Assembly (NCBI RefSeq): GCF_004210215.2 | Contig: NZ_CP067394.1 | Span: forward strand, 930,001-994,000 | Source: Cryobacterium sp. SO1 | GTDB lineage: Bacteria > Actinomycetota > Actinomycetes > Actinomycetales > Microbacteriaceae | Direction: 5' to 3' | DNA: 64,000 nucleotides | Part shown: piece by piece, positions 1 to 64,000 of the stretch | How the letters are laid out: every line of letters begins with the position of its first letter | Numbering within the stretch: position 1 is the first letter of the stretch | Translations under genes and position numbers: made by a program | The notes under the pieces: generated by a model | The model's input: the letters and a program-made list of their open reading frames with translations, nothing else | What the model was told of the DNA's origin: nothing | The model's database searches: none

Positions 1-247
1 GCGCAAGGGGGCCGTCGGCGACGTGGTCGGCAGGTTCATCGACAGCGCAGGCCAGATCGTCGACCCTGCACTGGACGAACGCACCTTCGGCATCCAGCTG
101 GAGCAGTTGCGCCGGGCGAAGACCGCCATCGCCGTGATCGGCGGCCCGCGCAAGCACGCTATCGCACGCTCCGTCGTGCTCAGCGGCCTCTGCACGGTTC
201 TGATCACCGACGAGGACACCGCCCTCGCCCTGCTCAAATCGGCCTGA
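1..247 (+). CDS. SorC/DeoR-type sugar-binding transcriptional regulator, C-terminal fragment
   Basis: The gene enters from the left edge and is open from base 2 to the TGA at 245-247, giving the last 81 residues. They match the end of the sugar-phosphate-binding domain of SorC-family regulators: a segment reading GAVGDVVGRFID, then a stretch ending IAVIGGPRKHAIA, and a final strand before LITDEDTALALL. These domains bind a phosphorylated sugar and control DNA binding by the missing N-terminal helix-turn-helix. The target operon is outside the window. It converges on the next gene across a long hairpin. Family assignment is fairly sure; the ligand is unknown. Confidence 0.75.
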   Translation, partial: RKGAVGDVVGRFIDSAGQIVDPALDERTFGIQLEQLRRAKTAIAVIGGPRKHAIARSVVLSGLCTVLITDEDTALALLKSA

Positions 248-253
248 CCCATC

Positions 254-312
254 CGCGAACCGTGACTTTAGCACCTCAAGACGCGTTTTGCGTGCTTAAG
301 TCACAGTTCGCG
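254..312. terminator. Bidirectional hairpin terminator
   Basis: Left arm 254-274 and right arm 292-312 are inverted repeats that match at 19 of 21 positions, with a 17-nt loop rich in T. It lies between two convergent stops (247 on plus, 329 on minus), so it can serve both genes. Confidence 0.6.
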
Positions 313-328
313 AGGGGTGGGGCGGGAT

Positions 329-1699
329 TCAGGCCTCGTGGGGACGGTCGGGGTTGTCGTCGCGGAGGAGGTCGGCCAGGGCCTGGTCGACGTCGTCCAG
401 CACCGGTGGCTCACCCTTGGCTGTGGAGGTGAGGCGCGCGACCAGCGACTGCGGGTCGTCGAGGTCCGCGGACGTCGGCAGGATGTCGGGGTGCGCCCAC
501 AGGGCGTCCCTGGCCTCGTTGCCCACGGCGTCGGTGACCGCCTGCCACATCGCGGCGGCCTCACGCAGCCGGCGGGGGCGCAGCTCCAGGCCCACGAGGG
601 TGGCGAAGGCCGACTCGGCGGGGCCACCGGATGCCCGGCGACGCTTGACGGTCTCGTTGATCGCATCCGCGCGCGGCAACCGGCTGGTGGCCTCGAGGGT
701 GACCACGTCGACCCAACCCTCGACCAGGGCGAGCATGGTCTCGAGCCGACCGAGCGCGGCCAGCTGGGCGTCGGACTTGGGCGGGATCAGCGAGCCGTTC
801 ACCATGGCGTCGCGCAGCTCCTCGGGGTTCGACGGGTCGAAGCCCTCGGCGAGGGACTCCAGGCGTTCGGTGTCGATGGTGATGCCGTGCGCGAAATCGG
901 TGATCGAGCTGATCATGTGCAGACGCAACCAGCGGGAGTGCCTGAACAGCCGGGCGTGGGCGAGCTCGCGCACGGCGAGGTAGATCTGCACCTGGTCGGC
1001 CGGCACATCCAGGCCCTCGCCGAATTCGGCGACGTTCTGGGGGAGCAGGGCGGCCTGCTGGTCGCCGAAGAGGGGGATGCCGATGTCGCCGCCGGAAACG
1101 ACCTCGCTGGCAAGCTGGCCGACAACCTGGCCCAGCTGCATGGCGAACAGGGTGCCGCCGAGGCTGCGCATCATCTGGCTGGCGCCGGCGAGCATGCCCT
1201 TGAGCTCCTCGGGAGCCTGCTCGGTGAGCACGTTGGTGAGGGAATCCGAGATGCTGGTGGCCACAGGTTCGGAGAGCTGGCTCCACAGCGGCATGGTGGC
1301 GCTCACCCACTCCTTGCGGGTCATCAGGCGCGGTTCGACGGTGAGCTCGGCAACGTTGATCACATCGTCCAACCAGAGCGCCGCGATGTGGAAGGCCTGC
1401 TCGAGCTCGGCCCGCTGGGAATCGGTTGTGCCGAGCGATCCGGCGGCAGCGCGCTCCTGGCCCTGCTGAAGGGCGATGTCCCAGTTGATGCCGCCGTCGC
1501 CGCCGCCCTTCAGGGCGCCCTGCAACTGGCTCATCAGGGCCGCGACGCTCGCCGGGTCGTTGGGAAGCCCGGCCGCGCCGGCCAGCTGGCCGGGGTCGAT
1601 CGACGACTTGCCGGACAGGATGTCCCGGAGCATGTCCCGGAATTCTTCTTCTGGATTCTGACCCTCGTCGGGTCGGGAGTCATCGGCCACTTCAGGCAC
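329..1699 (-). CDS. Zinc-dependent metalloprotease-like protein (DUF2342 / F420-associated family)
   Basis: The 456-residue protein has the usual length of the actinobacterial family annotated as zinc-dependent metalloprotease or putative hydrolase (DUF2342, zincin-like fold). The N-terminus is acidic and probably disordered (residues 1-30), followed by a Gly-rich linker and a mostly helical domain. The zincin-like helix appears as VRELAHARLFRHSRW; it lacks a strict HExxH, which is normal for this family, so peptidase activity is not certain. No signal peptide is visible. It is widely conserved in actinobacteria, often beside the PDZ/Lon protease gene as here (divergent, 132 bp apart). Its substrate is unknown. 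Confidence 0.75.
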   Translation of the reverse strand: MPEVADDSRPDEGQNPEEEFRDMLRDILSGKSSIDPGQLAGAAGLPNDPASVAALMSQLQGALKGGGDGGINWDIALQQGQERAAAGSLGTTDSQRAELEQAFHIAALWLDDVINVAELTVEPRLMTRKEWVSATMPLWSQLSEPVATSISDSLTNVLTEQAPEELKGMLAGASQMMRSLGGTLFAMQLGQVVGQLASEVVSGGDIGIPLFGDQQAALLPQNVAEFGEGLDVPADQVQIYLAVRELAHARLFRHSRWLRLHMISSITDFAHGITIDTERLESLAEGFDPSNPEELRDAMVNGSLIPPKSDAQLAALGRLETMLALVEGWVDVVTLEATSRLPRADAINETVKRRRASGGPAESAFATLVGLELRPRRLREAAAMWQAVTDAVGNEARDALWAHPDILPTSADLDDPQSLVARLTSTAKGEPPVLDDVDQALADLLRDDNPDRPHEA

Positions 1700-1831
1700 C
1701 TCTCAGTTGCGTGCCTCTACGCTAGCCCGAGAACCACGGCTAGAACTGGGAAATGACCTACGCTGGGTTCTTGCGTTGTCGCCTGTAGCGAACAGGCCGC
1801 GTACCTCTCGTTCATCCTTCTAAGGAGCCTG

Positions 1832-2935
1832 GTGGCCCTCTTCACCGCTGACCCGCATTCAGGCGCCGACCGACCCCGCCGGGGGTCCCGCGCCGGGTGG
1901 GTGGTTCTGGGAATCGCCCTGGTCACCGGGCTCACCCTGGCCGTCGTACCGTCACCCTACGTCGTCGAAAGGCCGGGGCCGGTCTACAACACCCTGGGCT
2001 CGGCCGAACAGGAAGGCGAGAAGACCGACCTCATCACGATCCCCGACGAGACGGTGTACCCGACCGAAGGCAGCCTCGACCTCCTCACCGTCTCCGTGCT
2101 CGGCAACCCGGACAACCGGCTGAACTGGTTGACGGTCGCGGCAGCCTGGCTGGACCCGAGCCAGGCCGTGGTGCCGCTTGAGTCGGTCTTCCCGGCCGAC
2201 GTCACCACCGAGGAACGCGACGAGCAGAACCAGGTCGCCATGGTCAACTCCCAGCAGGACGCCATCGCCGCAGCCCTGACCAGCCTCGGCTACGACTACC
2301 CGACCGAACTGAGCGTCGTGTCCCTGGCCGACGGAGCCCCGGCCGAGGGTCTGATCCAGGCCGGTGACCTCATCGAGTCCGTCAACGGCGACACCGTGGC
2401 AAACATTACGGCGTTGCGGACCGCGCTGACGGCCAGCGGCGCAGGCACGCCTGTCTCCATCGGGCTGACCCGCGACGGCACCGAACAGAGCGTCGAGGTC
2501 ACACCAGTGGACATCGACGGCAACGTGGTTCTCGGGATCAACGTCAAGTCGGACTACAAGTTCCCGTTCGATGTCAACATCCAGCTCGACAAGGTCGGCG
2601 GACCGAGCGCGGGCATGATGTTCGCGTTGGGCATCATCGACAAGCTCACCCCCGGGTCCATCCAGGGCGGGGCGGATGTCGCCGGCACCGGAACCATCGA
2701 CCAGTCCGGCACCGTGGGCCCCATCGGCGGAATCCGCCAGAAACTCTTCGGGGCCAAAGAAGCCGGTGCGGAGTGGTTCCTGGCGCCCACGGCCAACTGT
2801 GATGAGGTCACCGGGCACGTCCCCGACGGCCTGACCGTACTGGCGGTGAGCACCCTGGACGAGTCCCTGGCCGCACTGGATGCCATCCGCACCGGAGCCG
2901 ACATCGGTGACCTGCCGACCTGCCCAGCCGGGTGA
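1832..2935 (+). CDS. PDZ-domain Lon-like serine protease (YlbL family)
   Basis: The GTG start at 1832 is preceded by a good ribosome site (AAGGAG at 1822-1827). The 367-residue protein has an N-terminal membrane anchor (about residues 22-42, after an Arg-rich start), a middle PDZ domain (about 150-230, with IQAGDLIESVNGD) and a C-terminal Lon-type protease domain. The Ser of the Ser-Lys dyad is in GGPSAGMMFALG and the Lys falls in the segment GIRQKLFGAKEAG. This is the architecture of YlbL-type membrane-bound proteases facing the outside of the cell. Substrates in actinobacteria are not known. It is followed by the UPF0182 gene on the same strand after 109 bp. Confidence 0.85.
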   Translation: MALFTADPHSGADRPRRGSRAGWVVLGIALVTGLTLAVVPSPYVVERPGPVYNTLGSAEQEGEKTDLITIPDETVYPTEGSLDLLTVSVLGNPDNRLNWLTVAAAWLDPSQAVVPLESVFPADVTTEERDEQNQVAMVNSQQDAIAAALTSLGYDYPTELSVVSLADGAPAEGLIQAGDLIESVNGDTVANITALRTALTASGAGTPVSIGLTRDGTEQSVEVTPVDIDGNVVLGINVKSDYKFPFDVNIQLDKVGGPSAGMMFALGIIDKLTPGSIQGGADVAGTGTIDQSGTVGPIGGIRQKLFGAKEAGAEWFLAPTANCDEVTGHVPDGLTVLAVSTLDESLAALDAIRTGADIGDLPTCPAG

Positions 2936-3044
2936 TAGCAGGACGGCTTCTGGGTGAGCCCTCAGCGAACTGGGGGCTTGCCCCGAGGAGGCTTGCATAG
3001 AATGAGGGTCTGACCCCCGATCTATCAGAGCAAGAGGCCAATTC

Positions 3045-5948
3045 GTGACCACATCATCCGCCGGAAACGCTCCACGCCGGAGCCGTGCCCCGCTCGCCAT
3101 CACGGCAGCGATCATTGCAGGGCTGGTGATCTTATTCTTCATCTTCGCCGGGCTGTACGCGGATGTGTTGTGGTTCGACCAACTCGGATTCCTCAGCGTG
3201 CTGACCACTCAGTGGATCGCCAGTGCGGTCCTGTTCCTCGTCGGGTTCCTCGGCATGGCCGTGCCGGTGTGGGTGAGTATCCAGCTCGCCTATCGCCTGC
3301 GCCCCGTCTACGCCAAGCTCAACTCGCAGGTCGACCGCTACCAGCAGGTCATCGAGCCGCTGCGCCGGCTCGCGATGTACGGCATCCCCGCCCTGCTCGG
3401 CCTGTTCGCCGGTGTCGCCGCCGCGACACGCTGGCAGACCATCCTGATGTGGCTCAACCGCACCGAAGCCGGCACCACCGACCCGCAGTTCGGCTTCGAC
3501 GTGTCGTTCTACCTCTTCGACCTGCCGTTCTACCAGTCCGTCCTGGCCTTCAGCTCCGCCGTGGTGCTCATCTCCGCGCTGGTCGCGCTCGCCACCTCCT
3601 ACCTGTACGGCGCCATCCGCATCACCGGCCGTGAGGTCTTCGTGGCCAAGGCCGCGCGCGTGCAGATCGCCGTGATCGCCGCAATCTACCTGCTGCTGCA
3701 GGGCGTGAGCATCTGGCTCGACCAGTACTCCACCCTCACCCAGGCCAACGACCTGATCACCGGCGCCGGCTACACCGACGTCAGCGCCACCATCCCCGGC
3801 CGCGCCATCCTGGCCGGCATCGCGGTCTTCGTCGCGATCCTGTTCCTGGTCACCGCGTTCATCGGCCGCTGGCGTCTGCCCGTAATCGGCACCGCGCTGC
3901 TGATCGTGAGCAGCCTGCTGATCGGCTCGCTCTACCCCTGGGTCGTGCAGCGCTTCCAGGTGGACCCGAGCGCCAAGACCCTCGAGGCTCCGTACATCCA
4001 GCGCAACATCGACCTCACCCGGGATGCCTACGGTGTCGCCGACGTCGAAGAGATCCCCTACACAGCCACCACCGAGGCCACGCCAGGTGCGCTGCGCGCG
4101 GACGCTGAGACCACGGCCAACATCCGTATTCTCGACCCCGCACTGGTCAGCGACGCGTTCGCCCAGCTCGAGCAGTTCAAGCAGTACTACCAGTTCCCCG
4201 CCGACCTCGATGTGGACCGGTACACGATCGACGGCAAGTCCCAGGACACGGTGGTCGCCGTGCGTGACCTCGACCTCGGCGGCCTGAGCAGCCAGTCCTG
4301 GGTCAACTCCTCGGTCGTCTACACTCACGGCTATGGCGTCGTCGCTGCATACGGCAACCAGCGCTCGGCCGACGGCCAGCCGGTGTTCCTTGAGAACGGC
4401 ATCCCCACCTCCGGGGCCCTGGGCGAATTCGAGCCGCGCGTCTACTTCGGTGAGACCTCGCCGACCTACTCGGTCGTCGGGGCCCCAGAAGGCAGTGACC
4501 CGGTCGAGCTGGACTACCCGTCCGGCGAGGACGGCGCCCAGCAGACCTACACGACCTTCAGCGGCGAAGGCGGCCCGAGTCTGAGCGGTCCCTTCAACAA
4601 GCTGATCTACGCGCTCAAGTTCCAGTCCGAGCAGATCTTCCTGGCCAACGCCGTCAACGACGAGTCGCAGATCCTCTACGACCGTGACCCGATCACCCGG
4701 GTGCAGAAGGTTGCCCCGTACCTCACGCTCGACTCCGACCCGTACCCGACCGTCGTCGACGGCCGGATCAAGTGGGTTATCGACGCGTACACGACCTCGG
4801 CCAGCTACCCGTATTCCACCGCAGTGAGCCTGAGCGATGCCATTGCCGACACCGAGACGCCCGAACAGCCCTTCGCGCTGGACAACATCAACTACATGCG
4901 CAACTCGGTCAAGGCGACAGTGGATGCCTACGACGGCTCCGTGACCCTGTACGCCTGGGATGAAAAAGACCCGCTGCTGCAGACCTGGCAGAAGATCTTC
5001 CCGACCACCGTCGAGCCGATGAGCGAGATGAGCGGTGAGCTGATGAGCCACGTGCGCTACCCGGCCGACATGTTCAAGGTGCAGCGTTCAGTCCTCGGCA
5101 AGTACCACGTGACCGACCCGGGCTCGTTCTACTCCGAAGATGACGCGTGGACCACGCCGAACGACCCGGTATCGCCGTCGACCAACACCACCCTGCAGCC
5201 GCCGTACTACCTGACCATGCAGATGCCCGGTCAGGAAGCACCGTCGTACTCGCTGTACTCCACGTTCATCCCGAACGCGTCCGGTGAGACCAGTCGAAAC
5301 GTCCTGACGGGATACCTCGCCGCAGACGCGGATGCGGGTGCGACCGACGGTGAACGGGCGGAGGGCTACGGCAAGCTGCGCCTGCTAACCCTGCCGAACG
5401 ACATCACGGTACCCGGCCCCGGCCAGGTGCAGGCCAAGTTCAACGGTGATCCCACGATCTCCGCCGAGCTCAACCTGCTCAAGCAGGGCCAGTCCACTGT
5501 GCTCAACGGAAACCTGCTGACACTGCCGGTCGGTGGCGGTCTGCTCTACGTGCAGCCCGTGTACGTGCAGTCCACCGGTGAGACCAGCTACCCGCTGCTG
5601 CAGAAGGTCCTGGTGGCCTTCGGCGACCAGATCGCCTTCGAGGACACCCTGGATACCGCGCTCAACGTGCTCTTCGGCGGTGAATCCGGTGCCAACGCCG
5701 GCGACACCGACGTGCCGGCCGTCGAGACGCCGACCGAGCCCGGAACCGACGGCGACACGACAGTGCCGTCGACCGAGACCGGCAACCCGGAAGTCGACGC
5801 CCAGCTGCAGACCCTCCTCGCCCAGGCGAAGCAGGCCATCGCCGACAAGCAGGCGGCCCTGGCCGCAAACGACCTGGCCGCGTTCGGGGTCGCCGACAAG
5901 AAGCTCTCCGACACCGTGGCGAGCATGCTCACCTTGATCGGGCAGTAG
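3045..5948 (+). CDS. UPF0182 family large membrane protein
   Basis: The GTG start at 3045 begins a 967-residue protein. The first 300 residues hold about seven hydrophobic membrane segments, including an early one reading ITAAIIAGLVILFFIFAGLY. The following 550 residues form a hydrophilic, probably extracytoplasmic region with conserved aromatic-rich segments. The last 110 residues include an acidic Thr/Pro-rich linker and an Ala/Gln/Lys-rich helix that may be a coiled coil. This matches UPF0182, a family nearly universal in actinobacteria and of unknown function. It ends in a strong terminator. The length is typical and no defect is seen. Confidence 0.9.
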   Translation: MTTSSAGNAPRRSRAPLAITAAIIAGLVILFFIFAGLYADVLWFDQLGFLSVLTTQWIASAVLFLVGFLGMAVPVWVSIQLAYRLRPVYAKLNSQVDRYQQVIEPLRRLAMYGIPALLGLFAGVAAATRWQTILMWLNRTEAGTTDPQFGFDVSFYLFDLPFYQSVLAFSSAVVLISALVALATSYLYGAIRITGREVFVAKAARVQIAVIAAIYLLLQGVSIWLDQYSTLTQANDLITGAGYTDVSATIPGRAILAGIAVFVAILFLVTAFIGRWRLPVIGTALLIVSSLLIGSLYPWVVQRFQVDPSAKTLEAPYIQRNIDLTRDAYGVADVEEIPYTATTEATPGALRADAETTANIRILDPALVSDAFAQLEQFKQYYQFPADLDVDRYTIDGKSQDTVVAVRDLDLGGLSSQSWVNSSVVYTHGYGVVAAYGNQRSADGQPVFLENGIPTSGALGEFEPRVYFGETSPTYSVVGAPEGSDPVELDYPSGEDGAQQTYTTFSGEGGPSLSGPFNKLIYALKFQSEQIFLANAVNDESQILYDRDPITRVQKVAPYLTLDSDPYPTVVDGRIKWVIDAYTTSASYPYSTAVSLSDAIADTETPEQPFALDNINYMRNSVKATVDAYDGSVTLYAWDEKDPLLQTWQKIFPTTVEPMSEMSGELMSHVRYPADMFKVQRSVLGKYHVTDPGSFYSEDDAWTTPNDPVSPSTNTTLQPPYYLTMQMPGQEAPSYSLYSTFIPNASGETSRNVLTGYLAADADAGATDGERAEGYGKLRLLTLPNDITVPGPGQVQAKFNGDPTISAELNLLKQGQSTVLNGNLLTLPVGGGLLYVQPVYVQSTGETSYPLLQKVLVAFGDQIAFEDTLDTALNVLFGGESGANAGDTDVPAVETPTEPGTDGDTTVPSTETGNPEVDAQLQTLLAQAKQAIADKQAALAANDLAAFGVADKKLSDTVASMLTLIGQ

Positions 5949-5965
5949 TCACCAGGTCCACCGCA

Positions 5966-6006
5966 CGCGGGTGGTGCGCCGGGGAAACCCGGTCGCACCA
6001 CCCGCG
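5966..6006 (+). terminator. Rho-independent terminator after the UPF0182 gene
   Basis: Arms 5966-5978 and 5994-6006 form a perfect 13-bp GC-rich stem, followed by a T-rich tail (TTCTGTCT). It sits 18 bp after the stop codon. Confidence 0.8.
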
Positions 6007-6070
6007 TTCTGTCTGTGAGGTGCGGATGCCGAACCCGACCGGGTGCGACTCGCCCGGGGGGAGGGGCCGA

Positions 6071-6100
6071 TTCGAGGGCCTTGGAGAACTGTGGTAACTT
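6071..6100 (+). promoter_or_regulatory. Probable promoter of the initiator tRNA gene
   Basis: TTCGAG (6071-6076), an 18-bp spacer and TAACTT (6095-6100) give a sigma70-like promoter ending 11 bp before the mature tRNA 5' end. The assignment is by position and similarity only. Confidence 0.4.
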
Positions 6101-6111
6101 AGTTCTTGTAG

Positions 6112-6185
6112 CGCGGGGTGGAGCAGTTCGGTAGCTCGCTGGGCTCATAACCCAGAGGTCGTAGGTTCAAATCCTGCCCCCGCAA
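6112..6185 (+). tRNA. Initiator tRNA-fMet (anticodon CAT)
   Basis: A full cloverleaf can be folded. The acceptor arms CGCGGGG (6112-6118) and CCCCGCA (6178-6184) pair except at the first position, C1 with A72, which is the hallmark of bacterial initiator tRNA. The anticodon stem has the three consecutive G-C pairs (GGG/CCC) typical of initiators around the loop CTCATAA, and the T arm GTAGG-TTCAAAT-CCTGC is intact. CCA is not encoded. The 3' end of this gene is the insertion site of the island that follows; the gene is still intact because the element supplied an identical 3' end. Confidence 0.95.
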
Positions 6186-6186
6186 C
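6152..6186 (+). repeat. attL: tRNA-fMet 3' end, left copy of the island direct repeat
   Basis: These 35 bases, from the 3' strand of the anticodon stem through the discriminator base plus one C, recur exactly at 34972-35006. This is the pattern left by site-specific integration at a tRNA 3' end. It defines the left boundary of the island. Confidence 0.85.
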
Positions 6187-6190
6187 TAAT

Positions 6191-6220
6191 AGTCCCGGAA
6201 ACCGTAAGGTTTCCGGGACT
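6191..6220 (+). terminator. Terminator after tRNA-fMet, island-borne
   Basis: Arms AGTCCCGGAAACC and GGTTTCCGGGACT form a perfect 13-bp stem with a GTAA loop, then TT. Because the island begins right after the attL repeat, this terminator was probably brought by the element and replaced the native one now at 35011-35044. Confidence 0.8.
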
Positions 6221-6360
6221 TTGTGGTTTAACGGAAAATGTACCGCCCATCGAAAACTCGGCGACGAAGCTGTCGCCTTTCGCGAACCGTGTCAGCGCTC
6301 GCTCGGCTATGGCGCGGCCGAAACCTCAGGTCTTCTTGCAGAAGTAATCCTCATTGACGT

Positions 6361-7347
6361 TCACGCGACAGTCTGGAGTGCGGTCGGGGCGGGATCGGAG
6401 CATGCAGTGGCCGCCAGCCAGTGCTCAACATCACTGGCAGCGACGCAGCCGGAACCGGCTGCAGTGATGGCCTGGCGATAGGTCGGGTCGAGCACATCGC
6501 CAGCGGCGAACACTCCCGGTAAAGGGGTTCGGGAGGTGCGGCCATCGACCCTGACAGTGCCGTCCTCTGTGAGATCGAGCTGACCCTTGAACAACTCCAC
6601 GCGTGGGTCATGGCCAATAGCCACAAAGAGACCCGTCACGTGTAGCTCGGACTCTTCACCGGTGACGGTGTTGCGAAGCTGCAGGCGACTCACCTTCGAC
6701 TCACCTTCGACTTCAGTCACCGCCGTGTTCAAAAGGAACTCAATCTTCTCGTTCGCCTTTGCCCGGTCTGCCATGATCTGGGAGGCAGCCAGCTTGTCCC
6801 GGCGGTGGATGACGTAGACCTTGGAAGCGAACTTGGTCAGGAACAACGCCTCCTCCATCGCAGAGTCGCCACCGCCGACAACGGCAATGTTCTGCTCCCG
6901 GAAGAAGAAGCCGTCGCAGGTGGCGCACCAGCTCACGCCGTGACCGGAAAGTGCCTTCTCCCCGGGCACGCCAAGCTCACGATAGGCCGAACCCGTCGCG
7001 AGGATGACCGCGCGGGCGAAAAGCACCTCGCCGGAGCCGATGGTGATCTCCTTGGCAGCCTGGTCCAGCTTCAGCTCGGTGGCATCCTCCCGACGGATAT
7101 CCGCACCAAAGCGCCGGGCCTGTTGCTCCATGTTCATCATCAGTTCAGGCCCCATGATGCCGTCGGGGAATCCGGGAAAGTTCTCAACCTCGGTCGTGTT
7201 CATCAGCTCACCCCCGGCGGTCACAGACCCTGCGAGCACCACGGGCTTCAAATTCGCCCGTGCAGCATATATAGCAGCGGTGTAGCCGGCGGGTCCGGAG
7301 CCGAGGATGACAACATCGTGCACCTGGTCGACAATCTGTTCAATCAT
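6361..7347 (-). CDS. trxB: Thioredoxin reductase (accessory, island copy)
   Basis: This 328-residue flavoenzyme would reduce thioredoxin-like partners with NADPH. The FAD-binding GSGPAG is at residues 16-21, the redox pair CATC at 141-144, the NADPH-binding GGGDSAMEE follows, and a C-terminal FAD motif contains [14 protein letters not shown] place the start at ATG 7347 (MIEQIVDQ), where the family normally begins, rather than at an upstream in-frame ATG. It is divergent from the IclR gene (132 bp between starts). Its location next to the UGSC and NifU-like genes suggests a dedicated electron donor for that module, with the housekeeping copy elsewhere. Function is sure; the partner is inferred. 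Confidence 0.9.
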
Positions 7348-7421
7348 GGTGAGGATCCTTCGTTTGATTCGGGCTTTGACCTCATCATTCCCGACGGAGT
7401 AGGGTGAGGCACGCGCTCGTA

Positions 7422-7434
7422 CCATCCAATGGGA
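7422..7434. promoter_or_regulatory. Candidate IclR operator, copy 1 (trxB / IclR intergenic)
   Basis: The 13-mer CCATCCAATGGGA lies between the divergent trxB and IclR genes and recurs exactly at 8435-8447, upstream of the UGSC operon. The inner bases are an inverted repeat (CCAT-CCA-ATGG). It is likely to be the binding site of the IclR regulator at 7480; no binding evidence exists. Confidence 0.5.
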
Positions 7435-7479
7435 AGCTATGGAGCTAGGTGAACTCCTCATAGCCGATAGGAGTCTGGT

Positions 7480-8283
7480 ATGGCCAACCCTGAACCACGG
7501 AAACGACGTGCACCGGGAAAGGCTGGACCGCCCCAGCCCTCAGTTACATCGAAGGCTCTTTCTGTGCTCGCCGTGTTCGAGTCGGGCCACGCGCGACTCG
7601 CGCTGAGTGGGATAGCCCGCCATGCACAACTTCCCATCACGACAGCCCAGCGCTTGCTGGCTGAACTCGTCGAATGGGGAGCGTTGGAGCGCGTGGGGAA
7701 TAGCTACATGGTAGGCAAGCGTCTGTGGTGTCTGGGTATGGTGGCACCTGTCCAACGGGACATAACTGAAGTCGCCAGCCCATTTATGCAGGACATCTTT
7801 TTTGCCACGCAGCACTCTGTAAACCTGTTCGTTATAGACGACGGTGAGGCCCTGTTAGTCGATCGCGTGGCTGGCACGCGTTCGGGAAAACAGTTCCTGC
7901 GAGTGGGCGAACGGCTTCCCCTGCATGCAAGCGCCGCAGGAAAAGTGCTCTTGGCGTTCGGAGGATCCGACTTAGTCAAGTCCCTACCGATGAAGCTGCC
8001 CCAAAGTACATCGAAGACTTTATCGACCAGGAGAGCTCTGGAGGTAGAACTCGAGCAAATCCGGGTTGCGGGGTTCGCAGTGAGCCATGAGGAGTCCGGA
8101 CTGGGCAAGTATGCCGTTGCAGTGCCAGTCCTCGAGCCCGGCTTAGGTGCCGTAGCTGCTATGGGAGTGATCACGGAGGGGGAACCACCTGCCCTCGGTT
8201 CCATCGTGCCTGTACTGCGTACCGCCGCAAATGGGGTCGGGCGTGGTCTGCCGGGCAACTATCAAGCCGAGATCGTTGTCTGA
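7480..8283 (+). CDS. IclR-family transcriptional regulator
   Basis: This 267-residue protein has the IclR layout: a basic N-terminal tail, a winged helix-turn-helix (about residues 25-85, with [22 protein letters not shown]), and an effector-binding domain (about 100-260) carrying [20 protein letters not shown]. Such proteins bind small aromatic or carboxylic acids. The ATG at 7480 is preceded by AGGAG. It is divergent from trxB and precedes the UGSC operon by 365 bp; the repeated 13-mer in both promoters makes it the probable local regulator and autoregulator. The effector is unknown. Confidence 0.85.
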
Positions 8284-8648
8284 ATTCGTCATCGGCTGAG
8301 CCAAATCTCAGGCAACGCTGATGACGTTTGCCGTAGTCCCCTCGGCTCGTCCGATTACACAAACGAGTCCGATGACGGCTTCAAAGGGAGGCATCTCTTG
8401 CTGGCCTCTAGGGCGCTGGGCCCAGATTAACTTCCCATCCAATGGGAGACGTTCTACTGAATGTGCTCTGACTCTCCTACTCTCGGAATCGCCGCTACAC
8501 GATGTCAAGCGATGTGGTCGGCACGATAGGAAAGGTGCTGTTCACATCGCCATTCCAGCGCCCCGAACAGCCTCGGCAATCGACTGAACTCGTAGCGGTT
8601 CGATGGTTAGGGGACCTAAGTCGAGGCCCGTCTACAGAGGAGAACTAG
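8284..8648. other. 365-bp intergenic region with operator-like repeat upstream of the UGSC operon
   Basis: I see no coding region here. It contains the second copy of the 13-mer repeat (8435-8447) and, at its right end, the ribosome site GAGGAG just before ATG 8649. No convincing -35/-10 pair stands out. It should hold the promoter of the UGSC operon. Confidence 0.5.
8435..8447. promoter_or_regulatory. Candidate IclR operator, copy 2 (UGSC operon promoter)
   Basis: This is an exact copy of the 13-mer at 7422-7434. Here it extends to a better inverted repeat, TCCCAT-CCA-ATGGGA (8433-8447). It lies about 200 bp before the UGSC start codon. Confidence 0.5.
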
Positions 8649-9188
8649 ATGACCAAATTGGAAGCTTTGTTGGATCCCACGGGGTCGGCGGAACGCAGCG
8701 ATGACGTTACACTCGCCCCCCGCCCTGGCACGCTGAAGGGACTGAGTGTTGGGCTGTTGGACAACACCAAAGTCAATGCGACGCCTCTCTTGAAAAGCAT
8801 TGCCGCCGAGCTCGACCGCCGCTACGGCCTTGGCGCTTCGATTGTCTACACCAAAGACTACTTCGGCACTCCGATCAAAGAGGAACTGCTTGAACAGATC
8901 GTGAGCGAGTGCGATGCGGTAATCACTGCGGTCGGGGACTGCGGGTCATGCAGCGCGGCCACGGTCGCCGACGGGATCCTCTTCGAACGCGCCGGGCTGC
9001 CCGCTGTCAGCATCTGCAGTGACTCGTTCCTCATCTCCGGGCAGGCTATGGCGAAGGTCCAGGGCTTCCCTGGATACGACTTCCTCGTGGCCGCACACCC
9101 CATCGCTAGCTTGGATGCCGACGAAATACGCGGACGTGCGGCGGACCTAATGCTAGGTATTCAACGCATTTTCGGACTGGAGAGTTAA
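8649..9188 (+). CDS. UGSC-family protein, cysteine homologue
   Basis: The 179-residue protein carries Cys-Gly-Ser-Cys at residues 98-101 inside VGDCGSCSAATVADG. This matches the family named UGSC from metagenomic selenoproteins in which the first Cys is selenocysteine (U). Here both positions are plain TGC codons, so it is a Cys form. The fold looks like alternating strands and helices with a Gly/Asp-rich loop before the motif, and there is no signal peptide. The family has no function I can name; the motif suggests thiol redox or nucleophilic chemistry. It is followed after 1 bp by the 377-residue gene, and both are probably one unit with the NifU-like protein. Confidence 0.7.
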   Translation: MTKLEALLDPTGSAERSDDVTLAPRPGTLKGLSVGLLDNTKVNATPLLKSIAAELDRRYGLGASIVYTKDYFGTPIKEELLEQIVSECDAVITAVGDCGSCSAATVADGILFERAGLPAVSICSDSFLISGQAMAKVQGFPGYDFLVAAHPIASLDADEIRGRAADLMLGIQRIFGLES

Positions 9189-9189
9189 C

Positions 9190-10323
9190 ATGACCATCAC
9201 CGACGCCAAGATCAGAAAAGAAGAAACCGAGCAGACGCTGCCTGAGGTGGACGCCCTCGATATTCGTAGAATCCTCGAATACTACGAGGCTCAAGGCTGG
9301 TCTGATGGACTGCCGGTGGCTCCAACCACCGAATCCGTGATTCGAGAGTTTCTTGCAACCACACCGAAGGCCCCCGAAGAGGTCCTTTTTGAAATCCCAC
9401 ACCTCAATCGACGCCTCACGGTGCGCCTGGCGGCAATCAACGCCGCGTTGGCTGGGTGTCGTCCGGAGTACTTTCCAGTCGTCGTCGCCGCATGGGAGGC
9501 CATCGCCCAGGAGCCACATCCACGCAATGGAATCTGGCAGTCCACAACCGGCAGTGCCCCCCTAACCCTGGTTAATGGCCCAGTTCGTGAGCGACTGGAT
9601 ATCAACAGTAGAGGCAACATCTTTGGTTCAGGGCACCGGGCAAACGCGACCATTGGCCGCGCAATCCGTCTTGCGCTGATCAACGTGTTCGCTCTCCGGC
9701 CTCACGGACTGGACCAGGCGACCCAGGGCACGCCGGCGAAGTACACGATGTGCATCGCGGAAAACGAGGAAGAAAGCCCTTGGGATCCGCTGCACACCGA
9801 GTACGGTTTCGAACGGGACCAAGACGTCGTGACTGCATTCGTGATCCGCTCAGTGATCCATATCGAAGCTCGCCAGACGAAGTCACCCGAACATCTCGCC
9901 TTGGACTTCACCAACACCATCAAACGGACCGGTTCCCTGATCCACGAGTACACTAATGCGCTGCTCGTGCTGTCGCCGGAACACGCACGTTTGTTCGCAG
10001 ACGCGGGGTGGAGCAAGGAGGATCTGCGCCGATTCATTTTCAAACATGCAGTCCTGCCGCGGAGCGTGCTGAACGAAGTGGGCAAGGATGCCATCTCGCA
10101 CCACACGCAGTGGCGTCTGGCCTCGGACCATCCGGACGCGGTGGGGGACATCGCCAGTGAGTCGGGTACGCCCGATCAGGTTCCGGTGCTTGCTGCCCCA
10201 TCCTCTGTTCAGATCATGGTCGGTGGGGCAAACAACGCCGGAGTCTCTGCGATCGTCGAAATCTTAGGACTCCGTAGTCAGATCCATTCCTCTTCCTACA
10301 GCCCCGTCCACTATGTCAGTTGA
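9190..10323 (+). CDS. UGSC-associated protein of unknown function
   Basis: This 377-residue soluble protein is not an enzyme family I can name. Recognisable conserved-looking blocks are GWSDGLPVAP near the N-terminus, a segment ending AAINAALAGCRPEYFPVV, then NIFGSGHRANATIGRAIRL and TPAKYTMCIAENEEESPW in the middle. I recall the same blocks in proteins that occur beside, or fused to, UGSC domains, so the two probably act together. There is no membrane segment or signal peptide. It starts 1 bp after the UGSC stop and runs into the NifU-like gene. A catalytic or substrate-binding subunit is a reasonable guess only. Confidence 0.55.
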   Translation: MTITDAKIRKEETEQTLPEVDALDIRRILEYYEAQGWSDGLPVAPTTESVIREFLATTPKAPEEVLFEIPHLNRRLTVRLAAINAALAGCRPEYFPVVVAAWEAIAQEPHPRNGIWQSTTGSAPLTLVNGPVRERLDINSRGNIFGSGHRANATIGRAIRLALINVFALRPHGLDQATQGTPAKYTMCIAENEEESPWDPLHTEYGFERDQDVVTAFVIRSVIHIEARQTKSPEHLALDFTNTIKRTGSLIHEYTNALLVLSPEHARLFADAGWSKEDLRRFIFKHAVLPRSVLNEVGKDAISHHTQWRLASDHPDAVGDIASESGTPDQVPVLAAPSSVQIMVGGANNAGVSAIVEILGLRSQIHSSSYSPVHYVS

Positions 10324-10339
10324 TCTGCCCGGAAGGAAC

Positions 10340-10591
10340 ATGATGCAGGCTTCGGATACTGCCGCCATTGACAAAGCCCTGGAGAATTCTCAAGAGATGA
10401 TGGCCAAGGACGGCTACACACTCACTTGGCATCTCTCAGGAGAAGACGCCGTCGTGGTGCAGGTGGAGGCCGGCCCGGACGCCTGCGCCGACTGCCTGTC
10501 CCCGACACCAGTGATGGAAGCAATCATGGGGCAGGCTCTGTCCTCCACACCATATCGGCTGGACCATGTGGTCCTGCCGAACGAGCACTGA
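10340..10591 (+). CDS. Small NifU-like CxxC protein
   Basis: The 83-residue protein carries Cys49-x-x-Cys52 in PDACADCLSPTPVMEAIM, which resembles the C-terminal domain of NifU proteins that holds a labile Fe-S cluster or acts in thiol transfer. I chose ATG 10340 because GGAAGGA (10331-10337) sits just before it; ATG 10343 is equally possible, and an upstream ATG at 10313 overlaps the previous stop. No other Fe-S assembly gene is nearby. As part of the UGSC operon it may pass electrons or a cluster to the UGSC protein. That role is inferred. Confidence 0.6.
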   Translation: MMQASDTAAIDKALENSQEMMAKDGYTLTWHLSGEDAVVVQVEAGPDACADCLSPTPVMEAIMGQALSSTPYRLDHVVLPNEH

Positions 10592-10605
10592 TACAGATTG
10601 AGAGA

Positions 10606-10635
10606 GGGGCGGACCTCCTCGAAGAGATCCGCCCC
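10606..10635 (+). terminator. Hairpin after the NifU-like gene, possible attenuator
   Basis: GGGGCGGA (10606-10613) pairs with TCCGCCCC (10628-10635), 15 bp after the stop. There is no T-run, so it may be a weak terminator or RNA-processing hairpin between the UGSC genes and the transporter. Confidence 0.35.
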
Positions 10636-10848
10636 GTGCAAAGGGCGAGAGCCACAGAAGGCCCCCTAGACACGTCCGAACTCTGGACTACGCGCCAGTG
10701 TCCTGAACGCAGCCAAGCTTGCCTCCGGGTGCCGGTCGCGACGGCTGCAGCCCAATTCGACAACACCTTTCATCTTGCGCAGGGCCAAGGCAGCGGCGCC
10801 GTTGCGCCCGCAACCGTTTCCATCAGGGGAACAGCGAAGGAGAACACC

Positions 10849-12231
10849 ATGCACTCCACATCGAAATCCGGAGGCCCCGCGGCAGTCGACCTGACTTCCA
10901 GCGGTGGGGTCGCCGGAAAGGTGAATGAAAGCGGCGCGGATCCGTCCGAGAACGGATCACTGAACACGAAGGACATGCGGCGGATCCTGGCGTCGAGCTT
11001 CATAGGCACCGCGATCGAATACTACGACTTCATCCTCTTTTCCGTCGCAGCGGCGTTGGTTTTCAACAAGATATTCTTTGCGGGTCTAAGTCCGGAGTTT
11101 GCACTGTTCGCATCATTCGCGACCCTGGCCGTCGGTTATGTGGTCAGGCCGCTCGGTGGGATTGTGTTCGGGCACTTCGGCGACAGGATCGGCCGCAAGA
11201 AGATGCTCGTGATCGCGATGCTCATGATGGGTGGCGCAACGACCGCCATCGGCCTGCTGCCGACGACGGAACAAGCGGGGATGATTGGACCGATCGCACT
11301 GGTGCTACTGCGTGTCATCCAGGGGTTTGCCGTTGGTGGCGAATGGGGTGGGGCCGCGTTGATGGCACTGGAGCATGCACCGCAGAAACAACGCGGGTTC
11401 GCCGCCTCGTTCGCGAGCGCTGGGGGCCCGGCCGGGTCTGTCCTGGCCACACTCGTGGTCGCAACTTTCACCCTTGGCACCGGGGAACAGTTCCTGGTCT
11501 GGGGGTGGCGGATTCCGTTCTTGCTCAGCGCGATACTGATCGTGGTAGGGCTCATCATCAGGCTCAAGGTTACAGAGACCCCGCTATTCCAAAAAGTACT
11601 GACCAGGAAAGACAAGCGTAAGGTGCCGTTGTTGGAAGTGATGCGGAATCACCCGCGGGTGGTGCTCAGCGCAACGATAGCGGCCATCAGTATCTTCTGC
11701 ACCCAGGGTATCGTGACCGTCTGGGGTGTCGCCCACGTGGTCTCCCTAGGCGTGGACTCGGCCGGAGTGCTCAACATCAAGGCCCTCGGCGCGGCGGTCA
11801 CGCTAGCAGTGACCTTCTACGCCGCTTGGCTCAGCGACCGAATCGGGCGTCGACCCGTGCTGATGGGTGCGGGTATCGCTGGCATCCTGCTGGCCTTTCC
11901 GCTGATCTGGATGCTGGACACCGGCACCTTATGGGGCTTCGCTGTCGCTGATATCGTCGGCAGCGGGATCATCCAAGGGCTCTTGTACGGGCCGCTCGGC
12001 GCCTATATCGCTGAGCAATTCCCAACCCACCTGCGCTACAGCGGAGCTTCGCTGGCCTTTCAAGGGGGGTCGATGCTCGGCGCGGGGTTCACTCCTATGA
12101 TCGCGACGGGGCTCGTCATACTTGGCGGCGGCACCCCTTGGCTAGTGGCCGCGTTCTGGATAGCAGTGCTGCTGGCGGCGGTGCTGGCAGTGCGCGCCAC
12201 GCGCGAAGGGGTGAAGCTCCGGTTGGAGTAG
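10849..12231 (+). CDS. MHS-type MFS transporter (metabolite:H+ symporter)
   Basis: The 460-residue protein has twelve predicted hydrophobic segments and the motifs of the metabolite:H+ symporter family: SFIGTAIEYYDFILF in the first helix, the loop GHFGDRIGRKKML and the repeat GEWGGAALM. Family members import organic acids such as shikimate, dicarboxylates or aromatic acids. I start at ATG 10849, preceded by GAAGGAG; the reading frame is open further upstream but lacks a good start. About 40 hydrophilic residues precede the first helix. It probably imports the substrate of the UGSC module. It resembles the transporter at 14079. Confidence 0.85.
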   Translation: MHSTSKSGGPAAVDLTSSGGVAGKVNESGADPSENGSLNTKDMRRILASSFIGTAIEYYDFILFSVAAALVFNKIFFAGLSPEFALFASFATLAVGYVVRPLGGIVFGHFGDRIGRKKMLVIAMLMMGGATTAIGLLPTTEQAGMIGPIALVLLRVIQGFAVGGEWGGAALMALEHAPQKQRGFAASFASAGGPAGSVLATLVVATFTLGTGEQFLVWGWRIPFLLSAILIVVGLIIRLKVTETPLFQKVLTRKDKRKVPLLEVMRNHPRVVLSATIAAISIFCTQGIVTVWGVAHVVSLGVDSAGVLNIKALGAAVTLAVTFYAAWLSDRIGRRPVLMGAGIAGILLAFPLIWMLDTGTLWGFAVADIVGSGIIQGLLYGPLGAYIAEQFPTHLRYSGASLAFQGGSMLGAGFTPMIATGLVILGGGTPWLVAAFWIAVLLAAVLAVRATREGVKLRLE

Positions 12232-12390
12232 GCATACAGCGGTCAGCGGGGCCAAGCGCTTCTTGACGGGTCTGGGCTGGCTGATCAAAGCGGGCATCGA
12301 TCCGAATAAGTACGGACGGGCCCGCCAGGCGGAGCATTTCCGTCTCGCCGCGGGGGGCGCCCGGGTTGTCGCCGCCAGGCAGGCGGGGCT

Positions 12391-12711
12391 GAACCATCCC
12401 GGGTTTCCTGACGCTTTCTGTCTGGTGAAAGGATTCGGATATCCCAAGAAACACCCAGCAGAGGTTCGCGAGCGAGCGATTCGAATGACGCTTGACCGTT
12501 TGAAGGATTACCGGTCAGAGTCGGCCGCGTGCCGTGATCTCGCGCCGAGGCTGAACATCGGCGCGGAATCGCTGCGGCAGTGGGTCGTGCAGGCGCAGGT
12601 CGATGCCGGCGACCGGACCGGTTGAAGCGGGAGAAGCGGGAGACGAACGACATCCTGAAGGCGGCGGCGTCTTTCTTCGCGAGGGAACTCGAACCTCGCA
12701 ACCGTCAATAG
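12391..12711 (+). pseudogene. IS3-family transposase OrfA remnant with left terminal end
   Basis: From about GTG 12425 the frame encodes an IS3-type OrfA helix-turn-helix (AEVRERAIRMTLDRLKDY, then LNIGAESLRQWVVQAQVDAG). The C-terminal part continues in a shifted frame (KREKRETNDILKAAASFFA) to TAG 12709-12711, so the gene is broken near 12620 by a small deletion. TGAACCATCCCGGG at 12391 looks like the left inverted repeat of such elements. The element is dead and truncated on its right. Confidence 0.65.
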
Positions 12712-12850
12712 TCGCTTTCGTCCTCCGAATGAAGGCTAACGGCCACGGAGTCCAGCCTGCCTGTGGGCTCCCGCGCGAGTCGGGCGTCCAGGTCGCTTCG
12801 CGGTCGTATCGAGCCTGGCAGACCCACGCCGCCGCTGCACGAACCCAGAC
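12696..12850 (+). pseudogene. IS3-family transposase OrfB N-terminal remnant
   Basis: A short reading frame encodes SIVAFVLRMKANGHGVQPAC followed by a segment ending RSYRAWQTHAAA. This matches the start of IS3 OrfB (integrase region), where the usual text is of the type GVEPICRVLTEHGVQIAPSTYY. The catalytic DDE part is missing. It overlaps the end of the OrfA remnant, as in live IS3 elements. Confidence 0.5.
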
Positions 12851-12980
12851 TGATCGGTTGCCCTCCGAAGGTCCAAATCGACGTCGCCGGGCACTTGAGG
12901 AACGCTCGCCGCCGCTGCATCCCTCCCGCCGCAGAAAAGATTCGATCGTCCCGCACCGCCTAGCGAGCCCGGCAGAGTAG
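12851..12980. other. Noncoding stretch between IS remnant and ADH promoter
   Basis: With the OrfB remnant this makes a gap of about 370 bp before the next intact gene. I see no conserved coding signal; it is probably decayed IS sequence. Confidence 0.4.
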
Positions 12981-12986
12981 ATCGCC

Positions 12987-13015
12987 TTGACACGTCCGCG
13001 CGGGCGACATACTCT
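12987..13015 (+). promoter_or_regulatory. Promoter of the zinc-ADH / BAL-like operon
   Basis: TTGACA (12987-12992), a 17-bp spacer and TACTCT (13010-13015) make a good sigma70-type promoter about 70 bp before the first gene. Confidence 0.5.
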
Positions 13016-13020
13016 GTGAG

Positions 13021-13035
13021 CGCACAAACTGTGCG
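13021..13035. promoter_or_regulatory. Palindromic operator candidate over the +1 region
   Basis: CGCACA-AAC-TGTGCG is a perfect inverted repeat with a 3-bp spacer, placed 5 bp after the -10 box, where a bound repressor would block transcription. The IclR regulator at the operon's end (18066) is the natural candidate. Confidence 0.5.
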
Positions 13036-13082
13036 ATGACAGATACGATCGAGTGGCTGGGCGCGACGAAGCGGAGATATTT

Positions 13083-14036
13083 GTGCTTGCAATGGAATTC
13101 ACGGCGCGCGACGGAGTGCATCTACGTACTCGTGCCAAGCCGATCGCGGGCGAGGGGGAAGTGCTCGTCAAGGTGACGCGAGTAGGTATTTGCGGCACGG
13201 ATATCGGCGCGGTACAGCGGGGAAACCCTCAATTCCGTGACGGAATCGTGATCGGTCACGAGCTCGTGGGGGTGCGCCAGGACACGGGACAGCGTGTGAC
13301 CGTGATCCCACTCGTGGCGTGCGGAGCGTGCCGCGCATGCATCGCCTCGAGAGAAAACTTGTGTGCAGGCAAGGTGATTCTAGGTGCTCACATCGACGGG
13401 GTGCTCGCCGAATATGTGGCTCTGCCGGCGAAACAGCTCGTAGCGCTTCCCGACGATGTCGACGATGCCCAAGCTGCTCTGATCGAGCCAATGGCAACCG
13501 CCCTACACGCCTTGAGGCGGGCGCGAGTCGAGCCGGCATCTCGGGTCGCCGTGATCGGCGGTGGTGCAATCGGCCTGTGCCTGCTTGTAGCCGCCCGCGA
13601 GCACGCGAAAGCGTCTGTCTACCTCACCGAAATCGATGTGTCCAAGCACGGCATCGCCAATTCGCTCGGCGCCGAGGGCACAGGAACATCGATCGATGTA
13701 ACGAGCGTCGGACTCTTCGACGCCGTGTTCGACACTGTTGGGGCTGTCGCCACGCGCGAAAATGCGATCGCGGCCACTGTCCCGGGCGGACCCACCGTGT
13801 TTGTGGGGTTACATTCCCGTCAGCTCCCCGTCGACGGCAACGATGTCGTCACGCACGAGCGGACACTGCTCGGCAGCTTCGCCTATGATCGCGGCGACTT
13901 CCTCGATTCGATAGATCTAGTCAAACGTTCACCGGCTGATTGGGTGACGGAAGTGTCCTTCGCGGCCGCTGTCGATCTCATCAACGGAACGCTCGCGGCT
14001 CCTGCCGGAACTACGAAGCTCCATGTCCGCTTCTAA
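13083..14036 (+). CDS. Zinc-dependent alcohol dehydrogenase (MDR family)
   Basis: The 317-residue medium-chain dehydrogenase has the catalytic-zinc ligands in GICGTDIG and IGHELVG, the structural-zinc lobe with four Cys (CGACRACIASRENLC), and the Rossmann motif VIGGGAIGLC near residue 170. It groups by eye with threonine/sorbitol-type dehydrogenases and is slightly short. I use GTG 13083, preceded by GGAG at the right distance; ATG 13092 is an alternative. It is the first gene of the operon with the MHS transporter, the benzaldehyde-lyase-like enzyme and the SDR, so it probably oxidises a hydroxyl group of the imported compound. Confidence 0.75.
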   Translation: MLAMEFTARDGVHLRTRAKPIAGEGEVLVKVTRVGICGTDIGAVQRGNPQFRDGIVIGHELVGVRQDTGQRVTVIPLVACGACRACIASRENLCAGKVILGAHIDGVLAEYVALPAKQLVALPDDVDDAQAALIEPMATALHALRRARVEPASRVAVIGGGAIGLCLLVAAREHAKASVYLTEIDVSKHGIANSLGAEGTGTSIDVTSVGLFDAVFDTVGAVATRENAIAATVPGGPTVFVGLHSRQLPVDGNDVVTHERTLLGSFAYDRGDFLDSIDLVKRSPADWVTEVSFAAAVDLINGTLAAPAGTTKLHVRF

Positions 14037-14078
14037 GCCACCCCCCACATCGCATCAAAACAGCTGAAAGGAAACAGC

Positions 14079-15473
14079 GTGCCGAATAGCAACGACGCGA
14101 CCATCGCGCACTCTCCCACACCATCCCTTACTTCAAGCGATCGCAGGAAACAAACCCGTCGCGTCGCCGCGTCCAGCCTCATTGGGACCGCGGTCGAAAA
14201 TTACGACTTCTTCATTTACGGCACGGCGGCTGCCCTTGTGTTCAACGGCCTCTTCTTCACCGGAACCGATCCGGCACTGGCGACGATCGCAACCTTCGCG
14301 GTGTTCGCAGCCGGCTTCATAGCCCGTCCGCTCGGTGCCGTGATCTTCGGTTCGTTTGGTGACCGTATCGGCCGTAAATCGATGCTGGTGGCGACAATCG
14401 TCATCATGGGAGTCGCTACGACCGCGATTGGTCTCCTGCCCACCTACGCTGCAATCGGCGCGTGGGCGCCGCTGCTGCTGGTGCTCCTTCGCATCATTCA
14501 AGGCATTGCCGCCGGAGGCGAATGGGGCGGTGCCGCGTTGATGACCGTCGAGCACGCTCCCGAAGGACGACGTGGCCTCTATGGAGGCTTCACGCAAGCC
14601 GCAATCCCAGTAGCCTTCATTCTCGCCAACCTGGTCTTCCTTCCCCTGACGCTGCTTCTGACCGAGGAACAACTCACCAGCTGGGGCTGGCGTATCCCCT
14701 TTCTCGTCAGTATCGTCCTGGTCGGAGTCGGCGTCTTCATGCGCCTCCAAGTCTCCGAAAGTCCGGTGTTTGAAACCGTAAAAGAAGAACATAAAGCCGA
14801 GCGCTCGCCCTTCCTTCAAGTGCTTCGCAATCACTCAGGAGCGGTCGTACTCACCGCTCTCACCGTGGCGGCCACGAGCGCCATTGGATATATCAAGAAC
14901 GTCTACTTCCTCTCGTACACCACACAGGTTCTGGAGATGGACAGAACCATCGTGCTCGTCGCCATCCTCTGCAACGCCGTGGTCGAAATCTTCCTCACTC
15001 TCCTCTTCGCATCCCTTTCCGACCGCCTCGGACGGCGGAACGTGTTTCTCTTCGGCGCGGCGGTTTCTGCGCTCTGGGCAATCCCGTTCTTCCTGCTGGC
15101 CGATCTCGGATCCTTCGGCTTTCTGATGATCGCCCTAGTGGGCTCCGGGCTCGGCTCCACAGCCATGTTCGGCCCTCTGGCCGCCATGCTCGCCGAGAAG
15201 TTCAAGGCGGAGGTGCGCTACACCGGCGCCTCCCTCGGTTACCAGATCGGCAGCATCCTTGGCGGCGGGTTCGCCCCCCTCGTCGCCGCGGCCCTTTTCG
15301 CGGCGACAGGCTCGATCCTGTCGGTCTCGATCTACATGATCGTGCTCTGCGTAGTCAGCGCGATCGCTGCGTTCTTCGTGGGAGAGACCAGCAAAAACTC
15401 GATCACCTACAGCGCACCGAACGCGTCCCCCAACATCCCAGTGTCCGTCCATGCGAAAGAAGCCCAGCCGTGA
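14079..15473 (+). CDS. MHS-type MFS transporter (metabolite:H+ symporter)
   Basis: This 464-residue twelve-helix transporter carries SLIGTAVENYDFFIYG, GSFGDRIGRKSMLV and GEWGGAALM. It is clearly related to the transporter at 10849, differing mainly in the C-terminal half. The GTG start at 14079 follows AAAGGAAA. Its stop overlaps the start of the ThDP enzyme by 4 bp, so import and cleavage of the substrate are probably coupled. The substrate is likely an organic acid or aromatic hydroxyketone, by context. Confidence 0.85.
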   Translation: MPNSNDATIAHSPTPSLTSSDRRKQTRRVAASSLIGTAVENYDFFIYGTAAALVFNGLFFTGTDPALATIATFAVFAAGFIARPLGAVIFGSFGDRIGRKSMLVATIVIMGVATTAIGLLPTYAAIGAWAPLLLVLLRIIQGIAAGGEWGGAALMTVEHAPEGRRGLYGGFTQAAIPVAFILANLVFLPLTLLLTEEQLTSWGWRIPFLVSIVLVGVGVFMRLQVSESPVFETVKEEHKAERSPFLQVLRNHSGAVVLTALTVAATSAIGYIKNVYFLSYTTQVLEMDRTIVLVAILCNAVVEIFLTLLFASLSDRLGRRNVFLFGAAVSALWAIPFFLLADLGSFGFLMIALVGSGLGSTAMFGPLAAMLAEKFKAEVRYTGASLGYQIGSILGGGFAPLVAAALFAATGSILSVSIYMIVLCVVSAIAAFFVGETSKNSITYSAPNASPNIPVSVHAKEAQP

Positions 15474-17224
15474 CCCTCATCAGCGGAAACCAACTCCTCG
15501 TCGAAACCCTCACCCGATTCGGAGTGTCGACCATCTTCACACTCCACGGAGGACACCTTGACGGCGTGTACCGCAGTGCATTGGATGCTGGCATCCGCCT
15601 GATCGACACCCGTCATGAACAGGCTGCTGGATTCGCCGCGCAAGGCTGGGCGAAAGTCACGGGAGATGTCGGTGTGGCGATGGCCACTGCTGGCGGCGGC
15701 GTAACGAACCTCGTCACTCCGGTCGCGAACGCCTGGGCGGACGGGGTTCCCATGGTGTTCTTCGGCGCCGCCGCCCCGTTGCGTGATTTCGACGCCCTCC
15801 CTGTGAACAGTGGCTACGACCAGCTCAGCGTGATGAGCGGAATCACCAAATGGTCGCACCGCGCTACGGTGACCGCCCTCTTGCCTCAGGTCGTGGCCCG
15901 TGCTTTCCAGATCGCGAGAGAGGGCAAGCCGGGCCCGGTCTACATTGACCTGCCGACCGATGTGCTCTTCGCGCGTGTGGACTCCGAAGACGTTGTCATG
16001 CCCAACGGGGCACTCCGGCCGAGCCCACCGGCGCCCGACCCAACCGCGATCGCAGAGGTTGTGCGTCTGCTTCGGGACGCGAAGCGACCTGCCGTCCTGA
16101 CGGGCGCCGGTTCGGTCTTCCCGGATGCCGCGGCCGAGCTTCGTGAACTGGCCACTCGCTTAAATCTGCCAGTGCTTACCAACAACAAAAGTAAGGGCAT
16201 TGTGTCCACTACAAACAGGCACGCCGGCGGTAGCTACGGCGCCCTCGCGGGTGTTGCCCGGCGGACGGGCCGCCAGGCCGACGTCGTGCTCATCCTCGGT
16301 GCGCGACTCGGGCTAAATACGGGAGGGCGCCGCGGATCAGTCATCCCCGAAGGCGCTCGTGTCATCCAGGTCGACACGGTTGCGGAAGAGATCGGCCGGA
16401 TGCGTGACATCGACCTCGGCATCACGTCGGCCGTGCTGCCCTTCCTGAGGGCGGTACTCGACGCGAGTGCAGGCGTAAGCTTCGCCGCGGGCGGCGAGCG
16501 CGCGGCGTGGCTCGCGGAATTCACTCCGAAGTTGGCGGCTGCAGCAGCTGGTTCGCCTCCTACCGCGTCCAATAACAATGCGAACGCGCTCGAGACACCT
16601 GCTGGACTCGCTCGACAGGTGGCGCGGCTCGCACCCGCCGACACCATCTTCGTGCTTGACGGCGGCGAGACGCCGGCTTGGCTGGATGCCGTCGTTTCGC
16701 TAGAGGAGCCTCGGCGCTGGATCGGGCACGGCTACATGGGGATCATGGGCGAAGGCCTCCCGCAGGCGGTCGGCGCGCAGGTCGCCTCTCCCGACTCACC
16801 AGTCATCTGTTTCACGGGGGACGGCGCACTCGGCTTCACGCTGGGGGAGTTCGACACCCTCGTACGGCACAAGCTCCCAGTGATCGTGATCGTAAACAAC
16901 GACCGCGGCTGGGCGATGTCGCAGCACGGCCAGGACCTCATCTATGGCAAAGGTAGACGGATGATCTCCGACCTCGCACCCTCGCGCTATGATCTCGTCG
17001 CAGCCGCATTCGGTGCCCATGCTGAGTTCGTTGAAGAGCCTTCGCAATTCGAAGGAGCCCTGCAGCGTGCTCTCGACTCAGGTGGACCCGCCTGCATCAA
17101 CGTGCTGACCGATGCGATGGACATCGCCCCCGTCACGCGGCGCTTCGTCGGCGAGATCGCCGACGGCCCGCACACTCCAACCGGTCTCGCGCGAGTGCCA
17201 TACGCAGAGAGCCTCGCCGTATGA
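15470..17224 (+). CDS. ThDP-dependent lyase, benzaldehyde-lyase-like
   Basis: The 584-residue protein has the three domains of ThDP enzymes. The N-terminal catalytic part contains LHGGHLDGVY and DTRHEQAAGF, putting His at 29 and the cofactor-activating Glu at 50, the same numbers as in Pseudomonas benzaldehyde lyase as I remember it. The cofactor motif GDGALGFTLGEFDTLV followed by NND is near residue 450. Benzaldehyde lyase cleaves benzoin-type alpha-hydroxyketones to aldehydes. Here its Ala28 and Gln113 are replaced by Gly and Asn, so the substrate may differ. It overlaps both neighbours by 4 bp. Other ThDP families (acetolactate synthase, hydroxyacyl-CoA lyase) are less likely. Confidence 0.7.
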   Translation: MTLISGNQLLVETLTRFGVSTIFTLHGGHLDGVYRSALDAGIRLIDTRHEQAAGFAAQGWAKVTGDVGVAMATAGGGVTNLVTPVANAWADGVPMVFFGAAAPLRDFDALPVNSGYDQLSVMSGITKWSHRATVTALLPQVVARAFQIAREGKPGPVYIDLPTDVLFARVDSEDVVMPNGALRPSPPAPDPTAIAEVVRLLRDAKRPAVLTGAGSVFPDAAAELRELATRLNLPVLTNNKSKGIVSTTNRHAGGSYGALAGVARRTGRQADVVLILGARLGLNTGGRRGSVIPEGARVIQVDTVAEEIGRMRDIDLGITSAVLPFLRAVLDASAGVSFAAGGERAAWLAEFTPKLAAAAAGSPPTASNNNANALETPAGLARQVARLAPADTIFVLDGGETPAWLDAVVSLEEPRRWIGHGYMGIMGEGLPQAVGAQVASPDSPVICFTGDGALGFTLGEFDTLVRHKLPVIVIVNNDRGWAMSQHGQDLIYGKGRRMISDLAPSRYDLVAAAFGAHAEFVEEPSQFEGALQRALDSGGPACINVLTDAMDIAPVTRRFVGEIADGPHTPTGLARVPYAESLAV

Positions 17225-18033
17225 CCCGTTTAGGGGTTGGCTCGTCCCTTCTCCGGCTTTCCGGGCGCATCGCGCTCGTGACTGGCGCCGGCTCGGGAAT
17301 GGGTGCAGAGACCGCCCGTCGGTTGTATTCGGAGGGTGCGTCGATTCTTCTCGTTGATCGGGACGAGGCGGCGGCCAACGCGGTTGCTGCCGAACTCGGC
17401 GAATCCGCGCTCAGTTTCAAGGCGGATGTAACCGATCCAGACTCGATGGCAGAGGCGGTTGCGGTCGCGGTATCCCGCTGGGGTCGTCTTGATATCGCCG
17501 TCAATGCTGCAGGTATCGGCGCCAGCAGTCGGATCGTGGACCAATCAGTCGAGGACTTTCAGCGTGTAGTTGACGTGAACCTCCGCGGAGTCTTCGTGTG
17601 TTTGCAGTCAGAGCTGCGCCAATACGAGACCCAAGGCGGCGGAGGTGTAGTAGTGAACTTCTCCTCAACTAATGCGGCACAGCCCGGCGAGGGTCTCGCA
17701 GCGTACGCTTCCGCGAAGGCCGCGGTGTCGATGCTTACTCAGGTGGCCGCACTCGAGGTCGGCGCAGCCGGCACACGAGTGGTCGCTGTCGGCCCCGGTC
17801 TCACCGAGACTCCGATGGTTGCCCGACTCACGGGCGATACCAACGCGCGAAAGGCATTCGTCGACGGCATCCCGCTCGGACGGCCGGCGCAGCCATCGGA
17901 AGTTGCCGCGCTGGTAGCCTTTCTCTGTTCCGACGACGCGTCATACATCACCGGAGACACAGTCTTTGCCGATGGGGGCGCACTCACCCGGGCCTACCCG
18001 AGCCTCTTGGCGAGATCGGGCCGAGGAGCGTAG
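17221..18033 (+). CDS. SDR-family NAD(P)-dependent oxidoreductase
   Basis: The 270-residue short-chain dehydrogenase has the classical TGAGSGMG cofactor motif, NAAGIG, the catalytic Ser in VNFSSTNA, and YASAKAA with the Tyr-Lys pair. It starts inside the stop of the ThDP lyase (ATGA overlap). A role in oxidising or reducing the hydroxyketone substrate before or after carbon-carbon cleavage is inferred from the operon. Confidence 0.85.
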   Translation: MTRLGVGSSLLRLSGRIALVTGAGSGMGAETARRLYSEGASILLVDRDEAAANAVAAELGESALSFKADVTDPDSMAEAVAVAVSRWGRLDIAVNAAGIGASSRIVDQSVEDFQRVVDVNLRGVFVCLQSELRQYETQGGGGVVVNFSSTNAAQPGEGLAAYASAKAAVSMLTQVAALEVGAAGTRVVAVGPGLTETPMVARLTGDTNARKAFVDGIPLGRPAQPSEVAALVAFLCSDDASYITGDTVFADGGALTRAYPSLLARSGRGA

Positions 18034-18065
18034 AAGGTCGCGGACCGGAGTGAGGAGAAGAAGCC

Positions 18066-18773
18066 GTGAGTACCGAGATCGATGGAGCCGCCGTTCCCGG
18101 CAGCCAGCCGGAGTCGCAGGCGGCCGAGCGCGTGGTTCGCATCCTCGAGGTTGTCGCTGACGCCAATAAGCCGTTGTCGGTGGCCGAGATAGCGGCGGAA
18201 CTAGGCCTGCACCGCTCGATAATCTATCGCTTCCTCCGTACCTTGCTGCGTACACGACTCGTGCGGCAGCGTGCCGACGGTGGATATGAGCTTGGACCCG
18301 GTCTGGTTGCGCTTGCTCTCAAGGTCACCCATGATGTCCCGGCACTCATACGCCCACGTTTACAGCTGCTTGCGGACACATGCGGAGCAACGGCGTTCAT
18401 CACTGAGCTTGACGAGAACCGATCGCTCTGCCTCATGTCGGTGGAACCCACATCGTCACGTACCCATCTCATCTTCCGCCCGGGTACAGTCGGGCCTGTT
18501 GATCGGGGCGCAGCTGTGATGGCGATTTTCTCCGGCCTTCCCGCAGTGCCGGGTGAGCCTCAAGAAGCAGCGAAGGCACGCATCGATGGTTACGCCTGGT
18601 CTGCCGGCACAATCACCCCCGGAATCGAGTGTGTTGCGAGCCCCGTCCTCTTGCCTATGTCGGACGTGCCGGCCAGCGTTGCCGTCATCTATCCCGTGGG
18701 AAGTCGAGTGGTCGAACACGTAGTCGAAGAAGTGCGAAGCGCGGCGGCCCAGATTGATGCACTCTTCACCTAA
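18066..18773 (+). CDS. IclR-family transcriptional regulator
   Basis: This 235-residue regulator begins at GTG 18066 (32 bp after the SDR stop). The helix-turn-helix is in LSVAEIAAELGLHRSIIYRFLRTLL, cut here into the two parts LSVAEIAAELGL and HRSIIYRFL, and the effector domain follows from about residue 85. The domain has the degenerate form FRPGTVGPVDRGAAVMAIFSG of the usual G-x-x-hPL-H-x-S-A-x-GK segment: the His and Lys are missing, which may mark an unusual effector. It closes the hydroxyketone operon and probably controls it through the palindrome at 13021-13035. Confidence 0.8.
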   Translation: MSTEIDGAAVPGSQPESQAAERVVRILEVVADANKPLSVAEIAAELGLHRSIIYRFLRTLLRTRLVRQRADGGYELGPGLVALALKVTHDVPALIRPRLQLLADTCGATAFITELDENRSLCLMSVEPTSSRTHLIFRPGTVGPVDRGAAVMAIFSGLPAVPGEPQEAAKARIDGYAWSAGTITPGIECVASPVLLPMSDVPASVAVIYPVGSRVVEHVVEEVRSAAAQIDALFT

Positions 18774-18844
18774 ATGGTTCACGGCGAGCCGTTTCCAACG
18801 CCGCTGTATGAACGGCCTGGGCGCGTCGGGCTCACGCCCTCGCT

Positions 18845-19021
18845 TTCGCCCTGATCGATCTGCGCCTGGCGCACCCACCGGCGCAGCGACTCGGCACCGA
18901 ACCCGAGCCGGGCCGAGACCCTCGCGCACGCGGACGTCAGGTTCGGGTACTCATCGAGATGATCCAGCACGAGCCTGACCGCGCGCTGCTTCGTCTCCTC
19001 CGGGATCCTCTGCTGACGTGG
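18845..19021 (-). pseudogene. IS3-family transposase OrfA remnant
   Basis: On the minus strand the sequence encodes PEETKQRAVRLVLDHLDEYP, then LGFGAESLRRWVRQAQIDQGE, the helix-turn-helix core of IS3 OrfA. There is no start codon, Fe-S or OrfB part, and it ends within 80 bp of both neighbours. It lies in opposite orientation to the remnant at 12391-12711, on the other side of the hydroxyketone module. Confidence 0.6.
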
Positions 19022-19043
19022 GAGCGCTCCTCTCGGACGGCCG

Positions 19044-20588
19044 TCAACCCGTCTGCAGACGCACTGCGTAGCTGTGCCAACCACCGCTGCGAACATCCAC
19101 GATGAGATCACCGTCGACGACGCGCGCGCCGAGATCAGCCAAAGCCGTCGCATCACTCAGCGATGCCTCGCCACCATCCGCTGCGAGGACTGCCGTTTCC
19201 CCGAGGTTGCTTACCTGAAACTGCGAACCGTGCCGATCTTTCGCGGTTGTCGCCTCAACGTGCAGAGTTTTGGTCCCTGCATCGAAATAGGCGACGCGCA
19301 CGATCACTTCGCCGCGCACTTCGGTCACCATGGGCTCGCGGAAGTGCGCGTCATCCCACGGCTCGGCGTAGAGCCGGTGCAGCCCGTCGGGCACATTGAG
19401 TCGGGCATAGGCGAGTAGGACGTTGCCGGTGATCGGATCCATCAGAGTGAGATTGCCCGCCGCGTCGACTGATGTGTCGTTGCGGGGATAATGAAGGCCA
19501 CCGTCGGCCCAGAGAGGGTGCATGTAGCGGTCCGCATGCGTGAGGAGACCCGCGAGCGTGTCAGCATCACCCATCTCCGAAGCCCACGCAGCCGTCCATC
19601 CGAAGTCGCCCCAGTCGTATTTGAGGGTCTGACCCATCAGCTGTCGAGGCGGTGTGGGGCGGATCGAGAGCGCACCGTGCTCGCCGGGGACGAGGATGTC
19701 GCGAATCTGCGAGGGATAGTGCTCGTGAACGAAATCGCGGTTCCACATGTTCATGAGGGTGCCGTTCCACGCGTCGACCCAGGGCATGATCAGTGCGTTC
19801 TCAAACACTTTTCGCGAATCCGTTGCGACGAGCGTGTTGTAGTGCCCGTTCTCTCCGAGCCTGCCAAGGCTTGCCCACGCGTTCTCGTACTCCCGGACGA
19901 CCTCCTGCGCGCGGGAACCGCCGTTGACGACGTCATGCAGACGGAACCCGAGGATGGCCGGCTGGTTGCAGATCTGGAAGACGCAGTTCGGCTCGCATGC
20001 CACGCCGATGTACCCGTTCGAGACCATCTGCCAATAGATGTGCTCATTCAGGCTGTTCTCGTCGTAGTCGAAGCGACGGGATTCTCCGCCCCAGAAAAAG
20101 GACCAATGCTCCATCGACAGCGCTTCGGATTGCGCGTATCGGTCGTCACGGAACAGGTAGTGGTGTAGCAGCGCCATCGACTGCACGTAAGCGCTGTACA
20201 TGATGTTGTCCTGTGCGACGGGATCCCACTTTTCGCTCAGCGGCCCGAGGTGAGCGTTGTACACCGACCCGCCGCGGCTCACGTCGTGCCAGTACGACCA
20301 CACCTCGGGAAGCAGCATCTTCTGCATTATCCGCTCCAGCATCGGACGGAACACTCCCGGTGCGTTCGGCAGTCGATGCTGATGGGTCAGCGCGAGGGCA
20401 TAGGTCATGTAGGCCAATTGAAACCGGTACCCGCCGAAGTCGTCCTGACCGAATCCCTTGCCCTGCATGAGGGACCAGTCGTTGTCCAGGCGTAGGGAGA
20501 GGTTGTCGAAATGCCGGAGATGGCCGAGCTGAAGATCGTCGAGACCGCGCCGGGCGTACTCCGACGGAGGGTTGCCTGCCGATGTCAT
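19044..20588 (-). CDS. Linalool dehydratase-isomerase-like protein
   Basis: This 514-residue protein resembles linalool dehydratase-isomerase (LDI) of Castellaniella, an (alpha/alpha)6-barrel enzyme that hydrates or dehydrates terpene alcohols without a cofactor. Visible matches are DPVAQDNIMYSAYVQSM, then GVACEPNCVFQICNQP with Cys198 and Cys207 nine residues apart, the spacing of the catalytic Cys171/Cys180 of LDI, and an Asp at 28 matching Asp39. The LDI His129 position is Tyr134 here. A beta-rich C-terminal extension (about 400-514) is additional. No signal peptide is seen, unlike periplasmic LDI. Last gene of a 4-bp-overlapping operon. Family good; substrate unknown. Confidence 0.65.
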   Translation of the reverse strand: MTSAGNPPSEYARRGLDDLQLGHLRHFDNLSLRLDNDWSLMQGKGFGQDDFGGYRFQLAYMTYALALTHQHRLPNAPGVFRPMLERIMQKMLLPEVWSYWHDVSRGGSVYNAHLGPLSEKWDPVAQDNIMYSAYVQSMALLHHYLFRDDRYAQSEALSMEHWSFFWGGESRRFDYDENSLNEHIYWQMVSNGYIGVACEPNCVFQICNQPAILGFRLHDVVNGGSRAQEVVREYENAWASLGRLGENGHYNTLVATDSRKVFENALIMPWVDAWNGTLMNMWNRDFVHEHYPSQIRDILVPGEHGALSIRPTPPRQLMGQTLKYDWGDFGWTAAWASEMGDADTLAGLLTHADRYMHPLWADGGLHYPRNDTSVDAAGNLTLMDPITGNVLLAYARLNVPDGLHRLYAEPWDDAHFREPMVTEVRGEVIVRVAYFDAGTKTLHVEATTAKDRHGSQFQVSNLGETAVLAADGGEASLSDATALADLGARVVDGDLIVDVRSGGWHSYAVRLQTG

Positions 20589-21103
20589 GATCCGCCGCTC
20601 TGGGAAGCTGACAGGGAGATCAACTGCCGCAGTCGAGCGGTCACCTCGGGCGCCGGCATGCCGTCGCCGAAGTGAGCGAGGTAGTCGCCCTTGGGATCGA
20701 ACACGTATGTGAACGCCGAGTGCGGCATCGCGTATCCGTCGGGCTCCTGCGGATCGTCCCGGCGTCGAGAGAAGACATGCAGCGACTGCTGGAAATCCCG
20801 GAGTCTCCCGCGGTCGCCGGTGAGACCTGAGAAGCGCGGATAATCCTGCTCCAGGAACGCCCGCAGCACCTCCGGCGAGTCGCGGTCGGGGTCGACGGTG
20901 ACGTAGAACGCACGGATGTCGTTGTCGTCGGCGCCGAGTTCATCCAAGCTCGCGGAGAGCTTGCCGAGTGCCCGTGGGCAGACCATGCGGCAGTTGGTGA
21001 AGCCGAAGAAGAACAGGCTCAACGCGCCGTGCGCAGCGGATTCGTCGACCAAGCCGTCGCGATCGTCGACGAGCGAGAAGTGCAGGTTGGCTGGGGCGGT
21101 CAT
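20585..21103 (-). CDS. SCO1/SenC-family protein without signal peptide
   Basis: The 172-residue thioredoxin-fold protein has the copper/redox motif Cys38-x3-Cys42-Pro (TNCRMVCPRAL) and the distal His128 (MPHSAFTYVFDP). SCO proteins normally deliver copper to cytochrome oxidase from the membrane, but this one begins directly in the fold with no membrane anchor or signal, so it should be cytoplasmic. It overlaps nitrilase upstream and the LDI-like gene downstream by 4 bp each. A thiol-redox or metal-handling role for the partner enzymes is inferred; no oxidase genes are nearby. Confidence 0.75.
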   Translation of the reverse strand: MTAPANLHFSLVDDRDGLVDESAAHGALSLFFFGFTNCRMVCPRALGKLSASLDELGADDNDIRAFYVTVDPDRDSPEVLRAFLEQDYPRFSGLTGDRGRLRDFQQSLHVFSRRRDDPQEPDGYAMPHSAFTYVFDPKGDYLAHFGDGMPAPEVTARLRQLISLSASQSGGS

Positions 21104-22176
21104 GGGGCGGTCGCAGTCTCGGAGAAGACGTCGTTCTGCGAGACGCCCTCGTGTACCGCTCCGAAAAGGAAAGGCTCTCGTTCTGCAGTTGCTTGCAGCA
21201 CGGGGTTAGCGGCTTCGTGGAGCGATTCGGGTGCCGGTGAAAAATGAGCGGGTTCCCGCTTGGTGCGGTTGACGTGGAAGTCGAAGACGTCGGGTCGGCT
21301 GTAGTGGCCGACCGGGTCTGCGTAATTCTTGGCGGTAATGACGGCGGTGAGATCGAGGTCGGCGTAGACGAGGCCCTCTTCTTCGGCAGCCAAGGGCTGA
21401 GAGATGAGTGCTCCGTCAGGGCCAAAGACGCGGGCGACGCCCGCACCGGGTCCGGTCGCGAGGATCTCCGGGGGTATGCCGAGGCGTTCCGCGCCTGCGG
21501 TCGTCATGATCTGACAGGCGACGAGGACGAAGCCGCCGCCTTCCATGGCGTAGGTCTGGCTGGCCGCGAGGGAGGCGTCGGAGGTGAGTGCGAAGTGGTG
21601 GGCGGGGACGCTGAAGCATGGCCAGGAGGCGACGTGAATCTGCTCGTTCTGCGCGTACATGGCGAACTTGACCAGTGGTTGCAGGTGTTCCCAGCAGTTG
21701 AGTCCGCCCAGTCGCCCGAATGGTGTCTCGACGACCTGGAGGCCTGATCCGTCACCTTCGCCAAAGAGGGAGCGCTCGACGTGGGTCGGTTTGAGCTTGC
21801 GGCGGTGGAGACGGACATCGCCGGTGTCGTCGATGATGAGTTGAGAGATGTAAAGCGTGCCGTGCACCCGCTCGCTGATGCCGATAACCACCCAGGTCTT
21901 GTTCGCACGGGCGCTGTCACGGATGCGGTCGATCTGCGTTCCGCCGACCGTCGCCGAGTTCGCGTGGTACTCCGCAACGAGGCCCGCTTGCTGGGCGGGA
22001 GTGTGGCTCCACAGGAACAGTGGGTACCCCGGCAGCCAGGTCTCGGGGAACGCGATGAGCTGCGCCCCGCCGCGCGCGGCTTCGGAGATGAGATCAAGCG
22101 TCTTGGCCGTGGTGGCTTCCAGGTCAAACCAGACCGGCTCGGCTTGAACGGACGCGATACGAACAGTACTCGACAT
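21100..22176 (-). CDS. Nitrilase (aliphatic/arylacetonitrilase type)
   Basis: The 358-residue enzyme has the nitrilase triad Glu45 (FPETWLPGYP), Lys127 (HRRKLKPTHVE) and Cys161 (LNCWEHLQPL), with spacing like that of Rhodococcus J1 nitrilase. It would hydrolyse a nitrile to an acid and ammonia. I start at ATG 22176 because AGGAGG (22183-22188) is 6 bp away; the upstream ATG at 22182 touches the ribosome site. It is the first gene of the operon and divergent from an AraC-family gene, the usual regulator type for nitrilases. The true nitrile is unknown. Confidence 0.85.
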   Translation of the reverse strand: MSSTVRIASVQAEPVWFDLEATTAKTLDLISEAARGGAQLIAFPETWLPGYPLFLWSHTPAQQAGLVAEYHANSATVGGTQIDRIRDSARANKTWVVIGISERVHGTLYISQLIIDDTGDVRLHRRKLKPTHVERSLFGEGDGSGLQVVETPFGRLGGLNCWEHLQPLVKFAMYAQNEQIHVASWPCFSVPAHHFALTSDASLAASQTYAMEGGGFVLVACQIMTTAGAERLGIPPEILATGPGAGVARVFGPDGALISQPLAAEEEGLVYADLDLTAVITAKNYADPVGHYSRPDVFDFHVNRTKREPAHFSPAPESLHEAANPVLQATAEREPFLFGAVHEGVSQNDVFSETATAP

Positions 22177-22367
22177 GGCCATCCTCCTTGAGTGCGCAGC
22201 GACGCGGCAGTCCGGGCCGTCGAGCACCACTCTAAGGTCCGCGGATACGCCCGAGGGCGGCCCGGGCTATGTCAAATCGGGTCGTTTGCGCACACCGCGC
22301 GTGACAAAACATGAACGTAATGAAATCGTAATCTGTTGGAAACATTTACCGTGACACGCTCGAGTGT

Positions 22368-23303
22368 ATGGCACGGGTGCAGATGGACAACGCGGAGGCT
22401 TTCGAGGCAGCCGTTTCGGACTCCTTCGTGCCTCTGCGCGTGTCGCGTGCGACCGAGCCAAGCCTGCGCGGGTCGGTCGAGCAGAGAAGTGCGGGCGCCG
22501 CCGCAATCAGTTTGGTTCGGACCGGGCCGGTCAGTGTTCACCGCTCGGCGGAACTGATCAACGACTCCCCGCGCAGCCTCGTACTCCTCACCATGCAGCT
22601 GCACGGTTCCAGCACCGTGAGCCAGGGCGGGGCGACAGCACGCCTGCGACCCGGTCAGGGCGCCATCTACCTCTCGGACAGGCCGTACGATCTGGTGACC
22701 CAGGTCCGAAGTGGAGTTGTCGTCTTCCACACCCCGCTTCATCTGCTCAACCTAAGCGACACGGATTGGGTTCCCGGTGCCCCTCGCGTCTTGGATGCGG
22801 CGACGAGCTGGGACTACCGGATGCTGCGCAATCTCTCGCGGTCCTACCTGCGGGCCATGCCGCTGATCGATGACGAGGGCCAGATGGAGCTGATCGCAAC
22901 AGGTCTCGTCGCATCGATCATGGCGAGGGCGTCCCGGGGGCGGAGTGGGCCTCTCGACCATTACACGCTGTTCGCCCTGCTGACGGAGGAGATCGACGCT
23001 CGACTGGGGGATCCCTCCCTCTCCGTCGCCAGTCTGGCTCGAACAAACGGTGTTTCCGATCGCACGGTATATCGATGCTTCGAGGTCATGGGTCACTCGC
23101 CGGCAGCGGTATTTCGCGCCCGGAGGTTGGATCGCGCAGCCTCGCTTCTGACCTCGACTGGCATGTCGGTGGCTCAGATTGCATCAGAGGTGGGAATGCT
23201 CGATCCCTCGACGCTGTCGAAGTCATTGCGTCGCGACAGGGGGACGTCCGCAAGAGGCATCCGCGCGGCATCCATTCCGGTGGGGCACCCTCGGGCGGGA
23301 TAA
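22368..23303 (+). CDS. AraC/XylS-family transcriptional regulator
   Basis: The 311-residue protein has an N-terminal cupin-like sensing domain (about 10-190, similar to the AraC-binding-like domain of XylS/NitR types) and a C-terminal double helix-turn-helix (about 205-300, with LARTNGVSDRTVYRCFEVMG and SVAQIASEVGMLDPSTLSKS). It is divergent from nitrilase with 191 bp between starts. In that gap CGTAAT occurs at 22316-22321 and 22327-22332, an 11-bp direct repeat that could be an activator site. It probably switches on the nitrilase operon in response to the nitrile. Confidence 0.8.
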   Translation: MARVQMDNAEAFEAAVSDSFVPLRVSRATEPSLRGSVEQRSAGAAAISLVRTGPVSVHRSAELINDSPRSLVLLTMQLHGSSTVSQGGATARLRPGQGAIYLSDRPYDLVTQVRSGVVVFHTPLHLLNLSDTDWVPGAPRVLDAATSWDYRMLRNLSRSYLRAMPLIDDEGQMELIATGLVASIMARASRGRSGPLDHYTLFALLTEEIDARLGDPSLSVASLARTNGVSDRTVYRCFEVMGHSPAAVFRARRLDRAASLLTSTGMSVAQIASEVGMLDPSTLSKSLRRDRGTSARGIRAASIPVGHPRAG

Positions 23304-23567
23304 CGTTCTGCTTCCTCTCATCGCGCGGGATAACGCCGCTCCCGGCGAATCTCCACACCGACCCGGCCGCGACGTGCTGGAGATGGGAACCTGGATGAGG
23401 AAGCGCGACGGGCGCGACAGGATCGGGCTCAGCCATCACCGCGACAAGGTTGCCCGAAACCGGGCGATCCGCTATACCGGGCGCTCCCTGGGTTTGGCGT
23501 TGCCGCGACGGTCGGGTCCCGTGGCTACAGCTGCGCCAACGCCCTCCGCTAGGCGTTCAACTCGATC
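23304..23567. other. Gene-free stretch between AraC gene and decayed ABC gene
   Basis: I see no credible coding region; short reading frames have no recognisable similarity. It begins the decayed zone that runs to 24078. Confidence 0.4.
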
Positions 23568-23828
23568 TCAAGGCTTCGGTTGGTGCAACCTAGTCGGCAG
23601 TGCCTGCCGCACGGATGAGGCGGGTTGTACTTCACCCCGGAGGTGCACGCAGATGGGATCTTCTCGTGTAGTGATCTGATCGCGGGGCTGGGGAAGATCG
23701 ACGGGCAGGTCGGCAATGACATGCGCCGGCGACGCGGACAGAACGAGGACGCGGTCAGAGAGGTATACACACTCCTCGACGCCGTGCGTCACGAATAGGA
23801 TCGTCATCCCGATCTCCGTGCGCAGGCG
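23568..23828 (-). pseudogene. ABC transporter ATPase, C-terminal remnant (TauB/SsuB type)
   Basis: On the minus strand the frame encodes RTEIGMTILFVTHGVEECVY, then LSDRVLVLSASPAHVIADLP and a C-terminal VDLPQPRDQ. This is the H-loop and C-terminus of nitrate/sulfonate/taurine-type importer ATPases. The Walker A, Q-loop, signature and Walker B parts are missing because an IS3 fragment abuts the sequence near 23829. It cannot function. Confidence 0.65.
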
Positions 23829-23956
23829 CGGATCCCGAGCTGCTGCCCGGGCCTAGAACACGCGCCCCGACGGCCGCCGTCCTGGTCACGAGCATCCAGA
23901 AGGAGACGCACCGCCCGTTCCTTCAACTCCGGTGGATACTTCTTCAAAGCTGGCAT
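23829..23956 (-). pseudogene. IS3-family transposase OrfA, N-terminal remnant
   Basis: ATG 23956 begins MPALKKYPPELKERAVRLLL, continuing with DARDQDGGRRGACSR and GQQLGI, typical of IS3 OrfA. The match then stops and the ABC-ATPase remnant begins. A ribosome-site-like CCGGAG lies upstream. The rest of the element has been lost. Confidence 0.65.
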
Positions 23957-24078
23957 GATTTTCAACTTCTCCGGAGATCAAGAACCTCCATTGAACCCGG
24001 GGCGAAACGCCCCAACGCGCTCCAACCTCTCAAATCAAAGAAACGACGCCACGCCTCGGCCGAGCGGTGGATTGAGGC
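23957..24078. other. Short spacer before the aldehyde dehydrogenase stop
   Basis: This holds only the leader of the IS3 fragment and the 3' flank of the aldehyde dehydrogenase gene. No terminator hairpin is obvious. Confidence 0.3.
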
Positions 24079-25542
24079 TTAGTCGGTCGGGATCAGCGTG
24101 TACTTGGTGGACAAGAATTCGTAGATACCTTCCAGCCCGCCCTCACGACCGACCCCCGATTGTTTGATGCCACCGAACGGGGCCGCGGCATTGGAGACGA
24201 CCCCCGCGTTGAGGCCCATCATGCCCGTCTCGAGGCGGTCGATCATGCGGTGACCGCGGGCGAGGTCCTGCGTGTAGACATAGGAGACGAGCCCATACTC
24301 GGTGTCGTTAGCGAGGCGAACGGCCTCCTCCTCATCGTCGAAGGTCGCGATCGCTAGCACAGGGCCAAAGATCTCTTCGCGCAGGATTGCGCTTCCTGCA
24401 GCCACCCCGAGGAGAACCGTAGGGGCGTAGAACGTTCCAGGACCGTCGAGTGATGTGCCACCCGTGAGCAAAGTCGCTCCTCGGTCAACCGCGTCGACTA
24501 CAAGCGCGTTGGCCTTGGCAACGGCCTCTGCGTCGATGAGCGGGCCGATGACGACGCCCTCCTCTGTGCCTCGGCCGATGCGCATGCCATCAACACGCTC
24601 GGTGATCTTGGCGGCAAAGACCTCAGCAACCGAGGCGTGCACGATGAACCGGTTCGCAGCGGTGCAGGCTTGGCCCACATTGCGAAATTTTGCTGCGATC
24701 GCGCCGTCAATGGCCTTCTCGATGTCGGCGTCCTCGAAGACGATGAACGGCGCATTGCCGCCGAGCTCCATTGAGACGCGCAAGACGCCCTCAGCGGCTT
24801 GCGCTATGAGCTGCCGCCCGACTTCCGTCGAGCCAGTGAAGGACAGCTTTCGCAGCCTTGGGTCGGTGATGATCGGCGTCGCGACGCGACGCGCGGAGGC
24901 CGAGGGGATGACGTTGACGACACCCGCTGGTATGCCGGCATCGGCAAGTATCTGGGTGAAGAAGAGCGTAGTGAGTGGAGTGAGCTGCGGCGGCTTGATG
25001 ACCACAGTGCATCCTGCCGCCAACGCCGGCGCGATCTTTCGAGTCGCCATTGCGAAGGGGAAGTTCCATGGAGTTATGAAGAACGAAGGGCCAACGGAGT
25101 GCTGAGACACGATCATCCTGCCGGTGCCCTCGGGGTTCAGCCCGTAGCGTCCGGTGATGCGCACCGCCTCCTCGCTGAACCAGCGCAGGAATTCGGAACC
25201 GTAGGCCACCTCGCCGCGCGCCTCGGAGAGCGGCTTGCCCATCTCAAGTGTCATGAGGAGCGAAACATCCTCCTTGCGTTCCTCGACGAGTTCCCATGCG
25301 CGGCGCAAAATGTCGCTTCGGGTGCGCGGCGCCGTCGCCGCCCAGCTTGCCTGAGCCGCGACCGCCGCGTCGAGTGCTCGTGTGCCGTCGTTAGCCGTGG
25401 CATCGGCGACACGTGCAATGACGTCGGTCGTCGACGGGTCGAGAACATCAAAAGTTCCACCACCCGACGCGTCTTGCCATTCGCCGCCGATGAAGAGGCG
25501 GCTGGGAACTCCTGCAAGCAGGGCTGTCTCTCTGTCATTCAT
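24079..25542 (-). CDS. gabD: Succinate-semialdehyde dehydrogenase-type aldehyde dehydrogenase
   Basis: The 487-residue aldehyde dehydrogenase has the GabD-like features: ITPWNFPFAM, the cofactor segment KLSFTGSTEVGRQL, the catalytic-Glu region VSMELGGNAPFIVFED and the catalytic Cys in FRNVGQACTAANRFIV. I start at ATG 25542, which overlaps the aldolase stop by 8 bp; the longer frame upstream has no support. As last gene of the homoprotocatechuate operon it would oxidise the succinate semialdehyde released by HpaI to succinate for the TCA cycle. It is paralogous to HpaE at 28333. Confidence 0.85.
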   Translation of the reverse strand: MNDRETALLAGVPSRLFIGGEWQDASGGGTFDVLDPSTTDVIARVADATANDGTRALDAAVAAQASWAATAPRTRSDILRRAWELVEERKEDVSLLMTLEMGKPLSEARGEVAYGSEFLRWFSEEAVRITGRYGLNPEGTGRMIVSQHSVGPSFFITPWNFPFAMATRKIAPALAAGCTVVIKPPQLTPLTTLFFTQILADAGIPAGVVNVIPSASARRVATPIITDPRLRKLSFTGSTEVGRQLIAQAAEGVLRVSMELGGNAPFIVFEDADIEKAIDGAIAAKFRNVGQACTAANRFIVHASVAEVFAAKITERVDGMRIGRGTEEGVVIGPLIDAEAVAKANALVVDAVDRGATLLTGGTSLDGPGTFYAPTVLLGVAAGSAILREEIFGPVLAIATFDDEEEAVRLANDTEYGLVSYVYTQDLARGHRMIDRLETGMMGLNAGVVSNAAAPFGGIKQSGVGREGGLEGIYEFLSTKYTLIPTD

Positions 25543-26359
25543 GCGGTGCTTCTTTCTCGCAGAAGTTCTTGCGCTCGAGTGCGGCGCTGGGGATGAAAGT
25601 TGTGGCGAGGGCTTCGGACGCTCTGGCAACTAGGGCGACATCTGCGCCGACGAGCACGAATGTTGCCCCTGCTTCGACGTACGTACGCGCACTGTCAGGA
25701 TCGAATGCGTTAACCCCGACCGGTTTGCCGCTGCGTGCCACGTTCGTGATCGCGCGACGCACCGCCGCGACAACCTCAGGATGTGTTTGTTGGCCGATCA
25801 CGCCCATTGACGCGGCCAGGTCACTGGGCCCGACGAAGACCCCGTCAATGCCGGGGGTAGAGGCAATCTCGTAGGCATTCTCGACACCCTCCGCCGTCTC
25901 GACTTGCACGAAAACCGAGACGTGCTCCGCGGCATTGGCCAGGTAATTCTCGACTCGATTCCAGCGTGCCGAACGGGCGAGCGCGCTGCCGACCCCGCGG
26001 CGACCGGCGGGAGGGTACTGAGTTGACGCCGCGACGGCGCGCGCCTGGTCCTCCGTCGACACCATCGGCACAAGGATCGTCTGAGCTCCGAGGTCGAGCA
26101 CCTGCTTGATTACTATTGCATCGCCAGTCGGAACGCGAACGACAGGCGTGGCCGGATAGGCCGACACGGCGTGCAGCTGCGCGAGAACCGAGGTCAGCTC
26201 ATTGGGCGCGTGCTCCATGTCTATGAGGACCCAGTCGAGGCCTGAACCCGCCATGATCTCCGCCATGATCGCGGATCCGGAGCTCACCCATCCTCCGAAG
26301 AGGGGGCGGGACGCGGTAGCAAGTCGACGCCGGAGCGTCGGGCTCAGATGAAGCGACAT
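25535..26359 (-). CDS. hpaI: 4-hydroxy-2-oxo-heptane-1,7-dioate aldolase
   Basis: The 274-residue class II aldolase of the HpcH/HpaI family cleaves 4-hydroxy-2-oxoheptanedioate to pyruvate and succinate semialdehyde. Diagnostic parts are DWVLIDMEHAPNE, the Arg in VVRVPTGD, FVQVETAEGVEN with the metal-binding Glu, and DGVFVGPSDLAASMG with the metal-binding Asp. The start overlaps the hydratase stop by 16 bp. The C-terminal 15 residues are charged and extend slightly past the usual end. Confidence 0.9.
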   Translation of the reverse strand: MSLHLSPTLRRRLATASRPLFGGWVSSGSAIMAEIMAGSGLDWVLIDMEHAPNELTSVLAQLHAVSAYPATPVVRVPTGDAIVIKQVLDLGAQTILVPMVSTEDQARAVAASTQYPPAGRRGVGSALARSARWNRVENYLANAAEHVSVFVQVETAEGVENAYEIASTPGIDGVFVGPSDLAASMGVIGQQTHPEVVAAVRRAITNVARSGKPVGVNAFDPDSARTYVEAGATFVLVGADVALVARASEALATTFIPSAALERKNFCEKEAPHE

Positions 26360-27129
26360 GAGATGGTTCCCATCGGGCCATAGTCGGCGAGCACCGAGTC
26401 GCCCTTCTCAACCCACATCGGGCGGGTGAATGACCCCGAAAGAATGACCTCGCCGGCATCCAGCCGGGAGCCGTGCTGGTGGAGTTTGTTCGCCAGCCAT
26501 GCGACCCCTGTCGCTGGATGATTGAGCACCGCGGCCGCGACTCCTGATTCCTCTATCGTTTCGTTGCGGTAGAGCAGGGCGGAGACCCACCGGAGGTCGA
26601 CTGCGTCGGGCCGAGTCGGATTGCCGCCGAGTACCAATCCGCCATACGCGGCGTTGTCGCTGATGGTGTCGACGATCGTGCGGCCGTCGAGTTCGATGTG
26701 TGAATTGAGGATCTCGAGCGCCGGAGCGACATATTCCGTCGCTCGCAGAACATCGAACACAGTGCAGTGCGGTCCTTCCAATGCATCCTTCAGGATGAAG
26801 GCGAGCTCAACCTCAACTCGAACATTGGAGAATCGGTCGTGGGGAATCAGCGAGCCGTTTTTCCAGACGGTATCGTCGAACATCACGCCGTAGTCAGGCT
26901 CCGTGATGCCTGTCGCCTGCTGCATTGTGCGAGACGTGAGTCCGATTTTTCGGCCTACCAGGCGTCGTCCGGCGGCGAGTTGGCCGTCGCGCCAGACGCC
27001 CTGGATGGCGTACGAATCCTCCACCGTCGCCTCGGGATGACGGGCGGTGATGCGCGGGATGGTTGTCCCGTCACGGTCGGCCGCAGCTAGTTCCTCGGCG
27101 ATATGCGAGATGGTCGTTTCGGGAAGCAC
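26344..27129 (-). CDS. hpaH: 2-oxo-hepta-3-ene-1,7-dioate hydratase
   Basis: The 261-residue enzyme belongs to the hydratase/decarboxylase family (HpaH, MhpD, XylJ). It shows GRKIGLTSRTMQQATGI, EPDYGVMFDD and the metal-site strand VEVELAFIL followed later by PALEILNSHI. It adds water to the oxo-heptene-dioate to give the HpaI substrate. The start is GTG 27129 with TAGGAG upstream, 8 bp after the dioxygenase stop. HpaH rather than MhpD is inferred from the operon. Confidence 0.85.
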   Translation of the reverse strand: MLPETTISHIAEELAAADRDGTTIPRITARHPEATVEDSYAIQGVWRDGQLAAGRRLVGRKIGLTSRTMQQATGITEPDYGVMFDDTVWKNGSLIPHDRFSNVRVEVELAFILKDALEGPHCTVFDVLRATEYVAPALEILNSHIELDGRTIVDTISDNAAYGGLVLGGNPTRPDAVDLRWVSALLYRNETIEESGVAAAVLNHPATGVAWLANKLHQHGSRLDAGEVILSGSFTRPMWVEKGDSVLADYGPMGTISCRFI

Positions 27130-27137
27130 GGCGTCTC

Positions 27138-28295
27138 CTAGAGCTGGTGGCCGAGCTTGTACTCGCCCTGCTTGTATTCGGGGAGTTCGTCACCCGACCG
27201 GGTGTGGGAAAAGCCATCGGCCCCGATTGTGACGGCCATTTCACTGGCGTCGGTGCGGGCAACGACCGGCTGCGGATTGCCGTCCAGATCGAGCACAAGG
27301 GAAGCCTCTGTGTACCAGGACGGCACGACCGGATTACCCCACCAGTCACGGCGCTGATTGTCGTGCACGTCCCACGTGATGACAGGGTTGTCCGGGTCGC
27401 CGGTGTAGTAGTCCTGCGTGTAGATCTCCACCCGGTGGCCGTCCGGGTCGCGCAGGTAAAGATAGAACGCATTGGAGACGCCGTGCCGGCCCGGCCCACG
27501 CTCAATCGCATCCGATCGGCGCAGAGCCCCGAGCTTGTCGCAGATCGCGAGGATATTGTGCTTCTCGTGCGTGGAAAACGCGATGTGGTGCATACGTGGA
27601 CCATCGCCGCCCGTCATCGCGGTGTCGTGTACCGTCGGCTTGCGCCGCATCCACGCTGCGAAAACGGTGCCGTTTTCATCCTGGATGTCCTCCGTGACGC
27701 GAAATCCGAGGTCCTGCATGAACTTCACTGCACGAGGGACATCCGGAGTCACCTGATTGAAATGGTCCAGACGCACCAGCGCGCCCGGGGTGTGCAGATC
27801 GTAACGCCAGGCGAGACGCTCAACGTGTTCGACTTCATGGAAGAATTCGTGCGGGAATCCCAGCGGGTCTTCGACTCGAACGGACTCGCCGATACCATTC
27901 GTCCAGCCAGCGTCGCGTCGCTCGACGCGGCAACCAAGCTCGGTATAGAAGGCGACTGCCTTGTCGAGGTCCGCTGGCGTGCGAACGCGGTAGCTGATGA
28001 CGGCGACCGCCGCCACCGGTCCCTTTCGAAGAACGAGGTTGTGGTGGATGAACTCCTCGATCGAGCGCAGGTAGATGGCCTCTTCGTCTTCCTCGGTGAC
28101 GGCGAGGCCTAGGACATCGACGTAAAAGGCGCGAGAAGCGGCCAGATCGGTGACAACGAGTTCCATGTACGCGCATCGCAGAATGTCGGGGGCAGGTGCG
28201 CTCGGTGTCGGGACGGGATTATCACTGTAGATGGGCGCCTCCTGCGAGATGTAGAAGCCCGCGGTGGAGAGAGTGCGATCATGCATGTGTGTCAT
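27138..28295 (-). CDS. hpaD: 3,4-dihydroxyphenylacetate 2,3-dioxygenase (homoprotocatechuate dioxygenase)
   Basis: The 385-residue extradiol dioxygenase is very like the well-studied Fe(II) enzyme of Brevibacterium and the Mn(II) enzyme of Arthrobacter. It opens the ring of homoprotocatechuate. The metal ligands are visible: His in VRLDHFNQVTPDVP, His in MHHIAFSTHEKH and Glu in HRVEIYTQDYYTGD. The C-terminal lid region (DNQRRDWWGNPVVPSWYTEA) is intact. I start at ATG 28295, preceded by AAGGACG; the frame is open upstream, overlapping the next gene, without support. The metal, Fe or Mn, cannot be told from sequence. Confidence 0.93.
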   Translation of the reverse strand: MTHMHDRTLSTAGFYISQEAPIYSDNPVPTPSAPAPDILRCAYMELVVTDLAASRAFYVDVLGLAVTEEDEEAIYLRSIEEFIHHNLVLRKGPVAAVAVISYRVRTPADLDKAVAFYTELGCRVERRDAGWTNGIGESVRVEDPLGFPHEFFHEVEHVERLAWRYDLHTPGALVRLDHFNQVTPDVPRAVKFMQDLGFRVTEDIQDENGTVFAAWMRRKPTVHDTAMTGGDGPRMHHIAFSTHEKHNILAICDKLGALRRSDAIERGPGRHGVSNAFYLYLRDPDGHRVEIYTQDYYTGDPDNPVITWDVHDNQRRDWWGNPVVPSWYTEASLVLDLDGNPQPVVARTDASEMAVTIGADGFSHTRSGDELPEYKQGEYKLGHQL

Positions 28296-28332
28296 ATCAG
28301 CGTCCTTGCGTGATGTCTGATGGTCGGGGTGG

Positions 28333-29829
28333 TCAGTTCTTGCCGAAGGTGGGGTTGTGGGCCTCGCCGAGGGTGATGTGCACGGCCTGCTGGTCGGTGT
28401 AGAAATCGATCGAGCGATATCCGCCCTCGTGTCCGAGGCCGGAGGCCTTGACGCCGCCAAACGGTGTGCGGAGGTCGCGCACGTTGTTGCTGTTCAGCCA
28501 CACCATGCCGGCCTCGATTGAGCTCGCGAAGGTGTGGGCCCGCTTGAGGTCATTGGTCCACACGTAGGCGGCGAGCCCATACCTCACGCCATTCGCCAGC
28601 GCGAGCGCTTCGTCGTCGGTGTCGAATGGGGTGATCGCGACGACAGGGCCGAAGATCTCTTCTTGGAAGATGCGGGCGTCGGCAGACACATCGGCGAAGA
28701 CGGTGGGAGCCACGAAATTTCCCGTCGGGAACCCCTCGGGTCGACCGCCGCCGGCCACAAGGCGGGCCTCCAACTTGCCGATCTCGACGTAGCTCATAAC
28801 CTTGTCGAAGTGTTCCGGGTGAACGAGCGCCCCTACTTCGGTCGCAGGATCGTGCGGGTATCCGACCTTGATTCGTTTCGCCTGCGCCGCGTACCGCTCG
28901 ACAAACTCGGTGTAGACCGAGCGTTCGACCAAGATGCGCGAGCCGGCCGTGCACCGCTCGCCGTTGAGGGAGAACACGCCGAAGATCGTCGCGTCTATCG
29001 CGGCGTCGATATCTGCATCGGCGAACACGATTGCCGGTGATTTGCCGCCGAGCTCCATCGACAGGCCCTTGAGAAATGGTGCGGCGTTGCCAAAGATGGT
29101 CTGACCTGTGCGGCTCTCGCCGGTGAACGAGATCAGCGGCACGTCCGGGTGTTTCACCAGCGCGTCGCCGGCGTCTTCGCCGAGGCCGTTCACGAGGTTG
29201 AACACGCCTCGGGGGAGTCCTGCCTCTTCGAAAATTCCCGCCCACAGCGACGCCGACAGCGGGGTGAATTCGGCGGGTTTGAGAACGACCGTGTTGCCGG
29301 TGGCGAGCGCGGGGCCGAGCTTCCACGACTCGAGCATGAACGGGGTGTTCCACGGCGTGATGAGGCCTGCAACACCGATGGGCTTGCGGTTGACGTAGTT
29401 GAGCTGACGTCCGGGAACCTTGAAAGTATCGTCCGCTTGGGCGACGATGAGATCCGCGAAGAAGCGGAAGTTTTCGGCGGCGCGCCGTGCTTGGCCGAGT
29501 GCCTGCGTGATCGGCAAGCCGGAGTCATAGCTCTCCAGCTCGGCAAGCCGTTGATCGCGTGATTCGACAATGTCTGCAATGCGGTGCAACACACGGCTCC
29601 GCTCCCGCGGGAGCATTCGTGGCCATTTACCGTGGCCGAAAGCCGTCCTGGCGGAGGCAACCGCGAGATCGATGTCCGCCTTTTTCCCGGCGGCGGCGGT
29701 AGCGTAGTTTTCGTTCGTCACCGGGTCCAGCACGTCGAAGGTGTCGCCGTCGGCGGAGTCGACGAATGCGCCGTTGATGTAGTGCTGAATGTGACCGGGG
29801 AGATCTGCGGGAATGCGAGTTTCTACCAT
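28333..29829 (-). CDS. hpaE: 5-carboxymethyl-2-hydroxymuconate-6-semialdehyde dehydrogenase
   Basis: The 498-residue aldehyde dehydrogenase has ITPWNTPFMLESWKLGPAL, SFTGESRTG, GLSMELGGKSPAIVF and the catalytic Cys in NGERCTAGSRILVE, typical of HpaE and related semialdehyde dehydrogenases. It oxidises the ring-cleavage product of HpaD to the dicarboxylate. It lies 37 bp upstream of hpaD and 15 bp after the GntR gene. Assignment to HpaE over other aldehyde dehydrogenases rests on position and overall similarity. Confidence 0.88.
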   Translation of the reverse strand: MVETRIPADLPGHIQHYINGAFVDSADGDTFDVLDPVTNENYATAAAGKKADIDLAVASARTAFGHGKWPRMLPRERSRVLHRIADIVESRDQRLAELESYDSGLPITQALGQARRAAENFRFFADLIVAQADDTFKVPGRQLNYVNRKPIGVAGLITPWNTPFMLESWKLGPALATGNTVVLKPAEFTPLSASLWAGIFEEAGLPRGVFNLVNGLGEDAGDALVKHPDVPLISFTGESRTGQTIFGNAAPFLKGLSMELGGKSPAIVFADADIDAAIDATIFGVFSLNGERCTAGSRILVERSVYTEFVERYAAQAKRIKVGYPHDPATEVGALVHPEHFDKVMSYVEIGKLEARLVAGGGRPEGFPTGNFVAPTVFADVSADARIFQEEIFGPVVAITPFDTDDEALALANGVRYGLAAYVWTNDLKRAHTFASSIEAGMVWLNSNNVRDLRTPFGGVKASGLGHEGGYRSIDFYTDQQAVHITLGEAHNPTFGKN

Positions 29830-29844
29830 GTTGATTTCAGGTCC

Positions 29845-30522
29845 TCAGAGAATGCGGAGCCGGCTAGCTTCGTCGGGATGTTCGTGTTGGAGATAGGCGT
29901 CGAGCGTCGCGGAGTGGTGCTGTCGGGCAGCCCGCTCAATGTCGTCGAGCGGCGCCGACTGCGAGATGAGAGCCATGATGTTCTCGTGTTCGCGTACTGA
30001 CTCGCGGGCGCGGCCCGGGACGTAGCTGAATGTGGAGTCACGAAGACGTCCGAGCCGCGCCCACTCGGCGTTGACGAGTTCGTGAAGGCGCGGGTTCGGG
30101 CACGGTCCGATGAGAGCGGCGTGGAACTGCTGATTCAGCGCAGTGAACGCCGAGGGATCGAAGTGGTCGAGAGTCTCGATCATTTGGGCATTGATGGCTT
30201 GGGCGGCCCGGAGATCATCCGGTGTGAGCGCTCGCGCGGCGAGTGCCGTCGCGGATCCCTCCAGAATGCTCAGCGCCTCCATGCTGTCGCGGTACTGGGA
30301 GTCGTCGACCATCGCGACTCGTGCTCCGACGTTGTGGGAGAACTGGACGAGCCCTTCGGCCTCGAGCTGCCGAATGGCTTCGCGGACCGGGACGACGCTC
30401 ATGTCCAGCTCGCCGGCTATCGTTCCGAGCACCAGTCGGTAGCCGGGCGTGTAGACGTGTCCGGTGATGCGCTTTTTGATCCAGTGGTAGGCGACTTGGG
30501 ACTTGCTTGTGGTCGTTGTCAT
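29845..30522 (-). CDS. GntR-family (FCD) transcriptional regulator
   Basis: The 225-residue regulator has an N-terminal winged helix (about 10-75, with TIAGELDMSVVPVREAIRQL) and an all-helical FCD effector domain whose metal-type residues appear in FHAALIGPCPNPRLHELV and the C-terminal HENIMALI. FCD regulators sense small carboxylic acids. It lies inside the homoprotocatechuate operon between hpaG and hpaE and overlaps hpaG by 4 bp, so it is made with the enzymes it probably controls. Confidence 0.88.
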   Translation of the reverse strand: MTTTTSKSQVAYHWIKKRITGHVYTPGYRLVLGTIAGELDMSVVPVREAIRQLEAEGLVQFSHNVGARVAMVDDSQYRDSMEALSILEGSATALAARALTPDDLRAAQAINAQMIETLDHFDPSAFTALNQQFHAALIGPCPNPRLHELVNAEWARLGRLRDSTFSYVPGRARESVREHENIMALISQSAPLDDIERAARQHHSATLDAYLQHEHPDEASRLRIL

Positions 30523-32006
30523 GCGCCGACTCCATTCAATTCAGGCGGCGTGCGGGATGCCTCGTATTGGGCGCGCCACATCGCGTTCATCGGAAACAGG
30601 CCGTCGATGGCGTGTCCGCTCGCGACCTGCTCGGCAATCCAGGCATCTTCGTTCTCTTGGGTGAACGCATCGTGTGCGATTTCGAAGACGAGGGTCGGGG
30701 GAATTACGATCGCACCGTCTCCATCGGCAACGATGATGTCGCCGGGTTGAACCGTGGCACCACCACACGCGATCGTCACATCGACGTCCCAGGGAACATG
30801 TCGGCGGCCGAGGACGGCAGGATGGGCGCCTTTGGAGAAGACCGGGAGTCCGATTTCGGCGACGGCGTCAAAGTCGCGGACCCCACCATCGGTGATGACG
30901 CCAGCGGCCGACCGGGCCCGGGCTCGGAGGGCGAGAACATCGCCAAACGTGCCGGATCCGGTCTCGCCGCGTGCTTCGATGACGATTATTTCGCCGGGGG
31001 CGACTTCATCGAACGCGCGCTTCTGCGCGTTGTAACCGCCGCCGTGGGTAAGGAAGAGATCTTCGCGACCGGGAACGAATCGGAGGGTCTTCGCCGTGCC
31101 CACAATTTTCGTGTCTGGCCGATTGGCTGACACGCCCTCGATCACGCAGGCGTTGATCCCGCGCTTGCGCAGCTGCGCGGAGAGCCCCGCGGTGGGGATG
31201 GTCATCAGAAGGCTGCGCAGCTCTGGGGTGAGCAACGGGGGAGCGTCGGTGGGGGCTGCGGGCGTCAATCCGGCGGCCTCCACCGAACCCCACGCGTCGG
31301 CGCGTTGGACGTCGTCGGCCAGAGGAAGCGAACCGAGCCTTGCGTCGAAATCGTTCGTACCTTGGACCACCGTCGTAGTGAGACGCCCGGAACTCGGTGC
31401 TCCCCCTGCGGTCGGGGCGTCGACCTCGACCTCGACGACGTCGCCGGGGACAATCACGGATGAGCCCGCCGGAGTGCCAGTAAGAATCACGTCGCCTCGT
31501 TCCAGCGTGAAATGCTGGGACAGATCTGCCACGATCTGTGCAAGCGGAAACATCAGGTCGTCGGTTGTGGCATCTTGGCGGAGGTCGCCATTGACCCACG
31601 TTCGTACACGGATGGCTGCAGGGTCAATCGACCGGGCGTCGATGAGGTCGGGACCTAATGGCGTGTAGCCGTCGCCGCCTTTCGAACGAACATTGGACCC
31701 CTTGTCGTTCGTACGGAGGTCATAAAGCCCCAAATCGTTCGCGGCGGTGATGTGCGCGACGTGATCCCACGCATCCTCGAAACTGACGCGGCGGGCCGGG
31801 GAACCGATGATGAGAGCCACCTCGCCTTCGAAGGCAAGGAGCTCCGTGCCGGCAGGGCGCTCGACGGTGCTCCCGGATGAGGCGAGCGAACTGCTTGGCT
31901 TCAAGAAGTACGAGGGGCGGTCGGGACGTCGGCCTCGCTGGTCGGCTCGAGACGCATAGCTCAGGTGGACTGCGATGATTTTGCTCGGGCGGGCGATGCT
32001 TCCCAC
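30519..32006 (-). CDS. hpaG: Fused FAH-type decarboxylase/isomerase and RraA-like domain (HpaG role)
   Basis: The 495-residue protein joins two domains. Residues about 1-215 are a fumarylacetoacetate-hydrolase fold (ELLAFEGEVALIIG with metal-binding Glu, AANDLGLYDLR, GDVILTGTPAG), the decarboxylase/isomerase type used in homoprotocatechuate degradation. Residues about 265-480 are an RraA-like domain (THGGGYNAQKRA, TFGDVLALRARARSAAG, ITDGGVRDFDAV), as in hydroxymethylglutarate or oxaloacetate-acting aldolases. Classical HpaG has two FAH halves instead. GTG 32006 follows AGGAGG. It is the first gene of the operon. The work of the second domain is not known. Confidence 0.8.
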   Translation of the reverse strand: MGSIARPSKIIAVHLSYASRADQRGRRPDRPSYFLKPSSSLASSGSTVERPAGTELLAFEGEVALIIGSPARRVSFEDAWDHVAHITAANDLGLYDLRTNDKGSNVRSKGGDGYTPLGPDLIDARSIDPAAIRVRTWVNGDLRQDATTDDLMFPLAQIVADLSQHFTLERGDVILTGTPAGSSVIVPGDVVEVEVDAPTAGGAPSSGRLTTTVVQGTNDFDARLGSLPLADDVQRADAWGSVEAAGLTPAAPTDAPPLLTPELRSLLMTIPTAGLSAQLRKRGINACVIEGVSANRPDTKIVGTAKTLRFVPGREDLFLTHGGGYNAQKRAFDEVAPGEIIVIEARGETGSGTFGDVLALRARARSAAGVITDGGVRDFDAVAEIGLPVFSKGAHPAVLGRRHVPWDVDVTIACGGATVQPGDIIVADGDGAIVIPPTLVFEIAHDAFTQENEDAWIAEQVASGHAIDGLFPMNAMWRAQYEASRTPPELNGVGA

Positions 32007-32103
32007 GTTGTGCGCCTCCTTGCGTCGTGGTCATCGCCCTTCGGGGCAATATCTGAAATCGTATATCATCTCAGTCGCAATTGGCAATCCGGATCACAAT
32101 CCA
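32007..32103 (-). promoter_or_regulatory. Promoter region of the homoprotocatechuate operon
   Basis: The 97-bp gap between the IclR gene stop and hpaG is AT-richer than its surroundings around 32050-32075 and contains ATCGTATATCAT (32057-32068), which resembles FCD-GntR operators of the GTATAC type. No firm -35/-10 can be named. Binding by the GntR protein is a guess. Confidence 0.35.
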
Positions 32104-32808
32104 CTAGCCCCCAAAGGAATCGCGGATTGCGCGAGCCGCGATATGCAAGCGGGCCGCGATGGCGGCGACGTCGGCCTGTGCTGCAACGTAGACCACGGCT
32201 ACGGCGGCGGGGCGCTGCCCGCGTATGCGAAGCGACACGGCTACCGAATGGACATTCGGGATGACCTCGTCGTGGCTGGTTGCGTATCCCGCGAGGCTGG
32301 CCGCCATCACGTCGGCGGATAGCGCAGATCCGGCGCCGTGGATCCACTCGTTCGGGTCCATTTCGGAGAGTATCGCCTTCCCTGGGGCCCCGGCGAAGAT
32401 GGAGTGGCGGGCTCCGGGGCGCTGGGCCACGCTGGCAATCGCATGACGTGGTTCGACGCCGACGAGGGTTGTGCACTCATCTCCGTCGAGGACGACGAGG
32501 AAGCACGTCATGCCCAAATCGTTGGCCGCGGCGGTGAGCTGGGGAAGCGCCTTGGCCTGAAGGTCCTGGGAGACTCCTGCGGCGAGTGTCGCCATTCGCG
32601 GGCCCAGGGTGACGATCCCACTTGAGTCTCGCGATACCAGCTTGTGGTCTTCCAGTGTGCGCAGCAGGCGATACGCGATGGATCGGTGAACCGTTAGGTG
32701 GGCGGCGAGATCGTCAATCGTCATCGGGGTGCGTGCGTCCGCGAGGATTTCGAGGATTTGGATGCCGCGACTCAGTGTCTGTGAACCGGGAACGGGTCTC
32801 TCGCCCAA
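32104..32808 (-). CDS. IclR-family transcriptional regulator
   Basis: The regulator has a winged helix (TIDDLAAHLTVHRSIAYRLL) and an effector domain with the PGARHSIFAGAPGKAIL segment near the centre. I start at TTG 32808: GGAGG lies 6 bp before it, the resulting 234 residues are a normal IclR length, and earlier in-frame starts would place the perfect operator at 32893-32909 inside the coding region. A GTG at 32847 is the alternative. It is divergent from the FAD hydroxylase and upstream of the homoprotocatechuate operon on the same strand. Confidence 0.8.
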   Translation of the reverse strand: MGERPVPGSQTLSRGIQILEILADARTPMTIDDLAAHLTVHRSIAYRLLRTLEDHKLVSRDSSGIVTLGPRMATLAAGVSQDLQAKALPQLTAAANDLGMTCFLVVLDGDECTTLVGVEPRHAIASVAQRPGARHSIFAGAPGKAILSEMDPNEWIHGAGSALSADVMAASLAGYATSHDEVIPNVHSVAVSLRIRGQRPAAVAVVYVAAQADVAAIAARLHIAARAIRDSFGG

Positions 32809-32892
32809 TCTTGCCCTCCGTGTGTGGTGTCGCTCGAGTTCTTGCACTGCGAGGTTATCGCGTCTAGCATCATGTTCAGTAGTAGATCGTAG

Positions 32893-32909
32893 TGTTCGAT
32901 TATCGAACA
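32893..32909. promoter_or_regulatory. Perfect 17-bp palindrome, probable IclR operator
   Basis: TGTTCGAT-T-ATCGAACA is a perfect inverted repeat with 8-bp arms, between the divergent IclR and hydroxylase genes. It closely resembles the GTTCGATAATCG-type sites bound by IclR regulators of aromatic catabolism (PcaU, PobR, PcaR). Confidence 0.7.
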
Positions 32910-32950
32910 TAGCGTGTAGGTCTGACAACGTAGTCGGGAAGAAATGGGCG

Positions 32951-34834
32951 ATGATGCAGTTCCACCACAAGGGTTATGTCTCCGGGGATCCGCGGCTGAG
33001 CGATGCGGCCGGATCAGGCTTGGTGCGTCCGGAGGAGCTACCCGCCGAGGTCGACGTGCTCATCGTGGGGTCTGGCCCCGCCGGCATGCTGCTGGCCGCA
33101 CAGATGTCGCAGTTCCCTGAGGTGACGACCCGCGTCGTCGAGAAGCGCGAGGGCCGATTGGCGATTGGCCAGGCCGACGGGATCCAGCCCCGCAGCGTGG
33201 AGACTTTTCAGGCTTTCGGGTTCGCAGAACGGATTATTGCCGAGGCCTACAACATCGCCTACATGAACTTCTGGGGACCCGACCCGGAGAACCCGCGAAA
33301 CATCGTCCGTACCTCGCGGACCGAAGACTATGGCCTGAGGATTAGCGAGTTCCCTCACCTGATCGTCAATCAGGCGCGCGTCCTCGACTACTTTGCAGAG
33401 GCCGCAGCGAATGGCCCGGGTCGAATCGGGCTCGATTACGGTGTGGAGTTTGTCGGCCTCACTGTTCACGAAGACGGGGAGTATCCGGTCGAGGTTCGAG
33501 TTCGTCACCTTGTAGAAGGATGGCCCGGAGAGGAACGCACCGTGCGCGCAAAGTACGTGGTGGGCTGTGACGGCGCCCGTAGTGGGGTGCGTGAGGCAAT
33601 CGGACGGAAGCACCTTGGCGAGGTATCGCTGCATGCCTGGGGGGTCATGGATGTGCTCGTCAACACCGACTTTCCCGATTGGCGGACGAAGTGTGCGATC
33701 AACTCGGTCGCCGGAAACATTCTGCATATCCCTCGTGAAGGGGGTTACCTCAGTCGTATGTACATCGATCTCGGCGAGGTCGCCGGGGACGACAATCATC
33801 AGGTGCGTCAAACGCCGGTCGAGGCCATTATTGCGAAGGCAAACGAGATTCTTCACCCGTACTCGATCGAGGTGAAAGAGGTCGCCTGGCACAGCGTCTA
33901 CGAGGTCGGCCATCGAGTGACGGACCGATTCGATGACGTGACCGAGGGCACTGAACGCGCACCGCGCGTCTTCCTCACCGGAGATGCCTGCCACACCCAC
34001 AGCGCGAAGGCCGGCCAGGGGATGAACGTGTCGATGCAGGATGGGTTCAACCTGGGGTGGAAGCTGGGCCTCGTGCTTTCGGGTCGTAGTCCCGAATCGC
34101 TGCTCTCGACATATACAGAGGAGCGCCAGCCGGTAGCGCAGCAGCTTATCGACTTCGACCGAAAATGGTCTGCGCTCATGGCTCGCAAGCCCGAAGAGAT
34201 CTCCGACCCGCAAGACCTGGCCACTCACTACCTGGCGACTGCGGAGTTCCCTTCTGGATTCATGACGCACTACGGCACCTCGGCGATCGTGGGCGACGCC
34301 GCGCATCAGGCGTTGGCCCCCGGGTTCCCGCTCGGCATGCGCTTCAAGTCGGTCGGGGTCGTGCGGGTGTGCGACGGCAACGTAGTGCACCTTGGGCATC
34401 ATGCGAAGGCTGACGGACGTTGGAGGGTCTACGCCTTTGCTGATGCTCCCGGCGATGGGCTCTCGGAATGGGCTTCATGGCTTGGAACCTCAGACTCGCC
34501 GCTGACACGCTTCACCCCCTCTGATGCCGACGTTGACGCGGTATTCGATGTGAAAGCGATTTACCAGCAAAGCTACAAAGATGTGGACATCACGGCGGTG
34601 CCGGACATATTTCTCCCCAAGACGGGCCGGTTCGGACTCACCGACTGGGAGAAGGTTTACGCCGCCGGCGCGAATGGGTGGACCGAGGCAGACATCTTCA
34701 CTCAGCGGGAGTTGTCGCGCGACGGCGTCGTGGTCGTTGTCCGCCCAGACCAGTACGTGGCCGCCGTACTACCGCTCACGGCGACTGCCGAGCTCACGGA
34801 CTTTTTCAGCCGCTCGATGATCCCCGCGCGCTGA
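32951..34834 (+). CDS. Single-component FAD aromatic hydroxylase (3-hydroxybenzoate 4-monooxygenase / phenol hydroxylase family)
   Basis: The 627-residue flavoprotein has the FAD motif VLIVGSGPAGMLLAAQMS, the conserved GCDGARSGVREAIG, and the second FAD motif LTGDACHTHSAKAGQGMNVS, then a C-terminal thioredoxin-like domain (from about residue 430). That is the plan of MobA-type 3-hydroxybenzoate 4-hydroxylase. With a homoprotocatechuate pathway next door and no HpaBC, the likely job is hydroxylation of a hydroxyphenylacetate to homoprotocatechuate, but 3-hydroxybenzoate cannot be excluded. ATG 32951 follows GGGAAGA; 32954 is equivalent. Transcribed divergently from IclR. Last gene of the island. 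Confidence 0.8.
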   Translation: MMQFHHKGYVSGDPRLSDAAGSGLVRPEELPAEVDVLIVGSGPAGMLLAAQMSQFPEVTTRVVEKREGRLAIGQADGIQPRSVETFQAFGFAERIIAEAYNIAYMNFWGPDPENPRNIVRTSRTEDYGLRISEFPHLIVNQARVLDYFAEAAANGPGRIGLDYGVEFVGLTVHEDGEYPVEVRVRHLVEGWPGEERTVRAKYVVGCDGARSGVREAIGRKHLGEVSLHAWGVMDVLVNTDFPDWRTKCAINSVAGNILHIPREGGYLSRMYIDLGEVAGDDNHQVRQTPVEAIIAKANEILHPYSIEVKEVAWHSVYEVGHRVTDRFDDVTEGTERAPRVFLTGDACHTHSAKAGQGMNVSMQDGFNLGWKLGLVLSGRSPESLLSTYTEERQPVAQQLIDFDRKWSALMARKPEEISDPQDLATHYLATAEFPSGFMTHYGTSAIVGDAAHQALAPGFPLGMRFKSVGVVRVCDGNVVHLGHHAKADGRWRVYAFADAPGDGLSEWASWLGTSDSPLTRFTPSDADVDAVFDVKAIYQQSYKDVDITAVPDIFLPKTGRFGLTDWEKVYAAGANGWTEADIFTQRELSRDGVVVVVRPDQYVAAVLPLTATAELTDFFSRSMIPAR

Positions 34835-34971
34835 GCAAATTGAACGCTTGCATTCAGTCGACGCCTCGCCCGCTTGGCTCACCGAATCTGAAAAAGAGGA
34901 AAATTCGGACGCGCAAGGGAACCCGGCGGCTTCCGAGGCAACAAGAAACAACCGCTGACCGTGGATTCATT

Positions 34972-35006
34972 CCAGAGGTCGTAGGTTCAAATCCTGCCCC
35001 CGCAAC
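34972..35006 (+). repeat. attR: duplicated 3' end of tRNA-fMet
   Basis: These 35 bases are identical to 6152-6186. The sequence to the left (GTGGATTCATT) is unrelated to the tRNA, so this is only the displaced 3' portion of the original gene and marks the right end of the island. Confidence 0.85.
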
Positions 35007-35010
35007 AAGA

Positions 35011-35044
35011 AAAAGTCCCGGTCTCGAAAGAGACCGGGACTTTT
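35011..35044 (+). terminator. Original tRNA-fMet terminator (now displaced)
   Basis: AAAAGTCCCGGTCTC and GAGACCGGGACTTTT form a perfect 15-bp stem with a GAAA loop, 4 bp after attR. It is similar in design to the terminator at 6191-6220. It also faces the stop of arsA at 35048 and can end that operon. Confidence 0.85.
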
Positions 35045-35047
35045 GCG

Positions 35048-36892
35048 TCAACGACCCGACAGCGCGGCCAGGGCCGGGATGCCGATCGGCTCGACGGCCA
35101 GAAGTGGCACCACGGCCGTGCGCGCAGCGCATCGGTGCACCGCGTCGATCTCGGGCAGCTCGTTGGCCGCACGGCGCTGAAGCAGCGGGGAGGCCGGTGC
35201 CGCAGCCGCGATCGAGTTGTTCACTATCCACGCCCACGGCTCGATACCGGCTCGACGCAGGTCCTCCTGCAAACCGGCGGCCTCCAGCACCGGGGTGGTC
35301 TCGGCCAGGGTCACCAGAAGCACCTTGGTCTCGGCCGGATCCTGCAGCTTCATCATCGGGGTGACGAAATGCATCCCGGTGCCCATCTGGCGCGCGACCT
35401 CGCGGTGATACGACCCCGTCGCATCCAGCAGCAGCAGAGTATGCCCGGTGGGGGCGGTGTCGAGCACCACGAACTTGTGCCTGGCCTCCCGGGTCACCCG
35501 GGAGAAGGCCTGGAAGACAGCGATCTCCTCGGTGCACGGCGACCGGAGGTCCTCGCGCAACATGGCCAGGCCCTGCTCGTCGAGGCGGGCGCCCTTGGTG
35601 GCCAGGACATGCTCTGTGTAACGCTCGATCTCCACCGCCGGGTCGATGCGGGACACCTCGAGGTTGGCGAGCTCGCCGTCGAGCGTGTCTGTCAGGTGCG
35701 CGGCAGGGTCTGTCGTGGTCAGGTGCACGGCAAAACCACGTTCGGCCAAGGCGACGGCGACGGCGGCGGCCATGGTGGTCTTGCCCACGCCGCCCTTGCC
35801 CATCAGCATCACCAGACCGTGACCGTCGGTGGCGATCTGATCGACAAGGGCCGAGAGGCCGGCGGCACCGAACTGCGCCGCATCGGACGAGTTGCCCCTC
35901 TGCACGGGGGCAGCTGGTCCGGACGTGAGCAGCTCGGCGGCAGAGTCGGTGCTCGCGCCCGTGCCGTCGCGGGGGAGCAGGCTGCGGAGCGCGGGCAGGC
36001 CCACCATGTTCGTGGCCATCAGGGGCAGGTAGTCGGTGGGCAGCGCGGCCAGGGCCGGGTCGCGGGCGTCGAGTGCGCGCAGCTCACGTCGGCGGATGGC
36101 GGCGGCCAGCGGGTCGGCATCCTCACCCGGCAGCACCCCGTTCACCACAAGGTACTGACGGCTCATGCCGATCGCGGCCAGTTCCGCGTGGGTTCTCGCG
36201 GCCTCCGCGAGAGTGGACTGCTGGGCGCGGGCCACGAGCACCAGCCTGGTGCGCTCAGGATCGCCGAGCGCAGCCACCGCCTGGGCGTACACGGCGCGCT
36301 GCTTCTCGAGGCCGGATAGCGGGCCCAGGCAGGACGGGTCGCCCTTGCCCAGGGTGAGGAAGTCGGTCCAGTTGCCGGGCAGTTGCAACAGCCGGATGGT
36401 GTGCCCGGTCGGTGCGGTGTCGAAGACGATGTGGTCGTACGCGGCGGTCCACGCGGCATCCGTGAGCAGGTCGGTGAACTCGTTGAACGAGGCGATCTCA
36501 GTGGTGCAGGCGCCGGAGAGCTGCTCCTCGATCGACGCGACCTCCGCGGCGGGCAGCAGGCCACGCACCGGGCCGACAATGCGTTCACGGTACTGCTGGA
36601 CGGCCTGCTCCGGATCGATCTCCAGAGCGGCGAGCCCGGGCACCGCGTCGATCTGCGTCACGGTGTTGCCGATGGTGACACCGAAAACCTGGCCGACATT
36701 CGAGGCCGGGTCGGTGCTGACCAGAAGCACGGATGCACCGTCCTCGGCCAGTCGGATGGCGCTCGCGCAGGCGATGGAAGTCTTGCCCACGCCGCCCTTG
36801 CCGGTGAGGAAAAGAAACCGTGGGGCATCCGCCAGGAAGGCGGGGGAGCTGACGCTGCCGGTGCCGGGAAGAGTGTCGGTGCCCAGCGGCAT
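35048..36892 (-). CDS. arsA: Arsenical pump-driving ATPase ArsA
   Basis: The 614-residue protein contains two homologous ATPase halves, A1 with the P-loop GKGGVGKTS at residues 31-39 and A2 with MGKGGVGKTTMAAAV near residue 345; each half also has the DTAPTGHT signature (twice visible). ArsA energises ArsB-type arsenite export and takes metalloid from ArsD. ATG 36892 shares one base with the arsD stop. No arsB or acr3 pump lies next to it: the operon ends against the island's right end. Confidence 0.93.
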   Translation of the reverse strand: MPLGTDTLPGTGSVSSPAFLADAPRFLFLTGKGGVGKTSIACASAIRLAEDGASVLLVSTDPASNVGQVFGVTIGNTVTQIDAVPGLAALEIDPEQAVQQYRERIVGPVRGLLPAAEVASIEEQLSGACTTEIASFNEFTDLLTDAAWTAAYDHIVFDTAPTGHTIRLLQLPGNWTDFLTLGKGDPSCLGPLSGLEKQRAVYAQAVAALGDPERTRLVLVARAQQSTLAEAARTHAELAAIGMSRQYLVVNGVLPGEDADPLAAAIRRRELRALDARDPALAALPTDYLPLMATNMVGLPALRSLLPRDGTGASTDSAAELLTSGPAAPVQRGNSSDAAQFGAAGLSALVDQIATDGHGLVMLMGKGGVGKTTMAAAVAVALAERGFAVHLTTTDPAAHLTDTLDGELANLEVSRIDPAVEIERYTEHVLATKGARLDEQGLAMLREDLRSPCTEEIAVFQAFSRVTREARHKFVVLDTAPTGHTLLLLDATGSYHREVARQMGTGMHFVTPMMKLQDPAETKVLLVTLAETTPVLEAAGLQEDLRRAGIEPWAWIVNNSIAAAAPASPLLQRRAANELPEIDAVHRCAARTAVVPLLAVEPIGIPALAALSGR

Positions 36893-37308
36893 CAGCAACA
36901 GCCTTCGCCGGCCCCGCCGCCGCCGCAGCCGGCATCGGCCGCGCTGGGTGTGGCCGCGGGCTGGGCGGACGCCAGCAGCGACGGCCGGTCCTCGACCGCG
37001 GGAGCGCCCAAACCGGCCCACTTGGCCAGCTCGGGACGGGACGGGTAGCGCCCGGTGAGCACGGTGGCGCCGTCGACCATCGTGACCGGCAGGCCTTCCT
37101 GGCCCACGGTGTGCAGGAAACTGCGCACGGTCTCGTTCTCAGCGAACGCGAGCGGTTCCTGGGCGAGGTTGAACCGGCGCACGTTGCCACCGGCCGAGGT
37201 CGCCCAGTCAATGTCGGCCGACACCGTCACAAGCTGCTGGTCGACGTCGACCCCGCAGATGCCGGTGCCGCAGCACAGACCCGGTTCGAAGATCTGGATG
37301 GTCGTCAT
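36892..37308 (-). CDS. arsD: Arsenite metallochaperone ArsD
   Basis: The 138-residue protein carries the paired Cys of ArsD (EPGLCCGTGICG) that bind As(III) and hand it to ArsA, and a C-terminal Cys-rich tail (CGGGGAGEGCC). The body matches ArsD in AFAENETVRSFL and GLPVTMVDG. ATG 37308 follows GAGGCTCCCC. It is first in a two-gene operon with arsA and divergent from arsC. Confidence 0.92.
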   Translation of the reverse strand: MTTIQIFEPGLCCGTGICGVDVDQQLVTVSADIDWATSAGGNVRRFNLAQEPLAFAENETVRSFLHTVGQEGLPVTMVDGATVLTGRYPSRPELAKWAGLGAPAVEDRPSLLASAQPAATPSAADAGCGGGGAGEGCC

Positions 37309-37496
37309 GGGGAGCCTCTTTTCGCCGGGCGAAACGACACGGTGTCGAGCGCGTCTAGCTCCTCCAGTATATAGATGGTCATCGATTTCTGCTATGGCAG
37401 TCCGGCGCTCGTCGCAGGGTGAACAGATGTTGAACGCTTGGCATCCGGAGGGTGACGGTTCGCCACCGGATGCCGATTCCGGCGTAGATCGTCTAT

Positions 37497-37516
37497 ATTG
37501 ACAGATGTCGATCAAT
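37497..37516. promoter_or_regulatory. Imperfect inverted repeat in the arsD-arsC gap, possible ArsR site
   Basis: ATTGACAGATGTCGATCAAT has 5-bp ATTGA/TCAAT ends and lies 20 bp before the arsC start. It looks like the ATTGA-type sites of ArsR/SmtB repressors, but no ArsR gene is in the window and the central half-sites do not match. Confidence 0.3.
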
Positions 37517-37536
37517 CGCCATCCGAAGGAAGCCCC

Positions 37537-37971
37537 ATGTCTGACATCACTGCCGGTACGTCCGCAGCAAAGCCCACAGTCCTGTTCGTCTGCGTGCACA
37601 ACGCCGGCCGGTCCCAGATGGCCGCCGGCTACCTCACCGCGCTCTCCCAGGGCCAGGTGGAAGTGCTCTCGGCCGGCTCGGAGCCCAAAGACCAGATCAA
37701 CCCGGTGGCCATCCAGGCGATGGCCGAGGACGGCATCGACATCGCGAACAACGTGCCCAAAATCCTCACCGTCGAGGCCGTCAAGGACTCCGATGTGGTC
37801 ATCACCATGGGCTGCGGCGATGCCTGCCCGATCTTCCCCGGCAAGCGCTACGAGGACTGGGCGCTGGCCGATCCGGCCGGCCAGGGCATCGAGTCGGTAC
37901 GTCCGATCCGCGACGACATCAAGGCGCGTATTGAGAAGCTGCTCGCCGAGATCCTGCCCGCGACCGTTTAA
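37537..37971 (+). CDS. arsC: Arsenate reductase, LMW-phosphatase type
   Basis: The 144-residue enzyme has the phosphatase-like loop VCVHNAGRSQMA (Cys-x5-Arg) and the downstream Cys in MGCGDACPIFPGKRYEDW. It reduces As(V) to As(III), probably with mycothiol or thioredoxin as the reductant in an actinobacterium. ATG 37537 is preceded by GAAGGA. It is followed 30 bp later by a second, longer ArsC. Confidence 0.9.
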   Translation: MSDITAGTSAAKPTVLFVCVHNAGRSQMAAGYLTALSQGQVEVLSAGSEPKDQINPVAIQAMAEDGIDIANNVPKILTVEAVKDSDVVITMGCGDACPIFPGKRYEDWALADPAGQGIESVRPIRDDIKARIEKLLAEILPATV

Positions 37972-38001
37972 TCACGACACCCGCACAGACAAGGCGTAGA
38001 C

Positions 38002-38661
38002 ATGGACGTTTCGGACCGTCGTCCCCTGCCCGGGCTCACCTACCCTGAGGCCTACCTGCACCGTCTTTCCGATGAGCTGTCGGTGAAGTTCTCCGGCATC
38101 TTCGGTCTCGAAACCGTGGAGCGGTACGTGCTGGAGTCCTACACCGGCCTGCTGCGCGGCTCGACGGTGCGCGCGCACGTCGCCGCTCGCACGGTGCGGT
38201 TCGCCACCGACCGGCTGACGGCGCTGGCCCAAGCCAAGGGTGCGATCGCGCGCGATGTGCCCGAGGTGCTCTTCGTGTGCGAGCAGAACGCGGGCCGGTC
38301 CCAGATGGCCGCCGTGCTCACCGCTCACCTTTCGGGCGGGCGGGTGCACGTGCGCAGCGCCGGTTCGCTGCCGACCGGTGAGATCCATGCCACCGTGGTC
38401 GAAGCCATGCGTGAGATCGGCCTGGACCTGGGCGAGGAGTTCCCCAAGCCGTTGACCGACGACGTGGTGCAGGCGGCCGACGTGGTCGTCACCATGGGCT
38501 GCGGTGACGCCTGCCCGGTCTACCCGGGCAAGCGGTACCAGGACTGGGAGTTGGACGACCCGGCCGGGCAGTCCCTGGAGGCCGTGCGCGGCATCCGCGA
38601 CGAGATCAGGGCGCAGGTTCTGGCCCTGCTCGACAGCGTGGGGGTCCAGGCAGAGGCTTGA
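38002..38661 (+). CDS. arsC: Arsenate reductase with N-terminal three-helix bundle domain
   Basis: The 219-residue protein has an N-terminal helical domain (about 1-80) like the three-helix dimerisation domain found before actinobacterial phosphatase-type ArsC proteins, and then a complete ArsC domain with FVCEQNAGRSQMA and MGCGDACPVYPGKRYQDW. It forms an operon with the shorter arsC. Two adjacent reductases of the same family with different N-termini suggest division of labour, e.g. in thiol partner; this is inferred. Confidence 0.9.
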   Translation: MDVSDRRPLPGLTYPEAYLHRLSDELSVKFSGIFGLETVERYVLESYTGLLRGSTVRAHVAARTVRFATDRLTALAQAKGAIARDVPEVLFVCEQNAGRSQMAAVLTAHLSGGRVHVRSAGSLPTGEIHATVVEAMREIGLDLGEEFPKPLTDDVVQAADVVVTMGCGDACPVYPGKRYQDWELDDPAGQSLEAVRGIRDEIRAQVLALLDSVGVQAEA

Positions 38662-38691
38662 CCCGCACCGGGCCTCACCCGGGTAACGCAG

Positions 38692-38721
38692 AACGGCCCC
38701 GCACAAGTGTGCGGGGCCGTT
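38692..38721 (+). terminator. Terminator after the arsC pair
   Basis: AACGGCCCCGCAC and GTGCGGGGCCGTT form a perfect 13-bp stem with a 4-nt loop (AAGT), followed by GTGTTGG. It lies between convergent arsC and adhE. Confidence 0.8.
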
Positions 38722-38763
38722 GTGTTGGCGCAGGTCGAACGGGTGCTGCTGTGACCGTTGAGC

Positions 38764-41517
38764 CTACTTGCCGGCCTTGCGGGCCGGCTTCTTGGCGTCC
38801 TCGGCCGGGGCGACAACCTCTGCACCGGTCTCGAGCGCGGCGTCAACCACGGCTGCGCGTCCGGCGCGAACCTCGGCGAACGACGTGCCGTAGTACGCGG
38901 CCTCCATGAGGGTCTTCATGTCGTCCAGCATCGGCATCCGCGGGTTGGCGGGTGCGCACTGGTCGCCGTAGGCGCCCATGGCGAGCGAGTCGAGGCGGCT
39001 GATGAAGTCTTCCTCCGGCACGCCCTGTGCCTGGAAGGACGGCTTGATGCCGACCTGGTCGCGCAGCTTCTCGACGGCCTTGGCGTAGGACTCGACGCCC
39101 TCAGCCGGGGTGGAAGCCGGGAGGCCGAGGTGCTTGGCGATCTCCTGGAAGCGCTCCGGGGCGATGTAGTGCTCGTACTTGGGCCAGCTGGTCAGCTTGG
39201 TCGGGACGGTGCCGTTGTACCGGATCACGTGCGGCAGGTAGGTCGCGTTGACCCGGCCGTGGATCAGGTGCAGCTGCGCGCCGGTGACGTGAGCCATGGC
39301 GTGGACTATGCCCAGGAACGCGTTACCGAATGCCATGCCGGAGATCGACGCGGCGTTGTGCATCTTCTCGCGAGCCTTGATCACGGTGTCATCGGTGCTG
39401 CCGATGGTGCCCTTGACGCTGGTCTCGATGTTCTCGAAGATCAGCTTGATCGCGTGCAGGCACAGGCCGTCGGTGAAGTCGTTCGCGTACACCGAGACAT
39501 ACGCCTCGGTGGCGTGGGTCAGGGCGTCGAAGCCGGAGTCGGCGGCGAGGAACGAGGGCATCATGGCCGTGAGCACGGGGTCGATGATCGCGACGGACGG
39601 GATCAGCGCGTAGTCGGCCAGCGGGTACTTGACGCCGGTGACGTCGTCGGTGATGACGGCGAACGGGGTCATCTCACTGCCGGTACCCGAGGTGGTCGGG
39701 ATGCAGACCAGCTTGGCGAGCTCACCGAGGTCGGGGAACTTGAACGCGCGCTTGCGCACGTCGAAGAACTTTTCCTTCATGTCGGCGAATTCAATTTCGG
39801 GGTGTTCGTACAGCAGCCACATGACCTTCGCGGCGTCCATCGGAGATCCGCCACCGAGGGCGATGATGGTGTCCGGCTTGAAGGCGCGCATTTCTTCTGC
39901 GCCCTTCTCGACGGCGGCAACGGTGGGCTCGGGGAGCACGTTGTCGATGATCTGCAGGGCAACGCGGCCCTCGCGGCGGTTGAGCACGTCGAGGATCTTG
40001 TCGACGAAGCCCAGGCGGGTCATGGTCGAGTCGGTGACGATGGTGACCCGGGTGACGTCGCGCATGTCGGCCAGGTAACGGATGGCGTTCGGCTCGAAGT
40101 AGGTCTTCGCGGGGATCTTGAACCACTGCAAGTTGTTGTTCCTCCGGCCGATGCGCTTGATGTTGATCAGGTTGATCGCCGAGACGTTGTTCGACACGGA
40201 GTTGTGTCCGTACGAACCACAGCCGAGCGTGAGCGAAGGGATGAACGCGTTGTAGATGTCACCGATACCACCGAGCGAGCTGGGGGCGTTGGTGATGATG
40301 CGGACAGCCTTGACGCGCTTGCCGAATTCCTCGATGATTGCGGGGTTTTCGCTGTGGATCGAGCCCGAGTGGCCCAGTCCGTCGAATTCCACCATCTGCT
40401 CGGAGAGCGAGATGCCCTCTTCGGCGTCCTTGGCGTGCATGACGGCGAGCACCGGTGCGAGCTTTTCGCGGGTCATCGGCTCGTGCGGGCCAACGCCGGA
40501 GACCTCGACCAGGATGATGGACGTGTCTTCGGGAACGCTGAAGCCGGCCTGCTGGGCGATCCACATCGGCGACTTGCCGACGACGTTCGGGTTCAGCTTG
40601 GCGCCGGCGCAGTTCTCCGAGTTGGCCTGTACACCGAAGATGAATTCCTCGAGGAGGGCCTTCTCTTCTTTGTTGGTGCGGTAGGCGTGCAGGATCTTGA
40701 ACTCGGCCATGGCCTCGTTGTAGAGGGGCTCTTCGATGATGACGGCCTGCTCTGAGGCGCAGATCATGCCGTAGTCGAAGGCCTTCGAGAGCACGACGTC
40801 GTTGACGGCACGCTTGAGCTTGGCGCTCTTCTCGATGAAGGCGGGCACGTTGCCGGCGCCGACGCCCAGGGCGGGCTTGCCGCAGGAATACGCGGCGCGA
40901 ACCATCGCGTTACCACCGGTTGCGAGGATGAGGGCCACACCGGGGTGGTTCATCAGCAGGGTGGAGGCTTCGAGGGAGGGCTGTTCGATCCACTGGATGC
41001 AGTTGGCGGGGGCGCCGGCTGCGATGGCAGCGTCGCGGACGACGCGGGCGGCGGCGGCGGAGGACTCCTGCGCGGCCGGGTGGAAGCCGAAGATGATGGG
41101 GTTGCGGGTCTTGAGCGCGATGAGGGACTTGAAGATCGCGGTGGACGTACAGTTCGTGACCGGGGTGATGCCACAGATGACGCCGACGGGCTCGGCGATC
41201 TCGGTGATGCCGGTGAGCTCGTCGCGGCTGATGATGCCCACGGTCTTGAGGTTCTGCATGCTGTTGGTGACGTGCTCGCACGCGAAGAGGTTCTTCACGG
41301 CCTTGTCTTCGAAGACACCACGGCCGGTCTCAGCGACGGCGTGCACGGCGAGCGTGGCGTGCTGGGACAGGGCGGCGACGGAGGCCTTCTTGACGATGAA
41401 GTCGATCTGCTCCTGGGTGAAGTCCGCGTAGTCCTTCAGCGCGACGTTGCCGGCGGCAACCAAGGTGTCGATCTGCGTAGCTATGGGAGTGGCGACTGGA
41501 TGGTCTGTGATCGTCAT
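38764..41517 (-). CDS. adhE: Bifunctional acetaldehyde-CoA / alcohol dehydrogenase
   Basis: The 917-residue protein fuses a CoA-dependent acetaldehyde dehydrogenase (about 1-450; catalytic Cys in GMICASEQAV) to an iron-dependent alcohol dehydrogenase (about 470-890; FGGGSPMDAAK-like segment and metal ligands in GIVHAMAHVTGA and HLIHG). It interconverts acetyl-CoA and ethanol during oxygen limitation and forms long spirosomes in other bacteria. ATG 41517 has AGGAGG upstream; the frame is open for 16 more codons. The C-terminus is Lys/Ala-rich. It appears to be a single-gene unit. Confidence 0.95.
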   Translation of the reverse strand: MTITDHPVATPIATQIDTLVAAGNVALKDYADFTQEQIDFIVKKASVAALSQHATLAVHAVAETGRGVFEDKAVKNLFACEHVTNSMQNLKTVGIISRDELTGITEIAEPVGVICGITPVTNCTSTAIFKSLIALKTRNPIIFGFHPAAQESSAAAARVVRDAAIAAGAPANCIQWIEQPSLEASTLLMNHPGVALILATGGNAMVRAAYSCGKPALGVGAGNVPAFIEKSAKLKRAVNDVVLSKAFDYGMICASEQAVIIEEPLYNEAMAEFKILHAYRTNKEEKALLEEFIFGVQANSENCAGAKLNPNVVGKSPMWIAQQAGFSVPEDTSIILVEVSGVGPHEPMTREKLAPVLAVMHAKDAEEGISLSEQMVEFDGLGHSGSIHSENPAIIEEFGKRVKAVRIITNAPSSLGGIGDIYNAFIPSLTLGCGSYGHNSVSNNVSAINLINIKRIGRRNNNLQWFKIPAKTYFEPNAIRYLADMRDVTRVTIVTDSTMTRLGFVDKILDVLNRREGRVALQIIDNVLPEPTVAAVEKGAEEMRAFKPDTIIALGGGSPMDAAKVMWLLYEHPEIEFADMKEKFFDVRKRAFKFPDLGELAKLVCIPTTSGTGSEMTPFAVITDDVTGVKYPLADYALIPSVAIIDPVLTAMMPSFLAADSGFDALTHATEAYVSVYANDFTDGLCLHAIKLIFENIETSVKGTIGSTDDTVIKAREKMHNAASISGMAFGNAFLGIVHAMAHVTGAQLHLIHGRVNATYLPHVIRYNGTVPTKLTSWPKYEHYIAPERFQEIAKHLGLPASTPAEGVESYAKAVEKLRDQVGIKPSFQAQGVPEEDFISRLDSLAMGAYGDQCAPANPRMPMLDDMKTLMEAAYYGTSFAEVRAGRAAVVDAALETGAEVVAPAEDAKKPARKAGK

Positions 41518-41675
41518 AGTTTTCCTCCTGGACAACCCGATCTGGGATCTTTGTCTCTGGTTCAAACATAGGCTGCCGCAACGCCCAGAACACGGGCCAA
41601 AGGTCCCACCTCCCCGCCATTTTCCGCCCGTTCAGCCTCCGTTCGCCCAGGCCCAACTGTTGCGCGGGGGTCCAG

Positions 41676-42821
41676 TTACGAGGTGGCGAGGCCGCGCACG
41701 GCGGCGACCGCGTCGTGCACGCGGGCGGCGGCCTCGGTGAGGTCCGCGGCCGTGGTGGTGGCCGAGAGGGTGAATCGCACGGCGGTCTGGGCCAGGTCGG
41801 CGGGGATGCCCAGGGCGGTGAGCACGTGCGACGGCTCGTCGCTGCCGGCGGCGCAGGCAGACCCGCTCGAGCAGACGATGTCGTGTCGTTCCAGTTCGAG
41901 CAGCACGGCCTCGCCGCCGGTTCCGGCGAAGGTGAACGAGGCGTGGCCGGGCAGCCGGTGCAGCGGATGCCCGGTGAGAACCGCCCCCGGCGTGCCGGTG
42001 AGCACGGCGGCCACGAAGGTGTCCCGCAGCGCGGTCAGCCGAGGCGCGAGCTCTGTGCGTTCGGCCTCGGCGAGCCTGAGGGCGACGGCCAGCCCCACGG
42101 CTCCGGCCACGTTCTCGGTGCCGCTGCGCTTGCCGCGCTCCTGGCCGCCGCCGTGCAGCACCGGTTCGACCGTGAGCCGGCCGCGCAGGTACAGAGCGCC
42201 GACGCCCTGGGACGCACCGAGCTTGTGCCCGGAGATGCTCAGCGCGTCGACCCCGAGGTCGGCCACGTTCAGCGGCAGCCAGCCGGCGGCCTGCACGGCA
42301 TCGGTGTGGAACGGCACCCCGGCGGCGCGGGCGATCGCGGCGAGCTCGGCGATGGGCTGCACGGTGCCGATCTCGTTGTTGGCGTAGTGCACGGTGACGA
42401 GGGTGCTCTCCGGCCTGATGACCTGGGCGAGTTCTTCGGGGTCGACCCGACCGGTCGCATCCGTGCCCAGCAGGGTGATCTCGAACCCGTGCACCCGGCG
42501 CAGGTAGTCGCAGGACTCGAGAACGGCCTCGTGTTCGAGCGCGGTGGTGATGATGTGCCGGCCGCGCGGGCTGCCGAGCGCGAGCCCCTTGACCGCGAGG
42601 TTGTCGGCCTCGGTGCCGCCGCTGGTGATGGTGATCTCACCCGGCCGGCAGCCGAGCACCCGGGCGATGTCGGCCCTGGCGGCCTTGAGCGTGGCCGCGG
42701 CGGCCTCGCCCACCCGGTGGTGGCTGGACGGGTTGCCGAAGCCGCGGGTCATGACCGGCCAGATGGCCTCGGCCACCTCGCGGCGGAGCGGTGTGGTGGC
42801 CGCGTTGTCCAGGTAGATCAT
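41676..42821 (-). CDS. Cysteine desulfurase, NAD-operon type
   Basis: The 381-residue PLP enzyme has the NifS/IscS pattern: N-terminal MIYLDNAATTPL, TSGGTEADNLAVKG, the PLP-Lys in DALSISGHKLGASQGVG, and the loop with catalytic Cys in VCSSGSACAAGSDEPSHVL. As last gene after nadC in an NAD operon, it most likely supplies sulfur for the [4Fe-4S] cluster of NadA, as in many bacteria. A general Fe-S role cannot be ruled out. Confidence 0.88.
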   Translation of the reverse strand: MIYLDNAATTPLRREVAEAIWPVMTRGFGNPSSHHRVGEAAAATLKAARADIARVLGCRPGEITITSGGTEADNLAVKGLALGSPRGRHIITTALEHEAVLESCDYLRRVHGFEITLLGTDATGRVDPEELAQVIRPESTLVTVHYANNEIGTVQPIAELAAIARAAGVPFHTDAVQAAGWLPLNVADLGVDALSISGHKLGASQGVGALYLRGRLTVEPVLHGGGQERGKRSGTENVAGAVGLAVALRLAEAERTELAPRLTALRDTFVAAVLTGTPGAVLTGHPLHRLPGHASFTFAGTGGEAVLLELERHDIVCSSGSACAAGSDEPSHVLTALGIPADLAQTAVRFTLSATTTAADLTEAAARVHDAVAAVRGLATS

Positions 42822-42861
42822 GGCTGCTCCGGTTCGGTGCTGCTGATGGTGCTGGGTGGTT

Positions 42862-43722
42862 TCAATCCTCGGTGATGATCACGACGTCGAGGCCGAGGTC
42901 GAGGGAACGCACACTGTGGGTGAGGGCGCCCACCGAGATCACGTCGACACCGGATTCGGCGATACGGCGCACGGTGTCCAGCGACACCCCGCCGCTGGCC
43001 TCCACGATGGCGCGGCCGGCGACCCGGCGCACACCCTCCCGCAGGTCGTCCGCGTCGAAGTTGTCGAGCATGATGGTGTCGATTCCCGCGGCCAGCACCG
43101 GTTCGATCTGGTCGAGGGTGTCCACCTCCACCTCGAAGTGGGTGGTGTGCGAGAGTTTGGCGCGCACGGCGAGCAGGGCGTCGGTGAGGCCGACGCCGCC
43201 GGCGCTGAGCACGGCCAGGTGGTTGTCTTTGGCCATCACGGCGTCGGACAGGCTGAATCGGTGGTTGTGGCCGCCTCCGTCGCGCACGGCCTGGCGTTCG
43301 AAGGCGCGCAGGCCCGGTGTGGTCTTGCGGGTGTCGACGATGCGGGCGTCGGTGCCGACGGTCTCGGCCACGTAGCGGGCGGTGAGCGCGGCGATGCCGC
43401 TCATGCGCTGCACGAAGTTGAGTCCGATGCGTTCGGCCGTGAGGATGCCGCGGGCCGGGCCCGAGGCTTCGGCGAGTAGCTCGCCGGCGGTGAACGGGGT
43501 GCCGTCGGCCAGGTGCAGGTGCACCACGATGCGCGGGTCGACGAGACGGAACGCGGCGGCGAACACGGCCCCGCCACTGAAGACACCGGGTTCCCTGGCG
43601 ACGAGCTGGGCCGTGGCCACGGCGTCGGCGGGGATCAGCATTTCGGAGGTGAGGTCGCCCCACGGGGCGTCCTCGTCGAGGGCGGCGCGCACGACGGTGT
43701 CGATGGAGTGACTGGTCAGCAT
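42862..43722 (-). CDS. nadC: Nicotinate-nucleotide pyrophosphorylase (quinolinate phosphoribosyltransferase)
   Basis: The 286-residue enzyme converts quinolinate and PRPP to nicotinate mononucleotide. Typical parts are LDEDAPWGDLTSE, the Arg/His-rich active-site segment DTRKTTPGLRAFERQAVRDG, GGHNHRFSLSDAVMAKDNH and the C-terminal ASGGVSLDTVRR. Its ATG overlaps the nadB stop by 7 bp. Confidence 0.95.
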   Translation of the reverse strand: MLTSHSIDTVVRAALDEDAPWGDLTSEMLIPADAVATAQLVAREPGVFSGGAVFAAAFRLVDPRIVVHLHLADGTPFTAGELLAEASGPARGILTAERIGLNFVQRMSGIAALTARYVAETVGTDARIVDTRKTTPGLRAFERQAVRDGGGHNHRFSLSDAVMAKDNHLAVLSAGGVGLTDALLAVRAKLSHTTHFEVEVDTLDQIEPVLAAGIDTIMLDNFDADDLREGVRRVAGRAIVEASGGVSLDTVRRIAESGVDVISVGALTHSVRSLDLGLDVVIITED

Positions 43723-45404
43723 GCGATGGCCTCCGAGGGCTGCGGTGATGAGGGCTGCGAGGAAACAGAAATCAGGCTGCGGGACTCCCGGTCCCGGCGG
43801 CGGGTGAACCGCGGCCGGGCCAGCTCGGGCCGGCTGTCGGGGAAGTCGGCGCGGTGGTGGGCTCCGCGGGATTCCTGCCTGGCGAGGGCGGCGGCCACGA
43901 TCAGGCGGCCGAGATCAAGCAGGTTCCCGGTTTCCAGGTCGGTGACCGAGGCCGTGTCGCGGTCGGCCGCCCGCCAGCCGGCCAGCAGAACGGCGGCGCG
44001 GGTGAGGCCGGCGCCCGAGCGGTGCACGCCGGCGGCCTCCCAGAGGAGTTGCTGCAGGGTGCCGCGGTCGACGCTCGCTCCGGTGTTGATGGTCTCGGGT
44101 GCACTGTCGATCTCGTAGACGAGTTCGTCGTCGAGCTGATCGTCGGGGTCGGTGCCGCTGGTGTAGCCGGCCGTGGCCGCTGCTGCGCCGAACTGCGGTG
44201 GCCGCTGCTCGGGTTCGCCGAGTGCGCGCACGGCGCGGTCGGCGAAGACGGCGGCCTCGAGCAGCGAGTTGGAGGCCAGCCGGTTGGCGCCGTGGGCGCC
44301 GGTGCGGGCCACCTCGCCCACGGCGTAGAGCCCGGGCACGGAGGTGCGGCCCCAAGCATCGGTGGCGACGCCGCCCATCCAGTAGTGCGCGGCCGGCGCG
44401 ACCGGGATGGCTTCGACGGCCCAGTCCAGGCCCGCGTCGCGACAGGCCGCCGTGATGGTGGGGAAGCGGCCCTCGAGCAGCTCACGGCCGAGGCCGGTGG
44501 CGTCGAGCATGACCGGGGCACCGCCCTGCGCCTTCATCTGGGCGGCGATGCTGCGGGCGACGATGTCGCGGGGGGCGAGTTCGGCATCCGGGTGGATGGC
44601 CGTCATGAAGCGTTCACCGGTGCTGCTGAGCAGCACGGCTCCCTCACCGCGCACGGCCTCTGAGACCAGGGGCGTGCCCGGAACCGCCAGGGCCGTGGGG
44701 TGGAACTGGTAGAACTCGACGTCGGCGACGGCCGCGCCCGCGCGCCAGGCGGCGGCGACGCCGTCGCCGGTGGCGATGGCCGGATTCGTCGTGTGCGTGT
44801 AGAGCGCGCCAGCGCCGCCGGTGGCGAGGATCACGGCGTCGACGGTCACGGTGGGCCTGGCACCGCCGGACTCGAGCAGGGTGGCGCCGGTGACCCGGCC
44901 GTCATGCACGACCAGGTCGACGAGCATGCTGTTTTCGTGGATGGTGATCTGGTCGCCGCCGAGCGTGTGGGCCCGGTTCGCCCGTTCCCGCACCGTGGCC
45001 ACCAGGGCGGCCTCGATCGCGGCGCCGGTTGCGTCGCCGCCGGCGTGCAACACCCGCGAGCGGGAGTGCGCGGCCTCGAGGCCGCGAGTGATGCCGGATT
45101 CGTCGCGGTCGAAGTCGACCCCGAACCGGATCAGGTCCCGCACCCGGGCCGGGCCCTCCGAGCAGAGCACCTGCACAGCGGCCGGGTCGCACAGCCCGGC
45201 GCCCGCCCGCAGGGTGTCGAGGATGTGCGCATCAACCGAATCGTCGGGGAACAGCGCCGCGGCGATGCCACCCTGGGCGTAGCGGGTGTTGCTCTCGGGC
45301 AGGGCGGCCTTGGTCACCAGGGTCACCCGGTGCCCGGCGTCGGTGGCCCGCACGGCGGCGAGCAGACCGGCGAGTCCGCTGCCGACGACCAGCACGCGTG
45401 CCAT
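43716..45404 (-). CDS. nadB: L-aspartate oxidase
   Basis: The 562-residue flavoenzyme oxidises aspartate to iminoaspartate for NadA. FAD motif VLVVGSGLAGLLAAVRA at the N-terminus, SNTRYAQGGIAA, the catalytic segment RVLHAGGDATGAA, the FQFHPTAL-like YQFHPTALAVP, and C-terminal ANRLASNSLLEA. ATG 45404 is the right start although the frame is open for 645 bases upstream, inside nadA. The start lies 2 bp after the nadA stop. Confidence 0.93.
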   Translation of the reverse strand: MARVLVVGSGLAGLLAAVRATDAGHRVTLVTKAALPESNTRYAQGGIAAALFPDDSVDAHILDTLRAGAGLCDPAAVQVLCSEGPARVRDLIRFGVDFDRDESGITRGLEAAHSRSRVLHAGGDATGAAIEAALVATVRERANRAHTLGGDQITIHENSMLVDLVVHDGRVTGATLLESGGARPTVTVDAVILATGGAGALYTHTTNPAIATGDGVAAAWRAGAAVADVEFYQFHPTALAVPGTPLVSEAVRGEGAVLLSSTGERFMTAIHPDAELAPRDIVARSIAAQMKAQGGAPVMLDATGLGRELLEGRFPTITAACRDAGLDWAVEAIPVAPAAHYWMGGVATDAWGRTSVPGLYAVGEVARTGAHGANRLASNSLLEAAVFADRAVRALGEPEQRPPQFGAAAATAGYTSGTDPDDQLDDELVYEIDSAPETINTGASVDRGTLQQLLWEAAGVHRSGAGLTRAAVLLAGWRAADRDTASVTDLETGNLLDLGRLIVAAALARQESRGAHHRADFPDSRPELARPRFTRRRDRESRSLISVSSQPSSPQPSEAIAC

Positions 45405-45406
45405 GG

Positions 45407-46723
45407 TCAGGCTCCCACCGGTGTGACGACCGGCGGTCTGGCCGCGAGCATCCGCTCGAGAGCGATGCGGGCCTGCCCGGCGACATCGTCGGCCACGGTG
45501 ATGCGGTTGAGCACCTCGGCGGGCACGTCTTCGGTGCCCACGAGGGCCTCGAGCACCCAGGCCAGGTAGCCGGAGTGGATGCGGTACATGGTGGAGCAGG
45601 GGCAGACCACCGGGTCGAGGCAGAAGATGGTGTGTTGCGGGTACTGGGCGGCGAGGCGCTGCACGAGGTTGATCTCGGTGCCGATCGCGAACGTCGAGCC
45701 GGCCGGGGCGGCAGCGATGGCCTTGCCGATGTAATCGGTGGAGCCGTACTCGTCCGCGGCGTCGACGACGGCCATCGGGCACTCGGGGTGCACGATCACG
45801 CGCACGCCGGGGTGCTCGGCGCGTGCAGCGTCGATCTGGTCGACCGTGAACCGGCGGTGCACACTGCAGAAGCCGTGCCAGAGGATCACCTGTGAGTTCT
45901 CGAGCTCGTTCTCGGTGTTGCCGCCGAGGGGCTTGCGCGGGTTCCACATCGGCATCCGCTCGAGGGGCACGCCCATGGCCTTGGCGGTGTTGCGGCCCAG
46001 GTGCTGGTCGGGGAAGAACAGCACCCGCTGGCCCCGTTCGAAGGCCCACTCAAGCACGGTCTCGGCGTTCGAGGAGGTGCAGACGATGCCGCCGTGCTCA
46101 CCGCAGAAGCCCTTGAGCGCGGCGGAGGAGTTCATGTAGGTGACCGGGATCACCGGCACGCGGCCGGAGGCATCGGGTTCGGTGCCGTAGAGCTCTTCGA
46201 GCTGCTCCCAGCACTCGGTGACGGAGTCGATGTCGGCCATGTCGGCCATGGAACAGCCTGCGGCGAGGTTGGGCAGGATCACGGCCTGCTCGGGGCGGGA
46301 GAGCAGATCGGCGGTCTCGGCCATGAAATGCACGCCGCAGAAGACGATGGCTTCGGCATCCGGCCGGCTCTGGGTGGCGACGGCGAGCTGGAAGGAGTCA
46401 CCGACGAAGTCGGCGTGCTGGAGCACTTCCTCGCGCTGGTAGAAGTGGCCGAGTACCACGACGCGGTTGCCGAGGGTGGCCTTGGCGGCGCGGATCCAGT
46501 CGCCCAGCTCACCGTTCGAGGCCGTGCGGTACCGGGCGGGCAGCTCGCCCTGGCGGGGGGAGCCGGTGGGGATGACGTCACCCATCGAGGAGCCCGGACC
46601 GTAGCCGGGGGCTTTGTCGTCGAAATACCAGGGATCGACGGCGAGGTCTGGCGTGCAGGTGCTGCCGGCGGTTTCGCCCGTGCTGATCAAACGGATGGTG
46701 CGGTCGACCGATGCGATGGTCAT
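45407..46723 (-). CDS. nadA: Quinolinate synthase
   Basis: The 438-residue enzyme condenses iminoaspartate with DHAP to quinolinate using a [4Fe-4S] cluster. It has VVLGHFYQREEVLQHADFVG, FCGVHFMAETADLL, the cluster Cys in NLAAGCSMADMA and VVCPCSTMYRI-type segments, and HPECPMAVVDAADEYGST. It is the long actinobacterial form. Start ATG 46723 overlaps the Nudix regulator stop by 4 bp. Confidence 0.95.
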   Translation of the reverse strand: MTIASVDRTIRLISTGETAGSTCTPDLAVDPWYFDDKAPGYGPGSSMGDVIPTGSPRQGELPARYRTASNGELGDWIRAAKATLGNRVVVLGHFYQREEVLQHADFVGDSFQLAVATQSRPDAEAIVFCGVHFMAETADLLSRPEQAVILPNLAAGCSMADMADIDSVTECWEQLEELYGTEPDASGRVPVIPVTYMNSSAALKGFCGEHGGIVCTSSNAETVLEWAFERGQRVLFFPDQHLGRNTAKAMGVPLERMPMWNPRKPLGGNTENELENSQVILWHGFCSVHRRFTVDQIDAARAEHPGVRVIVHPECPMAVVDAADEYGSTDYIGKAIAAAPAGSTFAIGTEINLVQRLAAQYPQHTIFCLDPVVCPCSTMYRIHSGYLAWVLEALVGTEDVPAEVLNRITVADDVAGQARIALERMLAARPPVVTPVGA

Positions 46724-47475
46724 GTCGTGCTCCTCGGGGGGTGCGGGGTGGATTGGAGGGGAGTCTCGGGCCAGCCGGCCGATGGGCCCAGCGGGCTCTG
46801 TTCGGTGAGGGACTGGGAGTCGTTGTAACGGTAGAGCCGGGGCGGTCGGTGCGGCACGCCGGCCAGTCGGAGGCCGGTGTCGACGACGGTTCCGGACGAC
46901 TCGATCATGCGGCGGAAGTTCGCCGGGTCCAGCGCGCGGCGCAGGACCGCCTCGTGCACGTCGCGCAGTTGGGCCAGGGTGAACGTCTCACCGAGGAAGG
47001 CGTGCGCGATGCGGGAGTACTCCACCTTGGTGCGCAGACGCCAGAGCGCGTATTCGACGATGTGGTTGTGGTCGAACGCGAGTTCGGGCAGCCGGTCGGC
47101 GGGGAACCACTGCACGTTGTCGCCGACGGCGGCGAGTTCGGCCTCGGTGGATTGCACCAGGGCCCAGTAGACGACCGAGACGACCCGGCTGCCCGGGGAC
47201 CGGCCGAGGTCGCCGAACGTGTAGAGCTGTTCGAGGTAGTTGGGGGAGAGGCCTGTGGTTTCGCGCAGGGTGCTGGCCGCGGCGGTGGAGAGCTCTTCTT
47301 CCGGCGGCAGCCAGCCGCCCGGCAGCGCCCACAGGCCCAGGTAGGGGTCCCTGGTGCGGCGCACCAGGGGAAGCCAGAGCGTCATGAAACCCGATTCGAC
47401 GTCGGGCCGGAGCGCGAAAATGACCGTCGAAACCGCAAGCACGGGCGGGTGTAGATCGGTCATCGGGGCATCCAT
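46720..47475 (-). CDS. nrtR: Nudix-related NAD repressor (NrtR-type) / Nudix hydrolase
   Basis: The 251-residue protein has an N-terminal Nudix domain (GLWALPGGWLPPEEELSTAA and RETTGL, with an altered Nudix box) and a C-terminal winged-helix region (about 140-215, FTLAQLRDVHEAVL and RRMIESSGTVVDTG). This is the layout of NrtR, which senses ADP-ribose and represses NAD genes. It heads the nadABC operon and two GTCA-N3-TGAC palindromes lie just upstream. The last 30 residues are a low-complexity tail. ATG 47475 or 47463 may be used. Confidence 0.85.
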   Translation of the reverse strand: MDAPMTDLHPPVLAVSTVIFALRPDVESGFMTLWLPLVRRTRDPYLGLWALPGGWLPPEEELSTAAASTLRETTGLSPNYLEQLYTFGDLGRSPGSRVVSVVYWALVQSTEAELAAVGDNVQWFPADRLPELAFDHNHIVEYALWRLRTKVEYSRIAHAFLGETFTLAQLRDVHEAVLRRALDPANFRRMIESSGTVVDTGLRLAGVPHRPPRLYRYNDSQSLTEQSPLGPSAGWPETPLQSTPHPPRSTT

Positions 47476-47484
47476 CGAGTAAAG

Positions 47485-47495
47485 GTCAGTATGAC
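47485..47495. promoter_or_regulatory. NrtR operator candidate 1
   Basis: GTCA-GTA-TGAC is a perfect inverted repeat 10 bp upstream of the regulator's start codon. The same pattern recurs 34 bp away. Confidence 0.55.
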
Positions 47496-47518
47496 TCTAA
47501 CGTGAGGTCCATCATATA

Positions 47519-47529
47519 GTCATTGTGAC
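47519..47529. promoter_or_regulatory. NrtR operator candidate 2
   Basis: GTCA-TTG-TGAC has the same 4-3-4 plan as the first site. The centres are 34 bp apart, a little over three helical turns, so two dimers could bind the same face. Confidence 0.55.
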
Positions 47530-47590
47530 CAGAAGTGGCAATTGCGCCCGCGGTGGCCGCCGCTCTCGGCCGGGCAGGTGCGTAGCCGGC

Positions 47591-48346
47591 TCAGCGTCCG
47601 AGCTGGGCCGAGCCCACGGGAGCCGGATTGTTGTGCCGGGCGCCGCGGCCGGTCAGGCCCCAGATCGTGACCCGTACCATCGCCTCCAGAACGATCCTCC
47701 CGCTCATTTTCGAGCTGCCGAGGGTGCGTTCGACGAAGGTGATCGGCACCTCTACCACGCGCAAACGGGCGCGTACGGCGTGCAACAGCATGTCGATCTG
47801 GAAGCAGTAGCCGAGGCTGTCGACGCTGCCGAGCGCCATCTTCTGCAGGGCGTCGGCGCTGTACACCCGGTACCCGCCGGTGACGTCCCGTTGGGGCAAC
47901 CGGAGCAGCAGTCGCGAATAGACCGAGCCGCCCTGGGAGAGCATCCGGCGGTGCCACGGCCAGTTCTGCACCCGACCATCGGGAACCCAGCGCGAGCCGA
48001 GCACCACATCGGCGGTGCGCGCGGCCGCCAGCAGGTCGGGCAGCTGCTCGGGCTGGTGCGAGCCATCGGCGTCGAGCTGCACAAGATAGTCGAAACCGCG
48101 GTCCCTGGCCCAGCCGAAGGACTCGAGGTAGGCCGCGCCCAGGCCGTTCTTCTTGCTGCGGTGCAGAACCTGCACCCGTTCGTCCGATGCCGCGAGCAGG
48201 TCGGCCAGGGCGCCGGTGCCGTCTGGCGAGGCATCGTCGACGATCAGGACGTGGGCATCCGGCACGCTCGCGCGCACGCGAGCGACGATCGGGCGGATGT
48301 TGTCGCGCTCGTTGTAGGTGGGAATGATGACCACGGTCGATGGCAT
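47591..48346 (-). CDS. Polyprenol monophosphomannose synthase (DPM1-like GT2)
   Basis: The 251-residue GT2 enzyme has VVIIPTYNERDNI, the nucleotide-binding IVDDASPDGTG, the metal motif QLDADGSHQPEQLP, and FVERTLGSSKMSGRIVLEA, the last being typical of Ppm1/DPM1. It makes polyprenyl-phosphate-mannose, the donor for extracytoplasmic mannosylation. It has no C-terminal membrane domain, as in most actinobacterial Ppm1 catalytic domains. Confidence 0.85.
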   Translation of the reverse strand: MPSTVVIIPTYNERDNIRPIVARVRASVPDAHVLIVDDASPDGTGALADLLAASDERVQVLHRSKKNGLGAAYLESFGWARDRGFDYLVQLDADGSHQPEQLPDLLAAARTADVVLGSRWVPDGRVQNWPWHRRMLSQGGSVYSRLLLRLPQRDVTGGYRVYSADALQKMALGSVDSLGYCFQIDMLLHAVRARLRVVEVPITFVERTLGSSKMSGRIVLEAMVRVTIWGLTGRGARHNNPAPVGSAQLGR

Positions 48347-48349
48347 GGG

Positions 48350-48703
48350 TTACCTTGTCATTTCGATGAGGATCGTGCAGTTGATCGTGCGAGACGTCGC
48401 GATGGTGAAGCCCGCCTGCCGGAGCACGTCGAGGTCGCTTCCGGCGGTGGTTTCTCTCCTGCCCACGTTCTGCAGAAGCCATACCCGGTGGGTGCCGGCC
48501 AGGCGGGATGTGGCGTCGGCGAGCAGGACCGGGTAGGCCCAAAGCGTGACGAACCGCGTGGCGGTGGCGCGCCGCGACCTCACGAGGTGCACGAGACGAG
48601 CGTCCGCGCCAACACGACGGTGCCGATGAAGCCGCGCCGACCTCGCGTCGTCGGCCCCGAGGCCTCGACGAGTGGAGAGGCGAGAACTAAGGTCACATCC
48701 AGA
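48350..48703 (-). pseudogene. Degenerate C-terminal remnant, possibly of a GT39/mannosyltransferase-like protein
   Basis: The last part of the frame (GTG 48592 to the TGA next to 48350) reads RVWLLQNVGRRETTAGSDLD followed by a segment with RTINCTILIEM, which resembles the C-terminal soluble tail of actinobacterial glycosyltransferase-39-type membrane proteins. The frame upstream to about 48703 is Arg-rich and unconvincing, and no membrane helices are left. It abuts the Ppm-like gene, a common neighbour of such proteins. Could also be a small unknown protein of 80 residues. Confidence 0.35.
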
Positions 48704-48804
48704 CCGTAGAACCCTCGGGTTAACGTTTGCCGACCGGGGGCCGCACGCTCCTGCGAAGGTTCTCAGAGTCGCCGCGGCGGCCTGTTGTGCTGGTCGGTGT
48801 CGAT

Positions 48805-50184
48805 TCAGCGCAGGTGCCGCGGCAGCCGGATTTCGACCGCGAGTCCGGTGCCGGTGTTGCGCAACAGGACGGTGCCGTTGGCGCGTTCGACGATGGCGTG
48901 CACGATGGCCAGGCCGAGCCCGGAGCCGCCGGAACTGCTCGAGCGCGCGTTGTCCGGCCGGGAGAACCTGTCGAAGGCCAGGGGGATGAAGTCCTCCGGC
49001 AGGCCGGGGCCGGTGTCGACCACTGTGATCAGCGCCCCGATGCCGGAGCGCACGAGCGAGACGGTGACACTGCCACGGCCCGCCATCGCCGTGATGGCGT
49101 TCGAGATCAGGTTGTCGAGGAGCTGGCCCATATTGGTGGCCGAGATGCCATACCGGCCCACCGGGTCGTCGTCGTCGATGCGATAGACCACCTCGAGTTC
49201 CTGGCCGTCCCGCACCACCCTGGCCCGGTCGACCGACGCCGTGATCTCACCCACCAGACCGGCCCAGTCGGTCTCGGGCGGCGCCTGCTCGCTCTCCAAC
49301 TTGCTGAGTTCGAGCAGGTTGGTCGCCAGACGGCTGAGCCGGCCGGCGGTCGCCGATGCGTCGCGGATGTCGCGCTCGAGCGCCGGAGCGTCGCCTGAGT
49401 CGAGGTGGGCCAACTCGAGTTGCGCCTGCAGCACCGCGAGCGGGGTGCGCAGCTCGTGGCTCGCATCCGACACGATCTGCTTTTCGCGGTCAACGCCGCG
49501 CCGGAGCCGCTCGATGAAGTCGTTGAGGGTGCGGGCGAGCTGGCTCACCTCGTCCTTGCCGGCCGGCACCCGCAGCTGCGCCGACGATCCGGTGGTGCTC
49601 AGGCTCTCGGCCTCCTCACGCAGACGGGTCACCGGGCGCAGGGCCGCTCCGGTGAGCAACCAGGAGGCCAGTCCGAAACCGGCGGTGAGGATCAGGGTGC
49701 CGAGGGTCAGCACACCGGTGAGCTCGTCGAGCAGCAGCGTCGGGGCCTGCTGGCTTCGGGCGGCGATGACCAGCCAATCACCGGCATCCGAACTCACCGG
49801 CGTCGCCGAGACCAGGTAGCTGGCGGCGGGCGTGTACACGGTCTGCGGCTCGGCACCCAGCTCGGTGAGGGCTTCAATCTGCTGGTCCAGGCTGCGCGGG
49901 AGGGACGACTTGCGTACGGTTCCGGTGGGGTCGACGATGGCGAGCAGCTGGCCCTCGCTCGGGCTTTGAATGGCCTCGGTGGGGTTCGTCGCGAGCTGAC
50001 CGAGCAGCGACTCGGCATCGTTGCGCAGCACGGTCTCATTCGTCTCCGTGAGGATCGACTGCACCTCGAGCCGGAAGAAGAACGCGGCGGTGCTGAACAG
50101 CACCGTGGCGACCAGGAGGCTGCCCACGGTGATACGCGCGCGGATCGACAGCGCCGGCCACCAGATTCGACGGAGACGACTCAC
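48805..50184 (-). CDS. Two-component sensor histidine kinase
   Basis: The 459-residue kinase has one membrane helix near residues 17-40, an extracytoplasmic region (about 40-160), a second helix (about 165-190), a HAMP-type linker, the H-box SDASHELRTPLAVLQ, and ATP-binding N, G1 and G2 boxes (NLISNAITAM, VDTGPGLPEDF, SGLGLAIVHAIVERA). I start at GTG 50184, 13 bp after the response-regulator stop; the frame is open upstream. The stimulus is unknown. Confidence 0.9.
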   Translation of the reverse strand: MSRLRRIWWPALSIRARITVGSLLVATVLFSTAAFFFRLEVQSILTETNETVLRNDAESLLGQLATNPTEAIQSPSEGQLLAIVDPTGTVRKSSLPRSLDQQIEALTELGAEPQTVYTPAASYLVSATPVSSDAGDWLVIAARSQQAPTLLLDELTGVLTLGTLILTAGFGLASWLLTGAALRPVTRLREEAESLSTTGSSAQLRVPAGKDEVSQLARTLNDFIERLRRGVDREKQIVSDASHELRTPLAVLQAQLELAHLDSGDAPALERDIRDASATAGRLSRLATNLLELSKLESEQAPPETDWAGLVGEITASVDRARVVRDGQELEVVYRIDDDDPVGRYGISATNMGQLLDNLISNAITAMAGRGSVTVSLVRSGIGALITVVDTGPGLPEDFIPLAFDRFSRPDNARSSSSGGSGLGLAIVHAIVERANGTVLLRNTGTGLAVEIRLPRHLR

Positions 50185-50197
50185 CGGGCGGGCCGCC

Positions 50198-50872
50198 TCA
50201 TTCGGCGAGCTCCACGGCGTAGCCGGTGCCCCGCACGGTGACGATGCGCACGCCCGCGGCATCCGTGTCGATCTTGCGGCGCAGGTAACTGATGTACTGG
50301 TCGACGATGTTGGGGTCGATGTGGTTGGTGCCGTTCCAGATCTCTTCCAGGATGGTGCTGCGGTCCACGGTGGTGCCGGCCCGGCTGCAGAGCAGGCGCA
50401 GCAACGCCACCTCCTTGGGGCTCATCGACACCGCTCGCCCGGCGACGGTGACCCGCAGGTCACGGGAGTCAAGCACCAGGTTGCCGATCTCCACGGTGGC
50501 CGGGGCTCCCATGGACCGGCGACGCAACAGGGCGCGCACCCGGGCGGACAGCTCGGCGAAGGCGAACGGCTTGGTGAGGTAGTCGTCGGCGCCGCTGTCC
50601 AGCCCGAAGACCCTGTCGTCGACGGTGTCGCGTGCGGTCAGCAGCAGTACCGGCATGGTGCTGCCCGACAGGCGGATGCGCCGGCAGATCTCAAACCCCG
50701 ACATCTGTGGCAGCATCACATCGATCGCGGCCAGGCTGAAGCCGTCGCCGGCGATGGCGATGAGCGCGTCGACCCCGTTGGAGACCCGTGCGGTCTCGTA
50801 TCCCTCGGCCTGCAATCCGCGTTCGATGAGGGCGCCCATCTGGTCATCGTCTTCCACGACCAAGATCTTCAT
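50198..50872 (-). CDS. OmpR-family response regulator
   Basis: The 224-residue regulator has a receiver domain (acidic pocket VVEDDDQMG, phospho-acceptor Asp in AAIDVMLPQMSG, Lys in YLTKPFAFAEL) and a C-terminal winged helix (about 130-222, with VDQYISYLRRKI). It is cotranscribed with the kinase. Regulated genes are unknown. Confidence 0.93.
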   Translation of the reverse strand: MKILVVEDDDQMGALIERGLQAEGYETARVSNGVDALIAIAGDGFSLAAIDVMLPQMSGFEICRRIRLSGSTMPVLLLTARDTVDDRVFGLDSGADDYLTKPFAFAELSARVRALLRRRSMGAPATVEIGNLVLDSRDLRVTVAGRAVSMSPKEVALLRLLCSRAGTTVDRSTILEEIWNGTNHIDPNIVDQYISYLRRKIDTDAAGVRIVTVRGTGYAVELAE

Positions 50873-50977
50873 CCGTCACCCTTCACTCACATCCAGATCT
50901 CATGCTGGCACGTTGCGGAGAGCTTCGCTTGCAACCGGCCGACGGTCAAGCTGGGAAGCCGCCGCTAGGCTGGCGGC

Positions 50978-51862
50978 ATGGTGGATGCGCGCGCGCAAGA
51001 CGAACTGGGAGTTGCCGTGGCGCAGTTCGCGCCCGGCGCAGATCAGGCCTCGAATCTGGCCGTGATGCGGGAGCTGGCAGGCACTGCCGTGGCCCGCGGC
51101 GCGCGCATCGTGGTGTTCCCCGAATACTCATCCTTCTTCGAGCGCCGGTTGGGCGAGGCCTCCGTTGCCTCCGCCGAGGCCCTCACCGGCCCGTTCGTAA
51201 CGGCCATTGGCCGTCTGGCCGCCGATTTGGGCGTGCACATCGTCGCCGGCATGCTTGAACGCACCGCCGACCCCGACCGGGTGCACAACACGCTTATCGC
51301 CGTCGACCCTGCCGGGAAGGTCGTGGCGCGCTACCGCAAACTGCACCTCTACGACGCGTTCGGCACCCGGGAATCCGACCGAGTGCTCGCAGGGCTCATC
51401 GAGGCTCCCGAGACCTTCGACGTCGCGGGCATCACCGTGGGCCTGCAGACCTGCTACGACATCAGGTTCCCCGAGGTGACCCGTCGGCTGGTCGATGCCG
51501 GCGCCGACCTGGTGCTGGTGCCCGCCGAGTGGGTGCGCGGACCGCTCAAGGAACAGCACTGGCGCACCCTCGTCACCGCGCGCGCCCTCGAGAACACCGT
51601 CTACGTCGCGGCGGCCGACCACGCCCCGCCCGGCGGAGTAGGCGCGAGCATGGTGGTCGACCCGATGGGTGTCGAACTGGTCACATTGGGTGAGACGACG
51701 GATGTCGCGCTCGCCTGGATCTCCGCCGCCCGGCTCGCCGAGGTACGCAGGACCAACCCCGCCCTCGTCCTGCGCAGATTCGGAACCGTGCCGCTGGAGC
51801 CGGCCTGCGGCTCTACTCTGGCGCGGCCACCGACGATTTCGGCAACGCGGAGGCCGACTTGA
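50978..51862 (+). CDS. Carbon-nitrogen hydrolase (omega-amidase / Nit2-like)
   Basis: The 294-residue nitrilase-superfamily protein has Glu in VVFPEYSSFF, Lys in RYRKLHLYDAFG and Cys in LQTCYDIRFPEV, the triad of class-10-type amidases. It would hydrolyse a small amide such as a deaminated-glutathione or ketoglutaramate-like compound. The last 20 residues (after RFGTVPLEPA) lie beyond the normal end of the family and overlap the convergent gene by 50 bp, so the original stop may have been lost. Confidence 0.85.
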   Translation: MVDARAQDELGVAVAQFAPGADQASNLAVMRELAGTAVARGARIVVFPEYSSFFERRLGEASVASAEALTGPFVTAIGRLAADLGVHIVAGMLERTADPDRVHNTLIAVDPAGKVVARYRKLHLYDAFGTRESDRVLAGLIEAPETFDVAGITVGLQTCYDIRFPEVTRRLVDAGADLVLVPAEWVRGPLKEQHWRTLVTARALENTVYVAAADHAPPGGVGASMVVDPMGVELVTLGETTDVALAWISAARLAEVRRTNPALVLRRFGTVPLEPACGSTLARPPTISATRRPT

Positions 51863-52199
51863 CCGCGAATGACACATTCGCGCCGCCCCCGTGACCGGAG
51901 TCGATGCAGCGCTCTTCGCTCGTGGCGATGAGCCCCTGAGAGCTGTTCGCTGAGCGGGCCAATTGGGCGATCCACTCCGGATTGAGCGTCGGCGTATGCC
52001 CGCCGGTGAACTTGAAGTACAGCGGAATGGCCGGGTTCATCCACGCCGAACTGCGGCCGTCCCCAACATCGATGGCGTTGCGCCACGAAAACAGGAAGCT
52101 TTCGCCTCTTCGGAGTTTTTGCACAATGACGACTTGCAGATGAGTAAGGATCCTGTCGTCGAATTCAACGACGACCCGGTCGTAGGACAGGGTGCCCAT
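51813..52199 (-). CDS. Small Microbacteriaceae-type protein of unknown function (DUF7882-like)
   Basis: The 128-residue protein begins MGTLSYDRVVVEFDDRILTH and continues with KLRRGESFLFSW and VGDGRSSAWMNPAIPL. I recognise this pattern from short proteins common in Microbacteriaceae and sometimes labelled ATP-dependent DNA ligase; the function is unknown. The tail after residue 95 is low-complexity. It overlaps the amidase gene's 3' end by 50 bp. Confidence 0.65.
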   Translation of the reverse strand: MGTLSYDRVVVEFDDRILTHLQVVIVQKLRRGESFLFSWRNAIDVGDGRSSAWMNPAIPLYFKFTGGHTPTLNPEWIAQLARSANSSQGLIATSEERCIDSGHGGGANVSFAVKSASALPKSSVAAPE

Positions 52200-52292
52200 G
52201 AGGTGTCACGTTCACTTCCAGATTGGCCACGCACGGTGCCGGGAACGGGTGAAAGCGATGATGGGGCACTAACAAGAGAACCGGAGTATTTG

Positions 52293-53288
52293 TCAATTCT
52301 CCTCTGCCTGTCGCCCAAGCGCAAGGGATTCGGGCCGATGCAAAGCCTGCAGGGCATCCGACGGCCGTTCGACGTGGCCGAAGTGGCCGGTCCCGCCGAG
52401 CACCGTTACCTCGAGGTCGGCGATGAGTCCGGCCATCCGTCGGTCGTCGTCGGCGGTGACGAACACATCCCGGTCGCCGTGCACGGAGCGCACCGGGCAC
52501 TCGATGCGTGCCCAGGAAACCTCGGCGTCGTACCCCCCGGCGCGGCGGGCGGCCAGGGCGAAGGAGCGCGGCCGGGCCTCGGCGGCGAGGGCGGCCACCA
52601 CACTGCCGTCGACCCGGCGGACGTCACTGAACAACGGGGACACCAGGGGGCGCAGCAGGCGCACCCTGTGCAACCCAGTGGCCAGGCTGCGGCCGAGAGG
52701 GCCGAGCACCGTCAGGGCCCGCATGACGCCGAGGAGAGCCGTGAAGCCGGGCAGGACCGTGAACCGGGTGAGCGGATGCCGCACGCTGGTGATGACGCTG
52801 AATGTGGTGGCGGACACCAGGCCGACGAAGCTCGTCTGCCGGGGCGTGCTTGCCGCGAGTTCGAGGGCCACGAAGCCGCCCAGCGAGTGTCCGATCACCT
52901 GCCAGTTCCGGTAGCCCAGGGCCGTGGCGATTTCGGCGACGGCCGTGGCCAGCGACTCGATGGTCTCCGCGTCGACGTTCCGCGGCAGGGGAGTGTCGCC
53001 CCAACCCGGTAGGTCGGGGAGGATCAGGTCGGCCAGCGGGGCGCCGGTCTGCCGGTCCGCCGCGCTGATCAAGGGTGTCCACGTGGTCCAGGATCCCGCC
53101 GCGCCGTGCAACAGGATCGTTGCGGGGGCGCCTGTGGCCGTGCGTCGGCCGTGGCGCACCGCCACGGGTCCGAGAGCCGTGTTGATCAGGCTCATCTGCA
53201 GGCCCAGCCGGGCCGCGTCATGGATCAGCGCATCAGGGCAGTAGCCCGGGGCCGCGTCGGACGCCGATACGTCGGAGGTGATGCTCAT
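52293..53288 (-). CDS. Alpha/beta-fold hydrolase
   Basis: The 331-residue protein has the oxyanion segment LLHGAAGSWTTW, the nucleophile elbow IGHSLGGFVAL, the acid in VHGDRDVFVTADDD and the catalytic His in GTGHFGHVERP. It is a complete hydrolase of esterase/haloperoxidase type with an extra N-terminal 40 residues. Substrate unknown. It stands alone, 93 bp downstream of the DUF7882-like gene on the same strand. Confidence 0.85.
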   Translation of the reverse strand: MSITSDVSASDAAPGYCPDALIHDAARLGLQMSLINTALGPVAVRHGRRTATGAPATILLHGAAGSWTTWTPLISAADRQTGAPLADLILPDLPGWGDTPLPRNVDAETIESLATAVAEIATALGYRNWQVIGHSLGGFVALELAASTPRQTSFVGLVSATTFSVITSVRHPLTRFTVLPGFTALLGVMRALTVLGPLGRSLATGLHRVRLLRPLVSPLFSDVRRVDGSVVAALAAEARPRSFALAARRAGGYDAEVSWARIECPVRSVHGDRDVFVTADDDRRMAGLIADLEVTVLGGTGHFGHVERPSDALQALHRPESLALGRQAEEN

Positions 53289-53476
53289 GACAGGGGTTCG
53301 GTGCGCCCGGGCGGCCGGATTGGCGCCCGGCGGAGGCTGTGCGCCGGCAATCTATCTCCCGAGGCCCGGAATAGCGGGGTCTATCGCACTGTTTCCTGAA
53401 CGGGACGCGTATCCGACCTCGGCGGCATAGCCGCGCATCCACCGCGTCCGCATCACACAGAAATAAGGAGCACTAC

Positions 53477-54549
53477 GTGAGTCTTTTCACCCCGCTGAAC
53501 CTCGGCGCCCTCGAATTGCCCAACCGGATGGTCATGGCACCGTTGACCCGAATGCGTTCCGGTGTCGAAGGCGTCCCCGGCGCGTTGAACATCGAGCACT
53601 ACCGCCAGCGAGCCACCCTGGGCCTCATCGTGACCGAGGGCGTCTATCCCGACCAGGCCGGTCAGGGCTTCCCCGGCCAGCCCGGCTTGGTCACCGACGA
53701 GCAGATCGACGGCTGGGCCAAGGTCGCGGATGCCGTGCATGCCGCCGGTGGACGCATCGTGGCTCAGGTCATGCACGCCGGCCGGGTCACCCACCCCGAA
53801 ACCAACGGCGGGCTCCAGATTGTCGCGCCCAGCGCCATCGCCATCCAGGGCGAGAGCCACACGTACAAGGGCAAGCTGCCTTACCCGGTGCCGCGCGCCC
53901 TCACCCTCGAGGACCTCCCGGCATCATCGACTGCTTCGTGCAGGCGTCCCGCAATGCCGTCGCGGCCGGCATGGACGGCGTCGAAATCCACGGTGCCAAC
54001 GGGTACCTGCTGCACGAATTCCTCTCGCCGGCCTCCAACCAGCGTGACGACGTCTACGGCGGTTCGCCCGAAAACCGGGCCCGTTTCGTCGTCGAGGTCG
54101 CCACGGCGGTCGCCGCCGCGATCGGCGCCGACCGGGTGGGCATCCGCATCTCCCCGCAGCACAACATCCAGGACGCCCTCGAAACCGACGACGCCGACGT
54201 GCTGGCCACCTACGGCGCCCTGGTCGACGGGCTTGCACCGCTCAAGCTGGCCTACCTCAGCATTTTGAACCGCGACCCGTCGGGCGAGCTGGTGCGTGCC
54301 CTGCGCACCCGGTTCGAGGGACCGCTGCTGGTCAACACCGGCTTCAGCCAGGTCACCACGCGCGAGGAAGCCATCGCTCTGCTGGACGACGGCCTCGGAG
54401 ACGGTGTCGTCGTGGGACGCGCCGTGATCGCCAACCCCGACCTCGTGCGTCGCTGGCTCGAGAACCTGCCGCTGAACGAGCCCAACCCGGCCACGTTCTA
54501 CGGCCCGGATGCCGTCGGTTACACCGACTATCCGGCCTACGCGAACTAG
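53477..54549 (+). pseudogene. Alkene reductase (Old Yellow Enzyme family), frameshifted
   Basis: The first part (53477 to about 53920) encodes an OYE N-terminus: NRMVMAPLTRMRSG, IVTEGVYPDQAG, AQVMHAGRVTHPE. The frame is then lost, and the rest (to the TAG at 54549) continues in another frame with DGVEIHGANGYLLHEFLSP and YGGSPENRARF. Inserting a single G near 53920 (CTCCCGGCATC to CTCCCGGGCATC) restores LPGIIDCFVQAS, the expected text. So one base is missing: either a recent inactivation or a sequencing error. The rest is intact. Confidence 0.8.
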
Positions 54550-54618
54550 CCTCAGCCGCCACCTGCGGGCACCGCAACGGCCCCCTGCCGCAGGGTGCCG
54601 TTTCGTGTGCTGGCCGGG

Positions 54619-55809
54619 TCACAACCGGGCGAGCCGCGTGGCGGCCTCCTCGAGCACGTCGACACGCTTGCAGAAGGCGAACCGCACCAGCGACGCGTAC
54701 TGCGCCTTGTGCTCCGGCAGGCAGAATGCCGTAATCGGGATCCCGACCACCCCGGCCAGGTCGGGCAAGGTGCGACAGAACTCGACGGCGTCCGGACGGC
54801 CGAGGGCGCCGGCATCCGCCACGATGAAATACGACCCCTGCGGCGTGGTGAGGGTGAACCCCGCCGCGCTCAGCCCGCGGGCCAGCACGTCCCGTTTGGC
54901 CTGCAGGCCGGTGGCGATGCCGGTGTAGTAGCTGTCGGGCAGGTCCAGCCCGATGGCCGTGGCCGGCTGGAACGGGGCGCCGTTGACGTAGGTGAGGAAT
55001 TGTTTGACGGCGAGGATCGCCGTGACGATGGCAGCCGGCGCGCTCAGCCAGCCCACCTTCCACCCCGTCGTGCTGAAGGTCTTGCCGGCCGAGGAGATCG
55101 TGACGGTGCGCTCGCCGGCGCCGGGCAGCGTCGCGACCGGCAGGTGGGTCACGCCGAAGGTGAGGTGTTCGTACACCTCGTCGGTCACGATCAGGGCGTC
55201 GTGCTGGTGCGCGAGGGCCACGACCAGCTCCAGGGTCTGGCGGGTGAAGACAGTGCCGGTGGGGTTGTGCGGGTTGTTGATCAGGATGATCCGGGTGCGG
55301 TCGGTCACGACGGCGGCGAGTTCATCCAGGTCGGGTTGAAAATCGGAGGAGTGCAGCCGCACCGTGCGGTGCACGCCGCCGGCCAGGGCGATCAGGCCGC
55401 CGTAGGCGTCGTAGAACGGCTCGAAGGTCACCACTTCGTCACCCGGTTCGAGTAACGCGAGCAGGGTCGCGGCGATGGCTTCCGTGGCACCGGCGGTGAC
55501 CAGAACCTCGGTGCCGGGATCGACGGTCAGGCCGTAGAAGCGGCGCTGGTGGCGCGCAATCGCCTCGAGCAGCACGGGTGTGCCCCGCCCGGGCGGGTAC
55601 TGGTTGACACCGTCGCTGATGGCCTGACGCGCGGCCTCGAGCACCTCGGCCGGTCCGTCTTCGTCGGGGAAACCCTGGCCCAGGTTGATGGCACCGGTGC
55701 GCATGGCGAGGGCGCTCATCTCAGCGAAAATGCTGGCGGAGATGGTGCCGTCGGCGCCGAGGAGTCCGGCGCCTTGGGCGGTGCGCCGCCAGGCGCCGGA
55801 AATCGTCAT
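54619..55809 (-). CDS. PLP-dependent aminotransferase class I/II
   Basis: The 396-residue enzyme has the fold-type I features: INLGQGFPDEDGPAE, VTAGATEAIAATLLALL, NNPHNPTGTVF, TDEVYEHLTF and the PLP-Lys in ISSAGKTFSTTGWKVGW. It resembles the methionine/kynurenine/N-succinyl-DAP aminotransferase group (YbdL, DapC). The donor cannot be told. ATG 55809. Confidence 0.85.
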   Translation of the reverse strand: MTISGAWRRTAQGAGLLGADGTISASIFAEMSALAMRTGAINLGQGFPDEDGPAEVLEAARQAISDGVNQYPPGRGTPVLLEAIARHQRRFYGLTVDPGTEVLVTAGATEAIAATLLALLEPGDEVVTFEPFYDAYGGLIALAGGVHRTVRLHSSDFQPDLDELAAVVTDRTRIILINNPHNPTGTVFTRQTLELVVALAHQHDALIVTDEVYEHLTFGVTHLPVATLPGAGERTVTISSAGKTFSTTGWKVGWLSAPAAIVTAILAVKQFLTYVNGAPFQPATAIGLDLPDSYYTGIATGLQAKRDVLARGLSAAGFTLTTPQGSYFIVADAGALGRPDAVEFCRTLPDLAGVVGIPITAFCLPEHKAQYASLVRFAFCKRVDVLEEAATRLARL

Positions 55810-55976
55810 GTGGTGACCTGCTTCATATCCCCAAAGTTACGACATCCCGCCCCCACTCTCTCCTGCCCGCCCGCCGGCCCAGGGGAGATGCAGCGGGACT
55901 TATGCATCACCACGGCCGAATTTGGGGCTGTGGATAACTTGCGCGCGGGGAGGGACGGCTGCCCTACGGTGGCGGC

Positions 55977-56558
55977 ATGGGGATCGTGGGCGTTGTGCGA
56001 AGAGGTGCAGGACGGATGATCACTGCTGCCTGTGTGGGCGGTCTGCTGTTGGGTGCGGCGGGCTGTACGGCGGCTCCGAAATCCGCTCCGCCGTCGCCAA
56101 CGCCCACGGTCGTCCCCATTTTCGCGTCCGACGAGGAGGCGCTCGCCGCGGCCACCGAGGCCTACGCGAACTACCTGGACCTCTCCGGTGTAATTGCCCA
56201 TGAAGGTGGCGACAACCCATCACGAATGACAGCGGTAGCAGTCGGGGAGGCACTTGAGACCGAAGTGCAAACTATGGAGGGTATGGCGCAGGTCGGAACA
56301 GTTGGCGTTGGCGTGCTCAAGTTCGACAGCTTCACCTTGCAGTCTGTCGACTTGGCAACTGGCGCGGTCTCAGCCTATGTGTGCCTCGACGTTTCCGAAT
56401 CGGACGTCATCGATGGCTCAGGGGTGAGCGTGGTTGCAGTCGACCGTGTGGAGAGGCTTCCCCTTGAGATCGGTTTCACTTTCGAATCAGCCAGCCAGCG
56501 CTTGCTTCTGGAGAGGACTCGGTCATGGGACGGGGAAAATTTCTGCTGGTCGCTCTGA
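55977..56558 (+). CDS. Putative lipoprotein of unknown function
   Basis: The 193-residue protein has a positively charged start, a hydrophobic stretch and a lipobox (LLLGAAGC, Cys30), followed by a Pro/Ser-rich linker. A start at ATG 56016 gives a shorter, also plausible signal. The mature part (about 50-193) is a probable alpha+beta domain, with CLDVSESDVID in the middle, found by eye in other actinobacterial lipoproteins without function. It overlaps the next gene by 34 bp. Confidence 0.7.
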   Translation: MGIVGVVRRGAGRMITAACVGGLLLGAAGCTAAPKSAPPSPTPTVVPIFASDEEALAAATEAYANYLDLSGVIAHEGGDNPSRMTAVAVGEALETEVQTMEGMAQVGTVGVGVLKFDSFTLQSVDLATGAVSAYVCLDVSESDVIDGSGVSVVAVDRVERLPLEIGFTFESASQRLLLERTRSWDGENFCWSL

Positions 56559-57433
56559 TTTCGATTGCGCTAGCGAATCAGCTACCGGCATCAGCTGTTG
56601 CGCTCATTGACGCTCAGGTTTGCGGAGCCTGGTCCGGCGCGAGTGGGGACTGTCCAACGTTAGGCGCTTCCGTCGGAAATGGCGGGGTGAACGTCGGGGC
56701 GGAGCGGGAGAGTTTCACCCCGGGTCGCCCGGGCGACGCCTACGGAGGTAGCAGCGGGGGTGGCGACCGGGGTGAGGGCACTTGGGACGGGTTGCCCGAT
56801 GGTGTCAGTTTTGTCCCCGGGGGTGTGTCCGTCGACCGGGGCGACGCATCCGCCGGCCCGGGCGGACTACCGAGGCGCTTGCCGAACGCGGTACCGGCCG
56901 ACCCCGCGGTGCCGGCATGCCAGCCACAGACTCCGTGCGACCCGGATCTGGTTGTTCGGGTGAGCGATCTGGTCAGCATCCCGGCTGATGTGCCCACCCA
57001 GGGCATGGAGCCCAACGGCTGGATCGTTGTTGGCGTGCCAACCAACTTCTTCGCCACGGCGTCTGCGCATGCCCGGTCAGGGCCGCTCCTCGGCGCGGCG
57101 GCCGAGGTGCGGTTCACCCCGGTGGGTTTTCGCTGGGACTACGGCGACGGAGCATCCCGCACCTCGGTGAGCGGCGGGGCGAGTTGGGCGGCCCTGAACC
57201 TTCCCGAGTTCTCAGAAACCTCAACCAGCCATGTGTTCGAGCAACCCGGCACGGTGTCGATCGGCCTGGTCGCGTCCTATGCGGCCGAGTATCGCTTCGG
57301 CGGCGGAGAATGGCGCGCCGTGCAAGGCCTGGTGCTCGTTCCGACGACCCCGATCATCGCGATCGCCGACCGGACCGACACGGTTCTTGTTGCCGAGTCC
57401 TGCTCCGTCAACCCCCGCGGTCCCGGCTGCTGA
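56525..57433 (+). CDS. Secreted protein with PKD-like domain, unknown function
   Basis: The 302-residue protein begins with a signal peptide (FLLVALISIALANQ, cleavage near ASA-VA), then a Gly-rich low-complexity region (about 45-115) and a C-terminal PKD-like beta domain recognisable by FRWDYGDGASRT and STSHVFEQPGTVSIGL. PKD domains bind other proteins or sugars at the cell surface. It overlaps the lipoprotein gene, so the two are translationally linked. No known function. Confidence 0.65.
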   Translation: MGRGKFLLVALISIALANQLPASAVALIDAQVCGAWSGASGDCPTLGASVGNGGVNVGAERESFTPGRPGDAYGGSSGGGDRGEGTWDGLPDGVSFVPGGVSVDRGDASAGPGGLPRRLPNAVPADPAVPACQPQTPCDPDLVVRVSDLVSIPADVPTQGMEPNGWIVVGVPTNFFATASAHARSGPLLGAAAEVRFTPVGFRWDYGDGASRTSVSGGASWAALNLPEFSETSTSHVFEQPGTVSIGLVASYAAEYRFGGGEWRAVQGLVLVPTTPIIAIADRTDTVLVAESCSVNPRGPGC

Positions 57434-57574
57434 GCGCAACGTGGGCGCATCGTTCCGGTGCGCAATTCCTCAAGCCGGGCAAGGTCACGGCTTCATCATT
57501 GACTGCTCCCAGTCTGCGCATATCAAACGCACAGCTTTAGGCGAGAAGCTATCTTCGCTTGGAAGGAGCACATC

Positions 57575-59323
57575 ATGACTGACAACACACAGGACCCGGG
57601 TACCACCCCCGACGAGCCTCAGGACAGCGCACCGATCGAGGTCAACTCCTCGGGTGAAGCCGTTCCGGGCACCGCAAACGTTCCCCCCACCGATCCCACC
57701 GACGCACAGCCGACGGCGGTGCAGCCCACGGTTCCCCAGCCGGCAGACAACCAGCCCACCGAGGTTCTCGGCTCTGGAGACGGCACGGTCGCCGCCCAGG
57801 CCCCTCAGGCTCCCGCCGCTCAGACACCGGCACTCGGCGCAGCCGACCACCAGGCCGCTGCCCAGCAGGGTGCTGCCGATCAGACCGCAGCCGATCAGGC
57901 AGCAGCCGATCAGGCAGCACCTCAGCCGACGCACCCCTACACTCAGGCTCCGGCACAGGCCGCGGCCTACCCCACGGATGCCTTCGGTCGCCCCATTCCG
58001 GGCCCGGACGGGTCCACCCCGATTTACGCTCCCACGCTTGCCCAGCAGCAGGCGTACGCCAACGCGAACGGGTACCCCGCCCAGCCCGCCTTTGGCAAGG
58101 CCCCCAAGGACCCCAACCGGCGCAAGGGGAGCGTCGCGTTCGTCGCCGCCCTCGCCATCGCAGCCCTGGTCGGCGGCGTCTCCGCCGCCGGCGTCTCCGC
58201 CTTGGTCTACTCGAGCCAGAGCAACGGTACCCCGGCCAGCCAGGCCCAGGGGCCGAGCACGGTGGTCGTCAACGACACCGAGAGTGTCAACGAGATCACC
58301 GCCGTTGCCGCCAAAGCCTCATCGAGCGTCGTCACGATCGACGTCGCCGCGGGCGATTCCGGCGGAACCGGGTCGGGTGTCATTCTGAGCGAAGACGGCT
58401 ACATCCTCACCAACACCCACGTCGTCACGCTCGACGGCGCCGCGTCCGACGCGGCCATCCAGGTGAAGGCCAGCGACGGCAAGCTCTACACGGCCACTCT
58501 GATCGGCACCGACCCGGTCTCCGACCTCGCCGTGATCAAGTTGACTGACGCGTCCGGCCTCACGCCCATCACGTGGGCGGATTCGAGCGACCTCAACGTC
58601 GGCGACACCGCCATTGCGATCGGCGCCCCGCTCGGCCTGTCCGGCACCGTCACCAATGGCATCGTCAGCGCCCTCAACCGCAGCATCACCGTGGCCTCCT
58701 CAGCCGCCCCCGCCACGCCCGATGAGACCACGCCAGAAGAGGGCGACGGCAACTTCTTCAACTACGACCTGCCCAACAGGGACGGTTCGACCCCCGACGC
58801 TCAGGCCCCCCAGAGCAGTATCTCGCTCTCCGTGATCCAGACGGATGCCGCGATCAACCCCGGCAACTCCGGCGGTGCGCTGCTCAACAGCAAGGGCGAG
58901 CTGATCGGCATCAACGTCGCCATCGCCAACGCCGGTGGCAGCTCGACCGCCACCACGGCAGGGAGCATCGGTGTCGGCTTCTCGATCCCGGCGAACCTGG
59001 CCAAGCGGGTCTCCGACGAGATCATCGAGAGCGGATCCGCCTCACACGGCCTGCTCGGAGCCAGCGTCACCAGCGCCACCAGCACGGACAGCGCCACCGT
59101 CGGCGCCCTGATCAGCGAGGTGTCGTCCGGAGGAGCCGCCGAGAAGGCCGGACTGAAGGCCGGTGATGTTGTCACCAACTTCAACGGCGTTCCCATCACG
59201 GACGCCACCGACCTCACCGCCCAGGTGCGCACCCTCGCGGCCGGCGACTCCGCCGACCTCATCTACGTGCGCGACGGAAAGTCAGTGACGGTCTCCGTCA
59301 CCGTGGGCGAGCTCACCAGCTAG
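57575..59323 (+). CDS. HtrA/DegP-like serine protease with PDZ domain
   Basis: The 582-residue protein has a long, Ala/Gln/Pro-rich cytoplasmic N-terminus (about 1-180), one membrane helix (about 187-212, FVAALAIAALVGGVSA), a trypsin-like domain with His in TNTHVV, Asp in SDLAVIKL and Ser in NPGNSGGALLN, and a C-terminal PDZ domain (AEKAGLKAGDVVTNFNG). It is an envelope quality-control protease as in other actinobacteria. RBS GGAAGGAG. Followed by a strong terminator. Confidence 0.9.
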   Translation: MTDNTQDPGTTPDEPQDSAPIEVNSSGEAVPGTANVPPTDPTDAQPTAVQPTVPQPADNQPTEVLGSGDGTVAAQAPQAPAAQTPALGAADHQAAAQQGAADQTAADQAAADQAAPQPTHPYTQAPAQAAAYPTDAFGRPIPGPDGSTPIYAPTLAQQQAYANANGYPAQPAFGKAPKDPNRRKGSVAFVAALAIAALVGGVSAAGVSALVYSSQSNGTPASQAQGPSTVVVNDTESVNEITAVAAKASSSVVTIDVAAGDSGGTGSGVILSEDGYILTNTHVVTLDGAASDAAIQVKASDGKLYTATLIGTDPVSDLAVIKLTDASGLTPITWADSSDLNVGDTAIAIGAPLGLSGTVTNGIVSALNRSITVASSAAPATPDETTPEEGDGNFFNYDLPNRDGSTPDAQAPQSSISLSVIQTDAAINPGNSGGALLNSKGELIGINVAIANAGGSSTATTAGSIGVGFSIPANLAKRVSDEIIESGSASHGLLGASVTSATSTDSATVGALISEVSSGGAAEKAGLKAGDVVTNFNGVPITDATDLTAQVRTLAAGDSADLIYVRDGKSVTVSVTVGELTS

Positions 59324-59347
59324 CCCGCGTCAGCTCCTTCCTTCCCC

Positions 59348-59378
59348 CTGCGCCGCCGGTCCCGCACCGGCGGCGCAG
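59348..59378 (+). terminator. Terminator after the HtrA-like gene
   Basis: CTGCGCCGCCGGT and ACCGGCGGCGCAG form a perfect 13-bp stem with a 5-nt loop, 25 bp after the stop, then TTGTG. Confidence 0.75.
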
Positions 59379-59475
59379 TTGTGCGTACCGGCCGGTACCA
59401 GCCGCTGGCGGGTGCCGCACAGGCAACGCGACCCGAGTCAAAAGACTCGGCTGCTAGGCTCAGGCGATTGCCCGA

Positions 59476-60549
59476 ATGAGTGGAAAGATGGCCAGCCCAG
59501 TGCACGAGAGCGCAGACACAGTGCTGATCGGCGTCTCGTACATCATGCCGGTGCTCAACGAGGCCAGCCATGTGCGGGCCGCGGTGCAGAGCCTTCTCGA
59601 GCAGGACTACGACGGACCCTTCGAGGTCACCCTCGCCCTCGGGCCGAGCATCGACGGCACGACCGAACTCGTCGAGGAGATGGCCGCGGTGGACCCGCGC
59701 ATCCGCGTCGTATCCAACGAGGTCGGGTCGACCCCGGCCGGCCTCAACATTGCCATTCGCGCCTCCAGCTACCCCGTCGTCATCCGTGTCGACGCCCACT
59801 CCGTGCTCCCGCGCGACTACGCCCGCATCGCAGTCGAGACCCTGCAGCGCACCGGCGCCGACAATGTCGGCGGCATCATGGATGCCCAGGGCACCGCACC
59901 GTTCCAACAGGCCGTCGCCCGCGCCTACGGCACCCGCATCGGCCTGGGCGGCACCCCGCTGCACGTCGGCGGGCCTGAGGGGGAGGCCGAGACCGTGTAC
60001 CTCGGCTGCTTCCGCCTCGACAGCCTGTTGCGGGTGGGCATGTTCGACGAGGGCATCAAGCGCGGCCAGGACTGGGAACTCAACCGGCGCCTGCGCGAAC
60101 ACGGCGGGTCGGTCTGGTTCACACCCGCGTTGAAGGTCATCTACCGGCCGCGGCCCAGCCTGTCCCGGCTGGCTCGCCAGATGGTCTCGACCGGGCTCTG
60201 GCGTGGCGAACTGGCCCGCCGGTACCCCGAATCGAACGGCCTGCGCTACTTCGCTCCGCCCGTTATGGTGCTCGGCGTCTCGCTCGGCATCCTGCTGGGC
60301 CTGGCCGGCCTCGTTCAGGTGCTGCTGGGCGGTCAAGGCTGGCTGCTGCTGGGGTTGATGGCCCCACTGGCCTACCTGCTCATCGTTGTTGCCGCCACGG
60401 TCGCGTCCACCAGGGCCGACGGCGTTCGTGTCGCGCTCTGGTTTCTCGTAGTCTTGCCGTGCATTCACTTCTGCTGGGGTGTCGGCTTTCTGCTCGGTTA
60501 CCTCAAGCTCACCACCAACATCTCGGCACACACGGGAAGACATCAATGA
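59476..60549 (+). CDS. Family 2 glycosyltransferase with C-terminal membrane segments
   Basis: The 357-residue enzyme has ISYIMPVLNEAS-type start (GVSYIMPVLNEASHV), LGPSIDGTTELVEE, the DxD-like VIRVDAHSVLPRDY, and FDEGIKRGQDWELNRRLRE, then two or three hydrophobic helices (about 255-345). It resembles succinoglycan-type GT2 enzymes. ATG 59476 or 59488. Its stop overlaps the CDP-alcohol phosphatidyltransferase gene by 4 bp, beginning a four-gene cell-envelope cluster. Confidence 0.85.
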   Translation: MSGKMASPVHESADTVLIGVSYIMPVLNEASHVRAAVQSLLEQDYDGPFEVTLALGPSIDGTTELVEEMAAVDPRIRVVSNEVGSTPAGLNIAIRASSYPVVIRVDAHSVLPRDYARIAVETLQRTGADNVGGIMDAQGTAPFQQAVARAYGTRIGLGGTPLHVGGPEGEAETVYLGCFRLDSLLRVGMFDEGIKRGQDWELNRRLREHGGSVWFTPALKVIYRPRPSLSRLARQMVSTGLWRGELARRYPESNGLRYFAPPVMVLGVSLGILLGLAGLVQVLLGGQGWLLLGLMAPLAYLLIVVAATVASTRADGVRVALWFLVVLPCIHFCWGVGFLLGYLKLTTNISAHTGRHQ

Positions 60550-61358
60550 CGTCTGCTTCGCCCAATACGGCTCGGCCCTCTTCGATCGCCGAGCTTCGTG
60601 CCGTCGCGCAACCCCCCGAGGTACGGATGCGCGCCAACGCCGAGCACTGGACGGCCTCGCTCTACCTGCGCGATCTCTCGCCGTATCTCACCTGGATGCT
60701 GCTGAAGACGCGCATCTCGGCCAATGGCGTCACCGGCCTGATGATCCTCGTCGGCTGGTCCACCGCCGCGGCCCTGCTGATCCCTGGCCTCTGGGGTGCC
60801 CTGCTCGCGCTGGTGCTCGGCCAGCTGCAAATGCTGGTCGACTGCTGCGACGGCGAGGTGGCCCGCTGGCGCAAGACATCCTCGCCGGCCGGCGTGTTCC
60901 TCGACAAGGTCGGGCACTACTCCACCGAAGCCCTGATCCCCATCGCCCTGGGCATCCGCGCCGCCGCCTACCCGTTCGAGGCGCCCGCCGACTTCCTGTT
61001 CACTACCTTGGGCCTGGCCCTCGCGCTGCTGATCGTGCTCAACAAGGCCCTCAACGACATGGTGCACGTGGCCCGCGCCAACGCGGGCCTGCCCAAACTG
61101 GCCGACAACAAGGGTGAGAAGGTGCCGCAGGCCGGTCTGATCGCCACCCTGCGGGGCCTGGCCCGGTTCCTGCCGTTCCACCGCCTGTACCACTCGGTGG
61201 AACTGACCATGGTGATCTTCGTCGCCGCGGTCATCGGCCTGGTCGCCGGACAGCCGGTCACCGACCGGGTCTTCCTGGCCGTGCTCGTTCCCCTCGCCTT
61301 CCTCGCGTTGATGGGCCACTTCCTGGCGATCATGGCGTCCAAGCGGGTGCGCTCCTGA
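60546..61358 (+). CDS. CDP-alcohol phosphatidyltransferase family protein with altered motif
   Basis: The 270-residue membrane protein has several hydrophobic helices and the CDP-alcohol motif D99xxDG103xxAR107 ... G116xxxD120xxx, but the last Asp of the D..D..D..D pattern is His124 (GVFLDKVGHY). Family members transfer an alcohol phosphate from a CDP-alcohol. ATG 60546 overlaps the GT2 stop; an in-frame extension upstream lies in that gene. With GT2 and glycerophosphotransferase neighbours it probably makes a head-group or sugar-phosphate of a wall polymer. Confidence 0.8.
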   Translation: MTSASPNTARPSSIAELRAVAQPPEVRMRANAEHWTASLYLRDLSPYLTWMLLKTRISANGVTGLMILVGWSTAAALLIPGLWGALLALVLGQLQMLVDCCDGEVARWRKTSSPAGVFLDKVGHYSTEALIPIALGIRAAAYPFEAPADFLFTTLGLALALLIVLNKALNDMVHVARANAGLPKLADNKGEKVPQAGLIATLRGLARFLPFHRLYHSVELTMVIFVAAVIGLVAGQPVTDRVFLAVLVPLAFLALMGHFLAIMASKRVRS

Positions 61359-61372
61359 GATCAGGCGACACG

Positions 61373-62239
61373 ATGCCCGTCACCGTCGGCGTCGTCGTGC
61401 TCACCCAGGGCCGCCGTCCGGACGACCTGGAGCGCGGCATCCGCAGTCTCCTCGCCCAGCAGGAGGTGCAGCTCGACATCGTCTGTGTCGGCAACGGCTG
61501 GCAGCCCACGGGACTTCCCGCCGGGGTCACCGCCCTTGCCCTGCCCGAGAACCTGGGCATCCCCGCCGGCCGCAACCGCGGGGTGGAGCACGTCACCGGC
61601 GACTACCTGTTCTTTCTGGACGACGACGCCAGCCTGCCGGACCCCCGGTTCCTGATCGACGCCGTGAGCGTGCTGCGCGCCGATCCCAGCATCGGGCTGT
61701 TGCAACCGCAAGTCGTCGACCCGGCCGGTCTCACCGCTCCGCGGCGGTGGATCCCGCGCATCCGCAAGGGTGAAGCCACCGAATCCGGCGCCGTCTTCTC
61801 GGTGTGGGAAGGTGCAGTGCTGATGCCGCGGCCGGTCTTCGACGCTACCGGTGGTTGGGCCGAACCGTTCTTCTACGCCCACGAGGGCATCGAGCTGGCC
61901 TGGCGGGTGTGGGACCTGGGCCTGCGCACCTGGTACGCCGGCGACCTGGTGGCGAACCACCCGGTGATCCTGCCCACCCGGCACGCCGATTTCTACAGGC
62001 TCAATGCCCGCAACCGGGTGTGGATCGCCCGGCGCAACCTGCCGGCGCCGCTGATGCCGTTCTACGTGGGGTCCTGGACGGCGATTCAGGTGCTGCGCGG
62101 CGCCCGCGACCCGGCCGCCCTGAAGGCCTGGTTCCGCGGCTGGTGGGAAGGCTGGACCACCGACCCGGGTGAGCGGCGGCCGCTGTCGGCGCGCACCATC
62201 TGGCGGATGACCCGCGCCGGCCGGCCCCCCGTCATCTGA
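61373..62239 (+). CDS. Family 2 glycosyltransferase
   Basis: The 288-residue enzyme has VGVVVLTQGRRPDDLERGI, the nucleotide site NLGIPAGRNRGVEH, FFLDDDASLPD with the DDD metal motif, and GGWAEPFFYAHEGIELAWRV. It resembles rhamnosyl- or galactosyl-type GT2 enzymes. There are no membrane helices. It lies 14 bp after the CDP-alcohol gene. Confidence 0.85.
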   Translation: MPVTVGVVVLTQGRRPDDLERGIRSLLAQQEVQLDIVCVGNGWQPTGLPAGVTALALPENLGIPAGRNRGVEHVTGDYLFFLDDDASLPDPRFLIDAVSVLRADPSIGLLQPQVVDPAGLTAPRRWIPRIRKGEATESGAVFSVWEGAVLMPRPVFDATGGWAEPFFYAHEGIELAWRVWDLGLRTWYAGDLVANHPVILPTRHADFYRLNARNRVWIARRNLPAPLMPFYVGSWTAIQVLRGARDPAALKAWFRGWWEGWTTDPGERRPLSARTIWRMTRAGRPPVI

Positions 62240-62324
62240 ACCCATCGCTAACGATTGGCTACCGGCGCGCCTCATCCGAGGTTCAGTAGGCCTGAGGTCC
62301 CACCTCGGTGGGTAGGCTGGAGCA

Positions 62325-63608
62325 GTGGTAAGCAGGAAAGACGTCCGACTCGCAGCAAAGCTGGTGAAGGACGTGCTCGGTTCCCGCAAAGCCCAACGTC
62401 TCGTCGAGGAGCGTCTCGCCGTGCGCGGCCCGCTGCCTGCGCGTACCTTCACGATCGCTGTGTACTTCGCGGATGGGCCGGTCAACCTCTACCAGATGCG
62501 CCAGTGGTACAAACCGCTCGCCAAGCTGGCGGAGACCTGGCCAGTGGTCGTCCTGAGCCGCACCGCCGGCGGCACGAATAAGCTGCTCGAGGAAAGCCCG
62601 ATACCGGTCGCCTACGTGCGCAAGGTGGTCGACCTCGAACGGGTGATCGCCGAGCAGGACATCCGGGTCGTCCTCTACGTCAACCAGAATTCCCGCAACT
62701 TCCAGATGATGCGCTACGGGCGCCGCTGGCACGTTTTCATCAACCACGGTGAGAGCGACAAGATGTACATGACCACCAACCAGTTCAAGGCGTACGACTA
62801 CTCGTTCGTCGCCGGTCAGGCTGCGGTCGACAGGCTCGGCAAGGTGCTCTGGGACTACGACTTCGACAAGCGGGCGATCACCATCGGTCGACCCCAGGCC
62901 GACCACTATTCCGGCCTGCTGCCGTATACGCCCGACGAGCGCACAGTCGTGCTCTACGCGCCCACCTGGGAAGGCGACCGCGCCGCCGCCGCCTACGGGT
63001 CCATCGCCACGCACGGCGTGGCTCTCGTCACGGCGCTGCTGCGAAGCCCCCGGCACCGGGTGATCTACCGTCCGCACCCGCGCTCCGGAGTCGTCGACCA
63101 CGAATACGGTGCGGCGAACAAACAGATCATGGCCGCCATCACCGCCGCGAACGGCCGCGACCCCGGCGCCCAGCACATCATCGACACCGGCGCTGAACTC
63201 GGATGGCAGCTGTCCGCCGCTGATGTCGCCATCGTGGACATCTCGGCGATGGTCTATGACCGGCTCGCCTCGGGCAAGCCGCTCATGGTGACACGGCCGT
63301 TGAACCCTCACGCCGCCATCGACACCAGCGGATACCTGTCCGACTGCGAGTGGCTCGGCGCCAGTGGCACCGCTGGCGTCGTGGAGACCCTGGACGAGCT
63401 TGTCAACGACAGCGGCGCCGAGCAGCGGCTGCAGGTCTGGGTGGAGCAGTACTTCGGCGATCCGACCCCCGGCGCACCGACGGCGCGATTCCAGGCCGCG
63501 ATCGAGCACCTGATGGCCGAGTGGGACCGCTTCGCCGAGGTTCACGCCGACGTCGATGACGGCCTCGCCGAGTTCGTCGACGATGCCAGCGAGATCGAAG
63601 AGGTCTAG
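62325..63608 (+). CDS. CDP-glycerol glycerophosphotransferase-like protein
   Basis: The 427-residue protein (GTG 62325) has the GT-B features of the TagB/TagF family: FINHGESDKMYM, VLYAPTWEGDRAA, VIYRPHPRSGVVDHEY, and DVAIVDISAMVYDRLASGKPLMV. Such enzymes add glycerol phosphate to make poly(glycerol phosphate) teichoic-acid-like polymers. Together with the CDP-alcohol and GT2 genes it suggests synthesis of a wall polymer. The last 20 residues are acidic. Converges on the next gene; stops overlap by 4 bp. Confidence 0.85.
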   Translation: MVSRKDVRLAAKLVKDVLGSRKAQRLVEERLAVRGPLPARTFTIAVYFADGPVNLYQMRQWYKPLAKLAETWPVVVLSRTAGGTNKLLEESPIPVAYVRKVVDLERVIAEQDIRVVLYVNQNSRNFQMMRYGRRWHVFINHGESDKMYMTTNQFKAYDYSFVAGQAAVDRLGKVLWDYDFDKRAITIGRPQADHYSGLLPYTPDERTVVLYAPTWEGDRAAAAYGSIATHGVALVTALLRSPRHRVIYRPHPRSGVVDHEYGAANKQIMAAITAANGRDPGAQHIIDTGAELGWQLSAADVAIVDISAMVYDRLASGKPLMVTRPLNPHAAIDTSGYLSDCEWLGASGTAGVVETLDELVNDSGAEQRLQVWVEQYFGDPTPGAPTARFQAAIEHLMAEWDRFAEVHADVDDGLAEFVDDASEIEEV

Positions 63609-64000
63609 CCCTCCGCGGGGTCGACCTGGTCTGCCGGCGCGCTCCTGCGGCGCCGCGGGCGGGGGAGGGCCCGGAGAGCCCCGTGACCCAACTGGGTGAG
63701 CCGGCCGCCGGGCACCACGGTGCCGTTCTGCAGCGTGATGGTGTGCACCTTCGGGTCCAGCTCGGCGCCGAACCAGGCCGGCGCCTGGCCGAACGCGAGC
63801 CTGGACGAGCCGACGACGCGTTTGCCGAGAATGTGGTTGCCCATTCCGCCGATGACGGCGCCGATGCCGAACGGCACGGCCTTGCCGATCAGGCTGGCCC
63901 CACCCTTGGCGGCGAACTGCCGGATGAAGGAGCGCTTCAGACGGTCGGTCAGCGGACCCATGATGGCCCGGGGGAGACTGGTGGTCACCAGTTCGCCCCA
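63605..64000 (-). CDS. EcsC-like or DUF697-like protein, C-terminal part
   Basis: The gene runs off the right edge; 131 residues are visible on the minus strand. It has a Gly-rich helix (KGGASLIGKAVPFGIGAVIG followed by GMGNHILGKRVV) reminiscent of EcsC/DUF697-type membrane-associated proteins, and a basic C-terminus with RPRRRRSAP. Family uncertain; the N-terminus is missing. Confidence 0.4.
   Translation of the reverse strand, partial: WGELVTTSLPRAIMGPLTDRLKRSFIRQFAAKGGASLIGKAVPFGIGAVIGGMGNHILGKRVVGSSRLAFGQAPAWFGAELDPKVHTITLQNGTVVPGGRLTQLGHGALRALPRPRRRRSAPADQVDPAEG

Follow-up and report, generated by a model that had tools for sequence, protein, structure and literature searches.

The two studied enzymes of the kind described here, linalool dehydratase/isomerase (LDI) and linalool isomerase, belong to anaerobic pathways and are oxygen-sensitive or in need of a reductant. 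Proteins of the Sco1/SenC family (e.g., Blr1131, PDB 4wbj) are copper and thiol proteins with a CxxxC motif and a distal histidine. According to PMC6013536, LDI is sensitive to oxygen and wants a mild reductant; a cysteine is the proposed proton donor to its substrate. PMC4791888 describes the linalool isomerase of Thauera linaloolentis as a membrane-anchored enzyme from an anaerobic denitrifier that is inactive until reduced, and calls uncharacterised the enzymes with which other bacteria isomerise 2-methyl-3-buten-2-ol to prenol. Nitrilase genes are described in AraC-linked and aldoxime-nitrile clusters (PMC8955678). The LDI fold and the Sco family are known separately; the open-licence literature yielded no description of a dedicated pairing of the two with a diagnostic third cysteine, and no paper joining linalool dehydratase with nitrilase or Sco, or nitrilase with a SCO family protein.

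We analyzed a 64,000-nucleotide stretch (the window) of the genome of Cryobacterium sp. SO1 (contig NZ_CP067394.1, positions 930,001 to 994,000), which carries a three-gene operon and a divergent regulator:

19044-20588, minus strand: LDI-like protein, 514 aa (Pfam Ldi, PF18566, 365 bits; cut-off 26.1)
20585-21103, minus strand: SCO-like protein, 172 aa (Pfam SCO1-SenC, 122.1 bits, residues 8-140; cut-off 22.8)
21100-22176, minus strand: nitrilase, 358 aa (Pfam CN_hydrolase, 175.5 bits; best PDB match the nitrilase 8uxu, 1.8e-96)
22368-23303, plus strand: AraC-type regulator, divergent from the operon (Pfam AraC_binding_2 and HTH_18)

The nitrilase/SCO and SCO/LDI junctions are both 4-bp ATGA overlaps, and the motif AAGGAGG lies upstream of the nitrilase ATG. 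The first-pass annotation had read these genes as one tightly coupled unit divergent from an AraC regulator, which the two overlaps and the AraC domains bear out, and its family names (nitrilase, SCO and LDI) agree with the Pfam matches. No repeats were found at positions 18700-19100 or 22160-22400 of the window. The operon resembles the AraC-linked nitrilase and aldoxime-nitrile clusters (PMC8955678) in the neighborhood of nitrilase and AraC-type regulator, which this genome has twice, but differs from them in having SCO and LDI genes appended.

The LDI-like protein and its SCO partner

The LDI-like protein has the (alpha,alpha)6 fold of LDI, starting at residue 9 of the model, and an extra C-terminal, beta-rich part from about residue 420. 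To place it among its relatives, we used the patterns DNIMYSAY and FQICNQPA, which include neither the third cysteine (Cys202) nor the SCO but favor one clade, and kept the best 80 of 88 loci. In a profile alignment, C198 and C207 correspond to the catalytic Cys171 and Cys180 of LDI and are kept in all of these 80 loci. A third cysteine, C202, likewise invariant in this LDI type, lies between them in a loop (C198-x3-C202-x4-C207) modeled with a pLDDT below 50 at residues 199-201. The catalytic His129 of LDI aligns with Tyr134, a tyrosine in 80 of the best 80 loci; the segment is weak alone but anchored by a shared NIMY, and the chemistry may thus differ from that of LDI. No signal peptide was seen by hydropathy, the only measure applied (N-terminal values above 1.3 in 0 of the best 80 LDIs). 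Compared with the LDI of Castellaniella defragrans, the window protein has no visible signal peptide, a tyrosine for His129, a third cysteine, an extra C-terminal part and a SCO partner. Linalool isomerase of T. linaloolentis, likened here by description only (PMC4791888), shares with it the chemistry class that we propose below; it is the isomerase that needs a reductant.

The SCO gene is a near-constant neighbor of the LDI gene. An LDI-type SCO stands beside the LDI at 71 of the best 80 of 88 loci, 70 of them on the same strand, and these 70 lie within 100 bp of the LDI gene or overlap it. Because the loci were fetched by LDI patterns alone, this neighborhood is not due to chance. With gene starts, gaps and overlaps set by a simple start rule, 36 of the 80 best loci have a 4-bp LDI/SCO overlap, with the SCO downstream in 35 and upstream in one. 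The 71st SCO is divergent from its LDI, 111 bp apart (L072), and at one locus (L074) the SCO is of the CPD type and lies on the opposite strand. The SCO is more than 1 kb away at four of the 80 and missing from another four. Among the distant cases, L075 has the run SCO-ADH-LDI, and L031 and L033 (the SCO of L033 being visible as a fragment at the locus end) share the layout of a Variovorax paradoxus plasmid cluster with, on one strand, SCO, TetR, a thiamine diphosphate (ThDP) enzyme, a short-chain dehydrogenase (SDR), an alcohol dehydrogenase (ADH), transporter genes, a hydrolase and LDI. Of the loci without SCO, L019 begins where its contig does. For L027, L048 and L078, a single LDI-type SCO occurs elsewhere in the respective genome; in the case of L027 and L078 it sits at the partner loci L073 and L079 of the same genome, respectively. 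Furthermore, LDI and SCO distances correlate over the 71 loci (r 0.52; maximum of 500 shuffles 0.18). By gene order and sequence, the conserved unit is a two-gene LDI+SCO module. Among 40 relatives, LDI was found in the window genome alone.

The SCO-like protein also has features of its own. Its C38xxxC42 motif and H128, the copper ligands of Sco proteins, are each present in 72 of 72 sequences when aligned with the 71 LDI-linked SCOs. With the SCO domain beginning at residue 8, there is no space for an N-terminal anchor; in the other LDI-linked SCOs the N-terminal hydropathy, the only measure used, is mostly 0.5-1.5 and peaks at 1.61 (L043). The motif reads CxxxCPR in place of CPDxCP, with the arginine in 71 of 72 (CPT in L076), and the window protein has Asp14 as the sole exception to a histidine in the other 71. 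The protein thus shares with Sco1/SenC proteins such as Blr1131 the family, the CxxxC and the distal histidine, but differs from them in lacking an anchor, in its motif and in having an LDI-like gene as partner. In 24 relatives of the same genus, SCO matches were absent or weak, some just over the Pfam cut-off.

Pairing also follows the third cysteine. We surveyed 200 genomes of one actinobacterial family, the one to which G458, source of the Actinomycetospora locus L012, belongs. An Ldi-family gene was present in 21 of the 200 and the three-cysteine type in 13, all 13 of which have an adjacent CxxxCP(R/A) SCO. One genome has an LDI-type SCO without a three-cysteine LDI (L179), four have a CPD-type SCO and no LDI, and the remaining genomes have no or weak SCO matches, eight weak ones without a locus being judged by E-value only. 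In a broader sample (41 loci given, minus four duplicates and one without an LDI match, leaving 36), proteins in which Trp, Leu, Lys or Gln takes the place of the third cysteine had a SCO beside them in 0 of 31 cases, within flanks of about 1.5 kb. Members with the third cysteine had one in five of five, three of these being the window and two search centers. Of 27 distant LDI matches listed, three were already among the 80, leaving 24. The three-cysteine proteins probably form one clade, so this tracking may reflect one or few origins, and the third cysteine and the SCO may simply share one ancestor. Single cases depart from the pattern: the 29-kb plasmid pRSLBG43 of R. erythropolis, considered as a plasmid only, has a three-cysteine LDI and no SCO annotated on it; L170 is a fragmentary second three-cysteine LDI with no SCO beside it, in a genome (G1250) that also has a pair; and at L171 a three-cysteine pair has its SCO closely followed by a member without the third cysteine.

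Catabolic neighbors and the nitrilase

We compared gene families within 5 kb of the LDI with those beyond, on the basis of gene calls and clusters that we made ourselves, with one or a few representatives giving each cluster its name. ADH genes (18 within 5 kb, one beyond; p 8e-5) and TetR genes (11 and none; p 8e-4) were significantly close to the LDI at the best 80 of 88 loci; there, CoA ligase (19 and 11), aldehyde dehydrogenase (ALDH; 11 and 9) and SDR genes (9 and 6) had no significant nearness. The ADH of L022, from the LDI-adjoining group, has as its nearest solved relatives 5tnx and the benzyl alcohol dehydrogenase 1f8f (3.7e-100). At L059, an ldi-sco-adh-ligase-aldh run lies behind a divergent TetR gene; L052 and L053 have tetR/ldi-sco-adh-ligase with the ALDH further upstream; and L072 has the genes of the L059 run in a different order. 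By analogy to the linalool pathway, such runs fit a route in which a tertiary or allylic alcohol would be converted to a primary alcohol, an aldehyde, an acid and finally an acyl-CoA. A terpene-alcohol-like substrate is plausible, since other genomes have alcohol dehydrogenase genes next to LDI.

The window itself carries related genes on the plus strand; the first-pass annotation had not connected those at positions 13053-18033 to the operon:

13053-14036, plus strand: Zn-type alcohol dehydrogenase, a probable member of the island (Pfam ADH_N and ADH_zinc_N; relatives at 39-42% identity in LDI clusters L031, L033 and L201)
14079-15473, plus strand: MFS transporter of the metabolite/H+ symporter type, with a weaker case for island membership (Pfam MFS_1; relatives at 43-46% on LDI loci L012, L013, L021 and L023)
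15470-17224, plus strand: ThDP enzyme (nearest to benzaldehyde lyase among solved structures, PDB 3iae, 4.2e-110)
17221-18033, plus strand: SDR dehydrogenase (Pfam adh_short_C2)
18066-18773, plus strand: IclR-type regulator that follows the SDR gene, listed for its position alone (Pfam HTH_IclR)

The transporter scores 428.5 bits against TIGR00883, just under the cut-off of 443.45. Acetolactate synthase was rejected as a name for the ThDP enzyme (332 bits against a curated cut-off of 587; nearest solved chain benzaldehyde lyase), and the likeness to the lyase suggests that it may cleave an acyloin. In Variovorax and Xenophilus, SCO...LDI clusters contain relatives of the genes at 13053-18033 (dehydrogenases and the benzaldehyde-lyase-like enzyme). 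For example, in a search of 72,556 plasmid records, the LDI cluster of V. paradoxus contained the best of 25 ThDP matches at 1e-40 (49.0%; the next 37.7%) and the only SDR match at that threshold (58.1%). The ThDP-SDR-ADH trio was found at L031 and L033 only among the best 80 of 88 LDI loci. Because relatives of the plus-strand genes sit in SCO...LDI clusters, positions 13053-22176 are probably one catabolic island.

The nitrilase has the CN_hydrolase domain and the motifs PETW (44), KLKP (127) and NCWEH (160), which mark the Glu-Lys-Cys triad; its score against the Nit6803 family (TIGR04048), 245.8 bits, lies below the curated cut-off of 502.6. The genome encodes a second nitrilase, 77% identical to the first, that adjoins a divergent AraC gene and has no SCO or LDI beside it. 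This AraC and that of the window share 59% identity. The single SCO and the single LDI of the genome are both in the window. The AraC-nitrilase module thus occurs twice, one copy joined to SCO-LDI. Among 57 genomes from the genus, such a nitrilase was found at an E-value of 1e-80 only in that of the window. By nitrilase profile, only one of the best 80 of 88 LDI loci has such a gene, L015 of Rhodococcus koreensis, with the order nitrilase, haem-containing (aldoxime-type) dehydratase, AraC, LDI, SCO, DUF5134, a regulator grouped as Fis-type, ALDH, ADH and CoA ligase. There, two genes separate the nitrilase from LDI-SCO. A search of the Cryobacterium genome for aldoxime dehydratase gave no match, but the controls were equally silent in this one genome. 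Two more nitrilases (85% and 79% identical) lie on metagenome contigs of 7713 and 14539 bases, and close SCO relatives (83% and 68%) on contigs of equal size; judged only from these sizes, the two contigs may carry both genes. The nitrilase is an addition to the LDI+SCO pair in the lineage of the window genome. The co-occurrence of homologs of the three genes, which the first-pass annotation had named as a check, holds for LDI and SCO, with the nitrilase largely absent, and its idea of a single conserved three-family system did not stand.

A proposed role for the SCO partner

We propose, with a probability of roughly 0.55, that the locus encodes a (de)hydratase/isomerase for catabolism and, dedicated to it, a Sco protein that serves the three-cysteine loop of the enzyme. 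The LDI-like enzyme would isomerize or (de)hydrate an allylic or tertiary alcohol, after which dehydrogenases would take over, and the nitrilase would feed a related nitrile, as acid or amide, into the same route. The SCO protein would service the Cys198/Cys202/Cys207 loop in the cytosol of aerobic cells. Judged from sequence, its role may be to keep the loop thiols reduced or to return them to that state, to which we give slightly less than even odds; insertion of copper into the loop is the less likely of the two and a tentative assignment, kept because the SCO histidine is invariant.

A bolder proposal, which we consider doubtful, is an alkene/allyl-alcohol (de)hydratase gated by copper(I) or a disulfide, in which a cytosolic Sco protein would load copper into the three-cysteine loop or reversibly oxidize it. 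In the copper form, a sub-case of our main reading and also unlikely, the SCO would give Cu(I) to the loop and the LDI subfamily would be copper-dependent alkene/allyl-alcohol (de)hydratases or isomerases. The two cysteines and the histidine that serve as Sco copper ligands are invariant (72/72), a distal histidine is not known to be needed for plain thiol exchange, and the third cysteine tracks the SCO. Against this, cytosolic copper enzymes are rare. The loop geometry is also ill-defined in the model, and the known LDI works without a cofactor (PMC6013536).

A nitrile-specific pathway of nitrilase, SCO and LDI, as the first-pass annotation proposed, is improbable. The ATGA coupling of the three genes, the nitrilase, aldoxime dehydratase and AraC genes directly before LDI-SCO in R. 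koreensis, and the contigs of equal size with nitrilase and SCO relatives speak for it, but the other 79 of the best 80 of 88 LDI loci have no nitrilase, the nitrilase paralog of the same genome has no adjacent SCO or LDI, and no LDI was found on the 7713- or 14539-base contigs among the 120 matches listed. Still far less probable is a SCO that hitchhikes as a general respiratory (cytochrome oxidase) factor. The family name SCO1/SenC would suit such a role, which we rejected on the distribution among relatives: strong matches (below 1e-30) occur in only 18 of 200 genomes, 13 of them beside LDI. Furthermore, the LDI-linked motif differs from that of the CPD/CPE-type SCOs in three of the same genomes, the domain position excludes an N-terminal anchor, and the linkage to LDI is kept in differing gene orders.

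A dedicated Sco helper hints at how oxygen-sensitive LDI-type chemistry might run in air. Such a question becomes directly testable with an LDI subfamily that is marked by a third cysteine and almost always accompanied by a Sco protein. The pairing also points to a function of Sco proteins beyond cytochrome oxidase and makes the subfamily a source of candidate biocatalysts for allylic alcohols. If true, gating by copper or a disulfide would give cofactor-free hydratase chemistry a new cofactor or switch, and Sco proteins a new task, in aerobic terpenoid or nitrile catabolism.

Variants of the LDI-SCO pair

Divergent LDI-SCO pairs at two loci, L151 and L152, have the LDI loop CEPNC.FIVCN and the SCO motif CxxICPA in place of CPR, and the third cysteine (C202 in the window protein) is still paired with SCO in both. 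A three-cysteine LDI is also present on the R. erythropolis plasmid pRSLBG43 (L203/L205). No SCO was found on this plasmid, where a DUF1942 gene adjoins the LDI gene and the neighbourhood holds genes for ALDH, ADH, CoA ligase, P450 and a Rieske dioxygenase. The second three-cysteine LDI of one actinobacterial genome (G1250, locus L170) is fragmentary, matched in several frames, and has no SCO beside it. Second Ldi-family genes that lack the third cysteine lie on the minus strands of L059, L066 and L074, less than 10 kb from three-cysteine LDI genes; the one in L066 adjoins ALDH, CoA ligase and ADH genes. In the alignment, the window SCO (20585-21103) has Asp14 where the other LDI-linked SCOs have His (71/71).

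Nitrilase and AraC neighbours

In Rhodococcus koreensis (L015:6587-18905), genes for a nitrilase, a haem (aldoxime-type) dehydratase and an AraC regulator immediately precede LDI-SCO, which is followed by an ALDH-ADH-CoA ligase run. The Cryobacterium sp. SO1 genome itself encodes a second nitrilase, 77% identical to that of the window and adjoined by a divergent AraC gene (59% identical to the window AraC gene). This pair lies at L106:8983-11123, near position 3.135 Mb of the genome, and neither SCO nor LDI lies beside it.

Flanks of the island and a possible mobile-element trace

Three further features of the window lie near the island or within it:
6361-12231, upstream of the island: FAD/NAD oxidoreductase, second IclR regulator, 377-aa ORF (no Pfam match), second MFS transporter
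18779-19156, minus strand: ORF weakly matching HTH_Tnp_1 and extending into the last part of the LDI gene
24079-28460 (Pfam): ALDH, HpcH/HpaI-type aldolase, 261-aa protein (unassigned), glyoxalase/dioxygenase-superfamily protein

By its predicted domains, the 24079-28460 set looks like an aromatic meta-cleavage cluster. The match of the ORF at 18779-19156 to HTH_Tnp_1 (transposase) is weak (22.6 bits, E 1.2e-4, below the cut-off of 24.1). This ORF is possibly the remnant of an insertion element and, for this reason, the island may have been acquired.
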